64,000 nt of DNA. Source: Sacculina carcini. Lineage: Eukaryota; Arthropoda; Thecostraca; Sacculinidae. How positions within the stretch are numbered: position 1 is the first letter of the stretch; each line of letters opens with the position of its first letter. The position numbers and the translations under genes are program-made. Location of the stretch: positions 3,954,501 to 4,018,500 of the forward strand of contig OU696571.1 of NCBI GenBank assembly GCA_916048095.2, given 5' to 3'. This document shows, piece by piece, positions 1 through 64,000 of this stretch. Below the pieces are notes generated by a model. The model searched no databases. It had not been told where the DNA came from and worked only from the letters and a program-made list of their open reading frames with translations.

Positions 1-155
1 TGACAATGTTCCAGTCATTAAATAATCACTTCATAGGTGAAAATACTGCTAAATGCATGAATGAAGATTTCAAAAAGTACCTGCCGGAACCACCATCGTT
101 CTCAATGTATTTGGCGCCAACAAGCACAGCGGAAGTGAGATAAGTATTAAAAACA

Positions 156-535
156 TTGAAATCAAATGCTACTGGAATTGACGACATACCTGCCAAGCTT
201 TTATGTAATGTTGCCGAATTCATATCAGAGCCTCTAACGTACATCATCAATAACTGTCTCACTAAAGGTATATTTCCTGAACAGCTCAAAACAGCCAAAG
301 TCATCCCAATCCATAAAAGTGGCAACCAAACCTGTATGAGAAATTTTATACCTATCTCTATCTTACCGGCATTCAATAAGGTGTTTGAGAAAATAATATG
401 TAACCGACTAGTGGAATTTTGGAAAAAAATGATTTCATCACCGATTATCGACATGGATTTAGAGCGAATTACTCGACTGAAACTGCTGTCATGCAATTTT
501 TGGACTAGGTCTACACCAGTTTAGAGAAGAAAACG
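156..535 (+). pseudogene. Non-LTR retrotransposon reverse transcriptase fragment (broken)
   Basis: The plus strand encodes the N-terminal part of a LINE reverse transcriptase. A G-x-D-x-I-P-A-K-L-L start is followed by the typical stretch KVIPIHKSG and a 'PISILPAFNKVFEKII' block. After about position 430 the frame breaks. In another frame the next family motif, HGFRANYSTETAVMQFLD, can be read, so one frameshift separates the two halves. The catalytic palm (the FADD-type box) and everything downstream are absent, and no endonuclease precedes it. The layout resembles Jockey/CR1-like RTs, but clade assignment is uncertain. It is a dead fragment. Confidence 0.8.
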
Positions 536-540
536 AACAG

Positions 541-870
541 ATCAATGAAGTTTTCAATTCCTTGATGATCATTCACTTGATGATCAACCTAGCGAGACAA
601 TCTCAAATCACAGTATAACGAAAACATGTTTTCAACTTCTCATTGTACATATTAAGTCCAATTATATATACATATGTCCAGGCGATGGAAATTTTTACAG
701 AGGGCCTCTTCGTCGGAGCTTATGTGGAGCTGATGTTTTATCTGCTGGTTTTCAACGTTGTTGGACTTCAGTAGTCAGGAAACGGCAGATGTCTGGCACG
801 AAAAAAACATTTTTAGATCGATTAATTGAGTGGAAACAATCAGCATGACAGAGTTTGAACATCTGCTTAT
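541..870. repeat. Dispersed repeat, paralogous to 5443-5547 and part of 44468-44580
   Basis: Positions 561-674 match 5443-5547 almost base for base. Positions 811-870 match 44468-44528. The three places therefore carry pieces of one interspersed repeat, perhaps the 3' part of the LINE whose RT lies just upstream. In the 5.4 kb copy a Helitron 3' end interrupts the repeat exactly after the A at 5547. Here the sequence continues uninterrupted across the equivalent A/T at 674/675. Confidence 0.75.
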
Positions 871-982
871 TTTTTCTTATTTTCTATTTATTTAAATTTA
901 TTCTTATTTTACTCTCTATTTATTACTATTTAATATTGGTTGTTGTTATTTATTAAATTATATTTTTACTCAGTGTTGGCTG

Positions 983-1300
983 TTGTTGCTTATTGAATCA
1001 TATTTATTGTTGTTGTTGTCTATTGAATCATATTTATTGTTGTTGCTGTTTATGGAATCATATTTATTGTTGTTGTTGTTTATTAGATCATATTTATTGT
1101 TGTTGTTGTTTATTGAATCATTTTTATTGTTGTTGCTGCTTATTGAATCATATTTATTGTTGTTGTTGTTTATTGAATCATATTTATTGGTGTTGTTGTA
1201 TATTGAATCATATTTATTTGTGTTGTTGTTACTTATTGAATCATATTTATATTTATTGTTGGATGTTTCTTATTGAATCATATTTATTGTTCTTGATTGT
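983..1300. repeat. 30-bp minisatellite (TATTGAATCATATTTATTGT... unit)
   Basis: Units recur at 991, 1021, 1051, 1081, 1111, 1141, 1171 and 1201 with exact 30-bp spacing and few substitutions. Each unit begins TATTGAATCA and ends in a TTG-rich stretch. After about 1230 the copies become shorter and diverge. Because 30 is a multiple of three and no unit has a stop, two overlapping frames stay open and mimic leucine-rich or cysteine-rich proteins. These are not genes. Confidence 0.95.
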
Positions 1301-1377
1301 TACTTATTACTTATTTATTAATATTTATTCTTATTTATTGATGGCTGTTATTTACTGAGTCACATATTCATTGTTGA

Positions 1378-1660
1378 TTGTTATTATTTATTGAGGAACG
1401 TGGGCGGAGTGACATTATGGATTGTTATCGGATGATGGCTCATTATTTATTGTTATTTATTTATTATTTTCTTTCCAACTCTCTTTCTAGACTTTTTTCT
1501 CTTCGAACTTTCTTTCTCTCTGAATCCTTTGGGCGCTTCCGGTACATGGGGCCACCTTAGGGTGGTAATAGTGCTTGCACTCTTCCCATGCTACTGGATT
1601 TGCCTGTAATTAATAATAATTATAATAATAATATCTTAAATTTTTATAATTTTTGTATTT
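1378..1660 (+). other. Possible LINE 3' end with TAA-rich tail
   Basis: A T-rich stretch is followed by a short GC-rich block (GGGCCACCTTAGGGTGG around 1549-1565) and then by a TAATAATAATTATAATAATAAT run at about 1609-1635. This order looks like the 3' UTR and simple-repeat tail of a non-LTR element. A paralogous copy near 44526 joins sequence matching about 870 directly to sequence matching about 1660. So the interval 870-1660, minisatellite included, is an insertion or expansion relative to that copy. No coding sequence is visible. Confidence 0.35.
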
Positions 1661-1801
1661 GTATTGTATGTCTGCGTGCAACGAGATTTTTTCCTACTTT
1701 ATGTTTTTTTGTTTGGCACTGGTTGAGCTTACAAACGCGCACACACAAGCACGTGCGCTAAACTGTCGGTCATGATCTGTGCCATGGCCATGATCTGTGG
1801 A

Positions 1802-2101
1802 CAGTGGCGGCGCCAGGATTTTTCTAATGGTGGGCTGGGGGGGGGGGGGGGAGTCTAAGAAAAAAGTTGTGGGTGCTTGGCGAAACATGAAGGGCTATAC
1901 TCGAACGCTGACTACATAATATTATAATAAGGGACTGGGGCACACGTTCAGTCCTCGAACTTGAACCTAAATTACAGGACTTCATTTACAGTGGTAAGAA
2001 ATCTTAATGTACATGATTATTATTTTTGGAGGGCCTTAGGGGGGCTTGGCATATTTTTTGGGGCTCCAGCCTCCCCAAGCCCCGCCTTGGCGCCGCCACT
2101 G
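1802..2101. mobile_element. hAT-type MITE, 300 bp
   Basis: Terminal inverted repeats CAGTGGCGGCGCCAGGA (left) and CCTTGGCGCCGCCACTG (right) bound a 300-bp non-coding element. The flanks are TCTGTGGA (1794-1801) and TCTGTGGT (2102-2109), an 8-bp target duplication with one mismatch. An 8-bp duplication and CAGTGGCGG-type ends are hallmarks of hAT transposons. The interior has a G-run at about 1839-1851 and no transposase. A second member lies at 47036-47234. Confidence 0.88.
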
Positions 2102-2109
2102 TCTGTGGT

Positions 2110-2752
2110 ACTAGCTATATCCAGTGGGTCTGAAAAGCACGCATAATCGACTGAGTAGCTGACACCAGAACTTTTTGTGACTTTTTGTGTTCGTCGTCTG
2201 TAAAATTAACCTAATAAATCATGCTTTGATACAATATTTACAATGATTTTTATTATTGATATTGATAATACAATATGTGTTCTTGAGCTATTTTTGTATT
2301 AATTGGTATATATTCTGTTTATATATTTGTATATATAGTTGTATTTTATTTGTATCGATCGTATATATTCCTTTTCAGTCTTGATATTTGAACAAAAGAC
2401 TGATGTGAACGCAACCAACTGACTGGCAGTCTATGTAGCGTGTTTTTACGACCAGACAGTGTTGTGTCTGTGTCTGCGGCAATGGTATGTCTTTCAAGGA
2501 GAGGATGCACATATCTGGTGGCGTCTTATTCCCAGCCAGTCGTTCCAGTGTTACGTTCAAAAACTGTATTGCTCCGTCGAAAGGGTCGGCAAATCTGATG
2601 ATGAAACTTTCGAGGAAACATGCCCTGGTTTTCATTGCACCTGGATGCAGCATGCATTCACGTGAGCCATTGCAGTTTGTCAATTAACAACAATTGACAA
2701 TTAAGAATGAATAAAATTTGAAAAAAATCTCCCAATCAATCAGTTTTGGATT
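2110..2752. other. Interval with no recognisable gene or element
   Basis: AT-rich sequence up to about 2370 is followed by a more balanced stretch (2395-2690). That stretch keeps several short frames open on both strands, the longest being 102 codons on the minus strand. No motif or family similarity is visible in any frame and no repeat copy is seen in the window. I see no support for a gene. Confidence 0.5.
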
Positions 2753-2760
2753 GTTTAGGG

Positions 2761-3099
2761 CAGTAGTTCCCAACCTTATTGTGATCGAGTACCACTTGGA
2801 AGTCCCGTACAGTCGCCGCGTATCAACTGGTTACAGGAAAATACGGTTCGATCAGTTATCACATTATTCACAATATTATCCAAGTAGAACACATAAATAA
2901 ACTGAAAAAACAACTCAACGCGAGGACTGTATCTGCTTCTTCTCCACCAGCTGATGAATTTGGAATATGACTTTGCTCACAACACATCGGAAATCATGTC
3001 CTGGTTCTATTGTTCATCACCCCGAAAGCGTTCGCGTACCACCTGGAAGGTCCTCGCGTACCACTAGTGGTACGCGGTACTACAGGCTAGGAACCACCG
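2761..3099. mobile_element. hAT-type MITE, 339 bp, with perfect 8-bp TSD
   Basis: The left end CAGTAGTTCCCAACCT and the right end AGGAACCACCG form imperfect terminal inverted repeats of the CAGTGGTTCCCAACC class common in hAT elements. GTTTAGGG occurs immediately outside both ends (2753-2760 and 3100-3107), a perfect 8-bp target duplication. The interior contains GTACCAC/GTGGTAC inverted motifs and no transposase. Related sequence with the same GTACCAC blocks occurs at about 48532-48600 and 50689-50760. A copy of the right half occurs at 32888-33018. Confidence 0.88.
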
Positions 3100-4025
3100 G
3101 TTTAGGGAAAGTATCTGTCAAATGCCTTTTTCAAGCAAATCTGCTTGAAAGGTGAGCTCTTCGGCTCTAAGGCATGCTCAAAATACTGCATATCATACAA
3201 TTAAGACAAGATGACAATCCGATGCTGGGACACAAGTGATGTGGCCGATTTTATTGAACAAAAATTCTCAATTGAACAAATTTGACAGGCCGCTGGGATA
3301 ATACTGTTGAATTGTTCTTACTGGCTCTGCGAAAAGTTTTGATGCGCTTTGAAGTCATGCAATCGGTGCTATACATGTATAACTTGAAAAAATATGTATT
3401 TACGTAAATTTTCTTCACTCTGATATTTCAGGCCTTCCAGCAAATGCTGACAGATAACGCTTTGCTTGGATTTTCTTTTCAGAACAACATTATCCTTACC
3501 TTGAGATCTTCCATTAGAATAAGGGCTCTTAATCGGCAATGTTCGAACCCCTTGTTGGTGCGAACCTTATGTTGAAGCGAAGATTCTTGTTTTGTATTTG
3601 CTTTATATTCTTCCTGGAACACTTAGGACGACATTCAAGACACATTTAAGCTGTACGAGTGAATATTCAATAAGGATATTCTTACGTCGTTTGTATTTGT
3701 ATACTTTTCATACAGCTATCGAGAATCGAGGAGGTGCGAAAACTGATTGCTGGCTTGAAAACGGTGCGAACAGTCACAAACGTTATGAATGACGGCCATA
3801 TAAAGATGCTTACGTTTTATCGTTTGCTTTCTGATAGATCCTGTAGGTTTGTACGGTGTCGGTGTTGTTTTGCTGTTTGACATATATATTTTGTGTTGCT
3901 GAGCAATGTTGCTGTTGCTGGTTGATGTGTCCAAAATGAAAGTTGGAGCGACACGATCCACACAACCACTGAAAATGCACGACCATGATTGTTCGGCCAG
4001 AATAACAAAGTGAAACACCTCCCGG
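2955..4025. repeat. About 1.07-kb dispersed repeat, direct copy at 32888-33940
   Basis: From ATGACTTTGCTCAC onward this stretch matches 32888-33940 in the same orientation with scattered substitutions. The match includes the right end of the MITE at 2761-3099 and its flank. A third, partial copy is at 34920-35250. The only frames here are short and lie in equivalent places in both copies without a recognisable domain. The shared MITE right end and flank mean the block spread after that MITE inserted. Confidence 0.85.
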
Positions 4026-4165
4026 AAGCCACCTCCTCTCCTGAACACCACCTCTCCTGAGCCCCACCACCACCTGCCGAACACCACCTCTCCTGAGCCA
4101 CTCATAAATACCGACCATGAACGTTTGGCGTGTAGTTGCTCATGTTTGACCAAACCATCTCATCT

Positions 4166-4563
4166 CCTCTGTCACAGCCGTCGCTAATCCCTGCTCACGT
4201 GGTCAACACGTGCAAGTTGCAGCGTGCATTGACGCATCGACGTCAACGCCCATGTGCAGCGGCTAGCGCTGCAGCGTCGGTCCTTGCACAGGCGGTGCAA
4301 GAACGAAGACGATGGGTATATAGAGGAAAAGGCGCTGGTAAGAATATCGGCTGGTGGTTCGTGTACTAATGTCAAGAGAAGGCCGTAGATCGCGGATATT
4401 AAGCCCATGATTTAATCCAAAATTATACAGTCTGTTTTCCAGGGCCGGCTCAATTGTCAGCGCTATTTCAGGGTGAATAAATTTAGTCTGCAAAGGCTTT
4501 ATTTATCCAAAAGAACTAGCCTCATTTTAGTACTAATTCTATCAATGCTGATACAAATATGTG
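4166..4563. repeat. About 398-bp dispersed repeat, direct copy at 43743-44140
   Basis: The sequence from CCTCTGTCACAG to CAAATATGTGC is nearly identical to 43743-44140, with about 20 differences by eye. It holds a GGTATATAGAGG stretch, a GGGTGAATAAATTTAG stretch and a GTCAACACGTGCAAG block. The size and content could suit a solo LTR or a SINE-like element, but I see neither clear TG...CA ends nor matching target duplications. No coding sequence is supported. Confidence 0.75.
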
Positions 4564-4758
4564 CAACAGTTTGATGAAAAACGTAAATCAACACGTAAAT
4601 GATATGAAAGGACTGATTTTTCAGCATTGTATGTAGAACAAATAGAGCATTAGAAAAATACTACCGGAGAAAGGCTCAAAATTGGGTGGGCTAATTGAAC
4701 CGTGCTTCTAAAAACCCAGTATTTGAGGCCTGAAAAGTGGGTGTGGGCTTACTTGAGT

Positions 4759-5071
4759 AAAGGTTAAAGGTTAACGATTGAAGGTTTAAGTGGCAGTTGC
4801 TACACGGAAACAGTCAAAGCTTATGAACACACAGGTGTGCCCCGTGCAGCTCGCTGCCACCGCAGAACCGACCCTCTCCACGCTATGGCGCCACAAGGAC
4901 GGAAGACGTATTAGAGAGGGTCATCTTCCCAGAATGCATGACACAACACAAGACTGATATCTGGTACCCATTTACTGCTGGGTGGACAGGTACTGTTGGA
5001 TTATTGAGTTTGCCAAGTGAAATTGTCCTCCGCCGGGATTTGAACAACGGACCTCCTACTTGTGAGTAGGA
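4759..5071 (-). mobile_element. tRNA-derived SINE, copy 1 (head degraded)
   Basis: This is a minus-oriented copy of the SINE that is best preserved at 48755-49086. The body shared by all three copies includes GTGTGCCCCGTGCA, CCGACCCTCTCCACGCTATG and CCCAGAATGCATG. The (GGTTAAA) tail lies at the plus-strand start. The tRNA-like head, at the plus-strand end (about 5020-5071), is truncated and diverged. SINEs are transcribed by RNA polymerase III and depend on LINE proteins. Confidence 0.8.
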
Positions 5072-5442
5072 TTTGATTCGGGTTGCTCTTTACTTTGAAG
5101 AACAAGGAAAGTTCGCTTAAATGATATAATGTACTGCGCACAGACATTCCTACAATGCTAGAACAGTGTCATTATATGACGTAACAAAAACTCGCACAAA
5201 AATGCATATTATATTGAAACTTGGTCATAAAACACTATAATACATTATTAAAAATGAATATTAAATATTTGTATTGACACATGCAAGCTCATTGTGTATA
5301 TGCAATACGAGACAGTTAAAATCAGGCGCAATGTCATACACCTGCATGATATACATATACCATGATATGCCTGCATACTTCCAGCTGGTTTCAGGTGCGG
5401 TTTCAGTATTATCTACGTTTTCACTTGAAAAACTAAACTTGC
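5072..5442. other. AT-rich interval, nothing recognised
   Basis: Low-complexity AT-rich sequence without a motif-bearing frame. A 62-codon minus frame at 5261-5449 has no recognisable family. No repeat copy is seen elsewhere in the window. Confidence 0.5.
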
Positions 5443-5547
5443 CATTCACTTGATGATCAACCTAGCGTGACAAGCTCAAATCACAAAATAACGAAAACAT
5501 GTTTTCAACTTCTCATTGTACATATAAAGTCCAATTATATATACATA
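5443..5547. repeat. Copy of the 561-674 repeat, interrupted by a Helitron
   Basis: This stretch matches 561-674 and stops exactly where the CTAG terminus of a minus-strand Helitron begins at 5548. The uninterrupted copy reads A/T at 674/675, so the pair acts as a filled and an empty site. Helitrons insert between A and T without duplicating the target, which is what the comparison shows. Confidence 0.8.
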
Positions 5548-6040
5548 CTAGCATTAAAACCCGCCCGTTGTGCGGAACAATACATTAAATGAAATTCATA
5601 TTTAATTAGTAAACATATTGCAAATAAAATAAAATTATAGTAAATCCATAGAAATCCTGATCAATTGAAAAGTCTAAATTTAATTATTTTTATTTTGACA
5701 AAATATTATCCCTCAACCCGCCTCATATTTACACCCACCCGTCTTACGGAATAATTCAGAACTCGAACACGATCCGTTCTGGACCTTAAAACCAAATCCG
5801 TTCGTTTTGTATATGAACTCGTTTTACACGGTAAAATTAAACGTTCTATTATCTATAGTTGCTGCCCCCGGGACATTTATATCTCATAAACATGATCCAT
5901 CTCTTACGTATTCTCTTACGATTACATCTCATAGTTTACGTTTGAAGCCCCTGATCTATACCATTGAGCCCGTGCAGTTAGGTCACCTCATATTCAAGCA
6001 TATACACACAGACAGACAGAGGATCTCTTTTATATTTATA
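5548..6040 (-). mobile_element. Non-autonomous Helitron, minus strand, about 0.49 kb
   Basis: Reading the minus strand, the element starts near 6040 with TATATAAATATAAAAG, AGATCC and TCTG repeats. It runs through the block shared with other short copies (GACCTTGAAGTCAA... and GAACTCGTTTTACACGG in reverse). It ends with CCGCACAACGGGCGGG, TTTTAATG and CTAG at 5551-5548. CTAG preceded by a small GC-rich stem is the usual Helitron 3' terminus. No coding capacity is present. Confidence 0.8.
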
Positions 6041-6048
6041 TATATATA

Positions 6049-8372
6049 TCTATATATATAAAAGAGATCCTCTGTGTGTCTGTGTGTGTGTCTGTTTGTG
6101 TGTCCCACCCTCCTTGGTCTATTTTCTATCAGCTAATACTCGGCCACCACTTGGCGTACCCGCTAACAATATATACCATCACGTTGGAAATGTTCTTGTC
6201 TACACTTAAGATTTAATTTTAAATTTCAAAAATGAAACCAAAAAAAGTTATAGCGGTGAAAAGACAAAATAAACCCTGAAAAACGCGAAAATTTTGGTCA
6301 ATTTTCTGAAGACTACTCCTCCTATACGAGCAATGGTACAACTATACAAATTATACCAATGTGTAGAAAATTTTTTGTTCTACTCAACGAACTATAATTT
6401 ATACCCAAAATTGAATATAAAACATGTAAAATGGAAAAAAATTCAAAATACATTCAAAATTTTATTTAAACTACATAAGGATATGGGTTGTAATATCATG
6501 CAATGCCAACTATATGCATATGCTGTTTTTTGCGGAAGCATAAATCTGGAATTATAGAGATGAGAGAAAGTTTCATTGTTTTGATGGTGTTACACTTCTG
6601 AATTACTACATACGAAGGACGGGTGAGAATTTGAGCAGTGTTGAGGGAAAAAACTTCGACAATAAATAAAACAAGAATTTACAAATTTGACTTTTTCTAT
6701 TGGTTGTTTTTCATCAATTTTCTTTGTGTTTGTTTCGTGTTTGAGTTCTGAATTATTCCGCACGACGGGCAGCTTTAAATATGAGGCGGGTTTTGGAAAA
6801 ACATGTTTTCTAAATTGAAACATAAATTTCACATTGAAACTTTTATATTGGCTAAAACGTTTCTATGGGTTTTTTTCAATTTGCACTAATTTTTTATGAA
6901 TTGAATATTAATTATATTCTATTGAATATTAATAATATTATGGAAAAAAATTCATTTATATACTAAAAAAATTCATTGTTATTTTGTGTTTTCATTTCGA
7001 AATTATTCCTGACGACGGGCGGGCTCAAGTATGAGGCGGGTTGACTGAATAATATGTCGTCAATTATTAGAATAAGAATATGCAAATTCAGAACAGGAAT
7101 TTTCTATTGGTATAGATTTTACAATTTAGAGTTTTCTATTAGACTGGCGGTTTGCATTTAAATATGTATTACTTTTGTTTTATTAATTGTTCCGCACGAC
7201 GGGTGGGTTTAAATATTCAATGTTACCGTGTAGAATGAGTTCATATACAAAACTCACGGGCTTGACTTCAAGATCCAGACTCACTAATGAAAATGTGAAT
7301 TAATTGGTGTATAATTAAATCACATTATACAATAAATGTGATTTAACCAGTCTTACAATTTGGTTTCTATACTATAATGGCGAGCTGCGAGAAAAGTATT
7401 GGTGGGCCGCGTGTTTGAGTCCCCTGGCGTAAATAATCTCAAACTTCTGATTAGAAATTATGATTGAATCGGTTCATTTTGTGAGCACAAACTAATAAGC
7501 TGGATCACCTCAGATTAGGCTGGGTTAGGTCAAGATGGGGTGGTTGGGTTGGGTTGGGTAGGTTTGACTCAGGTTATATTGGGTTTTAATGATAACGGAA
7601 AATATATAAATTTAAGCAATACATATTATAGCGGTAAAAGTAAAATAGTACTTAAGCAAATGATGCTGGGGAATGATGTTAAGTAATAAATATAGTTTGG
7701 AAACATTTTGATGAAAAGATTTCATCATCTTTCATTGTTTGTTTCGTGTTTGTGTTCTGAAGTATACCACACGACGGGCAGATTTATATATCAGGCGGCT
7801 TGAGGGATAATATCTGTCAAAATTAAAACAAATATATTCACATTTAGACTTTTCTATTGGTCAAGATATTTATAGCTTACATTTTTTGCTTTTCAATTTG
7901 TATTCATTATATTTTATGGATTTGATATGAATTTTATTGTATGAATTGTTCCGCACGACGGGCGGGTTTAAAAAAAAAGTGTTTTTAGTTCATTTTTTTT
8001 AAATGGTTCATTTAATAAAAGGTATTTTTTTTATATAAATGCTCCGCGGGCAGCAACTATATACAATAGAACGTTCAATTTACCCTGTAGAATTAATCCA
8101 TACACAAAACCAATGGATTTGACTTCAAGATCCAGAACGGATCGTATTCGAGTTCTGAATTATTCAGCACGACGGGCGGGTTTAAAAATGACTCAGGCGG
8201 ACTGAGGGGAAATATTTTGTCGAAATAAAAATAATTAAACTTATAATTTTCAATAGATGAATATTTTTATGAGTGTACCCTATTTCATTTTTATTTTTCA
8301 TATTTTTTATGAATTGAATATGAATTTCATGTTATGAATTGCTCCGCACAACGGGCGGGTTTGAATGATATA
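6049..8372 (+). mobile_element. Helitron-derived mosaic, 5' end at 6049
   Basis: The Helitron 5' end (TCTATATATATAAAAGAG, AGATCC, TGTCTG repeats, then CCACCCTCCTTGG) starts at 6049. The first ~500 bp match the 5' region of the protein-coding Helitron at 53186. The interval 6550-8360 is a series of about 200-300 bp 3'-type modules. Each carries a CCGCACGACGGGCGGG-like block, a GAGGCGGGTTGAGGG block and a poly-T/A stretch. Modules begin near 6740, 7005, 7190, 7765, 7945 and 8160. No frame encodes a recognisable protein. Confidence 0.75.
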
Positions 8373-11300
8373 TCTATATATATAAAAGAGATCCTCTGTG
8401 TGTCTGTCTGTCTGTGTGTTTGTCTGTCCCACCCTCCTTGGTCCATTTTCAGCAAACTGCTACTCGGTAACCACTTAATGTACCCGCCAACAATTTATAC
8501 CATTACGTTGGAAATTTTCTTGTCTACACGATAGGATAAATTTTAAATTTTAAAAATAAAACCAAAAAAAGTTATCGCGGTGAAAACACAAAATGAACCC
8601 TGAAAAATGCGAAAATTTTGGTCAATATTCCTACATCTACTCCTCATAAACCAGAAATGGTACAGTAATACAGATTATACCACTGTGTAGAGAATTTTCT
8701 GTTCTACAAGATAGGTTATAATTCATATCCAAAAATAGAACATAAAAGATGTAAACATGACAAAATTTCAATCTATATTCAAAATTATATTTAAACTCCA
8801 CGCGTCCGATTTTCTATACTTTTTTCTCTATTTATCAAAAACTAATTATCACACATCTAAATAAATAATACCATCATGCTGGGAATTTTGTTTGCTACAA
8901 CAAGGGATAATTTTTAATTTTCCAAAGTGTATTAAAAAAAAGTTACAGCGGTGTGAAGTGTAAATGACAAAGTCAAAAAGGCATAATTATCGCACAAAAA
9001 CGTGAATATTTTGGTCAATATTCCGCTATCTATTCCTCATAAACCAGCAATGGTACAGCTATAAAAATTATACTATTGTGTAGATAATTTTGTGTTCTAC
9101 AAGAAAAGTTATAATTTATACCCACAAATGATACAAAAAATGTGTAATATTGGCAAAATTGTCAAATACATCCAAAATTACACTTGATCACCGGGCGCCT
9201 AAATTAATTCATTTTTCTACCTATTTCTCAGGAACTATTTGTCACACATTAAAATAAATTATATCATCGTGCTGGAAATTGTATTTTTTAAAATGCGGTA
9301 TAATTTTTAGTTTTCCAAAGTGTATCTGAAGGAAGTTACGGCGGTGTAAAGTCAAAAGGACATGTTGCCAATTTGACAGCTATTATGCGCACTTGCGATT
9401 ACACAGGAATATACAACTGTGTAGATAATTTTTTGTTCTACAAGAAAAGGTATAATTTATACCCACAAATGATACAAAAAACGTGTAAAATTGGCAAAAT
9501 TCTCAAATGCATCCAAAATTACACTTGAACACCGGGTGACTAAAATTTATTCATTTTTCTACCCATTTCTCAGGAACTGTTTGTCACACCTTAAAATTAA
9601 TTATACCATCGTGCTAGAAATTATGTTTTCTACAATACGGTATAATTTTTAATTTTCCAAAGTGTATCTGAAGGAAGTTACGGCGGTGTAAAGTCAAAAT
9701 GTCATGTTGCCAATTTGACAGCTATTATGCGTACTTGCGATTACACATGAATATACACTGATTTAATTTCACTCAAGTCCAATCACAATTTACGCACTTG
9801 CGATTACACAGGAATATACTACTGTGTAGAGAATTTTGTGTTCTACAAGATAAGCTATAATTTATACCCACAAATGTTACAAAAAACGTAGAAAATTGGC
9901 AAAATTCTCAAATACATCCAAAATTACACTTGAACACCGGGCGACTAAGATTAATTCTTTTTTGTACTATTTCTCAGTAACTATTTGTAACACATAAAAA
10001 TAAATTATACCATAGTGCTAGAAATCTTATTTTCTACAATACGATATAATTTGTAATTTTCCAAAGTGTATCTGAAGGAAGTTACGGCGGTGTAAAGTTA
10101 AAAGCACATATTACCAATTTGACAGCTATTATGCGCACTTGTGATTACACAGGAATATACACCGATTAAATTTCACTGAAGCCCAATCACAATTAAGAAT
10201 GCATCATATTAGCTCCAAGCATGGATCGTGTGGTTTTATTGGGTACAGTTTAATAAATGCTACACTATACTGAATAGAAAGGCTTTATTGTCCTCAATAT
10301 TTACACATGAATTGTTCCGCCCGACGGGCGGGTAAAATACTACTGGGAACAAAGTTAACTACTGAATTTTACTGTATAATTTAATTGGTTTAATTTCAAA
10401 TTGCATAAGCTTAACTTGCATAAGGATATGGGTTGTAATATCATGCAATGCCAACTATATGAATATGCTGTTTTAGCGGTCGCATAAATCTGGAATTATA
10501 GAGATGACAGAAAGTTTCATTGTTTTGATAGTGTTACACTTCTGAGTTACTACACACGAAGGACGGGTGTGAATTTGAGCCGTGTTGAGGGAAAAACATC
10601 GTCAATAATTAAAACAAGAATTTACAAATTTGACTTTTTCTGTTGGTCGGTTTTCATCAATTTTCTTTGTGTTTGTTTCGTGTTTGAATTATTCCGCACC
10701 ACGGGCAGCTTTAAATATGAGGCGGGTTGTGGAAAAACATGTTTTCTAAATTGAAGCATAAATTTCACATTTAGACTTTTATATTGGCTAAAACGTTCCT
10801 ATGGGTTTGTTTTTCTTTTTCAATTTGCACTAATATTTTTATGAATTCAATATTAATTATATTTTATGAACTGTTCCGCACGACGGGGGAATTAAATGTA
10901 TCTATAAAGAGTGGGTTTAAATGATAGCGAGGTATATGATATTTTGCTAGCAGTAAATATTCTAGCGATAAAAGTAGAATAGCTCTTAAGCAAATGATTT
11001 TGGAGAGTGATGTGAACCTTTAGATATATTTTGCGATCTGATGATATATGTATTAGGAATAATACGTAGCAGAATATAGATTGCATAATATAATATCGGC
11101 TGTAATATCAAGGGCTGTAATATCGGTGTAATCAAAAAAATAACAACTGTATGAATATGATGCATTAGTGGAAGCATTAACCGGGAATTATGAGATAATA
11201 TGATAATGGTGTATAATTATATCGCATTATGCAACAAATGTGAATTTAGCTGCATTACAGTCTGGTCCCGATACTATATTGGCGGGTTGAGAGAAAAGTA

Positions 11301-12512
11301 TTGGTGGGCCGCGTGTTTGGGACCCCTGGGGTAGATAATCTCAGTCTTCTGATTACAAATTATGATCGCATCAGTATTTTTTGTGATCACAAACTAATAA
11401 GTTAAATCACCTCAGACTAGGCTGAGAGCGGTCAATATTGAATGGTTGGGTTGGGTTGGGTAGGTTTGACTCAGGTTATATTGGGTTTTAATGATAGCGG
11501 AAAATATATAAATTTTAACAATAAATATTATAGCGGTAAAAGTGAAATAGTATTTGAGCAAATGATATTGGGGAATGATGTTAAGTAATAAATATAGTTT
11601 GGAAACATTCTGATGAAAAGATTTCATCATCTTTCATTGTTTGTTTCGTGTTTGTGTTCTGAATTATACCACACGACGGGCAGATTTATATATCAGGAGG
11701 GTTGAGGAATAATATTTGTCAAAATAAGAACAAAAATATTCACATTTAGACTTTTCTATTGGTTAAGATATTTATAGGTTACATTTTTTGGTTTTCAATT
11801 TGTATTCATTATATTTTCTGGATTTGATATGAATTTTATTGTATGAATTGTTCCGCACGACGGGTGGGTTTAAAAAAGTGTTTTTAGATCATTTTTTCAA
11901 ATGTTTCATTTAAAAAAAGTTTTTTTTTTAAATAAAAATGTTCCGCGGGCAGCAACTATAGACAATAGAACGTTCAATTTCCCCTGTAGAATTAATCCAT
12001 ACACAAAACCAATGGATTTGACTTCAAATATGAATTGTATTGTATGAATTGTTCCGCACGACGGGCGGGTTTACAAAAAGTGTTTCCATTTTTTAGTTCA
12101 TTTTTTCAAATGGTTCATTTAAAAAAAGGTATTTAAAAAAAATAAAAATGCTCCGCGGGCAGCAACTATAGACCATAGAACGTTAAATTTACCCTGTAGA
12201 ATTAATCCATGCACAAAACCAATGGATTTGACTTCAAGATCCAGAACGGATCGTGTTCGAGTTCTGAATTATTCAGTTATTCGAGTTCTGAATTATTATT
12301 CAGCACGACGGGCGGGTTTAAAAATGACTCAGGCGGACTAAGGGGGAATATTTTGTCGAAATAAAAATAATTAAACTTATAATTTTCAATTGATTAATAT
12401 TTTTATGAGTGTACCCTATTTCATTTTTATTTTTCCATATTTTTTTATGAATTGAATATGAATTGAATATGAATTGTTATGAATTGCTCCGCACAACGGG
12501 CGGGTTTTAATG
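8373..12512 (+). mobile_element. Non-autonomous Helitron with internal tandem modules
   Basis: A second 5' end (TC at 8373) opens a long composite. The order is: the 5' region shared with the coding Helitron (8373-8860), then three to four internal units (about 8940-10170), then the 3'-type ACGGGCGGG modules (10315-12500). Internal units are marked by GTTACGGCGGTGTAAAGT at about 8942, 9336, 9676 and 10082, so they repeat every 340-406 bp. The part 10200-11930 is closely repeated at 15000-16440 and 21840-23300. The end at about 12500 reads TTTTAATGCTAT rather than CTAG, with the next element starting there. Confidence 0.7.
8940..10175 (+). repeat. Internal Helitron repeats, 340-406 bp period
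   Basis: Each unit holds the ordered landmarks GTGTAGATAATTTTGTGTTC, ATTTATACCCACAAATGATA, ATTACACTTGAACACCGGG, ATTTCTCAGTAACTATTTGT, GGTATAATTTTTAATTTTCC, GTTACGGCGGTGTAAAG and ACTTGCGATTACACAGG. The same order recurs in all large Helitron copies here (14.0-15.0, 18.0-18.7, 20.8-21.8 and 59.6-60.6 kb, and inverted at 29.75-29.99 kb). Units within one copy differ by small indels and substitutions. Confidence 0.85.
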
Positions 12513-12974
12513 CTATATATATACATAAAGAAGAAATTATATGTCTGTCTGTGTATGTATGCTTGAATATGAGGTGACATAATTGCGCTGGTTCATGGTT
12601 CGCTGGTTCAATGATCAGGGGCTTCAAACGCAAACGAATCGATGGCTCATTTTTATGAAATAAAAATGTCCCGCGGGCAGCAATAAAACGTTCAATTTCA
12701 CCGTATAGAATGAATTCATATACAAAACTAATGGATTTGACTTCAAGAACCAGAACGGATGGTGTTCGAGTTCTGAATTTTTCCTCACGTCGGGCGGGTT
12801 TAAATATGAGGCGGGTTGAGTGAAAATATTTTGTCAAAATAAAATTAAAAATAATGAAATTTAGACTTTTTAATTGATTAAGGTCTTCATGAGTTTGCCT
12901 TATTTATTTTTAGTTTGCAATATTTTTATGAATTGTTCCGCACAACGGGCGGGTTTTAATGCGGTTTTAATGCT
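12513..12974 (+). mobile_element. Short non-autonomous Helitron, about 0.46 kb
   Basis: It begins TATATATACATAAAGAAG, TGTCTGTCTGTGTATG, and runs through GAGGTGACATAATTGCGCTG, CCCGCGGGCAGCAATAAAAC and CAGAACGGATGGTGTTC. It ends CCGCACAACGGGCGGG with a duplicated GGTTTTAATG. The same order and length recur at 16485-16942, 23723-24173, 24174-24629 and 24630-28199, so this is a defined subfamily. It is non-coding. Confidence 0.8.
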
Positions 12975-13189
12975 ATATATATTCATAAAGAAGAAATTAT
13001 CTGTCTGTCTATGTATGTATGCTTGAATATGAGGTGACATAATTGCGCTGGTTCATGGTTCGCTGGTTCAATGATCAGGGGCTTCAAACGCAAACGAAGC
13101 GATGGCTCATTTTTATGAAATAAAAATGTCCCGCGGGCAGTTATTCATGTTATGAATTGCTCCGCACAACGGGCGGGTTTTAATGCTAG
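12975..13189 (+). mobile_element. Internally deleted short Helitron ending in CTAG
   Basis: The 5' end and first ~160 bp match the short subfamily up to CCCGCGGGCAG. The sequence then jumps to the last ~50 bp (TTATGAATTGCTCCGCACAACGG onward), ending in CTAG at 13186-13189. The next base begins the 5' TC of another Helitron (13190), so two elements sit end to end with no spacer. Confidence 0.82.
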
Positions 13190-13211
13190 TCTATATATAT
13201 AAAAGAGATCC

Positions 13212-13245
<34 letters not shown>

Positions 13246-16200
13246 CCACCCTCCTTGGTCACATTTTCAGCAAGCTGCTACTCGATAACCACTTAATGTA
13301 CCTGCCAACAATTTATACCATTACGCTGAAAATTTTCTTGTCTACACGATAGGATAAATTTAAAAGTTTAAAAATAAAATTAAAAAAAGTTATCGCGGTG
13401 AAAAGACAAAATGAACCCTGAAAAATGCGAAAATTTTGGTCAATATTCCTACATCTACTCCTCATAAACCAGAAATGGTACAGTAATACAGATTATACCA
13501 CTGTGTAGAAAATTTTCTGTTCTACAAGATAGGTTATAATTCATATCCAAAAATAGAACATAAAAGATGTAAACATGACAAAATTTCAATCTATATTCAA
13601 AATTATATTTAAACTCCACGCGTCCGATTTTCTATACTTTTTTCTCTATTTATCAAAAACTAATTATCACACATCTAATTAAATAATGCCATCATGCTGG
13701 GAATTTTGTTTGCTACAACACGGTATAATTTTTAATTTTCCAAAGTTTATTAAAAAAAAGTTACGGCGGTGTGAAGTGTAAATGACAAAGTCAAAAAGGC
13801 ATAATTATCGCACAAAAACGTGAATATTTTGGTCAATATTCCGCTATCTATTCCTCATAAACCAGCAATGGTACAGCTATAAAAATTATACTATTGTGTA
13901 GATAATTTTGTGTTCTACAGGAAAAGTAATAATTTATACCCACAAATGATACAAAAATGTGTAAAATTGGCAAAATTGTCAAATACATCCAAAATTACAC
14001 TTGATCACCGGGCGCCTAAATTAATTCATTTTTCTACCTATTTCTCAGGAACTATTTGTCACACATTAAAATAAATTATATCATCGTGCTGGAAATTGTA
14101 TTTTTTAAAATGCGGTATAATTTTTAATTTTCCAAAGTGTATCTGAAGGAAGTTACGGCGGTGTAAAGTCAAAAAGACATATTGCCAATTTGACAGCTAT
14201 TTTTCGCACTTGCGATTACACAGGAATATACTACTGTGTAGAGAATTTTGTGTTCTACAAGAAAAGGTGTAATTTATACCCACAAATGATACAAAAAACG
14301 TGTAAAATTGGCAAAATTCTCAAATACATCCAAAATTACACTTGAACACCGGGTGACTACAATTTATTCATTTTTATACCCATTTCTCAGCAACTGTTTG
14401 TCACACCTTAAAATTAATTATACCATCGTGCTAGAAATTTTGTTTCCTACAGTACGGTATAATTATTAATTTTCCAAAGTGTATCTGAACGAAGTTACGA
14501 CGGTGTAAGGTCAAATTGTCATGTTGCCAATTTGACAGCTATTATGCGTACTTGCGATTACACATGAATATACACTGATTAAATTTCACTGGAGTCCAAT
14601 CACAATTTACGCACTTGCGATTACACAGGAATATACTACTGTGTAGAGAATTTTGTGTTCTACAAGATAAGCTATAATTTATACCCACAAATGATACAAA
14701 AAACGTGTAAAATTGGCAAAATTCTCAAATACATCCAAAATTACACTTGAACACCGGGCGACTAAAATTAATTCATTTTTCTACTATTTCTCAGTAACTA
14801 TTTGTTACACATAAAAATAAATTATACCATCGTTCTAGAAATCTTGTCTTCTACAATACGGTATAATTTGTAATTTTCCAAAGGGTATCTGAAGGAAGTT
14901 ACGGCGGTGTAAAGTCAAAAGGACATATTGCCAATTTGACAGCTATTATGCGTACTTGCGATTACACAGGAATATACACCGATTAAATTTCACTGAAGCC
15001 CAATCACAATTAAGAATGCATCATATTATCTCCAAGCATGGATGGTGTGGTTTTATTGCGTACAGTTTAATTAATGCTACACTCTACTGAATATAAAGGC
15101 TTTATTGTCCTCAATAACGTTCCGCACGACGGGCGGGTAAAATGCTATTGGGAACAAAGTAAACTACTGAATTTAACTGTGTAATTTAATTGGTTTAATT
15201 TCAAGTTGCATAAGCATAAGTTGCATAAGGATATGGGCTGCAATATCATGTAATGCCAACTTATGCTGTTTTAGCGGAAGCATTAACCTGGAATTATAGA
15301 GATGACAGAAGATTGCATTGTTTTGATAGTGTTGTGGAAAAACATGTTTTCTAAATTGAAACATAAATTTCACATTTAGACTTTTATATTAGCTATAACT
15401 TTCCTGTGGGTTTGTTTTTCTTTTTCAATTTGCACTAATTTTTTTATGAATTGAATATTAATTATATTTTATGAACTGTTCCGCACGACGGGCGAATTAA
15501 ATGTATCTATAAAGAGTGGGTTTAAATGATAGCGAGGTATATGATATTTTGCTAGCAGTAAATATTCTAGCGATAAAAGTAGAATAGCTCTTAAGCAAAT
15601 GATTTTGGAGAATGATGTGAACCTTTAAATATATTTTGCGATCTGATGATATATGTATTAGGAATAATACGTAGCAGAATATAGATTGCATAATATAATA
15701 TCGGCTGTAATATCAAGGGCTGTATTATCGGTGTAATCCAAAAAATAACAACTGTATGAATATGATGCATTAGTGGAAGCATTAACCGGGAATTATGAGA
15801 TAATATGATAATGGTGTATAATTATATCGCATTATGCAACAAATGTGAATTTAGCTACCTTACAGTTTGGTCCCGATACTATATTGGCGGGTTGAGAGAA
15901 AAGTATTGGTGGGCCGCGTGTTTGGGACCCCTGGGGTAGATAATCTCAGTCTTCTGATTACAAATTATGATCGCATCAGTATATTTTGTGATCACAAACT
16001 AATTAGTTAAATCACCTCAGACTAGGCTGAGAGCGGTCAAGATTGGATGGTTGGGTTGGGTTGGGTAGGTTTGACTCAGGTTATATTGGGTTTTAATGAT
16101 AGCGGAAAATATGTAAATTTTAACAATAAATATTATAGCGGTAAAAGTGAAATAGTACTTAAGCAAATGATATTGGGGAATGATGTTAAGTAATAAATAT

Positions 16201-16484
16201 AGTTTGGAAACATTCTGATGAAAAGATTTCATCATCTTTCATTGTTTGTTTCGTGTTTGTGTTCTGAATTATACCACACGACGGGCAGATTTATATATCA
16301 GGCGGGTTGAGGGATAATATTTGTCAAAATAAGAACAAAAATATTCACATTTAGACTTTTCTATTGGTTAAGATATTTATAGGTTACATTTTTTGGTTTT
16401 CAATTTGTATTCATTATATTTTATGGATTTGATATGAATTTTATTGTATGAATTGCTCCGCACAACGGGCGGGTTTTAATGCTA
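13190..16484 (+). mobile_element. Large non-autonomous Helitron, copy A (3.3 kb)
   Basis: The 5' TC abuts the CTAG of the preceding element. The order is: 5' region shared with the coding Helitron, internal tandem units (about 13740-15000), the AAGAATGCATCATATTA block, GCACGACGGGCGGGTAAAATG, then 3' modules to TTTTAATGCT at about 16482. Most of its length is repeated almost identically at 20032-23290 with a constant offset near 6838 bp. Rep and helicase are missing, so it depends on proteins supplied by another copy. Confidence 0.8.
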
Positions 16485-16942
16485 TATATATACATAAAGA
16501 AGAAATTATCTGTCTGTCTGTGTATGTATGCTTGAATATGAGGTGACATAATTGCGCTGGTTCATGGTTCGCTGGTTCAATGATCAGGGGCTTGAAACGC
16601 AAACGAAGCGATGGCTCATTTCTATGAAATAAAAATGTCCCGCGGGCAGCAATAAAACGTTCAATTTCACCGTATAGAATGAATTCATATACAAAACTAA
16701 TGGATTTGACTTCAAGAACCAGAACGGATGGTGTTCGAGTTCTGAATTATTCCTCACGTCGGGCGGGTTTAAATATGAGGCGGGCTGAGTGAAAATATGT
16801 TGTCAAAATAAAATTAAAAATAATGAAATTTAGACTTTTTAATTAATTAAGGTCTTCATGAGTTTGCCTTATTTATTTTTAATTTGCAATATTTTTATGA
16901 ATTGTTCCGCACAACGGGCGGGTTTTAATGCGGTTTTAATGC
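16485..16942 (+). mobile_element. Short non-autonomous Helitron, about 0.46 kb
   Basis: Same subfamily and boundaries as 12513-12974, including the duplicated GGTTTTAATG just before the end. Its position directly after copy A matches the position of the other short element relative to the 8.4-12.5 kb composite, so composite and short element may have been copied together. Confidence 0.8.
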
Positions 16943-17328
16943 TATATATATACATAAAGAAGAAATTATCTGTCTGTCTGTGTATGTATGCTTGAATATG
17001 AGGTGACATAATTGCGCTGGTTCATGGTTCGCTGGTTCAATGACCAGGGGCTTCAGACGCAAACGAAGCAATGGCTCATTTTTATGAAATAAAAATGTCC
17101 CGCGGGCATTTAGACTTTTCTATTGGTCAAGATATTTATAGCTTACATTTTTTGCTTTTCAATTTGTATTCATTATATTTTATGGATTTGATATGAATTT
17201 TATTGTATGAATTGTTCCGCACGACGGGTGGGTTTAAAAAAAGTGTTTTTAGTTCATTTTTTCAAATGGTTCATGATTTGCTTGATTGTATGAATTGCTC
17301 CGCACAACGGGCGGGTATTAATGCCATA
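16943..17328 (+). mobile_element. Truncated short Helitron joined to a 3' module
   Basis: The first ~165 bp match the short subfamily up to CCCGCGGGCA. From about 17108 the sequence matches the 3' module seen at 7850-7990 (TTTAGACTTTTCTATTGGTC), ending near 17325 with CCGCACAACGGGCGGG. The join lies in the same CCCGCGGGCA segment where the 12975-13189 element is deleted. Confidence 0.7.
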
Positions 17329-19971
17329 TCTATATATATAAAAGAGATCCTCTGTGTGTGTGTGTGTGTGTGTGTGTGTTTGTCCAACCCTCCTTGGTCC
17401 ATTTTCTATCAGCTAATACTCGGCCACCACTTGGCGTACCTGCTAACAATATATACCATCACGTTGGAAATTTTCTTGTCTACACTTTAGATTAAATTTT
17501 AAATTTCAAAAATGAAATCAAAAAAAGTTATAGCGGTGAAAAGACAAAATGAACCCTGAAAAATGCGAAAATTGTGGTCAATGCTCTGCCATCTACTCCT
17601 CATAAACCAGAAATGGTACAGCCAAACAGATTATACCACTGTGTAGAAAATTTTCTGTTCTACAAGATAGGTTATAATTCATATCCAAAAATAGAACATA
17701 AAAGATGTAAACAGGACAAAATTTCAATCTATATTCAAAATTATATTTAAACTCCTCGCGTCCAATTTTCTATACTTTTTTTTCTATGTATCAAAAACTA
17801 ATTATCACACAACTAAATAAATAATACCATCATGCTGGGAATTTTGTTTGCTACAACACCGTATAATTTTTAATTTTCCAAAGTGTATTAAAAAAAAGTT
17901 ACGGCGGTGTGAAGTCAAAATGACAAAGTCAAAAATGCAAAATTAGCACTGGAAACCGTGAATGTTTTGGTAAATATTCCCCTATCTATTCCTCATAAAC
18001 CAGCATTGGTACAGCTATAAAAATTATACTATTGTGTAGATAATTTTGTGTTCTACAAGAAAAGTTATAATTTATACCCACAAATGATACAAAAATGTGT
18101 AAAATTGGCAAAATTGTCAAATACATCCAAAATTACACTTGATCACCGGGCGCCTAAATTAATTAATTTTTCTACCTATTTCTCAGGAACTATTTGTCAC
18201 ACATTAAAATAAATTATATCATCGTGCTGGAAATTGTATTTTTTAAAATGCGGTATAATTCTTAATTTTCCAAAGTGTATCTGAAGGAAGTGACGGCGGT
18301 GTAAAGTCAAAAGAACATATTGCCAATTTGACAGCTATTATGCGCACTTGCGATTACACAGGAATATACTACTGTGTAGAGAATTTTGTGTTCTACAAGA
18401 AAAGGTATAATTTATACCCACAAATGATACAAAAAACGTGTAAAATTGGCAAAATTCTTAAATACATCCAAATTTACACTTGAACACCGGGCGACTAAAA
18501 TTAATTCATTTTTTACGTATTTCTCAGTAACTATTTGTTACACATAAAAATAAATTATACCATCGTGCTAGAAATCTTGTTTTCTACAATACGGTATAAT
18601 TTGTAATTTTCCAAAGTGTATCTGAAGGAAGTTACGGCGGTGTAAATTCAAAAGCACATATTACCAATTTGACAGCTATTATGAGCACTTGCGATTACAC
18701 AGGAATATACACCGATTAAATTTCACTGAAGCCCAATCACAATTAAGAATGCATCATATTAGCTCCAAGCATGGATGGTGTGGTTTTATTGGGTACAGTT
18801 TAATTAATGCTACACTATACTGAATAGAAAGACTTTATTGTCCTCAATATTACTGGGAACAAAACTACAGTAGTAAATACTACTGGGAACAAAGTTAACT
18901 ACTGAATTTTACTGTATAATTTAATTGGCTTAATTTCAAGTTGCATAAGCTTAAGTTGCATAAGGATATGGGTTGTATTATCATACAATGCCAACTATAT
19001 GAATATGCTGTTTTAGCGGACGCATAAATCTGGAATTATAGAGATGACAGCAGGTTTCATAGTTTTGATAGTGTTACACTTCTGAATTACTACACACGAA
19101 GGACGGGTGTGAATTTGAGCAGTGTTGAGGGAAAAAACTTCGTCAATAATTAAAACAAGAATTTACAAATATGTATTTTTCTATTGGATCAGCTTTTTGC
19201 TTTTTGATTCATTATATTTTATTTATAGTCCCGCACGACGGGCGGGTTTAAATACGAGGCTGTTCGAGGGAAAATATTTTGTCACATCTAAAATAAAAAC
19301 ATTCATATTTAGACTTTTCTATTGTTTAAGAATTTTTAGGGGTTTACTTTTTCTTTTTTAATTTCTAATCGTTTTTTATTAATTAAATATTCATTATACT
19401 TTATTTATTGTTCTGCTCAACGGGCGGGTTTTAATGATAGATGGTGATGTTGAGTTATAAATATATTTTGAAAACAGTATGATAAAAAAATTAGTCATTT
19501 TTCATCGTTTTGTGTCTGAGTTCTGAATCATTCAGCACGACGGGCAGGTTTAAATATGAGGCGGTTTAGGCAAACTATTTTGTCAAAATAATATAAAAAT
19601 ATAGAAATTTAGACTTTTTATGGGTTTACTCTTTTCTTTATTAATTCATATTTATTTTCTCTTATAAATTGAATAAAAATTTAATGGTATAAATTGTTTC
19701 GCACGACGGGCCGGTTTATATGCTAGAATTTCCATTGTTTGTTGTGTTTTTGTTCTGAATTATTCCGCACGACGGGCAGGCTCAAATATGAGGCGGATTG
19801 AGGGATAATATTTTGTCAAATTTAAATTTAAAATATTGACATTTTGAGTTTTTTATTGGTGAACGTATATACAGGTTAAATTTTTTGCTTTTTTATTTGT
19901 ATTCAGTTTATTTTATGGATTGAATATGAATTTTACTTTATGAATTGTTCCGCACGACGGGCGGGCTCAAA

Positions 19972-20031
<60 letters not shown>
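17329..20031 (+). mobile_element. Large non-autonomous Helitron, third copy, plus (TA)n
   Basis: The 5' TC is at 17329, followed by AAAAGAGATCC and a pure TG run (about 17354-17380) in place of TCTG repeats. Internal units run from about 17870 to 18720, one unit fewer than in copies A and B. 3'-type modules follow at 19090, 19220, 19400, 19530, 19690, 19760 and 19945. The block ends in a (TA)n tract at 19976-20030, within which the next element starts. It is non-coding. Confidence 0.72.
19976..20030. repeat. (TA)n microsatellite between two Helitrons
   Basis: About 27 uninterrupted TA dinucleotides lie between the ACGGGCGGG module at 19957 and the Helitron 5' end at 20032. The Helitron 5' end is itself TATATATA-rich, so slippage of that terminus is a likely origin. 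Confidence 0.95.
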
Positions 20032-20034
<3 letters not shown>

Positions 20035-23000
20035 ATATATATAAAAGAGATCCTCTGTCTGTCTGTCTGTCTGTTTGTCTGTCCCACCCTCCTTGGTCAC
20101 ATTTTCAGCAAGCTGCTACTCGATAACCACTTAATGTACCTGCCAACAATTTATACCATTACGCTGAAAATTTTCTTGTCTACACGATAGGATAAATTTA
20201 AAAGTTTAAAAATAAAATCAAAAAAAGTTATCGCGGTGAAAAGACAAAATGAACCCTGAAAAATGCGAAAATTTTGGTCAATATTCCTACATCTACTCCT
20301 CATAAACCAGAAATGGTACAGTAATACAGATTATACCACTGTGTAGAGAATTTTCTGTTCTACAAGATAGGTTATAATTCATATCCAAAAATAGAACATA
20401 AAAGATGTAAACATGACAAAATTTCAATCTATATTCAAAATTATATTTAAACTCCACGCGTCCGATTTTCTATACTTTTTTCTCTATTTATCAAAAACTA
20501 ATTATCACACATCTAAATAAATAATGCCATCATGCTGGGAATTTTGTTTGCTACAACACGGTATAATTTTTAATTTTCCAAAATTTATTAAAAAAAAGTT
20601 ACGGCGGTGTGAAGTGTAAATGACAAAGTCAAAAAGGCATAATTATCGCACAAAAACGTGAATATTTTGGTCAATATTCCGCTATCTATTCCTCATAAAC
20701 CAGCAATGGTACAGCTATAAAAATTATACTATTGTGTAGATAATTTTGTGTTCTACAAGAAAAGTTATAATTTATACCCACAAATGATACAAAAATGTGT
20801 AAAATTGGCAAAATTGTCAAATACATCCAAAATTACACTTGATCACCGGGCGCCTAAATTAATTAATTTTTCTACCTATTTCTCAGGAACTATTTGTTAC
20901 ACATAAAAATAAATTATATCATCGTGCTGGAAATTGTATTTTTTAAAATGCGGTATAATTCTTAATTTTCCAAAGTGTATCTGAAGGAAGTGACGGCGGT
21001 GTAAAGTCAAAAGAACATATTGCCAATTTGACAGCTATTTTTCGCACTTGCGATTACACAAGAATATACTACTGTGTAGAGAATTTTGTGTTCTACAAGA
21101 AAAGGTATAAATTATACCCACAAATGATACAAAAAACGTGTAAAATTGGCAAAATTCTCAAATACATCCAAAATTACACTTGAACACCGGGTGACTACAA
21201 TTTATTCATTTTTATACCCATTTCTCAGCAACTGTTTGTCACACCTTAAAATTAATTATACCATCGTGCTAGAAATTTTGTTTCCTACAGTACGGTATAA
21301 TTATTAATTTTCCAAAGTGTATCTGAACGAAGTTACGACGGTGTAAGGTCAAAATGTCATGTTGCCAATTTGACAGCTATTATGCGTACTTGCGATTACA
21401 CATGAATATACACTGATTAAATTTCACTGGAGTCCAATCACAATTTACGCACTTGCGATTACACAGGAATATACTACTGTGTAGAGAATTTTGTGTTCTA
21501 CAAGATAAGCTATAATTTATACCCACAAATGATACAAAAAACGTGTAAAATTGGCAAAATTCTCAAATACATCCAAAATTACACTTGAACACCGGGCGAC
21601 TAAAATTAATTCATTTTTCTACTATTTCTCAGTAACTATTTGTTACACATAAAAATAAATTATACCATCGTTCTAGAAATCTTGTCTTCTACAATACGGT
21701 ATAATTTGTAATTTTCCAAAGGGTATCTGAAGGAAGTTACGGCGGTGTAAAGTCAAAAGGACATATTGCCAATTTGACAGCTATTATGCGTACTTGCGAT
21801 TACACAGGAATATACACCGATTAAATTTCACTGAAGCCCAATCACAATTAAGAATGCATCATATTATCTCCAAGCATGGATGGTGTGGTTTTATTGCGTA
21901 CAGTTTAATTAATGCTACACTCTACTGAATATAAAGGCTTTATTGTCCTCAATAACGTTCCGCACGACGGGCGGATAAAATGCTATTGGGAACAAAGTAA
22001 ACTACTGAATTTAACTGTGTAATTTAATTGGTTTAATTTCAAGTTGCATAAGCATAAGTTGCATAAGGATATGGGCTGCAATATCATGTAATGCCAACTT
22101 ATGCTGTTTTAGCGGAAGCATTAACCTGGAATTATAGAGATGACAGAAGATTGCATTGTTTTGATAGTGTTGTGGAAAAACATGTTTTCTAAATTGAAAC
22201 ATAAATTTCACATTTAGACTTTTATATTAGCTATAACTTTCCTGTGGGTTTGTTTTTCTTTTTCAATTTGCACTAATTTTTTTATGAATTGAATATTAAT
22301 TATATTTTATGAACTGTTCCGCACGACGGGCGAATTAAATGTATCTATAAAGAGTGGGTTTAAATGATAGCGAGGTATATGATATTTTGCTAGCAGTAAA
22401 TATTCTAGCGATAAAAGTAGAATAGCTCTTAAGCAAATGATTTTGGAGAATGATGTGAACCTTTAAATATATTTTGCGATCTGATGATATATGTATTAGG
22501 AATAATACGTAGCAGAATATAGATTGCATAATATAATATCGGCTGTAATATCAAGGGCTGTATTATCGGTGTAATCCAAAAAATAACAACTGTATGAATA
22601 TGATGCATTAGTGGAAGCATTAACCGGGAATTATGAGATAATATGATAATGGTGTATAATTATATCGCATTATGCAACAAATGTGAATTTAGCTACCTTA
22701 CAGTTTGGTCCCGATACTATATTGGCGGGTTGAGAGAAAAGTATTGGTGGGCCGCGTGTTTGGGACCCCTGGGGTAGATAATCTCAGTCTTCTGATTACA
22801 AATTATGATCGCATCAGTATATTTTGTGATCACAAACTAATAAGTTAAATCACCTCAGACTAGGCTGAGAGCGGTCAAGATTGAATGGTTGGGTTGGGTT
22901 GGGTAGGTTTGACTCAGGTTATATTGGGTTTTAATGATAGCGGAAAATATATAAATTTTAACAATAAATATTATAGCGGTAAAAGTGAAATAGTACTTAA

Positions 23001-23722
23001 GCAAATGATATTGGGGAATGATGTTAAGTAATAAATATAGTTTGGAAACAGTCTGATGAAAAGATTTCATCATCTTTCATTGTTTGTTTCGTGTTTGTGT
23101 TCTGAATTATACCACACGACGGGCAGATTTATATATCAGGCGGGTTGAGGGATAATATTTGTCAAAATAAGAACAAAAATATTCACATTTAGACTTTTCT
23201 ATTGGTTAAGATATTTATAGGTTACATTTTTTGCTTTTCAATTTGTATTCATTATATTTTATGGATTTGATATGAATTTTATTGTATGAATTGTTCCGCA
23301 CGACGGGTGGGTTTAAAAAAGTGTTTTTAGATCATTTTTTCAAATGGTTCATTTAAAAAAAGGTTTTTTTTTTTTAAATAAAAATGTTCCGCGGGCAGCA
23401 ACTATAGACAATAGAACGTTCAATTTACCCTGTAGAATTAATCCATACTTAAAACCAATGGATTTGACTTCAAGATGCAGAACGGATCGTGTTCGAGTTC
23501 TGAATTATTCAGCACGACGGGCGGGTTTAAAAATGACTCAGGCGGACTGAGGTGGAATATTTTGTCGATATAAAAATAATTAAACTTATAATTTTCAATT
23601 GATTAATATTTTTATGAGTGTACCCTATTTCATTTTTATTTTTCCATATTTTTTTATGAATTGAATATGAATTGAATATGAATTGTTATGAATTGCTCCG
23701 CACAACGGGCGGGTTTTAATGC
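20032..23722 (+). mobile_element. Large non-autonomous Helitron, copy B
   Basis: Nearly identical to copy A (13190-16440) over about 3.25 kb. The same short frames recur at a fixed 6838-bp offset and only scattered substitutions are visible. Beyond about 23290 it carries an extra 3' part (GTGTTTTTAG, AACTATAGACAATAG, CAGAACGGATCG, GACGGGCGGG) before ending near 23722. The similarity points to a recent duplication, either by transposition or as a segment. Confidence 0.8.
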
Positions 23723-24173
23723 TATATATATACATAAAGAAGAAATTATCTGTCTGTCTGTGTATGTATGCTTGAATATGAGGTGACATAATTGCGCTGG
23801 TTCATGGTTCGCTGGCTCAATGATCAGGGGCTTCAAACGCAAACGAAGCGATGGCTCATTTTTATGAAATAAAAATGGCCCGCGGGCAGCAATAAAACGT
23901 TCAATTTCACCGTATAGAATGAATTCATATACAAAACTAATGGATTTGACTTCAAGAACCAGAACGGATGGTGTTCGAGTTCTGAATTTTTCCTCACGTC
24001 GGGCGGGTTTAAATATGAGGCGGGTTGAGTGAAAATATTTTTTAAAAATAAAATTAACAATAATGAAATTTATACCTTTTAATTGATTAAGGTTTTCATG
24101 AGTTTGCCTTATTTATTTTTAATTTGCAATATTTTATGAATTGTTCCGCACAACGGGCGGGTTTTAATGCTAG
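23723..24173 (+). mobile_element. Short Helitron 1 of a head-to-tail triplet
   Basis: It opens TATATATACATAAAGAAG and ends GTTTTAATG-CTAG at 24170-24173. The next element starts at the following base. Its internal sequence follows the short subfamily (CCCGCGGGCAGCAATAAAAC, CAGAACGGATGGTGTTC, CGTCGGGCGGGTTTAAAT). It is non-coding. Confidence 0.85.
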
Positions 24174-24629
24174 TATATATATAAATATAAAAGAAATTAT
24201 CTGTCTGTCTGTGTGCGTGTATGCTTGAATATGAGGTGACCTAACTGCGCGGGCTCAATGGTATAGATGAGGGCCTTGAAACGTAAACGAAGCGATGGAT
24301 CATGTTTATGAGATAATATTGTCCCGGGGGCATCAACTGAAGACAATAGAACGTGTAATTTCACCGTGTAAAACGAGTTCATATACAAAACTAACGGATT
24401 TGACTTCAAGGTCCAGAACGGATCGTGTTTGAGTTCTGAATTATTCCGCACGTCGGGCGGGTTTAAATATGAGGCGGGCTGAGGGAAAATATTTTGTCCA
24501 AATAAAATAAAAAATAATGAAATTTAGACTTTTCGATTGATTTAGGTTTTTATGAGTTTGCCATATAAATTTTTTAATTTGCAATATTTTTATGAATTTT
24601 TCCGCACAACGGGCGTGTTTTAATGCTAG
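24174..24629 (+). mobile_element. Short Helitron 2 of a head-to-tail triplet
   Basis: It starts directly after the CTAG at 24173 with TATATATATAAATATAAAAG and TCTGTCTG, and ends in CTAG at 24626-24629. It is a diverged relative of copies 1 and 3: GATAGAGCCC-type differences, GGGGGCATCAACTGAAGACA in place of CGGGCAGCAATAAAAC. This shows the triplet is not a simple recent tandem duplication. Confidence 0.83.
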
Positions 24630-24879
24630 TATATACATAAAGAAGAAATTATCTGTCTGTCTGTGTATGTATGCTTGAATATGAGGTGACATAATTGCGC
24701 TGGTTCATGGTTCGCTGGTTCAATGATCAGGGGCTTCAAACGCAAACGAAGCGATGGCTCATTTTTATGAAATAAAAATGTCCCGCGGGCAGCAATAAAA
24801 CGTTCAATTTCACCGTGTAGAATGAATTCATATACAAAACTAATGGATTTGACTTCAAGAACCAGAACGGATGGTGTTC

Positions 24880-27490
24880 TCGAAAATCTTCTCGAAAATC
24901 TTGCGGTGGTGGTGTTGGTGCTGTTTATCACTGTTCTTTATCTTTATCACTTTTATCTACTCTACAATTTCCTTGTAGTTCCTTTGAATACGCTGCATTC
25001 TCGCTTTCTTTTCCTTCACACCCTAAATTAGGTATTCTATTGTTATATCGACACGATCACACTGGCACATCCTCAGTATTTCTATCTGAATTTGATACAC
25101 TCCTATCTTTCTTCTCAGATACATTCTCCCATAATTTCATTGTTCTAGGCGATTTTAATTTCTGGATTGACTCACCATCTCATGCGCATGTTTCTGATTT
25201 TCTAACTCTGCTCAATTCTTGGGATCTTTCCGTTATGAACCGCGGTGCTACTCACCTATCCGGTCATACCCTCGACCTTGTGATCTGTACGCACTCCTCC
25301 AGACTGTCTCTCCTCGATACATTCACTTACCCCCCTGATTCTCTCATATCTGATCATAGCCTCATCACATTTGGTGTTTCTCTTCCTTCACCTTCTAAGC
25401 CTTCTTCCGCTTCACTGATGCTTCGTGATTACAAAAAATTTGATCCTTTATTATTTTGTCGTTTGGTTACCTCTCTTCTGAATCCCTCAAACTATTTGTT
25501 CCTCCCACCACTCATCCTCCCCAAGTTTATATCCGACTCTCTCTCCCTCATCAATGATCAGATCTTCCCTTTGCGCTTACATCACTTTCGCTCAAGTTCT
25601 CCTCCTCCTCCCTGGTGGTCGTCCGATCTATCCCGCTTGCGTTCAGAATGCAGAGCCCGTGAGCGTTCTTGGCGGCGCTTTCGTTCGTCTTCATCTTGGT
25701 TCTCTTTCTGTAGTGCCCGCAAATCTTTTTTCTCTGTGGTTGCTTTGTCAAAATCTAATTTCTATCGCTCACAATTACGCCAACTCCAATCATCTCGCTC
25801 ACGATGGATAACTCTGAAATCTATTTCTGGTCGCTCTTCTAAGTCATCTTGCTCAATATCTGCCAGTGAATTCGCCTCATTTTTCTCTTGTAAAATTGCA
25901 TCCTTGCAATCCAAATTACCCACTAGCACTTTTCCTCTCCAATTTCCTCCTTGCCTTAGCACTGTTTCCTCTTTTTCCTCGATTGCTCCGTCTACCACAG
26001 CACGTTTTCTTACCAAACTTCAGAGGTCTAAATGTCCCACTGACCCCATACAATTTTCTGCTCTCTCTGATGCTATTATACTCCTTACTCCACTTTTCAC
26101 ATATATGGTTAACTCTTCTTTCCTTCACGGTTCATTCTTAGCTTCCAAACATGCCACTATACTGCCGATTCTCAAAAAATCCAATCTTGATCCCTCTCTT
26201 CCATGCAACTATCGTCCAATTTCTATTCTATCTCTGTCCTCCAAGCTTCTAGAATCTGCCATCCTTGTTCAATTACGGCCTATCATCTTGCCTGTTCTCG
26301 ATCCTTGCCAATCTGGTTTTGTATCTCAGCACTCTACCGAAACACTTCTTCTCTGCCTCTCCAATGATCTATTCTCTAATTTTTCATTTGGAAATTCCGT
26401 CCTCCTGATTTCCTTAGATTTTTCTGCTGCCTTCGATCTAGTCGACCACGAAATCCTATGCTGCGATCTTGCTCATCTAGGCCTCACATCTACTGCACTT
26501 TCTCTTCTTACCTCATATCTAAATGATCGTTCCTATGCTGTTCGCAGTAATGCGGCTTTATCGTGCGACTTTCCTCTCACCTCTGGGGTTCCACAAGGCT
26601 CACTTCTTGGTCCTTTACTTTTCAACTTATACGTATCATCCCTTTGTCCTATTCTCCGCAGCTATCCAGTTTCATTTCACGTATACGCTGACGACATCCA
26701 AATTTATTTTCCTCTTTCTCCTCATTCTTCAAATTTGGTCTCTATACTGCTCACCCAGATTTCTTCTTGGGCTGCTTCACGTAAACTTGTTCTCAACCCT
26801 GACAAAACAGAATATCTAGTCTTTCACCCTCCTCGAATTTCTCCTCACTCTATCAACCTTCCGCTAGCCAATCAAATGCGCAATTTGGGTGTCTTGTTCG
26901 ATCCCAACCTTTCTTTCTCGACTCATTTTTCTCAGCTTATCCGCTCGTGCCGCTTTTTACTCCGACAATTTTACCCTATCCGTTCGTCGATTGATGTCTC
27001 ATCCGCTAGTCTTCTGGTAAACTCCTACATCTTTTCTAAGATCGACTATTGCAACTCGCTCTTCTTCCATCTTCCCTTGAAATCTATCCGCCAACTCCAA
27101 GCAGTGATCAACCTTGCTTGTCGGTTTGTACTGAGGCTTCCTCCGCGAACCCCTACTTCGGTGCATATCCGACAGCTCGGTTGGTTACCTGCTCTTTCTC
27201 GTATCCGCTATAAGGTATGTTGTCTGGTCTTCAAACTTATCCACTCCCCCTCTTCTCCTTCATATCTCCGTTCCCTATTGACTCTCAATAATCGCACTTC
27301 TTGTCGCATTCCTGTGCCATTAGTCTGTCCTCCTGCTCTTAATCAATCTTCTTGGTCATCCAAATCCTTTTATTTCTCTGCTCCTCGTATCTATAACTCA
27401 CTTCCATCTTACATTCACCACAAGTCTTCATTCCGATCCTTTTCTGCTGATCTTCATAAATATCTGCTCACTCGTTCTCTTGATGACTAA
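24880..27490 (+). CDS. LINE ORF2 fragment: C-terminal endonuclease plus reverse transcriptase
   Basis: The frame is open from the 5' junction to TGA/TAA-side stop at 27490, about 870 codons; no true start is present because the element is truncated. Numbering from 25040, the APE-type endonuclease end shows GDFN (about 37-40), HTLDLVICT and SDH (about 103-105). The RT follows with NYRPISILS, LDFSAAFDLVDHE (about 458), GVPQGSLLGPLLF and YADD (about 549). Last comes the C-terminal region with IDYCNSL, RQLGWLPA and APRIYNSLPS. It nicks target DNA and copies LINE RNA at the cut. No stop or frameshift interrupts it, unlike every other retroelement here, which implies a recent insertion. L2 is the best clade guess from motif style. 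Confidence 0.9.
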
Positions 27491-27969
27491 ATGTATGATT
27501 TGTCTCTGTTTATGATTTGTCTCTGCGTGTTGTTTGTGCTGATCGTCCTATGTTGTACACTCGTTGTTCTTGCTTGATATTTGTCTTTTTACTCACTGTG
27601 AATTATCTGTTTTCGTTGCTGCGTCCCGTTTTTGCATCTCTTGTATTCGTCGTTGTCTGGTCAGGCTTCGCCCTGCTACTGGTAACCGTGTAATTCCAGT
27701 ACAACCAGATTCATGGTCGAGTCGTCGGCGACTAAACCGGCTCCCCCACTGTTCTGCAGTGAGGAGGGTGGCTAGACACCCGACAGGAAAAAAACAAAAC
27801 CTGTTTCAAGGGCGGATGAGCTATCTGATAGCCAACGGCCATCTAGCATGTTCCAGTTTGCAAACGTGTTTTCATTTTTCTATTTGTGCCTACTCCCTGC
27901 TCGCTGTGATGTTCCTGTCGGTTGTCTTTTTCGCGCCTGTGTATAAATATGTGCGCTATATTAAATATA

Positions 27970-28000
<31 letters not shown>
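24880..28000 (+). mobile_element. L2/CR1-like LINE, 5' truncated, (TTG)n tail
   Basis: The element interrupts a Helitron between GATGGTGTTC and CGAGTTCTGAA. It contains an open reading frame with endonuclease and reverse transcriptase, a ~480-bp 3' UTR and a (TTG)n tail at about 27970-27999. A tail of short tandem repeats instead of poly-A is typical of L2/CR1-like LINEs. A short GTTC occurs at both junctions, so any target duplication is 4 bp or less. The 5' junction carries a 12-bp tandem duplication (CTCGAAAATCTT twice). Confidence 0.88.
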
Positions 28001-28199
28001 CGAGTTCTGAATTATTCCGCACGTCGGGCGGGTTTAAATATGAGGCGGGCTGAGTGAGAATATTTTGTCAAAATAAAATTAAAAATAATGAAATTTAGAC
28101 TTTTTAATTGATTAAAGTTTTTATGAGTTTGCCTTATTTGTTTTTAATTTGCAATATTTTTATGAATTGCTCCGCACAACGGGCGGGTTTTAATGCTAG

Positions 28200-28262
28200 T
28201 ATATATATATATATTTCGCATAAAGAAGTTGCACTCACGCACCCGGTTATGTTATATGATGA
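28200..28262. other. Flank of a large inverted repeat, with short (TA)n
   Basis: A TATATATATATAT stretch is followed by about 45 bp of single-copy sequence (TTCGCATAAAGAAGTTGC...). It links the CTAG of the upstream Helitron to the inverted repeat. Nothing coding is present. Confidence 0.6.
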
Positions 28263-28488
28263 AAAAAGTATACTTCATCGGGCACAATTATTTATGTATT
28301 AGTACGACGTTTCGCCTCAACAAGGCTTTATCAAGTACTGTTTTATAAAATACATCAAAAAAGACGAGCCAAGAACACAACATATTTAGTAGATATAAGT
28401 GAATATATTCAGTACTTGATAAAGCCTTGTTGAGGCGAAACGTCGTACTAATACATAAATAATTGTGCCCGATGAAGTATATTTTTTT

Positions 28489-28495
<7 letters not shown>
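28263..28495. repeat. Inverted repeat (about 80-bp arms) carrying a hammerhead-like motif
   Basis: The left arm (about 28257-28340) and right arm (about 28410-28495) are almost perfect reverse complements, separated by a ~70-bp spacer. On the plus strand the right arm reads AGTAC, TTGATAA, a GCCT/AGGC stem, GAAA, CGTC, GTACT. This is the order of a type I hammerhead ribozyme: helix I AGTAC/GTACT, stem II, GAAA, then GTC before helix I closes. It departs from the CUGAUGA consensus (C3 to U, G8 to A, one extra A). Hammerheads with a short helix III are known from Penelope-like elements. The link is an inference. Confidence 0.6.

Positions 28496-28542
<47 letters not shown>
28492..28542. repeat. 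(TA)n microsatellite
   Basis: An uninterrupted TA run of about 24 dinucleotides separates the inverted repeat from the CCCGCCCGTCGTGCGG end of a minus-strand Helitron module. Confidence 0.93.
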
Positions 28543-28545
<3 letters not shown>

Positions 28546-30020
28546 CGCCCGTCGTGCGGAACAATTCATAAAGTAAAATTCATATTCAATCCATAAAAGA
28601 GAATGAAGAAAAATTGAAAAGCAAAAAATTAACCTGTAAATATGTTTACCAATAGAAAAGTCTAAATGTTGACATTTTCATTTTAATTTTGACAAAAAAG
28701 TATTCCTCAACCCGTCTCATATTTAAACCTACACTTCGTGCGGAAATATTCAGAACACGTAACAAACAATGAAAATTCCAGCAAATGAACCCGCCTGTCG
28801 CGCGGAACAATTCATACTTTGAAATTTGTGTATAATTCATAAGAGAAAAGGAATATGAATTAAAAAAGTAAGCCCATAACAAGTATAAATTTCTATATTT
28901 ATATATTTATTTTTGCAAAATAGTTGTGCTAAGCCGCCTCATATTTAAACTTGCCCGTTGTGCTGAATACACAATGAAAAATGACTAAACGTTTTCATCA
29001 TAATATTTCCAAATATATATTCAGAAATTAACATCATCTACCATTGAAACCCTCCCGTTTCGCGGAAAAATTAATCAAGTAAAATATATATTGGATTCAA
29101 AAAATAAAACGAATACAAATTAAAGAGAAAACTAGTAAATCAATAAAAAGTCTAAATATAAATGTGTTTATTTTAGATGTGGCAAAATATTTTCCCTCGA
29201 ACAGCCTCGTATTTAAGCCCGCCCGTCGTGCGTAACTATTAATATAATATAATGAATCATAAAGCAAAAAGCTTATCCAATATAAAAATCAAAATTGGTA
29301 AATTCTAGTTTTAATTATTGACAAAGTTTTTTTCCTCAACACTGCTCAAATTCACACCAGTCCTTCGTGTGTAGTAATTCAGAAGTGTAACACTATCAAA
29401 ACAATGCAACTTTCTGTCATCTCTATAGTTCTAGATTAATGCTTCCGCTAAAGCAGCATATGCATATAGTTGACATTGCATGATACTGCAACTCATATGC
29501 TTATGCAACTTGAAATTAAACCAATTAAATTACACAGTAAAATTCAGTAGTTTACTTTTTTCCCAGTAGCATTTTACCCGCCCATCGTGCGGAACAATTC
29601 ATGTGTAAATATTGAGGACAATAAAGCCTTTCTATTCAGTATAGTGTAGCATTAATTAAACTGTACGCATTAAAACCATACCATCCATGCATGGAGCTAA
29701 TATGATGCATTCTTAATTGTGATTGGGCTTCAGTGAAATTTAATCGGTGTATATACCTGTGTAATCGCAAGTGCGCATAATAGCTGTCAGATTGATTATA
29801 TGTGCTTTTGACTTTACACCGCCGTAACTTCCTTCAGATACACTTTGGAAAATTACAAGTTATACCGTATTGTAGAAAACAAGATTTCTAGCACGATGGT
29901 ATAATTTATTTTTATGTGTAGCAAATAGTTACTGGAAAATAGTAGAAAAATGAATTTATTTTAGTAGCCCGGTGTTCAAGTGTAATTTTGGATGTATTGG
30001 ATGTAATTTTGGACCTTCTT
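28543..30020 (-). mobile_element. Minus-strand Helitron modules (mirror of 59.6-63.6 kb)
   Basis: Read on the minus strand this holds the same order as the plus-strand block at 59.6-63.6 kb. First come internal units (ACTTGCGATTACACAGG, GTTACGGCGGTGTAAAG), then AAGAATGCATCATATTAGCT and the CACGATGGGCGGGTAAAATG block at about 29573. Successive 3' modules follow, ending at 28545 with CCGCACGACGGGCGGG. It is non-coding. Confidence 0.75.
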
Positions 30021-30448
30021 GCATCCATTTTACCCCTAGGGACCAAGTTTCATCAAAATCAGTCCAGTGGATCACTGGACTGATTTTGATTGGGTAAACA
30101 GAAGGAGATTGAGTAAACAGCACAAATGACCTCAATGACCTTGAAAATGACCTCGGAGGTCATCAAAACCTAGCCTATGACCTTCTTGCATCCATTTTAC
30201 CGCTAGGGACCAAGTTTCATCAAAATCTGTCCAGTGGCTTAGGAGGAGATATGGTAAACAGACACAAATGATCTCAATGACCTTGAAAATGACCTCGGAG
30301 GTCAACAAAACCCAGCCTATGACCTTCTTGCATCCATTTTACCCCTAAGCACCAAGTTTAATTAAAATCGGTCCAATGGTTTAGGAGGAGATAGGATACA
30401 AACAGACATCTAGAAAATTTGCAATCAGTGCAGGGCAAAAAAATCATC
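30003..30448 (-). repeat. Tandem repeat of the CTGGACCGATTTTGATGAAA type, about 120-bp units
   Basis: Three to four units each contain (minus strand) CTCCTAAACCATTGGACCG, GATTTTGATGAAACTTGG, AAAATGGATGCAAGAAGGTC, a GACCTCCGAGGTC palindrome and AAGGTCATTGAGGTCATTTG. The same array occurs in the opposite orientation at 58640-59110. Sequences of this kind are common in animal Helitrons. The GACCTCCGAGGTCA repeats give each unit its own small stem. Confidence 0.85.
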
Positions 30449-30471
30449 AATTCGGACCTTCGGGCCGAATT
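30449..30471. repeat. 23-bp hairpin with a TTCG loop
   Basis: AATTCGG-A-CC, TTCG, GG-C-CGAATT forms a stem closed by TTCG with a single internal A/C mismatch. The inverted counterpart is at 58598-58620 next to the same repeat array. A stem this stable fits the subterminal hairpin of a Helitron-like element or a transcription pause site. The flanking GAAAATGCTGCAGTCGTTTC is also shared by both copies. Confidence 0.75.
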
Positions 30472-30529
30472 GGAAAATGCTGCAGTCGTTTCTGTTTGTC
30501 GTTTCTCGCAAACAGCGCGTGTTGCTCAA

Positions 30530-31735
30530 CGGTAGAACGTCACAGGGGTCCGATATAACCAGCCGAGTGCCGGAGGGATCCATACTGATTCCGTACTGAG
30601 TCCGCTCCTGTTTGACATACTCGTCAATGACCTAGCAGTGAGCTTGTGAGACTCGGCGCTACTCTACGCTGACGATATCATCAATTCTTCATTGTGTCGA
30701 GATGGCTACAGATGGCCAGATTCTACAGTGTCTAATTGGCCGTTTTTGTACCTGCTTCGGTGAATGCGAGTTGAGACTTGACTCAATCAAATGTTGAAAG
30801 CTCAGCGTTACACTCAGAAAGCAGTTGTGCTCGTGCGAGTATAAAATTGGCGGTGAAATAGTACAGACGATTTGCGTGGTTCGTGTCCTGGGTGTCATGA
30901 TGAATCTAATCTAACCGTCCTGGGTGTCATGATAAATCTAATCTCACCGTCCTGGGTGTTATGATGAATCTAATCTCACCGTCCTGGGTGTCATGATGAA
31001 TCTAATCTCACCGTCCTGGGTGTCATGATGAACAATAAACTCGCCTTCGACCTGATTGGATGCAGTGTATCAGGTAGCCCTGTTGTACACACAAGCTCGG
31101 GTGCGTCACTGCCGACAGTCTCCGAGTGTCGCTACCTGGGCAGTGATGTTCCCAACAGCAAGAGTGCATTCCACCACAGACGTCAGCTGGCGTGGGTTGC
31201 AGCTCGAAAGTTAAGTGCAGCGTGGAGAACTGACATTTCAACGGCCTGCAAAGTGAAGCTTTTTCGCGCGTGTGTACAGACCGTACTGTTGTACGGCGGT
31301 GAAAGCTGGTCGCTGACGAAAACTCTGGAGGCAGAAATCAACGCCGGACAGCGGGCACTGTTGAGGTATTGTATTAATGTGCGCTACCCACAAACTATCT
31401 CCAGTGCAGCCCTGTACGCCACCAGCAAGTTGTCGGCCGCCAGTGTTTTGTTGCATCGGAGGCGACTCCAGTTGCTTGGGCATGTACTGCGCCGACCCGA
31501 GTCGCCGATGCCAATCGTTTTTGTCAACGCACCAACAGAACCCCTGCGCAGAGGCAGAGCCAGTCGCCAAACCCTGCGTCAAGTGCTGGACGACGACCTC
31601 ACAGAGATAGGCATCACGACAGCAGAGGCGGCGACTCAGGCCAAAGACAGTGTCCGGTGGGCCAACCTCCTGAAAACGCTGTAACACAGCTGATCTGATT
31701 GTTGCTACGGGCGAGATGTGTGCCTTTTTTTGCAT
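30530..31735 (+). pseudogene. Endonuclease-type LINE reverse transcriptase C-terminal remnant
   Basis: Positions 30550-30690 carry degraded RT palm motifs (VPEGSIL, LLFDILVNDLAV, then LLYADDI) across stops and frameshifts. From 31025 a 219-codon frame is open. It contains KLSAAWRTD, TVLLYGGESWSLTKTLE, ALLRYCINVRY, LQLLGHVLRRPE and RASRQTLRQVLDDDL, the C-terminal region seen in R4/RTE-like LINEs (clade uncertain). A 32-bp tandem duplication breaks the frame between the palm and this part. The element ends in a short CATCATCATCATCAGG tail at about 31749-31762. It is inactive. Confidence 0.8.
30887..31030. repeat. 32-bp minisatellite grown inside a LINE coding region
   Basis: CCTGGGTGTCATGATGAA starts at 30887, 30919, 30951, 30983 and 31015, exactly 32 bp apart, with the spacer TCTAATCTCACCGT. 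The first and last units join RT sequence on each side (GTTCGTGTC upstream, CAATAAACTCGCC downstream). A single unit was therefore coding sequence that expanded in place. Because 32 is not a multiple of three, the expansion disrupts the frame. Confidence 0.95.
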
Positions 31736-32097
31736 ATGTCACTCTTCGCATCATCATCATCAGGTGAGAATACTGCAACTCGTATTACTTTGGTGCTCCT
31801 CGTTCTCATCTCTTAATCCTTCAGCGTGTGATCAACCAGTCTTGTCGATTTTTCTTTCATCCTACCTTTTCTCGTCACACGTCTCACCTACTTTTTCAAC
31901 TCCACTGGCTTCCTATCATCCCACGAATTCATTTTTGCCTTTGCTGTCTCATTTACAAGCTTCTGCATAATCCTCACCATCCTTCTTATCTTGCTAATCT
32001 TCTGTCTTCCACTGACTCATACTCTTCCCGCCGCCTTCTTCCTCTCGCTTGTCCTCGCGCATCTAACAAATCTTCCTGGTCCTCTAAATCGTTCTTT

Positions 32098-32340
32098 GTA
32101 GTAGAAAAAATAAGAAAAATTCAACGCCACACTGCAATCCAACCACGACACAATTCAACCGCAATACCACACCACCGACACCATCACACACTCACCGACA
32201 CAGCTATACGCACTCGCTAACACACTCTCGCACGCAATATACAATTCAACCATACACGATCACACATAGACACACTAACACGTTCACGCACTCACAATTT
32301 TTCGCACACACTCTCTCTCTGCACACGATCACACTACATT
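32098..32340. mobile_element. CA-rich insertion inside the LINE, copy at 49400-49645
   Basis: The insertion carries CACTCGCTAACACACTCTCG, CACGCAA, GTTCACGCACTCA and CTCTGCACACGATCACAC in the same order as 49500-49645. The LINE reading resumes directly after it, so the sequence behaves as a mobile insertion. No terminal repeats or coding sequence are evident; a TTCTTT-type sequence lies near both edges. Confidence 0.7.
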
Positions 32341-32387
32341 CTTCTTTTACGCTCCTCGCTTGTATAATTGTCTTCCCTCTCATATCA

Positions 32388-32870
32388 CCCGCACCTCTAC
32401 ATTTTGGTCATTCCACCGTCGGCTTCGCCTTTACCTTTTTGACATTTCATTTTATCCCGTCTCTCACTCTCTCTCTCCTTTCGCCTATCTGTGATATTGC
32501 TTCAACTATTTCTCCGTGTCATGATTGTTTCAATTCTCCTCGTTGTCTTATTTTTCCATGTCTTGAGCACAGCTGCTGCTTCCTTTTCTTTTTTCTATTG
32601 TGAAGTTTCTCTGTAGAATTTAATTCTCTGTCGACTTTATTGTTTGAATATACCACTTGATTTTTGGAACTGTGCTCTTTGTGCCTGTGCCTGCTATTTA
32701 CCCATTTTGGTTGTTTTGTGACTTCCCTCTTTTTTATCTGCTCACTTCTCCCCTATTCTTTACAATTGTTGTTTTAGCACAATTGATGTTTTCCGTTTTT
32801 CGCGTTTGTGTTTTACCGGCGCTATAGCAAATACACGTTGTTGTCGTCCTTGTTGTTGTAGCTTCGTCCC
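32388..32870. other. LINE 3' UTR, nothing else recognised
   Basis: T- and C-rich sequence follows the last coding block of the fragment at 31763. It shows no motif-bearing frame and ends in TTGTTGTCGTCCTTGTTGTT. Confidence 0.55.
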
Positions 32871-32887
32871 CACAAGCTGGTCAATTC

Positions 32888-33940
32888 GGAATATGACTTT
32901 GCTCACAGCACATCGGAGATCATGCCCTGGTGCTATTGTTCATGACCCCGAAAGTGTTCGCGTACCACCTGGAAGGTCCTCGCGTACCACCTTGTACTAC
33001 AGGTTGGAACCACCGGTTTAGGGGAATTATCTGTCAAATGCCTTGTTCAAACAAATCTGCTTGAAAGGTGAGCTCTTCGGCTCTAACGCATGTTCACAAT
33101 ACTGCATATCATACAATCAAGACAAGATGACAATAAATCTGATGCTGGGACACAAGTGATGTGGCCGATTTTATTGGACAAGAATTATCAATTGAACAAA
33201 TTTGACAGGCCGCTGGGATAATACTGTTGAATTGTTTTTACTGGCTCTGCGAAAAGTTTTGATGCGCTTTGAAGTCATGCAATCGGTGCTATACATGTAT
33301 AACTTGAAGAAATATGTATTTACATAAATTTTCTTTACTCTGATATTTCAGGCCTTCCAGCAAATGCTGACAGATAACGCTTTGCTTGGATTTTCATTTC
33401 AGAACAACATTATCCTTGCCATGAGATCTTCCATTAGAACAAGCGCTCTTAATCGGCAATGTTCGAACCCCTTGTTGGTGCGAACCTTATGTTGAAGCGA
33501 AGATTCTTGTTTTGTATCTGCTTTATATTCTTCCTGAAGCACTTAGGACGACATTCAAGACACATTTAGGCTGTACGAGTGAATATTCAATAAGGAAATT
33601 TTTACGTCGTCTGTATTTGTATACTTTTCATACAGCTATCGAGAATCGAGGAGGTGCGAAAACTGATTGCTGGCTTGAAAACGGTGCGAACAGTCACAAA
33701 CGTTATGAATGACGGCCATATAAAGGTGCTTACGTTTTATCGTATGCTTTCTGATAGATCCTGTAGGTTTGTACGGTGTCGGTGTTGCTTTGCTGTTTGA
33801 TATTGATATTTTGCGTTGCTGAGCAGTTTTGTTGTTGCTGGTTGATGTGTCCAAGATGAAAGTTGGAGCGACACGATCCACACAGCCACTGAAAATGCAC
33901 GACCATGATTGTTCGGCCAGAATAACAACGTGAAACACCT
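32888..33940. repeat. Direct copy of the 2955-4025 repeat
   Basis: It matches the 3-4 kb copy from ATGACTTTGCTCAC to GTGAAACACCT in the same orientation. It includes only the right-hand part of the hAT-type MITE, with the GGAACCACCGGTTTAGG junction. The 66-codon plus frame and the 100-codon minus frame recur in both copies with no recognisable domain. Confidence 0.85.
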
Positions 33941-34919
33941 GCCAATGAAATCACAGTGTCACATTTTGACGCCGTATATTGTATGCAAATTCTGCTCTGC
34001 AAATTCTGCAAATTTCAATCTATTTTCAGTCTAAAGTTCGCTGACAAAAATGCATTTATGCAATTATAGGCGATGCTTCCGTAGTGATTTTAATTGGCAC
34101 AAAAACAGTACAAATGTCCTCTCTGTCCGTTCGTCAAGATTCAATAAACGCACAACTTATATCCAGGCCATGCAAATATTATCTACCATTGTCAAACAAC
34201 GAGCATTCTACAAGGAAATAGCGTATAGTTACCAGTTTGAGCGACTTCATTGTCTGTACGCGCGAGCCGTGTACAAATACGATTGTGCTTCATTTTTGTA
34301 TTTGCCCACAAGTTTTCGATTAATTTTGCTGTGTTTGCTCACGGTGTCTTTTTCAATGCAATACACTCATAATTGCAGTCAATACGAAAATAGATCAAAG
34401 GCGGACCCAGAAATTTGGATTGGTCGGGCGATTGGGGCCAAAGCTATCACTGATTTCACTCAGAATTGTCAAAACATTTTCACTCAGGATTGTATGGCGT
34501 GTGACCAAAATTAATTTGTACTAGCAGAATGTGATGAAAATATAATTAGCTCATGATTTGGTTGAGATTGTCGATTGTCTATGCGTGAGTACCCCATCTC
34601 GGTCCGCCCATTAGGTCATTCAAGTTTTGCATAAACACTTTGCCGATTCCCTTCATGTCAATCCAGTATCTGAATTGGTATGGGTGAATGGAGTTAAACC
34701 ATGCTTAAGCATATGCAGTGAAAGCCCTCTTATACTGCATCCGAGTATCCGGCACCTTCAAGTACCCGGCACATTTTCCCCGAGTTGGTGCTCTGAAATG
34801 TTTCGCACCATTGAAACCACTCAGTTTAAAATTATGTTGAAAACCACTGGCTAATCAAAGCTCACTGTCTGATTAATACACTACTGGGTTGAAAAACGCT
34901 GAAATTCACGTGAACAAGG
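33941..34919. other. Single-copy interval, possible MITE remnant at 34398-34615
   Basis: A 154-codon frame at 34050-34514 shows no family motif and spans an apparent element end, so I do not call it a gene. AAAGGCGGACCCAGAAATT at 34398 and CTCGGTCCGCCCATTAGG at 34598-34615 look like weak inverted ends (GGCGGACC/GGTCCGCC), about 218 bp apart. No target duplication is evident. Confidence 0.35.
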
Positions 34920-35250
34920 CACGTGCAAAAAGTTTTGATGCGCTTTAAAGTCATGCAATCGGTGCTATACATGTATAACTTAACGAAATATGTATTTACG
35001 TAAATTTTATTTACGTTTGATATTTTCAGGCCTTCCCGCAAATGCTGACAGGTAACGCTTTGCTTGGATTTTCTTTTCAAAACAACATTAACTTGGCCTT
35101 GAGATCTTCCACTAGAACAAACGCTCTTAACCGGCAATGTTTGCACCCCTCGTTGGTGCGAGCCTTAAGTTGAAGCGAAGATTCTTGTGAAAAAGTAAAC
35201 AAAATATTTGTTTTGCATTTGCTTTATATTCTTCCTGAAAACACTTAGAC
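34920..35250. repeat. Partial third copy of the 2955-4025 repeat
   Basis: AAAAGTTTTGATGCGCTTTAA onward matches 3316-3620 and 33250-33545. It is more diverged and ends near the TTTATATTCTTCCTGAA block. Confidence 0.8.
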
Positions 35251-35880
35251 TGAAAACACAATACTTTTTGTTGTTGCGTTATAGAATCTCTCAAGTGCCA
35301 AGTCTGTTTATTATAATATGATTCTTCTTCTGGATATTCTTATTTATATTATTATTGTTAGTATATCAAGCAGAAATTTGGATTAAACTATGGTCTTGCA
35401 GCAAACGCAAATACGGTAGGAACAATACGGTTCGGTAAGTTATCACAATATTCACAACGTTCATATACGTAACAATATTCATATACGTTTATTATGTTAA
35501 CGTATAAGCGTAAAACAAACTTTCAACGTAAATAAACGTAAATTTTACAACCACGTGCGAGTGTAAATGCATCGTAAGGATATACAAACACAATTCGGAG
35601 GGTTGTGGGTTAACATGGGCAATACTTGTGTTATGTTTTACCTCGTGTCATCATTTCTATGAGGCCGCTTAGGAGAGGATCTGGCAAGACTCTATGGATG
35701 AGTCAAACAATGTCTTGTATACAATCGAAGGTTCTGTGGATGTTTTGTTTGAGACGAATGTGCTATCCAGAGTAGGCGCAGCAGTCAGCGGTGAAAGAGA
35801 CGCAGGACAACCAAACGTTGAGCCGATTCCAGTGGTTACCGAGATAGAGTGGAGCGTAGATGCAGAGGTGAGTAGTATTG
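35251..35880. other. Unannotated interval before a minisatellite
   Basis: AT-rich sequence to about 35640 includes repeated AACGTA words at 35455-35545. A frame from 35694 runs into the minisatellite and would encode about 60 non-repetitive residues (acidic, no recognised domain). I see no supported gene. Confidence 0.45.
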
Positions 35881-35882
35881 TG

Positions 35883-36548
35883 TGTGTACCTCTCTGTATG
35901 GTGTGTTTGTGCGAGCACCTCTCTGTGTGGGTGTGTTTGTGCGTGTACCTCTCTGTGTGGGTGTGTTTGTGCGAGTACCTCTCTGTGGGTGTGTTTGTGC
36001 GAGTACCTCTCTGTGTGGGTGTGTTTGTGCGTGTACCTCTCTGTGTGGGTGTGTTTGTGCGAGTACCTCTCTGTGTGGGTGTGTTTGTGCGAGTACCTCT
36101 CTGTGTGGGTGTGTTTGTGCGTGTACCTCTCTGTGTGGGTGTGTTTGTGCGTTTACCTCTGTGTGGGTGTCTTTTTGCGTGTGTGTACCTCTGTGTGGGT
36201 GTCTTTGTGTGTGTACCTCTCTGTGTGGGTGTGTTTGTGCGTTTACCTCTGTGTGGGTGTCTTTTTGCGTGTGTGTACCTCTGTGTGGGTGTCTTTGTGT
36301 GTGTACCTCTCTGTGTGGGTGTGTTTGTGCGTTTACCTCTGTGTGGGTGTCTTTTTGCGTGTGTGTACCTCTGTGTGGGTGTCTTTGTGTGTGTACCTCT
36401 CTGTGTGGGTGTCTTTGTGTGTGTACCTCTCTGTGTGGGTGTGTTTGTGCGTTTACCTCTGTGTGGTTGTCTTTTTGCGTGTGTGTACCTCTGTGTGGGT
36501 GTCTTTTTGCGTGTGAATGTACCTCTCTGTGTGGGTGTCTTTGTGTGT
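35883..36548. repeat. 30-bp GT-rich minisatellite with a 90-bp higher-order repeat
   Basis: The basic unit (GTACCTCTCTGTGTGGGTGT, GTTTGTGCGT) repeats about 22 times in 0.66 kb. From 36151 a higher-order period appears: GTTTACCTCT recurs at 36151, 36241 and 36331 (90 bp), then 36451. No unit has a stop in three plus and two minus frames, so five frames of 212-310 codons stay open (VCLCVYLSVW-type and THTQRHPHRE-type). These are repeat artefacts. Confidence 0.95.
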
Positions 36549-36596
36549 AACAAACAAGTAGAGTTACAAACGCGTACACATATTCACAATACTACA

Positions 36597-38590
36597 TTAC
36601 AATGGAGGCGGCGTTGCCGCGAATGACGGCCAGGCGCCAGGCTCTCGCGGCTCCCCTGAACACTCGCTCATTCTTCCGCCCAGGAGCTTGACGAAGTCGT
36701 CCAGGGATGCCCCCATCACGCCGGTGGTCTCGATAGCCATCGACACGAAATCGTACCGCTGGCACAGTTCTGCGTAGCGCCGCCGCTTTCGATCTTCTAC
36801 CGCCTGCGCTGCTGCCCCGGAAGTGACTGCGCCGTCCAGCAGATGTGTGCTGCAGAACGTGTTGACGCAGGTCACATCCCAGAGCAGCGACTTACCGTGC
36901 CTCACTGGGAACACGGTAATTCCGTCCGGTCGGCGGCCGTCGCCGCGGTCCAGGCCTCGTGGCTCCAGCACCGCGGCGATCCCTGCTGACGCCAAACTGC
37001 GGCGAATGATGTTGTTCAGCGCCGTGTGGCGTGGCAGGCGGCCGGTATTGCGACTGCAGGAGAGGCTATGGTGGCCCCACCTGTCAGTTGTGGCACCGCA
37101 GTGACACCTGTGCGGCTCTTGCACTGCGGCACCAAGTCGCAACGCCACGCCGACTCGCACGGCTTGGTCTGGCAGCAGCAAACCGAGGTTGGCGACAGGC
37201 AGCGCTGAGAGCCGAGCGCCGCTGTGAGGAGCATGTCGTCCGACACGGCGACCATGCAGCAATCACTGATGGCCGATCTCAGCTGCTCGTCGATGTCGCC
37301 CATTTGTGCGCGGGCCTGGTACACCGGCGCTGCTCTTAGCAGATACATTGCCCGCGGAACCGACGCATATCTTCTGATAAAGAACAGCGCTGGGTGCGAG
37401 CCGATGTTGGATGAGCGCTGAATCAGCAGGGACGTCTTGGCCTTGATTTCTTTCAGCGCCTCTATAATTCCGCCAGTCTGCACTGGTGCGCCGAGCAGAT
37501 GCAGGTCGGATAGAGGCGTGATCGTGGCTGAAGCGAGCAGTGATGTGGCGGCAGGAGTCGGGTGCTCGGTCTCTGCTGGTCGTGTGCCAGTGGCTGCACC
37601 CAAGCTCACGAGCTCACATTTACCAGCGTTGAGCTCGAGCTCGCCAATGCTGCCGAGGGCCGGTACCAGGCGGTTTACGTCCGCAAGCACGACATCTCTG
37701 GGTCCTGTCAGTGTGCCGTTGTCCAGGTACCACACGTTCAGAGGCGACTGGAGTGACTGGGCCACTGGGTCGACGGCGAGGGCGAACAGCACGGGCCCTA
37801 GCGGGTCTCCCTGCTGTACACCGCGACATAACCAGATTCGCGTGGTGCCGTGGTACTGCGGGGAAACGACGGGCGACTTCGTCGATCAGCGCGCGCCGAC
37901 TGACGGTGTTGAAGGCGTTGGTCACATCCAGCTTCAGCAGAATGTGACCATGCCGACCGTCAGCCTCATTGACGAAGGCGCGCGTGGCGTGAACGGCCGC
38001 TTCGCAGCCCAGCTTACACCCCACTCCGAGCTGAACGGGGCGCAACTGCTGTGCGACTGCGCTCGTCATTTTGCCAGCGATCAGTTTGCTGGCGAGGCAC
38101 CGCAAAACACTGCCGACGGCTACTGGGCGCAGCACGCCGGACTTCTTGCGCAATGCGATCAGTCGCTCGCTGTAGAATGCGCCGAGCACGAAGTCCAGGA
38201 TGCGACCCTGTAACAGGTGCACAGCTGCGTCAGTGCCTTCAGCAGCTGGGCACCCGCTTCAGCCGTCTGTGGCGCGATGAGCTGGCGGAGATGTAGCGGC
38301 CGTATTGCGTCCAGTCCTCCCGATGAGCCTTCGGGCATCGAGTGCACGGCGGAGCGGACCTCATGCTCCTCAAAAATCGGCATTGTTTCGGCGTCATGCA
38401 TCTGCAGCTGCTCGTCCGGCAATGCAGGCGGGTGCTTGCGCTCGAGCTCGGCGGTCACTGCCCCGTCGTGCCCGGCCAAGCAGTCGCTGGATGTCAGCAG
38501 GCGGAGAGCTGCACCAATGTCTCACTTCGACGACGCACTTCACGTCGACGCACTTGGCTCTGACGCCGCGGGATCTGGCCTCGTCTTCGT
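36597..38590 (-). pseudogene. LINE pol remnant with RLE-type C-terminus
   Basis: Read from 38590 down: an RT N-terminus (VRSAVHSMPEGSSGGLDAIR), a frameshift near 38220, then RPVAVGSVLRCLASKLI and LLKLDVTNAFNTVSRR. After another shift comes PLNVWYLDNGTLTGP, where the usual D-D pair is D-N. The last frame (36597-37262) has C53-x-C55-x8-H64 and C69, then R111-P-D113 and D129 (LLWDVTCVN). A Cys/His knuckle followed by RPD...D resembles the restriction-like endonuclease of R2/NeSL/CRE-type LINEs. At least two frameshifts and the altered catalytic residue make it inactive. It is markedly richer in GC than its surroundings. Confidence 0.75.
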
Positions 38591-38629
38591 CGTGCTGTGA
38601 TCGCACTCGGTTTTGCGTGTCCCGCTTCT

Positions 38630-38630
38630 C

Positions 38631-38661
<31 letters not shown>

Positions 38662-38683
38662 ACCTCTGTGTGTGTACCTCTGT
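38630..38683. repeat. (TG)n with CTCTG units
   Basis: TGTGTGTG tract followed by two TACCTCTGTG units. These resemble the 35.9-36.5 kb minisatellite, so the RLE-type LINE remnant is flanked on both sides by related GT-rich repeat sequence. Confidence 0.85.
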
Positions 38684-38737
38684 GGACAAATGGGGAGTCG
38701 GTCCCACACAGAGGTAGGACCGACTCCCCATTTGTCC
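38684..38737. repeat. Perfect 21-bp-stem hairpin
   Basis: The left arm 38684-38704 (GGACAAATGGGGAGTCGGTC plus C) and the right arm 38717-38737 are exact reverse complements around a 12-nt loop, CACACAGAGGTA. Confidence 0.95.
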
Positions 38738-38860
38738 AAGAGTCCAATGTGCCAAGGTAAACAAACTAACGCTCACGCTCTACCTAACCTAACCTAACCT
38801 AACCTCACAGTGGACGAGCGAGAAAGAGCGTGAGAGCTTGGACACATTGGACTCTTGGAC
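38734..38860. repeat. Nested inverted repeats enclosing an AACCT array
   Basis: The outer arm 38734-38755 (GTCCAAGAGTCCAATGTG, CCAA) pairs with 38838-38860 with one extra base. The inner arm 38771-38781 (GCTCACGCTCT) pairs with 38825-38837 (AGAGCGTGAG, AGC). The loop at 38782-38806 is about five copies of CCTAA/AACCT, the arthropod-type telomeric pentamer. The outer arm overlaps the end of the 38684-38737 hairpin, so the structures are compound. Confidence 0.85.
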
Positions 38861-38925
38861 GAAACCTGGCACCTCCCTCTGTGTGGTTGTCTGTGCGTGT
38901 GGGTGTGTTTGTACTCTGTGTGGTT

Positions 38926-38929
<4 letters not shown>

Positions 38930-38971
<42 letters not shown>

Positions 38972-39070
38972 CTCTCTGTGTATGTGTGTGGGTGTCTGTG
39001 TGTTTGTATGTATATTGTGCCTCTGTTTATATGCGTGGTTGTGTCTGTGGATGTAAAGGAATGTACATAC
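38930..39070. repeat. (TG)n-rich tract
   Basis: A nearly pure TG run of about 34 bp (38935-38968) is followed by TG-rich imperfect repeats. Several frames stay open through it without meaning. Confidence 0.9.
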
Positions 39071-40850
39071 TTATACGTACATACATCAAAAATATAAAAA
39101 TATAACAAGAAACGAAAAGAGAACGTATCAAAATATTGTTGTTGCATGATTTTCTATTTGTTTGAAACTAATTTTTTGCATGACCAGTGTTGTTTTTGCT
39201 TTGTCTGTATGTGTTTTTGCGTGCGTGTATGGTAAAACGCTCATTCTGCGCTTGTATGTGTCTGTGTGTCTGCTGTTGCGTGTGTATATGTGTGCTTGTG
39301 TCTGTGTGTGTGTATGTTCATTTTTTCAAATGCTAGTTTTTGTGTTTCTTTGTGTGTATGTTTCAATTTCGTCCATCAAAAGCAGGCCACAGCTTATAGC
39401 GTGGCAGCTATGATACAGCTATATGGCAGCCGCCTCTGAGCGGATAATACTTTCCATAGTGAAAGGAGGACCTGTAGCCATCGTGGACATGGCCAATGGT
39501 GGATCAAATACCTTCTGAACAGAATGTACTAAAGTAACATAGTGCTAGAGATGCAGTGCTAGTGTAGTGCTCATTGGTGTAGTTGCGTGCATGTGTGTCA
39601 TTATGTCATTATGCTGACTGGTCTTGCGCTGTCTCCTGCATGTTCTTTGCGTGTAATCACGGCATGTATTGACTGATCGGACGCTGTGAGAGTGGGTCCT
39701 CGTGTCACGTCCTGGACACGCAGAGATGATTCGTCCAAAGTCTCACATGCTAGTTGGAATGTGTGTGAACTATGAACATACGTATGACCTAGCCAAATCT
39801 TGTTGTGTGCACAGATCTACCGCCTGTGGTGATGGTGATGACAGCACTGCGGCTGATGCAACCCATCATACTGGATCTGACGCGGTCAACAATTTCAAGC
39901 ATAATGCGAGCATGAAGATAGTACCGCGCACCTGTGCGTTCTATGAGCTGTTATCAATATCATATGTGAACTCTACGAATTCTGTATCAATGAGGATGTG
40001 TTTTATTTTTTACGATGTTGTTTTTTATGTCCCAGAACTGTGCAGAATTTATGATGTGCGTGTCCCAGAACTGATATGATTGTATTACCATTGTTGATTT
40101 TTGTTTTTAAACATCAAATTATCGCGTTCCTCGTCTGTTATTATTCATTGTGAATATTGAATGACAAACATGTTAGCAAATTGTTTATAGGATGAGACTT
40201 GATCATATATTGAATGAAACTTGGCAAATCGTCTATTATTGAAACATGCAGATCACGTGGCCAGTTGTCTCTGTCACTGTCATATGAATTGTTGACAATA
40301 TATTTTGATACATCGCATATTGAGTGTAAGTGTTTCCATTCATGGTGCGTATGACTCGGATAAATTAAGATTTAATTCAGGACGGATTGGAGTTTTTGAT
40401 CGTAAAATCCATATTTAGTTTTACGTTCTTACCTCTTATAACAGAAGAGCACATATAACACATAACACATATATAGCACATCTTGCTATGACACTTTATA
40501 TGAAAAGAAACTTAAACATGTCAATAAGACTTTAAAAAATTGGAAATCAAAAGAGTATGTCAATAAAACATCCAAAATGTATTCAGATATATACTTTGAT
40601 AGAGATTATGTTGCAGTGCATTGTGCGATCATTACGTTGTGATTACGTTTTTAATCGTTCAAAAGTTTGAAAGCCACTGAGCTACATACAGCTGAGGAAA
40701 AATTGGCCAAGCTGGTCACTCGCTTAAGTTTCAGTCACTAGATACGCCACTGTCAGATGCGCTCACAACATGTACCATTTTAGCCAACGTCGATATTCAT
40801 CGATATTCATCGCATCGTACATCGTCTGCTGAGCGGTTAGCCAAAATGGT
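39071..40850. other. 1.8-kb interval with no recognised gene
   Basis: TG-rich to about 39370, then ordinary AT-rich sequence. A 125-codon plus frame at 39702-40079 shows no family motif. Near 40740-40870, GATATTCATC is repeated and GTTAGCCAAAATGGTTCG/GGCTAAAACGG form short near-palindromic words. The gypsy remnant begins just after. I see no supported function. Confidence 0.5.
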
Positions 40851-40869
40851 TCGTTGGCTAAAACGGTCG

Positions 40870-42832
40870 TAACCCCCATACTTCCACAGCACGACGCAGT
40901 GAAAGCTATAATTGAATTTCCTCTTCCAAAAACGCACGGGCATGGTAAATTTTTACCACCGTTTTTTGCCTCATGCAGCTTCACTTCTTGCTCCCTTACA
41001 CAAGCTGATAACAAATCATGCAAACAAATCCAAGGTTCCTGTCATATGGACAAACGAGGCTACAGATGCATTTGACAAGTCAAAAAACGCACTTAGCGAA
41101 GCCGCGTCGTTGCATCATCAGAATGACTCCGCGCAATTAGCTCTTTTCACAGATGCCAGGGATTACGGGATTGGTGCAGTTTTGCAGCAATGTAGTCACG
41201 GTGAGTGGCAGCCACTGGCTTTTTGGTCGAAAGAGCTGACTTCAGCTCAATCCAACTACAGTGCGTTCGGTAAAGAAGTGCTAGCCGTGTATTTATCCGT
41301 TCGACATTTCCGTCAGTATCTAGAAGGTCGAGATTTCACCATATTTACCGACCATAAGCCGCTGACGCACGCGATCCGCACTCCCACACACAACCACTCA
41401 AGGAGAGAACAGCGCCATTTAGACTACATACTACAGTTCACTGCAGATGTGCGTCATATAAGCGGCAAGTACAATGTTGTCTCTGATGTAATCAATGTTA
41501 TCTAGAGTAAGCGCCGTGTCTTCAACCATTGACATAGACTCGCTGTCAAAACAGCAGCAAGCAGATACTGAACTGCAAGAACTTTTCCAAAACGAGTGAA
41601 CCAGCTTGAAGCTGGAGTGGCAGAGTTTTCCTGCAGTTTCTCAACACAAAATTCGGTGCGATATTTCAACCGGAACACCGCGACCATTGGTGCCAACCAG
41701 AATGCGTCAGGATGTTTTCCGTATCTTGCACAGTCCTTCCCATCCAGGCCGAGCTGCAACTTTGAAGCTCGTATCCGACAGATATGTCTGGCCCAACATG
41801 CGACAAGATATCGTTACTTGGACCAAACAGTGCGCACATTGTCAAACATGTAAGATCACCAGACATAATCGTTCACCAGTCGGACAATTTGAGCTGCCCT
41901 CGCGCCGGTTTCAGCATGTGCACGTAGACATAGTAGGCCCACTTCCGTGCTCTAATGGTCACCAATATATTTTGACAGTGATTCACAGGTTTACACGCTG
42001 GCCAGAAGCATGTCCTGACATATCGGCCGATACGGTAGCACGACATTTCATTTCAACTTGGGTGTCACGTTTCGGTGTCCCCGAGAGTATTGTCTCAGAC
42101 AGAGGCACTCAATTCACAAGCCACCTCTGTAGACAACTCAACAACTGTTTCGGATCCAACACGCGCTTGACAACGGCGTACAATCCGGCAGCCAACGGCC
42201 TAGTAGAACGGCTTCACCGCCAGCTCAAAGGCGCACTTCGGGGTTGTAGTGACTGGACAAACAGACTGCCAATAGTCATGTTAGGTATTCGGTCCTGCAT
42301 GAAATCACCTTTAAATTGTTCCTCCGCCGAGCTGGTATATGGTGCCAAATTGCGTTTACCAGGTGAATTGTTAAATAGACAACCACAATTGACTCACACA
42401 TATTGTCAGTCTGCCAAACAATTGTCTGAACATTTCAGTGCTATCCGGCCACAGCAGACCCGTGCAGCTGAGACAGCAGTGTTCCACCTGCCCAGCTTGT
42501 CCGATGCAGATTTCGTGTTCGTTTGTCATGACGGCCACAGACGTCTGCTGCAGCCGGTGTACCAGGGGCCGTACAAGGTGGTGAAACGTACGCCAAAAAC
42601 GTTCACTATTGAGCGGCATGGACACGAGGTGGTCGGCATTGATCGTCTGCGTCCAGCATTTCTGGAAAATGAGAATATTTCTTCCGCTCCGGAGAACGAC
42701 AGCTTCGTGCATCAGGCAAAACAAAACTCCACCAAGATCACTCACACACAGACGCACACCACACCACTATCCATTTTGTACCGTACCCGATCTGGCAGAG
42801 CTGTCAAACCTCCGGTTCGTTTCTCGCCATGA
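40870..42832 (+). pseudogene. Ty3/gypsy pol remnant: RT end, RNase H, integrase
   Basis: The RT end (IIEFPLPKT) shifts frame into GMVNFYHRFLPHAASL. RNase H follows with TDARDYGIGAVLQ, KEVLAVYLSVRHF and FTDHKPLTHA. A frameshift near 41495 and a stop near 41599 precede the integrase frame (41606-42832). There an H-x-H...C-x2-C zinc site (SHPGRAATL, CAHCQTC) is followed by D108, D165 and E201, giving D-56-D-35-E (VHVDIVGPL, VSDRGTQF, GLVERLHR). Integrase would join cDNA ends to host DNA. Gag, protease and most of RT are missing upstream, so the copy is dead although the integrase frame itself is intact. Confidence 0.92.
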
Positions 42833-42835
42833 TCT

Positions 42836-42847
42836 AAAGGGGGGCTC
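42836..42847 (+). other. Polypurine tract of the gypsy element
   Basis: AAAGGGGGGCTC lies 4 bp after the pol stop and directly before a TG that would open the 3' LTR. This is the expected place for the plus-strand primer. Confidence 0.6.
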
Positions 42848-42848
42848 A

Positions 42849-43706
42849 TGTGGCGTGTCATGCATATTTTATTCATTGTATAAATGTGTGTATATTTAAA
42901 TGTGTACGCGTGCGCGTATGCGTTTATATGTATGTGCCGCACGTGTTTGTATGTTTGTGTGGCATGCCTTCTAGAATGTTCGGTGTAGGTTAGGTGACGT
43001 GTGTCTGCGTACAACCAGCAAACACGCTTGTTGCATGTGTGTACGTGTGCGTATGTGTCTCTATGTATGTGCCGCATGTGTCTGTATGTTTGTGTGGCAT
43101 GCGTTTTAGAATATTCCATGTAGGTTAGGTGACGTGTGTGTGCGTGTTAGCTTGCGAAAATAGTTCAGCCAATCACAGTAGACTACGTGCTGGCGTGATC
43201 ACATAGCTACCAATCGGGTGGTTACATTTGTCTTTTACTATTGCCTGGCCAATTGTGTTCCAATGTTCATACGCGGTCGGGTCGATGCACACGCACGGCA
43301 TAGTTTATTTAAGTCCCGTCGCCTCGGTGCGCGGGCAGTTGCACTGGGACTTTGGCAATAACTTGACTGACAGGGCTACTCTCTATCTCTCTCTGTCTCG
43401 CTCGCCTTGTGTCAGTTTGACCCGAGCATCGTCCGACACATTGTGTTGTACAACGTGCTCGTTGCGATTGCCGCGCATTGGCCTAGGATATTACCTGTAT
43501 TACTTGTAACGGTGCAGTAGCTGTTTCAGTGGAGGACTCGCTACACCACTGTTACGGAATTATGTGCCGCGGCCTTCGTGCCGAGGTTTTGCTCGTCTCC
43601 GGCCTTGTGATATTCTTTGTACTATTGTTACTGTGTATTTATAATATATCTGATGTGCTACACCGCTCTTTGTTATGTGCGCGCTCTGAACGAGCTTCGC
43701 GTAACA
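42849..43706 (+). mobile_element. Putative 3' LTR of the gypsy element
   Basis: It starts TGTGGCGTGTC right after the polypurine tract. A TTTATTTAAG TATA-like box lies at about 43303-43312, upstream of a pyrimidine-rich start region. A TAACA end near 43702-43706 is the best candidate for the right border. It contains a direct repeat of about 80 bp at a 135-bp offset (TATGTGCCGC at 42931 and 43066). No 5' LTR is present for comparison, so both borders are inferred. GTGCCCAGAACGCAG just outside resembles a primer-binding region. Confidence 0.5.
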
Positions 43707-43742
43707 GTGCCCAGAACGCAGCCAGGAGCTTGACCTAGGTCT

Positions 43743-44140
43743 GCCTCTGTCACAGTCGTCGCTAATCCCTGCTCACGTGGTCAACACGTGCAAGTTGCAG
43801 CGTGCATTGACGCATCGACGTCAACGCCCATGTGCAGCGGCTAGCGCTGCAGCGTCGGCCCTTGCACAGGCGGTGCAAGAACGAAGACGATGGGAATATA
43901 GAGGAAAAGGCGCTGGTAAGAATGTCGGCTGGTGGTTCTTGTACTAATGTCAAGAGAAGGCCGTAGATCGCGGATATTTAGCCCATGATTGAATCCAAAA
44001 TTATACTGTCTGTTTTCCAGGGCCGGCTCAATGGTCAGCGCTATTTCAGGGTGAATAAATTTAGTCTGCAAAGGCTTTATTTATCCAAAAGAACTAGCCT
44101 CATTTTAGTATTAATTCAATCAATGCTGATACAAATATGT
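43743..44140. repeat. Direct copy of the 4166-4563 repeat
   Basis: Almost identical to the 4.2 kb copy over 398 bp. It begins about 36 bp after the putative LTR end. In this copy the sequence continues into GCGAAATCAACATCTGAG, so the right border is set by comparison of the two copies. Confidence 0.78.
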
Positions 44141-44234
44141 GCGAAATCAACATCTGAGTTTATGTTCAAAGCGCGTGAATTATTCGCTAGAGCGCTAGCG
44201 TTCAGGACAAAATCTATCTAAAAATCTAAAATAA

Positions 44235-44467
44235 AAACATACGCACAACGGGCGGGTTTCAATGGTAGATGGTGATGTTAAGTTATAAATATATTTTGGA
44301 AACATTATGATGAAAAAGTTTGGTCATTTTTCATTGTTTCGTGTCTGAGTTCTGAATTATTCAGCACGACGGGCAGGTTCATATATGAGGTGAATCGAGA
44401 GATATTTTGTCATAATTAAAATGAAAATATTCACATTTAGACATTTTTATTGGTTAGCATATTTACA
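44235..44467 (+). mobile_element. Helitron-type module fragment
   Basis: GCACAACGGGCGGGTTTCAATG, GGTGATGTTAAGTTATAAATAT and CAGCACGACGGGCAGGTTC are the same modules as at 19420-19560 and 63330-63440. The fragment stops at TATTTACAG, directly abutting the dispersed repeat at 44468. Confidence 0.75.
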
Positions 44468-44580
44468 GGATCGATTAATTGAGTGGAAACAATCAGCATG
44501 ACAGAGTTTGAATATCTCTTATATTTTTTTTGTATTTCTGCGTGTAACGATATTTTTTCCTACTTTATGCTCTTTTGTTT
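44468..44580. repeat. Copy of the 811-870 and 1657-1720 repeat pieces
   Basis: GATCGATTAATTGAGTGG through CATGACAGAGTTTGAA matches 815-860. It then joins directly to TTTTGTATTTCTGCGTGTAACG, matching about 1657-1720. The intermediate 0.8 kb seen in the first copy is absent. Confidence 0.75.
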
Positions 44581-44796
44581 ATGTGTCCATGCATTTTTTG
44601 ATGTTCAAAATGTTTTCATCAACTCGTCATAACCAAAAGATTCACCAAAAGAGGTCAATAAAAATATTGTTTGTAGAATTTGTTCATATAAGCACTATCG
44701 CGAAGATGTTGCATAGTGATGCATGTACATGACTGATCGCTCCCAAGATTCAGCCCCCTAACCAAATTAATTAAGCCCTTCCAATAATTGCACTCT

Positions 44797-44810
44797 GGAT
44801 CCGCCACTGA
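44797..44810. repeat. Isolated hAT-type terminus
   Basis: TGGATCCGCCACTG resembles the right-hand end of CAGTGGCGGATC-type hAT elements. A matching left end was not found nearby, so only one end is supported. Confidence 0.4.
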
Positions 44811-44941
44811 TGTGTCAGTTTGGTCTTAGCTGTCCTATGTGGTGGCATGTGTGGTAGTTAGATATACTAGCTTTGGTGCAGATTCGGATCTGTGAAATTT
44901 TTGCGAGAAGGTCGTATCCTGCATCTACGACTGAGGACGCA

Positions 44942-45725
44942 ATTAACCCACGAGCGCATTTTGCCCATTTGAATGGGCGTTAACTAACGTTCATAATTTT
45001 ATCATTTTTGTCTAATCAAATCCACTTTTTTATATTCCAATTGTTACGCTGCACGTGGAGGGATCTATTGTTGTGGCTTATTGCTTGTTTTATTCCAATT
45101 TGCTTGTAATATGGGAATTTAACAGGTCCTAAGTTGATAGTTTTTGCTCAAGCCGAAATGGCTGGACGCAGGTATGTTTTTGTTCTAATAATTTCGTAAA
45201 TATTACGTCAAATTCCTTTTTGAATTCGGGTAATAGTTCCTGAATTATGTCGTTTGGCAATGGAGTGCATTTATTTTCCTGTACTAAATTTTCTCTTACT
45301 TTTTCCATCAGCTGAAGTATTGCGCCCATATAAATGGGCTCCATGGAGCTCTGCAAAATTCTAATGTATAAGTAGTGTGCAGGGATACTTTTTGCTTCAC
45401 TATGAGAGTGTATTTAGAATATTTACAAATGCGGTCATGGATAATGTTGCAGGAATCCAAAAAATGTGGTAGATGCGGTGAAATATTTGCTTGAATTGTC
45501 TGAAAAAGAATACGGTCCATGTGTGGAAGTTGTATTGGAGCCTCCAAACGATGGGGAAGAATCAGACGTCGACGACTTGAGTGATGTGGTCGTGGTTGAT
45601 CAAAATAACACGACTACTGGGAGCAAGGATTATCGCTCTGTCACCTCATGTGAAAATTTCAAACCTCATCAGTGGAGAAGAACCCTCCTCCTCATGTACG
45701 ACAACAGAGGGACGTTATAAACAAT
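44942..45725 (+). pseudogene. Possible piggyBac-like element remnant
   Basis: TTAACCCACGAGCGCA at 44942 resembles a piggyBac 5' terminus (TTAA target followed by CCC), with an internal GCCCATTTGAATGGGC palindrome. About 500 bp on, a frame at 45466-45720 encodes an acidic stretch (NDGEESDVDDLSDVVVVDQ), the kind of N-terminus found in piggyBac transposases. The catalytic DDE region is absent and no right end was found, so this is tentative. A 75-codon minus frame (45129-45356) overlaps without a recognised domain. Confidence 0.35.
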
Positions 45726-46585
45726 AATAACGAGGGACGTAAATATAGAGGGACGTAATAAACAGAGGGACGTAATGACAAATTTTTTTCCATTCATTCA
45801 TACACCTTTAAGAGGATTAACTATATCTTTTTTGGAAAACCACGTTAGTTTAGGTCAAACATATATTTTCTTTAAAAAATACAGGAAAACTTGTACCCCC
45901 AGTAACTAGGGGTGCAAGCAAGTAACAAGGGGTTAAGAACCCCTGCTCAAGTTGAACTGCAATGCGGGGGAAAGGTTTGAAAAATAGAACGCATACCGCT
46001 CAAGTAGAAGTTTTACGGTATTAAAAAATCCGTATCAATCTTCTGCATTTTATTATTATTTACAAGTCAATGAGCAAGGTGCAATTGGAAGAGTGCAACC
46101 ACTATGAATCAAGTGACTGCACGACGTGACACGTGACACCTGCACCGTTCATCAACAGATACAGACCAAAAAGCAAAAAAATGAGAAACATGTTGTAGGT
46201 GAAATAAGATGAGACGAAATCAAAATTGTTCGCAAACACTCACAACATATAAAACCGATAATGCACAACAGCAGTCAATATGCAACAATGGTGATCAAAT
46301 AAATATATATGATCAAAGGATCAATTTGAATACATAAGCTTCATATTAATATCACTTTGATATAACAGATCCATGAAATAATTTATAAATTCTAGAAGTA
46401 TCAATAGCTTACTAGTATCTCATCTTATCTGAAATATCTTATAGAGTCGAGTGAAATGTCATATCTATAACATGTTGCTTATTATTTTTTCGTTTGTATT
46501 GAGCTTTTTCGTCCATATTTGAGCTGAATGTTATTTGTCGTAACGTAAAGAGTCGTAATGCAATCAATGCTACATCTAAATGTAG
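45726..46585. other. AT-rich interval, short GAGGGACGTAA repeats only
   Basis: GAGGGACGT occurs four times between 45710 and 45777 at 17-28 bp spacing. The remainder to 46585 is AT-rich, with no motif-bearing frame or repeat copy. Confidence 0.5.
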
Positions 46586-46690
46586 TAGTTGTTGTTGGTT
46601 GTTGGTTGTTGCATGGTTGTTGGTTGTTGGTTGTTGCATGGTTGTTGGTTGTTGGTTGTTGCATGGTTGTTGGTTGTTGGTTGTTGTTGT
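46586..46690. repeat. 25-bp minisatellite (GGTTGTTGGTTGTTGCAT)
   Basis: GCATGG recurs at 46611, 46636 and 46661, exactly 25 bp apart, within TTGG/TTG repeats. It yields Asn/Gln-rich or Val/Leu-rich frames that are artefacts. Confidence 0.93.
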
Positions 46691-47035
46691 AACGGCAGAC
46701 TTGGCAGCTTGTTTAGACTTGCATGCACGGCAGACGAGAATACTGTGTACACTGTGCTAGTTATTGATGCATAACAATTGTGATGGATGACAGCAACATT
46801 GATTGTTCCCATCACGCTACAATTGTGAAGCCGAGTCATTTTCTCTGCTCGCGAAAGAGTGCGACAGAGGTTGGGAGACCGGAGACAATCTTTGTTTTCG
46901 CCGTCACAAAGCAATACGATCACATCTCCGCGACGACCTTCGGCGTGTGCGGCGGGTGTTTGTTGAGGCGCGACGCAGTTAAGATTGTTGCGTGCTACGC
47001 GACAATTTGCCAGTGCGAGACGCAATACAAGGAGG
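46691..47035. other. Interval without recognised feature
   Basis: Balanced composition. Frames on both strands (149 codons minus, 98 codons plus) overlap one another and extend into the neighbouring minisatellite or MITE, so neither is credible as a gene. No motif is recognised. Confidence 0.45.
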
Positions 47036-47234
47036 CAGTGGCGGCGCCAGGATGTTTGGACTGGGGGACTGTGTGAGTGGGAAGGGGGATAAGGAAAAAG
47101 ATGCGGGGGTTCGACAAAAACATGACGATCTGCACTCGAAATACTCCTGATGAGAATTTTGATGGGGGCTCAGGGTGGCTTGGCACATTATTGTGGGGGT
47201 TGAGCCCCTGCAAGCCACCTTGGCGTCGCTACTG
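47036..47234. mobile_element. hAT-type MITE, 199 bp, second copy
   Basis: The left end CAGTGGCGGCGCCAGGA is identical to that at 1802 and the right end CCTTGGCGTCGCTACTG is close to it. The flanking octamers CAAGGAGG (47028-47035) and CGAGGAGA (47235-47242) match at 6 of 8 positions. The interior is shorter than in the 1802 copy but shares the GCTTGGCA and GGGGG-rich blocks. Confidence 0.78.
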
Positions 47235-48075
47235 CGAGGAGAGGATGTATTGTGCAATTGTGCCAGTCTATCGAGTAGAGCACAGGCGAATGAGCGATGT
47301 TCGAACAATCACGTGTTGGAGGCGAACTGATGCGCTCACGAAGTCACGAAGTCCACTTAGTCGAGACTGACTAATGTTGAAACGCACGAACGAAACGATC
47401 AAGCATTGCTGCACTGAAGCATTGAAGCATTGTCTGTCGCACAAGCCTTGATGTAGTCCTGTTGAATGTTAAAGTCTGACGGTAGCTCAAACTATTGAAT
47501 GAGCCTCGTACGACCAAAAACCAAGAAGAAACACGTGGAAGATATTTCAGGGAAACATGAAACACCTGCACCCGCATAGTTTTAATTTGTTAAACAATTC
47601 TTATAATGAAGAAATCATATATGATACAATAATCCATATTAGCTTTAATAGCATTAGCCACTTCGATACATATACCATAAAACATATTGATATACGTCCT
47701 CCTCTCATAGCGTTTTTCATTTTCGAACTCTGTTGAAAACGCTCCGGAGAGCCACTGAGAAGAGTTGACAAGAGTCCTGTGCTGTCGCATTTCAGGTGTC
47801 CTATTCGTGTCCATGTATTGATTAAAAAATGATTCCTTTATATTTGTTCCATTGATGAAAGATTCCATTACATTTGTTCCATTGATGAAAGATTCCATCA
47901 CATTTGTACAAGTGTAATGACATGTACAAATGTAATGGAAACCCCATGCAAAGCTGATAAATTGTTCAACTAAGTAAATTACACATATAAATAACGGCAA
48001 AATATGAAAATTTCTGTAATTGTGTGATATTCCATAAACTGTGATCCGGCGTATGATAACGATACATTTATCTCT
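47235..48075. other. Mostly unannotated, small 30-bp repeat at 47838-47905
   Basis: TTCCATTGATGAAAGATTCC is repeated two to three times (47838-47905) and is followed by a small inverted motif (ACATTTGTACAAGTG, then ACATGTACAAATGTAATGG). A 136-codon minus frame (47590-48000) runs through this repeat and has no recognised domain. No gene is supported. Confidence 0.45.
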
Positions 48076-48084
48076 GTGTGTATG

Positions 48085-48088
<4 letters not shown>

Positions 48089-48127
<39 letters not shown>

Positions 48128-48185
48128 ACATGTGTATGCCTGTGTTCATGTGTGCGTTTGTGTGTGTATGTGTGTGTGTGTGTCT
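48089..48185. repeat. (TG)n with TATG interruptions
   Basis: A 34-bp pure TG run starts at about 48089, followed by TG/TATG mixtures to 48183. The coding-like frames here are artefacts. Confidence 0.93.
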
Positions 48186-48334
48186 ATTTTGTTGAGCGAA
48201 GTAAGAAAACAACACGCACCAGCTTTAGGTGCCCGGCGCATGACTCTGCAACATCGTGCAACATCGTGCAACATCGAGCCTACAGAATGACTTGCAGGCG
48301 AGATATCCTTGCAGCTGCAGCCGGCTCAAAACAA

Positions 48335-48695
48335 AGTCGATGGGGACTATGGGACCCCAAGTGTCCTCAGGGGACCGCTGTGTTCTCGCTGACCTATGGG
48401 GTGACTCTTCATCAAATGCACACAGGATATATGCAACAATATTACAACTTGAAGTACTAGCCGCAATCTAGAAGACATGTCTAATCCGTGCCGCACAATT
48501 ACATTTGACATTAGAACAGTGATTTACAGCCTGTGGTACACGTACCACTGGTGGTACACTAGGGCCTGCCTGGTGGTACGCGAACACTTTCGTGGTCGCG
48601 AACAAAATTGTTGCTAATTACTTCACAAAAATATTTAGTGTCTAACACAAGATAATCTAGCAACAATTTGCACCTGTTAGCAGATGTCAGAAGGT
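48335..48695. repeat. Local duplication, block 1 copy A (pair at 50510-50845)
   Basis: GGACCGCTGTGTTCTCG, GCACACAGGATATATGCAACA and TTTAGTGTCTAACAC occur in the same order as at 50510-50845. The block includes a hAT-like end (CAGTGATTTACAGCCTGTGG at about 48522) with GTACCAC/GTGGTAC motifs like those of the 2761 MITE. The region just before it has ACATCGTGCA repeated three times. Confidence 0.8.
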
Positions 48696-48754
48696 ATGAA
48701 CACCTGCGTGATTCCTGTGCGAGATCCTCACCAATATGGGGTAATATTTGTGGA

Positions 48755-49086
48755 CTCCGTAGTGTAGTGGTTAGCACACCCGCCTCACAAGCGGGAGGTC
48801 CGTGGTTCGTAACCCGGCGGAGCAGAACTTCATTGGGCGAATTATATAATCCCACAGCCCCTGTCCACCCAGCAGAAAATGATGGTACCAGATACCAGTC
48901 ATGTGTTGTGCCATGCATTCTGGGGAGGTGGCCCACTCTAATACGTCTTACGTCCTTGTGGCGCCATAGCGTGGAGAGGGTCGGTTCTGCGGTGGCAGCG
49001 AGCTGCACGGGGCAAGCCTGTGTGTTCATAAGCTTCGGCTTCTTCCCGTGTAGCAGCTGCCACTTAGGCTTTTAACCTTTAACCTC
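48755..49086 (+). mobile_element. tRNA(Val)-derived SINE, best copy
   Basis: The head (48755-48822) folds as a tRNA. The acceptor ends are CTCCG/CGGAG, the A box lies in TAGTGTAGTGGTTAGCAC, the anticodon arm is CCCGC-CTCACAA-GCGGG and the B box is GGTTCGTAACC. The loop places CAC as anticodon, as in tRNA-Val. The unrelated body follows (GTCCACCCAGCAG, CATGCATTCTGGG, CGTGGAGAGGGTCGG), and the tail is TTTTAACCTTTAACC. RNA polymerase III would transcribe it from the internal boxes, and mobility would need a LINE partner. Two minus-strand copies lie at 4759 and 51010. Confidence 0.9.
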
Positions 49087-49380
49087 TAGATGGTCGCCTA
49101 GTTTGCCTATGCCTAATAATATGACTGTGTGTATGTCTTTGTCTATAGCCGGCTCTAATAAATCACTCTTTTATACCAGCCAGCTTTCCGCTATTCGGAT
49201 GTTTGAATTTAGCCATTTGGAGGTGTAATTAACATGTATTTGATAGGAAAACACAAAACTAAAATATATATTGTAGACAGGCACGCGTTGGCAACACTGC
49301 CCTTTGACACGCGCGCCTACAAGACGTCACACTCCGACATTACTTCCAACATGACTTCCAGGCTCACACCGTGATATACG
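49087..49380. other. Interval without recognised feature
   Basis: AT-rich to mixed sequence with no motif-bearing frame and no repeat copy in the window. Confidence 0.5.
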
Positions 49381-49387
49381 GGAGCAT

Positions 49388-49420
<33 letters not shown>

Positions 49421-49502
49421 CACACAGGCCTCACATCCACCGAAGCAACCAATCAGCGGCGAGCCGGTCACTCGCTCGCCGCCGCGGGGCATCAACACTT
49501 AA

Positions 49503-49533
<31 letters not shown>

Positions 49534-49645
49534 CGACACACCTATACACACTCGCTCACACACTCTCGCACGCAACAAACATGTTCACGCACTCAGACAC
49601 AATCTTTCTCACACACACTCTCTCACTGCACACGATTGCACAACA
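49388..49645. mobile_element. CA-rich repeat, copy of the 32098-32340 insertion
   Basis: Two (CA)n runs (about 49388-49426 and 49506-49532) are followed by the ordered words CACTCGCTCACACACTCTCG, CACGCAA, GTTCACGCACTCA and CTGCACACGATTGCAC. These are shared with the 32.1-32.34 kb insertion. Because that copy splits a LINE cleanly, this family is likely mobile. No coding sequence or terminal inverted repeat is visible. Confidence 0.65.
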
Positions 49646-49779
49646 CTTTTGATCGGGACCAAAAAATTTATCCGCTCTTCGGAGGTGGGCTTTTTGTAGG
49701 GTCCACTGTATGTTGATTGGTTGACAGATGGATTGAAAATAGTGCTATTAGGCGACTGGAGGCATGGACTATTATTAAG

Positions 49780-49990
49780 GTTTTGTCTTTTCAGATATAT
49801 CGACATACAGACATGCTATTTCCCTAGTTGAGTCGCGCAGTTTCTTGCGGCTAAATGACTCGCAAACATACATGATGGAGGGTGGCAAAATACTCACCTC
49901 CCCGGACGACAGATAGCCTAGCTACGCCACTGACGACCGTCAGGAGAATAGTGTTGACGCAAATTTGGTAGAAAAATATGTCAATGTATG
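49780..49990. repeat. Local duplication, block 2 copy A (pair at 51600-51840)
   Basis: CATACAGACATGCTA, TTTCTTGCGGCTAA, CATACATGATGGAGGGTGGC and TAGCTACGCCACTGACGACC match 51625-51780 nearly base for base. The match includes the GCTACGCCACTG terminus of a hAT-like element and its right flank. Confidence 0.82.
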
Positions 49991-50049
49991 TGGTTCTTAA
50001 AATAATTTACATACATGCATAAAAATACAGAATACATGCACACATACAC

Positions 50050-50395
50050 GGTTAAATACAAAAATACATACACATAAACAAACATGCATACACATACACA
50101 AGCACACACATACACACGCGCACACACACATACACATACACAGACACACACACACACAGACACACACATTACAGTCGTTGTGCACACACAAAACATACAC
50201 TTTGCAAGACAGTTTGTGCAAAGACTCGACGTGGCGTGATGATCGCGTGACTGTGTGTGTGTGTGTGTATGTGTGTGTATGTGTGTGTGTGTGTATGTGT
50301 GTGTATGTGTGTATGTGTGTGTATGTGTGTATGTGTGTATGTGTGTGTATGTGTGTATGTGTGTGTATGTGTGTGTGTTGCTATACATGTTTATA
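50050..50395. repeat. CA/TG-rich low-complexity tract with strand switch
   Basis: CACATACA-type repeats (50035-50165) switch after about 90 bp of ordinary sequence to TGTGTGTATG-type repeats (50252-50378). The two halves are reverse complementary in character, so the tract could fold back on itself. Frames through it are artefacts. Confidence 0.88.
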
Positions 50396-50509
50396 TACCT
50401 TTGGTCCAGCTATTAATTCATTCTCCGTGAAAAAAGTACAGACAAAATGACTGTGGGCATTTCAACACACAACTCAAAACAACGGTATATAAGGCCGGTG
50501 GGGCCTTGC

Positions 50510-50845
50510 CTACCAATGGGACTCCAAGTGTCTGCAGGGGACCGCTGTGTTCTCGCCGACCTATCGTGGGAGACTCTCCATCGAATGCACACAGGATATA
50601 TGCAACAATATTAGAGCATCAAATACTGACCACAAGCTAGAAGGCATGCTTAAGCACAATTACAGTTGACTTTTGAGCAGTGGTTGCCAACTTTTGGTAC
50701 GCGTACCACTAGTGATGCATAGGGCTTCCAGGCGATACGTCGACACTTTCGTGGTCACGAACACAATTGTATTTATTACTTCACAAATATATTTAGTGTC
50801 TAACACATGATGATTTAGCAACGATTAGCAACTGTTACCAGATTC
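50510..50845. repeat. Local duplication, block 1 copy B
   Basis: It pairs with 48335-48695. A hAT-like end CAGTGGTTGCCAACTTTTGG lies at about 50689. The AAAAAGGTTGGG at about 51000-51009 could be the remains of its other end, cut by the SINE that starts there. Confidence 0.75.
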
Positions 50846-51009
50846 CACCCACCTGGCCCCAACGGCTCACCGTTACACTCAATTCCAGTGTTCTACTTGT
50901 ACAGTTAGGTGAATATAGTGGCATCTGATCGAGCTGGGTTTCAACGGAACCAGGTGGCAGGCGGCGACTTACAAGACATCCGAGTGGTAATCGATCACAA
51001 AAAGGTTGG

Positions 51010-51347
51010 GTTAAAGTTTAAAGGCCTAAGTGACAGCTAAGGCCTCAGCGCTACACGGCAAGAGGCCGAATATTATGAGCACGCAGGTGTGCCCCGTGCA
51101 TCTCGCTGCCACCGCAGAACCGACCCTCTCCACGCTATGGTGTCACAAGGATGAAACACGTATTAGAGAGGTCCACCTCCCCAGAATGCATGGCACAACA
51201 CATGGCTGATAACTAAATACCCATTTACTGCTGGGTGGACAGGGACTGTTGGATTATCGAATTCGCCCAAGGAATTCTGCTCCACCGGGTTACGAGCCAC
51301 GGATCTCCCGCTTGTGAGGCAGGTGTGCTAACCACTACACCACGGAG
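51010..51347 (-). mobile_element. tRNA(Val)-derived SINE, copy 3
   Basis: A full-length minus-strand copy: tail TTAAAGTTTAAAGG at the plus-strand start, the shared body, then the tRNA-like head at 51280-51347. The head has the B box GGTTACGAGCC in reverse and the A box in ACTACACCACGGAG. The loop again gives a CAC anticodon. Confidence 0.88.
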
Positions 51348-51409
51348 TCCACGGAACATCAGTTTAGTGATTGTGTCGGACAAATACGACAACATACTGG
51401 AACCACCGG

Positions 51410-51763
51410 CAGTGGCGTAGCGCAAAGAGGGTTGTCTGCCCCAGGCGACACGTTTTAAGGGGCGGCACAGGAGTTGCTGAGAATGTTGAATTCTCGTTAT
51501 ATCTGAATGTAATTTCCGAATATACTATTTCATATATATTGATTGATCTAAAGATCTAATAAAAATAATGATCTTTTATTAGGTAACTGGAAATATACAC
51601 TGCTATATGAAGGTCGTCTTTTCAGCCATATCCACATACAGACATGCTAATTCCCTAGTTGAATCGCGTTGTTTCTTGCGGCTAAGTGACTCGCAAACAT
51701 ACATGATGGAGGGTGGCAAAATACTCACCACCCCGGACGACAGATAGCCTAGCTACGCCACTG
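51410..51763. mobile_element. hAT-like MITE, about 354 bp (CAGTGGCGTAGC ends)
   Basis: The terminal inverted repeats CAGTGGCGTAGC and GCTACGCCACTG are perfect over 12 bp. The flanking octamers ACCACCGG and ACGACCGT match at 6 of 8 positions. The interior is AT-rich and non-coding. Its right half is shared with 49780-49932, where the left end is missing. Confidence 0.78.
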
Positions 51764-51928
51764 ACGACCGTCAGGAGCATAGTGTTGACGCAAATTTGTA
51801 AAAACAATTATGTCAATGTATCTGCTTCTTAAAATAAGTCACTTATCTACCTTGTTCTATTGTATGAAGACACTTCAAATACTCAAGTTTGATATGCAAT
51901 GCCCCATGGCGTTTGGCACATGGTAAGA

Positions 51929-51930
<2 letters not shown>

Positions 51931-51968
<38 letters not shown>
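51931..51968. repeat. (TG)n microsatellite
   Basis: About 19 uninterrupted TG dinucleotides, followed by a GAGTGAGTG/CTGACTGA block. Confidence 0.95.
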
Positions 51969-51969
<1 letters not shown>

Positions 51970-52029
51970 TGACTGAGTGAGTGTCTTACTGAGTGTGTGT
52001 GTGTCTGACTGAATCCCCATTGGTATTCA

Positions 52030-53022
52030 AGAAATGCTTTCGCAGATGCACGCAGGCACACAGGCTTTTCGCAATTGGCTTGCCAGTAATGGTTTCCTGA
52101 TGAACATTGAGAAGATATCCCTTGTGGTTTGCGGTACTCGTGTCTCCATCCAACGCTGTGAGTCTGTCCGGCTGCATCTGTCAAATAGCTGCATTTCATC
52201 TAGGCCGAGTTTGCGCGTTTTGGGAGTCACCCTGGACAGTCAGCTCACCTGGGGATGCCATGTGGCGGACTTGGTAAAGCGCTGCAACTGCATACTGATC
52301 TTCATCAGCCGAATCAAGAGACAGCTGACATCCGAGGTAATAAACAGACTAGTTGTTGCCCACATCATTTCCAGAATACAGTACTGCATGTCTGTCTGGA
52401 TTGGGTTGTCAGAGTCTGACAAAGAGAAGATCAGCAGGATCATGCGGTTTGCCGCCCGCCTGACTTGTGGTGTAAGGAAGTACGACCATGTCACGCCGGC
52501 TCTCAGGAGTCTCGGGTGGCAGATAGTTGAAGCCATGGTCAGAAACCGTGATCTAAAAAATGTAACGAGAGTCCTGCAAGAAGATCGCGCTCCGTCGTGT
52601 CTCACTGACATGTTTAGTAGCAGGAACAGCGTGTCAGCGCGTAGTACCCGTTCCACTGAATGTGGATCGTTGCACCTGCCCAGGGCCCGACTAGAGGCTA
52701 CCAAACGCCATTTCAGGTGTCGCGCAGCGAGGGCTTACAATGAGGTCGCCTGAAATTGAGCTTTATCCTTTTTCTTTTTTTACACTTCATTCCGTTTAAT
52801 AGTCTTATTGTTTAGTTTTATAGTTTTCGATATCACCCTACGTCGACTTCGACCATTTTTTATTATCATTATTTTTTTATATAATTATTTTATCTTTAAT
52901 TGTTGTTTTAATTGTATTGTAAACTGCCCATGTGTCGAGTTCTAATTTTTATTGTAAATTGTCAATTAAAAACCGTTTCGGATTGACAATATATGATGAT
53001 GATGATGATGATGATGATGAGT
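52030..53022 (+). pseudogene. LINE 3' fragment: RT thumb/C-terminal region, (GAT)n tail
   Basis: A 239-codon frame (52034-52753) covers the region after the RT active site: FRNWLASNGFLMNIEKIS, LRVLGVTLDSQLTWGCHV, ISRIQYCMSVWIG, then a basic C-terminus (RHFRCRAARAYNEVA). The 3' UTR is T-rich and ends in (GAT)n at 52994-53020. The palm and endonuclease are missing, so it is 5' truncated. It looks CR1/Jockey-like, clade uncertain. The remaining frame has no stop, so it may be fairly young. Confidence 0.82.
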
Positions 53023-53185
53023 GTGGCATGCTAACAAAACATGTGTGAGTGTGACTTGGTGACAGAACAAGCACACGAACATGTCAGCCAAAACGCCAAA
53101 AATATCCATAATTTTCTCTTGTCTCATGGTGAAGTCTAGGAACTCTTGATCGGGATAGCCATATACGAGTACTCGTATATCTATA

Positions 53186-53635
53186 TCTATATATATAAAA
53201 GAGATAATCTGTCTGTGTGTCTGTCCCACCCTCCTTGGTCCATTTTCGGCCAGCTACTACTCGGCAAACACTTGGTTTACCCGCTAACAATTTATACCAT
53301 TACATTGGAATTTTTCTTGTCTACACGATAAATTAAATTTAAAATTTAAAAATAAAATAATAAAGTTTAAGCGGTGAAGAGACAAAATGAACCCTGAAAA
53401 ATGCGTAATTTTTGGTCAATATTCTGCCATTTACTGCACATAAATCAACAATAGTACAGCTATACAAAGTACACCACTGTGTAGAAAAATTTATTTTCAA
53501 CAAGATGAGTTATAATTCATATGAAAAATTAAATATTAAACATGTAAAAATGACAAAATTTCAATCTACATTCAAAATTATATTTAAACTCAACTGGTCC
53601 GATTTTCTATACTTTTTTCTCTATTTCTCAGCAGC
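53186..53635 (+). mobile_element. 5' end of a protein-coding Helitron
   Basis: TCTATATATATAAAAGAG, TCTGTCTGTG and CCCACCCTCCTTGGTCCATTT open the element. The next ~400 bp align with the short copies at 6049, 8373, 13190, 17329 and 20032 (CGGTGAAAAGACAAAATGAACCCTG, GTGTAGAAAATTTT, CCGATTTTCTATACTTTTTT). The similarity ends at about 53637, where Rep coding sequence begins abruptly. So the start of Rep has been deleted and joined to the non-coding leader. Confidence 0.85.
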
Positions 53636-54965
53636 TAAGGTGGTACATGTAAGGTGCTACATGTACACCATTGAGTGGCAGAAACGTGGATTACCTCATT
53701 GTCATTGTCATATATTGCTATGGCTAAAAACTAAAATCAATCCTAACCAAATTGACGCTGTGATATCGGCAGAGCTGCCTGATCCCGATAATGACCCAGT
53801 ACTTGCTGATATTGTTAAGAGACACATGGTGCACGGTCCATGTGGCAGTCTCAATCCGAATTCACCATGTATGAAAGATGGTCGTTGCACTAAAAACTAT
53901 CCCAAGCAGTTCCAGAAGTCTATCCATTTCAGTGATTACGGGTATCCTTCGTACAGAAGAAGGTCTACTGAAGATGGAGGTTGCCAAATGGCAGTTGGCG
54001 TGTTTGTGGAAGACAATAGGTGGGTGGTTCCTTATTGCCCGTTTCTTTCAAGAGCATTTGATGCTCACATCAATTTTGAGTTTTGCAATTCTGTCAAGTC
54101 CATTAAGTACGTATGCAAGTACATTAACAAGGGTTCAGATGCTGCCATGTTTGCTCTGCAACATGATAATGCGCATGACGAAGTGTTGCAGTATGAATTG
54201 GGCAGATATTTGAGTACAAATTTGGCTTTCTGGCGTATATTTGAGTTCCTCATTCATGAAAGACATCCTGCCATTCAACAGCTTGCTGTGCATCTTGAGA
54301 ATGGCCAAAGAGTGTTTTTCACAAGTCAAGCCGCCGAACAAATAGCTAACAATCTAAAACAGACCACTCTCACAGCATTCTTTGAACTTTGCCAACGTTA
54401 CTATTTTGCTCGAACTCTCTTCTACCATCAGGTTCCGTGCTATTATACGAGGAACAACAGCCAATGGCAAAGGTGTAAGAAAGGTGTCGACGTTGAAGAA
54501 TTCCCAAGCATCAAATTCGACTCGACAATTGGCAGAGTTTATTCTGTGCATCCTAATCACAGGGAGTGCTTCTTTTTGAGAATGCTTATACATGTTGTCA
54601 GAGGGCCGACCTCGTTTTCTTGCCTGAGAACTGTCAATGGCCAGGAACTTGAGACATGCAGAGAAGCGTGCCTGCAGCTGAACTTGTTTGAAGACGACAC
54701 TCAGTGGGATAACACATTGTCAGAGGCTGCACTTTCCCGTATGCCTTAAACCTTGGGAAAACTGTTTGCCATTATGCTACACAATTGCCAGATTAGCAAT
54801 CCTCTCGAGCTGTGGCAAAAGTATAAGGATGACATGTCGCAGGATTACAGATACAGGGTACAGCTGCTCATCCCCGGCCGACATGTTGGTTTCACGGATG
54901 AGATATACAATTTTACACTGGTTTATATTGAGAGCCATATTATTTCAAGGGGGGCCAAAGACTGA
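53636..54965 (+). pseudogene. Helitron Rep (HUH) domain, truncated and interrupted
   Basis: The frame reads TIEWQKRGLPHCHCHILLWL (HUH motif, about residues 84-105 counted from 53412), then IDAVISAELPDPDNDPVL and HGPCGSLNPNSPCMKDGRCT. The catalytic tyrosine motif KYVCKYINKG is at about 232-241. HUH plus Tyr nick and join single-stranded DNA during rolling-circle transposition. The usual PHAH is here PHCHCH, from a CATTGT duplication. A stop at 54747-54749 interrupts; the same frame then continues (LFAIMLHNC, PLELWQKYKDDMS) to 54965. A frameshift in the G-run at about 54950 follows. The N-terminal part is missing. Confidence 0.9.
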
Positions 54966-55747
54966 CCTCATTCGGTCTTCCTGAGGCACTAACCGATGCA
55001 GACACCACATTACATCCTAATCCTTTGCGGGAGACGTCCTACGATATCACGTCACTGATATCATTCATTGATGATAAGGTCCCCATACTGTTTCCTCAGC
55101 AACGATCTGCCTATACGGCAATCATGGATGATGCCACCCACAAAAGAATTGGACTGTATTTAATTGATGCGCCTGGGGAAACAGGCAAAACGTTTGTCAT
55201 CACTCTTTTGCTGGCTAAAGCTCGTCAAAGGAGAGACATTGCTGTGGCGGTGGCAAGCTCGGGAATCGCTCCCACATTGTTGCCTGGTGGTCGCACCGCC
55301 CACACGACTTCCAAAATTCCAATAAATCTCGACACAATTGATGAACCAGTATGCAATATCATTAAGACCTCAGAGACGGCGGAGTTCTTAAAAAGATGCG
55401 CATTGATCATCTGGGACGAAGCGACAATGTCTCACAAAAAGTCTCTCGAGGTAGTCAACAGGACATTGATGGATATACGCGACTCAATTATGTTGACGGG
55501 AGGCATCACAGTAGTGTTGGCCGGTGATTTTCGGCAAACATTGCCAGTTGTTCCTCGAGGAGCGAAAGCTGACGAGATTGCAACATGTCTCAAATCGTCC
55601 ATTCTCTGGAGACACGAGAACATCATGCAATTCTCCACAAATATGAGAGCGCAATTACACGGGGACCACATGGCTGAAACTTTTGCAACAACAATGTTAC
55701 AACTCGGAGAAGGTGAGCTAGGCGTACAAATATGCACACAAACTTAG
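54960..55747 (+). pseudogene. Helitron PIF1-type helicase, N-terminal half
   Basis: The frame (LTSFGLPEALTDADTTLHPN, then 55025 onward) carries Walker A APGETGKTF, ASSGIAPTLLPGGRTAHT, the Walker B-like LIIWDEATMSHK, VVLAGDFRQTLPVV and HENIMQFSTNMRAQL. This is the PIF1/RecD-like 5'-3' helicase that unwinds DNA for Rep. The Walker A has E where G or P is usual (GETGKT). The frame stops at 55747, where a ~970-bp insertion separates it from its C-terminal half. Confidence 0.88.
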
Positions 55748-56719
55748 TGTTCCTAATGAGACTACGAATAAAAGCGGGTGGCATTAATCAGAGTGGCTAT
55801 CCTGACCAGAAAAACAGGGAATATTTTCGTGTGGGAAAAGCACGACTGAGGAAATATATTTAATGTACAAAAAGGTATTTGAACACAAATAACTACATCA
55901 AAGAAACCATCATCCATAAAACCAGTTCTAAAAACAGGTTACAAATAAAAACCAATTAATTTGGCTCAACTTTCTTTGACCTGCCGCCATTATTTTCTAA
56001 ATCTCTACATCTGCAAAAACTTTTTTTTTATAAATTATTTTGAAAAAATAACATGGTTTAAAAAAGAGTTTAAATCAAGTGGTTTAACCAGCCGCCTATA
56101 CCAGCAGGCTACTTGCTATACAAAAGGTATTTGAACGCAAATCAATCAAATCTATCTTTCATAGAGACTGTTCTAGAAAGCATTGTTTCATTGAAAAAGC
56201 GTTAGTTTGAATACACGTTTGTCAAAAAAACACTTGACCAGCTTGTCTTGTTCTGTTCTCAATATTTTATGAATCTGTACATTAATAAAACGAATTTAAA
56301 ACCAATTTGAAAAACAGCAATCATTTTTTCAAAAAAACATGGTTTCTTTAAAAAAAAACATGATTACTCAATGACTTTGTTTTGTTCTGCTGACAAATTA
56401 TTTCAAATATCCACATCATTAAAAACATCTTTGAAAACATGTGTTTTCTCAGTGAATAATTTCTATACCACCGGACCCGAATGCACTTTCAAATAGTCGC
56501 CTGAGGTATTTATTGATAAATATTGTCGTTTTTTATATTATTATCAAATTATCTTTGAAATCAGACACGTAAAGATGTACACAACGTCAATTAAACTCGA
56601 TTCTATGTACTAAAATCCAACATCCGATGACAATTGGGGCTAATTCTGAAAAAAAAACTACAAAAATATGTTTTTTTGCAAAAAACGCAACCAAAAAAAC
56701 GTTTTTTGCATCACTAGTC
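55748..56719. mobile_element. AT-rich insertion in the helicase, hAT-like right end
   Basis: The insertion lies between helicase codons that would otherwise be nearly adjacent. It is AT-rich and non-coding. Its right end, CGTTTTTTGCATCACTA at about 56700-56718, resembles hAT ends of the TAGTGATGCAAAAA type. The left end (TTAGTGTTCCTAATG) matches only weakly and no 8-bp duplication is visible. The part from 56202 on is present in inverted form at 57989-58502. Confidence 0.6.
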
Positions 56720-57461
56720 ATCGGTCAATCAACTCGTCAACACTGTCTTCCCCAATGTGACCACAAACTACACCGACACCGACTGGCTGTGTGAGCGAGC
56801 GATTTTGGCGCCCAAAAACTCAACAGTGAACGAAATAAATGAAAACCTGATGAGATGTTTGCCAGGCGCCGAATTCACGTTCAGATCAATCGAATGTGTC
56901 GTGCAGGAGTTTAAGGCAGTGAATTATCCCGTAGAATTTCTCGACTCTCTCGACATTCCCGGACTTCCTCCTCACAAGCTTACTTTGAAGGTAGGCTCAC
57001 CAATTATGCTAATGAGAGACCTCTCACAATCTGAGCTTTGCAAGGGCACCAGACTTGTCGTGAAAAACCTCAACAGGAATGTTATTGAGGCCAAAATAAT
57101 TACAGGATCAGGAAAAGGACAATATGTTTTTATTCCTCGCATACCACTCATCCCGTCGAATACTCCGTTCGAGTTCAAACGCATTCAATTTTCAGTGCGC
57201 TTATCCTTTGCCATGTCCATCAACAAATCGCAGGGACAAACACTCAAGGTATGTCGACTACAATTGGAAGAGGGTTGTTTTTCTCATTGTCAACTGTACG
57301 TTGCGGCTTCACGAGTTGGCAGTCAGAGAAATTTACATTGTTGGTCATGTTTCCTGGAGCACAAACGTGTAAATTACTCTGACTGCCAACTCGTGAAGCC
57401 GCAACGTACAGTTGACAATGAGAAAAACAACCCTCTTCCAATTGTAGTCGACATACCTTGA
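56715..57461 (+). pseudogene. Helitron helicase, C-terminal half (plus-strand arm)
   Basis: It continues the helicase: [91 protein letters not shown] and [10 protein letters not shown]. After NLH the frame leaves family sequence ([11 protein letters not shown]), because it crosses the loop of the palindrome and then reads the opposite arm's antisense. Confidence 0.88.
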
Positions 57462-57988
57462 GTGTTTGTCCCTGCGATTTGTTGATGGACATGGCAAAGG
57501 ATAAGCGCACTGAAAATTGAATGCGTTTGAACTCGAACGGATTATTCGACGGGATGAGTGGTATGCGAGGAATTAAAACATATTGTCCTTTTCCTGATCC
57601 TGTAATTATTTTGGCCTCAATAACATTCCTGATGAGGTTTTTCACGACAAGTCTGGTGCCCTTGCAAAGCTCAGATTGTGAGAGGTCTCTCATTAGCATA
57701 ATTGGTGAGCCCACCTTCAAAGTAAGTTTGTGAGGAGGAAGTCCGGGAATGTCGAGAGAGTTGAGAAATTCTACGGGATAATTCACTGCCTTAAACTCCT
57801 GCACGACACATTCGATTGATCTGAACGTGAATTCGGCGCCTGGCAAACGTCTCATCAGGTTTTCATTTAATTCGTTGACTTTTAAGTTTTTGGGCGCCAA
57901 GATCGCTCGCTCACACAGCCAGTCGGTGTCGGTGTAGTTTGTGGTCACATTGGGGAAGACAGTGTTGACGAGTTGATTGACCGATGAC
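57244..57988 (-). pseudogene. Helitron helicase, C-terminal half (minus-strand arm)
   Basis: A second, inverted copy of the same half. After [15 protein letters not shown] it continues [13 protein letters not shown], which fits the normal family ending (…APxGxTKNxVY). So the ~30-bp loop belongs to this orientation. It differs from the plus arm at several codons ([13 protein letters not shown] against TVNEINENLMRCL). Confidence 0.88.
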
Positions 57989-58502
57989 TAGTGATGCAAA
58001 AAACGTTTTTTTGGTTGCGTTTTTTTTGCAAAAAAACATATTTTTGTAGTTTTTTCAGAATTAGCCGCAATTGTCATCGGATGTTGGATTTTAGTACATA
58101 TTATCGAGTTTAATTGACGTTTTGTACATCTTTACGTGTCTGATTTCAAAGATAATTTGATAATAGTTTAAAAAACAACAATATTTATCAATAAATACCT
58201 CAGGCGACTATTTGAAAGTGCATTCGGGTCCGGTGGTATAGAATTTTTTCATTGAGAAAACCCATGTTTTCAAAGATGTTTTTAATGATGTGGATATTTG
58301 AAATAATTTGTCAGCAGAACAAAACAAAGTCATTGAGTAATCATGTGTTTTTTAAAGAAACCATGCTTTTATGAAAAAATGCAATGCTGTTTTTCAAATT
58401 GGTTTTAAATTCGTTTTATGAATGTACAGATTCATAAAATATTGAGAATAGAACAAGACAAGCTGGTCAAGTGTTTTTTTGACAAACGTGTATTCAAACT
58501 AA

Positions 58503-58620
58503 AGTTTCAAACGTGTATTCAAACTAAATGTTTGCCGAAAATCACCGGCCAACACTACTGTGAGAAACGACAAACAGAAACGACTGCAGCATTTTCAAAT
58601 TCGGCCCGAAGGTCCGAATT
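58503..58620. repeat. Right junction of the palindrome and 23-bp hairpin
   Basis: A small duplication, TTTCAAACGTGTATTCAAACTAA, lies directly outside the right arm. Then comes GAGAAACGACAAACAGAAACG, shared in inverted form with 30500. The 23-bp hairpin at 58598-58620 is the inverse of the one at 30449-30471. Confidence 0.8.
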
Positions 58621-59110
58621 GATTATTTTTTTGCCCTGCACTGATTGCAAATTTTCTAAATGTCTGTTTGTATCCTATCTCCTCCTAAACCATTGGACCG
58701 ATTTTGATTAAACTTGGTTCCTAAGGGTAAAATAGATGCAAGAAGGTCATAGGTTGGGTTTTGTTGACCTCCGAGGTAATTTTCAAGGTCATTGAGATCA
58801 TTTGTGTCTGTTTACCATATCTCCTCCTAAGCCACTGGACCGATTTTGATGAAACTTAGTCCCTAGCGGTAAAATGGATGCAAGAAGGTCATAGGCTAGG
58901 TTTTGATGACCTCCGAGGTCATTTTAAAGGTCATTGAGGTCATTTGTGTCTGTTTACCCAATCTCCTTCTAAACAACTGGACCGATTTTGATGAAACTTG
59001 GTCCATAGAGGGTAAAATGGATGCAAGAAGGTCATAGGCTAGGTTTTGTTGAACTCTGAGGTCATTTTTAAGGTCATTGAGGTCATTTGTGTCTGTTTAC
59101 CCTATCTACT
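58621..59110 (+). repeat. Tandem repeat of the CTGGACCGATTTTGATGAAA type
   Basis: Three to four units of about 120-140 bp are marked by CTCCTAAACCATTGGACCG, GATGCAAGAAGGTCATAGG and GACCTCCGAGGTCATTTT, the inverted counterpart of 30003-30448. In both blocks the array sits between the hairpin and the Helitron internal units. Confidence 0.87.
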
Positions 59111-60750
59111 CCTATACCCTATCTCCGGAAACTTTTTTGTCTACACTGTAAGTTAACTTTTTAATTTTAAAAATAAAACCAAAAAAAGTTAGAGCGCTGA
59201 AAAAACAAAATGAACCCTGAAAAATGGGAAAATTTTGGTCAATTTTCTGAAGACTACTCTTCCTAAACCAGCAATGGTACAACTACAAAAATTATACCAC
59301 TGTGTAGAACATTTTCTGTTCCACTCAACAAACTATAATTTATACCCAAAAAAGGAATTTAAGACATTTAAAATGGAAAAAAAACTCAATTTACATTCAA
59401 AATAATATTTATACTCCACGCGTCCGATTTTCTATACTTTTTTCTCCATTTCTCAAAAAATAATTCTCACACATCTAAATAAATAATACCATCATGCTGG
59501 AAAGTGTGTGTTCTACAGCACGGTATAACTTTTAACTTTCCAAAGTGTATTAAAAACAAGTTACAGCAGTGTGAAGTGTAAATGACTAAGTCAAAAAGGC
59601 AAAATTAGCACACATGAACGTGAATATTTTGGTCAATATTTCGCTATCTATTCCTCATAAACCAGCTATGGTACAGCTATAAAAATTATACTATTGTGTA
59701 GATAATTTTGTGTTCTAAGTAAGTTAGTTCTAAGTAAGTAAGTATGTAAGTAAGTAAGTAAGTGTGTTCTAATTAAGTAAGTTACGGCGGTGTAGAGTCA
59801 AAAGGACATATTGCCAATTTGTCAGCTATTACGCGCACTTGCGATTACACAGGAATATACTACTGTGTAGATAATTTTGTGTTCTACAAGATAAGCTATA
59901 ATTTATACCCACAAATGATACAAAAAACGTGTAAAATTGGCAAAATTCTCAAATACATCCAAAATTACACTTGATCACCGGGCGTCTAAAATTAATTCAT
60001 TTTTCTACTATTTCTCAGTAACTGTTTGTTACACATAAAAATAAATTATACCATCGTGCTAAAAATCTTGTTTTCTACAATACGGTATAATTTGTAATTT
60101 TCCAAAGGATATCTGAAGGAAGTTACGGCGATGTAAAGTCAAAATGTCATGTTGCCAATTTGACAGCTATTATGCGCACTTGCGATTACACATGAATATA
60201 CACTGATTTAATTTCACTGAAGTCCAATCACAATTTACGCACTTGCGATTACACATAAATATACTGCTGTGTAGAAAATTTTGTGTTCTACAAGATAAGC
60301 TATAATTTATATCCACAAATGATACAAAAAACGTGTAAAATTGGCAAAATTCTCAAATACATCCCAAATTACACTTGAACACCAGGTGACTTAAATTAAT
60401 TCATTTTTCTACTATTTCTCAGTAACTATTTGTTATACATAAAAATAAATAATACCATCGTGCTAGAAATGTTGTTTTCTACAATACGGTATAATTTGTA
60501 ATTTTCCAAAGTGTATCTGAAGGAAGTTACGGCGGTGTAAAGTCAAAATGTCATGTTGCCAATTTGACAGCTATTATGCGCACTTGCGATTACACATGAA
60601 TATACACTGATTTAATTTCACTGAAGCCCAATCACAATTAAGAATGCATCATATTAGCTCCAAGCATGGATGGTGTGGTCTTATTGCGTACAGTTTAATT
60701 AATGCTACACTATACTGAATATAAAGGCTTTATTGTCCTCAATAACGTTC
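59111..60750 (+). mobile_element. Helitron internal region with tandem units
   Basis: From CTTTTTTGTCTACACTGTAAG onward this matches the internal part of the large copies, including units marked GTTACGGCGGTGTA at about 59782, 60120 and 60526. A local GTAAGTAA tetranucleotide expansion (about 59716-59765) replaces part of one unit. The block continues to AAGAATGCATCATATTAGCT and the GCACGACGGGCGGGTAAAATG module at 60750. Confidence 0.8.
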
Positions 60751-63610
60751 CGCACGACGGGCGGGTAAAATGCTACTGGGAACAAAGTAAACTACTGAAT
60801 TTAACTGTGTAATTTAATTGGTTTAATTTCAAGTTGCATAAGCATAAGTTGCATAAGGATATGGGTTGCAATATCATGTAATGCCAACTTATGCTGTTTT
60901 AGCGGAAGCATTAACCTGGAATTATAGAGATGACAGAAAGTTGCATTGTTTTGACAGTGTTACACTTCTGAATTACTACACACGAAGGACGGGTGTGAAT
61001 TTGAGCAGTGTTGAGGGAAAAAAATTCGTCAATAATTAAAACAAGAATTTACACATTTATATTTTTATATTGGATAAGCTTTTTGATTTTTGATTCATTA
61101 TATTTTATTAATAGTTCCGCACGACGGGCGGGTTCAAATACGAGGTTGTTCGAGGAAAAATATTTTGCCACATCTAACATAAACACATTCATATTTAGAC
61201 TTTTGTATTGGTTAAGACTTTTTATGGGCTTGCTTTTTTTAATTTTTTAATTTGTATTAGTAATTTTATTAATTCAATATTTATTTTACTTTTTGTTCTA
61301 TTTGTTCCGCTATACGGGATGGTTTCAATGCTAGATGATGTTAATTTATAAATATACTTTGGAAACATTATGATAAATTTTTTTTTACAATTTTCATTTT
61401 TCGTGTCTGAATTTTTAATTATTCCGCACGACGGGCAGGTTTAAATATGAAGCGGGTTGATGGATAATATTCTGTCAAAATTAAAATAAAAACATCCATA
61501 TTTGGACTTTACTATTAGTTAGAATATTTACAGCTTTAATTTGTTTGCTTTTTAATTTGTATTCATTTTCTTTTATGGATTGAATATGAATAGATTTTAT
61601 GAATTGTTCCGCACGACGGGCGACTTTACATTTATATATATAATGAATTATCTGTGTGTGTGTGTGTATGCTTGGATACGAGGTGACATAACTGAGCGGG
61701 TTCAATGATATAGATCAGGGGTTTTAAACGTAAACGAAACGATGGATCATTTTTATGAAATAAAAATGTCCCGCGGGTAGCAACTATAGACAATAGAACG
61801 TTCAATTTCACCGTGTATAATGAATTCATATACAAAACTAACGGAGTTGACTTCAAGATCCAGAACAAATCGTGTTCGAGTTCTGAATTATCCCGCACGA
61901 CGGGTGGGTTTAAATATGAAGCGGGATGAGGGAAAATTTTGTCAAAATTAAACTGAAAATCATTACATTTACACTTTTCAATTGATATCCTTTGTTTTAT
62001 TAATTGTTTTGCACGACGAACGGGTTTAACTGCTAGATGAGAACTTGAATTAAATTATATATAATTAAATCGCATTATACAATAGATGTGAATTAATCTG
62101 TCTTACAGTTTGGTTACTATATTATATTGGCGGTATTCGAGAACATTATTGGTGGGCCGCGTGTTTGATACTAAAAGGGGATGAGATGATATACGATAAG
62201 ATGGGATGGTTGGGTTGGGTTTGGTAGGATTGGGTCAGGTTATATTGGGTTTAATATGAATGCGGAATATAATGTATGTATATGAATTTTTTAGCAGTAA
62301 ATATTGTACTGGCAAAAGTATAAGAGTACTTGTGCAAATGATGTTGGGGAATGATGTTAAGTTATGCATATATTTTGGAAACATCATGATGAAAATATTT
62401 CACTTTTCATCATTCTTCATTATTTCGTGTTTAAGTTCTGAATATTTCCGTACGACGGGCAGACTTAAATATGACGCTATTTGAGGGAAATATTTTGTCC
62501 AAATATATAAAAAAATATTCACCTTCATACTTTTCTATTAGATAAGACTTTTAATGGGTTTACTTTTTTCTTTTTAATTTTTATCTCTATTTGTAATTTG
62601 TAATATTTTTATGAATATCAATTTTTATAAATATGAATTTCATTTCATGAATTCCTCCGCACAACGGGCGGGTTTTAATGCTATATGAGAACTTAAATTA
62701 AATAATATATAATTAAATGGCAATATTCAATAAATGTGTATTAATCTGTCTTACAGTTTGGTTTCTATATTATACTGGCGGGCTGCGAGAACATTATTGG
62801 TGGGCCGCGTGTTTGATACTAAGAGGGGATGAGATGATATACGATAAGATGGGATGGTTGGGTTGGGTTTGGTAGGATTGGGTCAGGTTATATTGGGTTT
62901 AATATGAATGCGGAATATAATGTATGTATATAAATGTATATGAATGTATGTATATGAATTTTTCGGCAGTTAATATTATACTGGTAAAAGTATAATAGTA
63001 CTTGTGCAAATGATGTTGGGGAATTATGTTAAGTTATAAATATATATTGGAAATATTCTGATGAAAATGTTTCATTTTTCATCATTTTTCACTATGTCGT
63101 GTTTGAGTTCTGAATATTTCCGTACGACGGGCAGGCTTAAATATGATGCTATTTGAGGGAATATTTTGTCCAAATATATAAAAAAATATTCACCTATATA
63201 CTTTTCTCTTAGATAAGACTTTCAATGGGGTGACGTTTTTCTTTATAATTTGTATCTCTTCTATTTTTAATTGAATATTAATTTTATTATATTAATTGCT
63301 CCGCACGACGGGTTTCAATGCTAGATAGTGATGTTAAGTTATCAATATATTTTGGAAACATTATGATGAAAAAGTGTAGTCATTTTTCATTGTTTCGTGT
63401 CTGAGTTCTGAATTATTCAGCACGGCGGGCAGGTTTAAATATGAGGCGGTTTAGGCAAACTAAAATATACATACATATTAAAATATATAAATTTAGACTT
63501 TGTTATTGGTTCACTCCACTCTTCTTTAATTCATATTCCTTTTCTCATATGAATTGAATACAAATTGAATAGTATGAATTGTTCCGCACAACGGGCGGGT
63601 TTTAATGCTA

Positions 63611-63611
<1 letters not shown>
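60751..63611 (+). mobile_element. Helitron 3' modules, final CTAG at 63608-63611
   Basis: Successive 3'-type modules (ACGGGCGGG or variants) lie at about 60755, 60985, 61120, 61310, 61430, 61605, 61900, 62020, 62455, 62660, 63125, 63300 and 63425. The last ends GCACAACGGGCGGGTTTTAATGCTAG in two parts. A short 5'-type start (ATGAATTATCTGTGTGTG) lies at about 61640. A ~600-bp direct repeat is also present: GGTGGGCCGCGTGTTTGATACT at 62149 and 62799, with the same following text. Confidence 0.75.

Positions 63612-63655
<44 letters not shown>
63612..63655. repeat. (TA)n microsatellite after a Helitron CTAG
   Basis: About 21 TA dinucleotides directly follow the CTAG at 63608-63611, a situation also seen at 28199 and (in front of a 5' end) at 19976-20030. 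Confidence 0.93.
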
Positions 63656-63656
<1 letters not shown>

Positions 63657-64000
63657 GGAACATTTACATGAAAACACACTTTGTCACGAACACAACTCGA
63701 AAATTTCATTCACACAAACCTTTTGAGTTATGATATATGTGTATATGTTGCGTATGTATGTATATATGATGATGTTGTGAATGTGCATACATATGTAGTT
63801 AATCATGGGTGGTTTGGGTGTGTGTGTGTGTGAGCGTGTGAATGTTCATATTGTACTGAAAAGCCTGATGATGTATATCTTGATGGATGAGCAATAAATG
63901 CAATTTACTTTACTTTACATACACGGTATGGTTGATGCTTCGTGTGTGTGTGTGTGTATGTGTCGGACTTTTGGAATCGCCTCTGTCACGTGCAGCGCGC
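63656..64000. other. Possible LINE or SINE 3' end with TTTAC tail
   Basis: GATGGATGAGCAATAAATGC contains a polyadenylation-type AATAAA and is followed by TTTACTTTACTTTACA (63905-63919), which looks like a pentameric 3' tail. Nothing else is recognised. The remaining sequence is TG-rich and the last 30 bp begin CCTCTGTCACGTGCAGC, weakly like the start of the 4166 repeat. Confidence 0.3.

Follow-up and report, generated by a model that had tools for sequence, protein, structure and literature searches.

Nested insertion as a probable origin of stacked Helitron 3' tails in the genome of Sacculina carcini

Helraiser of bats is a canonical Helitron, with a CTAG end, an AT target in A+T-rich surroundings, and Rep and helicase domains (PMC4778049). 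Read-through of its 3' end has been observed experimentally and gives new 3' ends; one assay put it at about 11.7% of events (PMC4778049). Adjacent Helitrons of maize lie head to tail, the CTAG of one being followed by the next element; dissimilar neighbors among them point to separate insertions, and tandem Helitrons of bats are also cited in that work (PMC2267711). For Fusarium oxysporum, composite or multi-terminus Helitrons have been described together with self-insertion, nested elements, and duplicated termini, and the same paper cites tandem Helitron arrays in plant centromeres (PMC5148889). Within the portions of these papers drawn on here, published findings include circular intermediates and read-through, elements joined head to tail or arrayed in tandem, and self-insertion that leaves more than one 5' terminus (PMC2267711, PMC5876387, PMC5148889, PMC4778049).

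Earlier readings of head-to-tail Helitron junctions invoked rolling-circle multimers or end-to-end insertion. Nesting in an internal linker would be a third cause with a similar signature, i.e., a CTAG followed by the next start, and it can be distinguished by pairing opening with closing ends.

Structure of the array and its Helitron family

The window, which is the whole stretch of 64,000 nucleotides analyzed (C2:3954501–4018500), comes from a genome of 264 Mb in 43 contigs. It contains three units that had been read from the sequence as three fused Helitrons. These units and the features associated with them are as follows (a slash marks a junction; elements E2 to E4 are listed in the next section).

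23301–23722, forward strand: U0, a module within E4, with the inherited internal junction CTA/TATATA that lacks the G
23723–24173, forward strand: U1 (element 1 of the sequence-only reading), last module of E4
24174–24629, forward strand: U2 (element 2), probably the displaced 3' tail of E3
24630–28199, forward strand: U3 (element 3), interrupted by a LINE and probably the displaced 3' tail of E2
24880–28001, forward strand: non-LTR retrotransposon (LINE) inside U3, with an open reading frame at 25040–27490 that has an RVT_1 domain, and a (TTG)n 3' tail

CTAG is found at 24170–24173, 24626–24629, and 28196–28199, with TATATA directly 3' each time, which confirms the spacer-free joining and the CTAG endings claimed earlier. 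On the left, U0 adjoins U1 at ATGCTA/TATATA, without the G. When the LINE is excluded from U3, the identities are 87.1% for U1–U2, 88.4% for U2–U3, and 96.2% for U1–U3, and U2, the middle unit, diverges most, as had been stated. The limits given for the third unit also hold, but it is a unit of about 450 bp that was later interrupted and enlarged by the LINE. The LINE has a possible 5-bp flanking duplication (TGTTC), which overlaps its tail. The left half of U3 is 98.8% identical to U1 and the right half 93.3%; because of this unequal similarity, U3 may be a recombinant.

The family has the ends of canonical Helitrons, namely a 5' TC, a 3' CTAG, and insertion between A and T (A^T) without target duplication. 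Its coding capacity is represented in the window by one copy:

53186–63611, forward strand: autonomous-type copy whose broken frames encode Rep and PIF1 helicase domains, with a similar 5' start and the same CTAG end

The Rep domain (PF14214; 53412–54746) scored 31.4 bits against a cut-off of 28.9 and covers only profile positions 149–189 of 191, and the PIF1 domain (55025–55744) scored 181.6 bits. This copy has the HUH Rep and the PIF1-type helicase expected of a canonical Helitron, although its frames are broken. Among 30 Rep-domain loci in the genome (L031–L060), four have the ends of this family (L051, L052, L053, and L060). Helitron2/Helentron elements insert between two T residues (T^T), and the A^T ends contradict such an identity here.

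Genome-wide, the exact TC start occurs 2070 times, preceded by A in 1642 cases, by GCTAG in 398, and by other bases in 30. The exact CTAG end occurs 2550 times and is followed by T in 2424 cases and by another base in 126, in agreement with the earlier claim of Helitrons inserted between A and T. With T as the next base, the exact 28-base 3' end has 2424 copies across the 264 Mb of the genome, against 0 for its reversed reading, so its abundance is not due to chance. Blind A^T insertion would be expected to give about 0.2 CTAG/TC junctions, a value scaled from the AT content of the window with the preference for A+T-rich DNA left out, versus 398 observed; the family therefore joins itself far above the level of blind insertion. 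With a shorter start motif, 324 starts were found 2–8 bases after TTAATGC[CT]A, one of them being E3 in the window, and among 100 such places listed CTAG was kept in 15 (scored by eye). As for the hairpin that canonical Helitrons carry just ahead of the 3' end, folding was weak, with a stem of about four pairs in three of four ends, three pairs in U2, and z-scores of −1.07 to +0.18. The units are not satellite DNA, being dispersed mobile-element tails with non-repeat flanks at many loci.

Probably nested elements upstream of the array

A genome search with U2 yielded 30 fetched loci, the window included, and CTAG followed by T is found in 29 of these, the U2 copy in L017 reading CTAT. The same longer sequence lies upstream of the U2 copies (about 94–98% identity to L008; 15 of the other 29 loci listed). 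Six of the loci were read further upstream: five have the start A/TCTATATATATAAAAGAGATCC with a non-linker flank, one of these with a single change, and the start was absent from the upstream stretch read at the sixth. Five X-U2 elements read end to end have A/TC starts and non-linker flanks on both sides. Given this shared upstream sequence and start, U2 makes up the final 456 bp of a roughly 3-kb element, X-(TA)n-U2. The element at L028 adjoins a Helitron repeat and offers no cleanly readable empty site. Upstream of the array in the window, the following elements were delimited.

6049–8372, forward strand: E0, the 5' part of a Helitron; its closing tail was not found
8373–13189, forward strand: E1, a Helitron with a CTAG/TC join to E2, 96.6% identical to the aligned part of E2
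13190–17328, with probable tail 24630–28199, forward strand: E2, the outermost of the three putatively nested Helitrons, whose TC start and start motif directly follow the CTAG of E1
17329–20031, with probable tail 24174–24629, forward strand: E3, the middle Helitron, with an X-type body that ends in the X tail GGGCTCAAATC and a (TA)n tract
20032–24173, forward strand: E4, the complete innermost Helitron, with an A/TC start, a CTAG end, and U1 as its last module

The bodies of E2 and E4 are 99.2% identical over 3286 sites. The start of E4 (20032) directly follows the X tail and (TA)n tract of E3, and the start of E3 (17329) directly follows an E2 half-linker ending in ...GGGTATTAATGCCATA, the bases preceding the E3 start being ...TTAATGCCATA. 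The stretches before E4 and E3 are the left halves of two linkers, and the starts of U2 and U3 form the corresponding right halves.

Removal of the putative guests restored, at both joins, host sequence that exists uninterrupted elsewhere. With E4 removed, the last 600 bp of E3 plus U2 aligned from position 1 to 1056 in 24 alignments with 92.6–98.2% identity; because of overlap within three pairs of fetched loci, these represent 21 separate places. With E3 and E4 removed, the last 600 bp of E2 plus U3 crossed the join unbroken into L073 (98.8% identity, two gaps), and this restored join is also spanned by L100 (98.8%) and L090 (97.1%). The restored linker, CCATATATATACATAAAG, is also present in L077, L085, L093, and L100, among others. 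The tail of E4 together with U1 occurs uninterrupted outside the window with up to 96.9% identity.

As a control, the tails were swapped. The E3 tail scored 1842 bits with U2, 1545 with U3, and 1507 with the outer tail, whereas the E2 tail scored 1189 bits with U3, 1157 with U2, and 1136 with the outer tail. The margin for E2 is narrow because the relatives are similar to U3 over only its first 80 bp or so. No extra base is left at the E2 join. The linker of E3 is a (TA)n tract, and for this reason the exact insertion point of E4 within the tract cannot be fixed.

Taken together, these alignments make it very probable that U1, U2, and U3 are 3' tails belonging to three nested Helitrons, with E4 in E3 and E3 in E2. 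The units would then not be three Helitrons, as had been proposed, but tails of longer elements with their bodies upstream, stacked by nesting. Elements of this family have three parts, namely a body, a linker rich in TA, and a terminal module of about 450 bp with the CTAG end. The E2 linker would have been the target of E3, and the E3 linker later that of E4; both insertions would have occurred between A and T and without target duplication. Each insertion would have pushed the last module of the host downstream, where it now begins right after the CTAG of the guest. From left to right, the order would be the E2 body, the E3 body, the whole of E4 (ending in U1), U2 as the E3 tail, and U3 as the E2 tail. 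We infer that the family's own Rep-helicase moved these elements by rolling-circle transposition, and the linker may attract insertions owing to its A+T richness. Nesting would also account for the divergence of the middle unit, since U2 is of the E3 tail type, while the E2 and E4 bodies are 99.2% alike and U1 and U3 are 96.2% alike.

A second example of an element inside the X/U2 linker comes from L012, where the element starts behind an X tail with (TA)n and its third U1 module is followed by U2. At the left end of the window array, the closing tail of E0 was looked for and not found, and the picture of paired brackets is thus incomplete for the array as a whole. Separately, the CTAG/TC join of E1 and E2 is at background identity (96.6%).

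The array is flanked by parts of another Helitron and by a fold-back element.

5548–6047, reverse strand: 3' tail of an older outer Helitron; joined to 28499–29500 (reverse strand), it aligns from 3 to 1502 with X-U2 loci
28499–30510, reverse strand: body part of the same outer Helitron, identified by this join; its stretch 28526–30510 resembles the autonomous-type copy
28253–28340 and 28410–28497: arms of a fold-back element between U3 and the outer body

Counting those from the window, 51 alignment rows span the join of outer tail and body; identity is about 78–80% in the rows displayed in full. Because the reverse-strand tail and body align across their join, the array from 6049 to about 28498 sits in the linker of this older Helitron.

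Other routes to adjacent 3' ends

The array may alternatively have been inherited, with U1/U2/U3 forming an invariant multi-module end that moved together with the rest of one long element. Multi-module tails are indeed passed on in this family, e.g., U0/U1/U1 in the C4 units, but the order U1/U2/U3 was not seen among the other fetched loci. The form of the junctions differs as well. Exact terminators with CTA and a base other than G number 1515 genome-wide. Among the listed places, 41 of 100 of these terminators were typed, along with 97 of 100 CTAG/T ends, 50 of 100 exact TC starts, and 100 of 100 U1-type starts (C1 up to about 7.04 Mb). A U1-type start follows 27 of the 41 G-less terminators and an E start follows three, versus two and 11 of the 97 CTAG/T ends (eight of the 11 without spacer). 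Inherited internal junctions thus mostly lack the G of CTAG, and both junctions here retain it. The sequence-only reading had named as a test whether the junctions are merely internal features of one element. This applies only to 23722/23723, an inherited internal junction given that 2055 of the 2936 U1-type starts in the genome carry ATGCTA 1–10 bases upstream; it fails for both CTAG junctions inside the array, which have the rare form. Among 100 listed ATGCTA/U1 junctions, 89 are identical (ATGCTATATATATACATAAAG) and four have the CTAG form (by eye). Inheritance of the three tails as one block is therefore very improbable. The loss of the G from internal terminators would fit composites whose spread began after one of their internal ends had ceased to function.

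One tentative extension, which we regard as possible but rather doubtful, is that the linker before the last 3' module acts as a landing pad that accepts further copies, leading to serial nesting and stacked terminators. Inner copies that read through to the outer CTAG would exit as longer-tailed composites, with the internal CTAG changing to CTAT, and nesting plus read-through would then be the engine of modular 3' ends.

Serial end-to-end insertion would make the units three short, independent Helitrons of about 450 bp, each inserted at the end of its predecessor. The spacer-free CTAG/TATATA junctions agree with this explanation, as does the resemblance of the unit starts to the family 5' end (positions 1–54 of U2 are about 80–83% identical to several E starts). 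However, no solo U1-type unit beside unrelated DNA was found among the first 100 U1-type starts on C1, and all 100 are preceded by Helitron sequence, contrary to the free 5' ends implied by three separate Helitrons. In this sample, 70 starts have ATGCTA upstream; of the other 30, a variant terminator precedes 19 and a relic precedes one, and 10 are second copies of a start repeat of about 86 bp, so that 89 in all stand after a terminator. In the fetched loci, 54 of 58 U-type starts (two counted twice) have a terminator motif within 150 bp, two of the other four have long TA tracts after X sequence, and two lie head to head with an E start; no solo unit was seen there either. The half-linkers preceding E3 and E4 would also have to be coincidence, and we consider serial insertion of short elements very improbable. 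Self-targeting, one of the two causes first suggested, is retained in the form of nesting.

The other suggested cause, a rolling-circle multimer with units made and inserted as one concatemer, is the least probable at this locus, where neighbors are 12–13% different while U1 and U3 are 96.2% alike. The neighbor was the closest relative in 0 of 19 adjacent module pairs, four of which (U2/U2) come from places on C30 that may be copies of one larger duplication and are little informative. Neighbors in ten U1/U1 pairs are 95.1–97.8% alike, and their best matches elsewhere are 97.3–100%. This count also excludes local tandem duplication of modules, in line with the earlier view that the array is not a single tandem duplication. 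Finally, an origin of U1/U2 by deletion between the 5' start of a downstream neighbor and an internal U start predicts TC after CTAG, and TA is found.

Rolling-circle multimers are likely elsewhere in this genome, judging from the identity of tandem units. The C4 array has five elements joined CTAG/TC. Its units 1–3 of 4.5 kb have three to six differences over about 4544 sites (99.9% identity), unit 4 is 99.1–99.2% identical to them, and unit 5 is 94.6–94.8% identical. In the C2 array, units 1 and 2 are 99.85% identical. Near-identical complete units joined CTAG/TC were thus seen at C4 units 1–3 and C2 units 1–2 and are absent from the window array. C2_0 and C2_1 are 96.22% identical with N positions excluded, and C2_3, which runs into other sequence, was compared over 4600 bases.

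Divergence between neighbors had been proposed as the means of telling concatemers from insertions. Among 12 CTAG/TC neighbor pairs in four arrays (the window plus C4, C2, and C1, which were chosen for their junctions and are not a random sample), three are at least 99.85% identical, one is at 99.16%, and eight are at 65–97%. The 99.16% level is also found between loci, namely between C1_2 and the C4 units.

Comparison with described Helitrons

With hundreds of self-junctions and 99.9% identical tandem units in one genome, the different routes to adjacent ends could be counted side by side. Nesting offers a possible route by which Helitrons may acquire additional terminators as well as new 3' ends. 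Helitrons joined head to tail, and composite ones, have already been published; the new part is repeated self-nesting in an internal TA linker that leads to stacked terminators. None of the literature titles searched dealt with 3' tails stacked in this way; subscription journals were mostly outside the scope of the search, and novelty is unproven.

As far as the published accounts drawn on here extend, the family shares with Helraiser the CTAG end, the AT target in an A+T-rich setting, the Rep and helicase domains, and putatively the read-through that creates new 3' ends. In contrast to Helraiser, it has 3' tails that were most probably stacked when copies nested within internal TA linkers. 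The array resembles the maize Helitrons in that CTAG is followed at once by the next element and in that dissimilar neighbors indicate separate insertions. However, the CTAG/TC junctions of maize join whole elements, whereas CTAG is followed here by the displaced tail of the host. As in Fusarium oxysporum, self-insertion has most probably resulted in nested elements and duplicated termini, but the fungal elements are Helitron2-like and have repeated 5' termini, whereas the elements in Sacculina carcini have A^T ends and stacked 3' tails. In the tandem arrays of plant centromeres, Helitrons follow one another head to tail, as they do in the C4 and C2 arrays, whereas the window locus is most probably nested and not a concatemer.

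Helitron arrays on other contigs

Three of five Helitrons arrayed on contig C4 of the Sacculina carcini assembly are about 99.9% identical across 4.54 kb. The terminator GCGGTTTTAATGCTATA precedes the whole array, which is a candidate recent rolling-circle concatemer.

C4:3264400-3288800 (fetched loci L061-L063), minus strand, five Helitrons with CTAG/TC joins

Among the matches listed by a genome-wide motif search, Helitron starts repeat evenly after dead terminators (TTAATGCTATA followed by TC).

C6:7693482-7704607, starts spaced 3699 bp
C8:5522242-5533346, about 3692 bp
C4:3856169-3864856, about 4330 bp

Pure nesting within older copies would require a separate closing tail for every evenly spaced start in these regions. 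Alternatively, these starts may be explained by tandem amplification.

Repeats and duplications within the window

The 3' tail module U3 (24630-28199), which is split by a LINE, differs between its halves in identity to module U1 (23723-24173), with 98.8% left of the LINE (24630-24879) and 93.3% right of it (28004-28199). Given these unequal values, the U3 sequence looks as if it were recombinant. Other repeats include a minisatellite whose sequence is open in several reading frames, a helicase 3' part doubled as inverted, overlapping copies inside the autonomous-type Helitron, and tandem repeats common to bodies of the Helitron family.

35878-36545, minisatellite, 30-bp unit, about 22 copies
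56757-57461 (+) and 57244-57948 (-), helicase 3' part
9069-10194, 13887-15011, 18025-18710, 20725-21849, and 59834-60639, 342/404-bp tandem repeats inside the bodies

TA tracts behind Helitron ends

The region 28215-28497 shares a fold-back-like sequence (TTTCGCATAAAGAAGTTGCACTC...) with the 3' flank of the C4 array's last unit (L061). Since CTAG and a (TA)n tract precede this sequence in each case, elements other than Helitrons also seem to have inserted in such tracts after the end of a Helitron.
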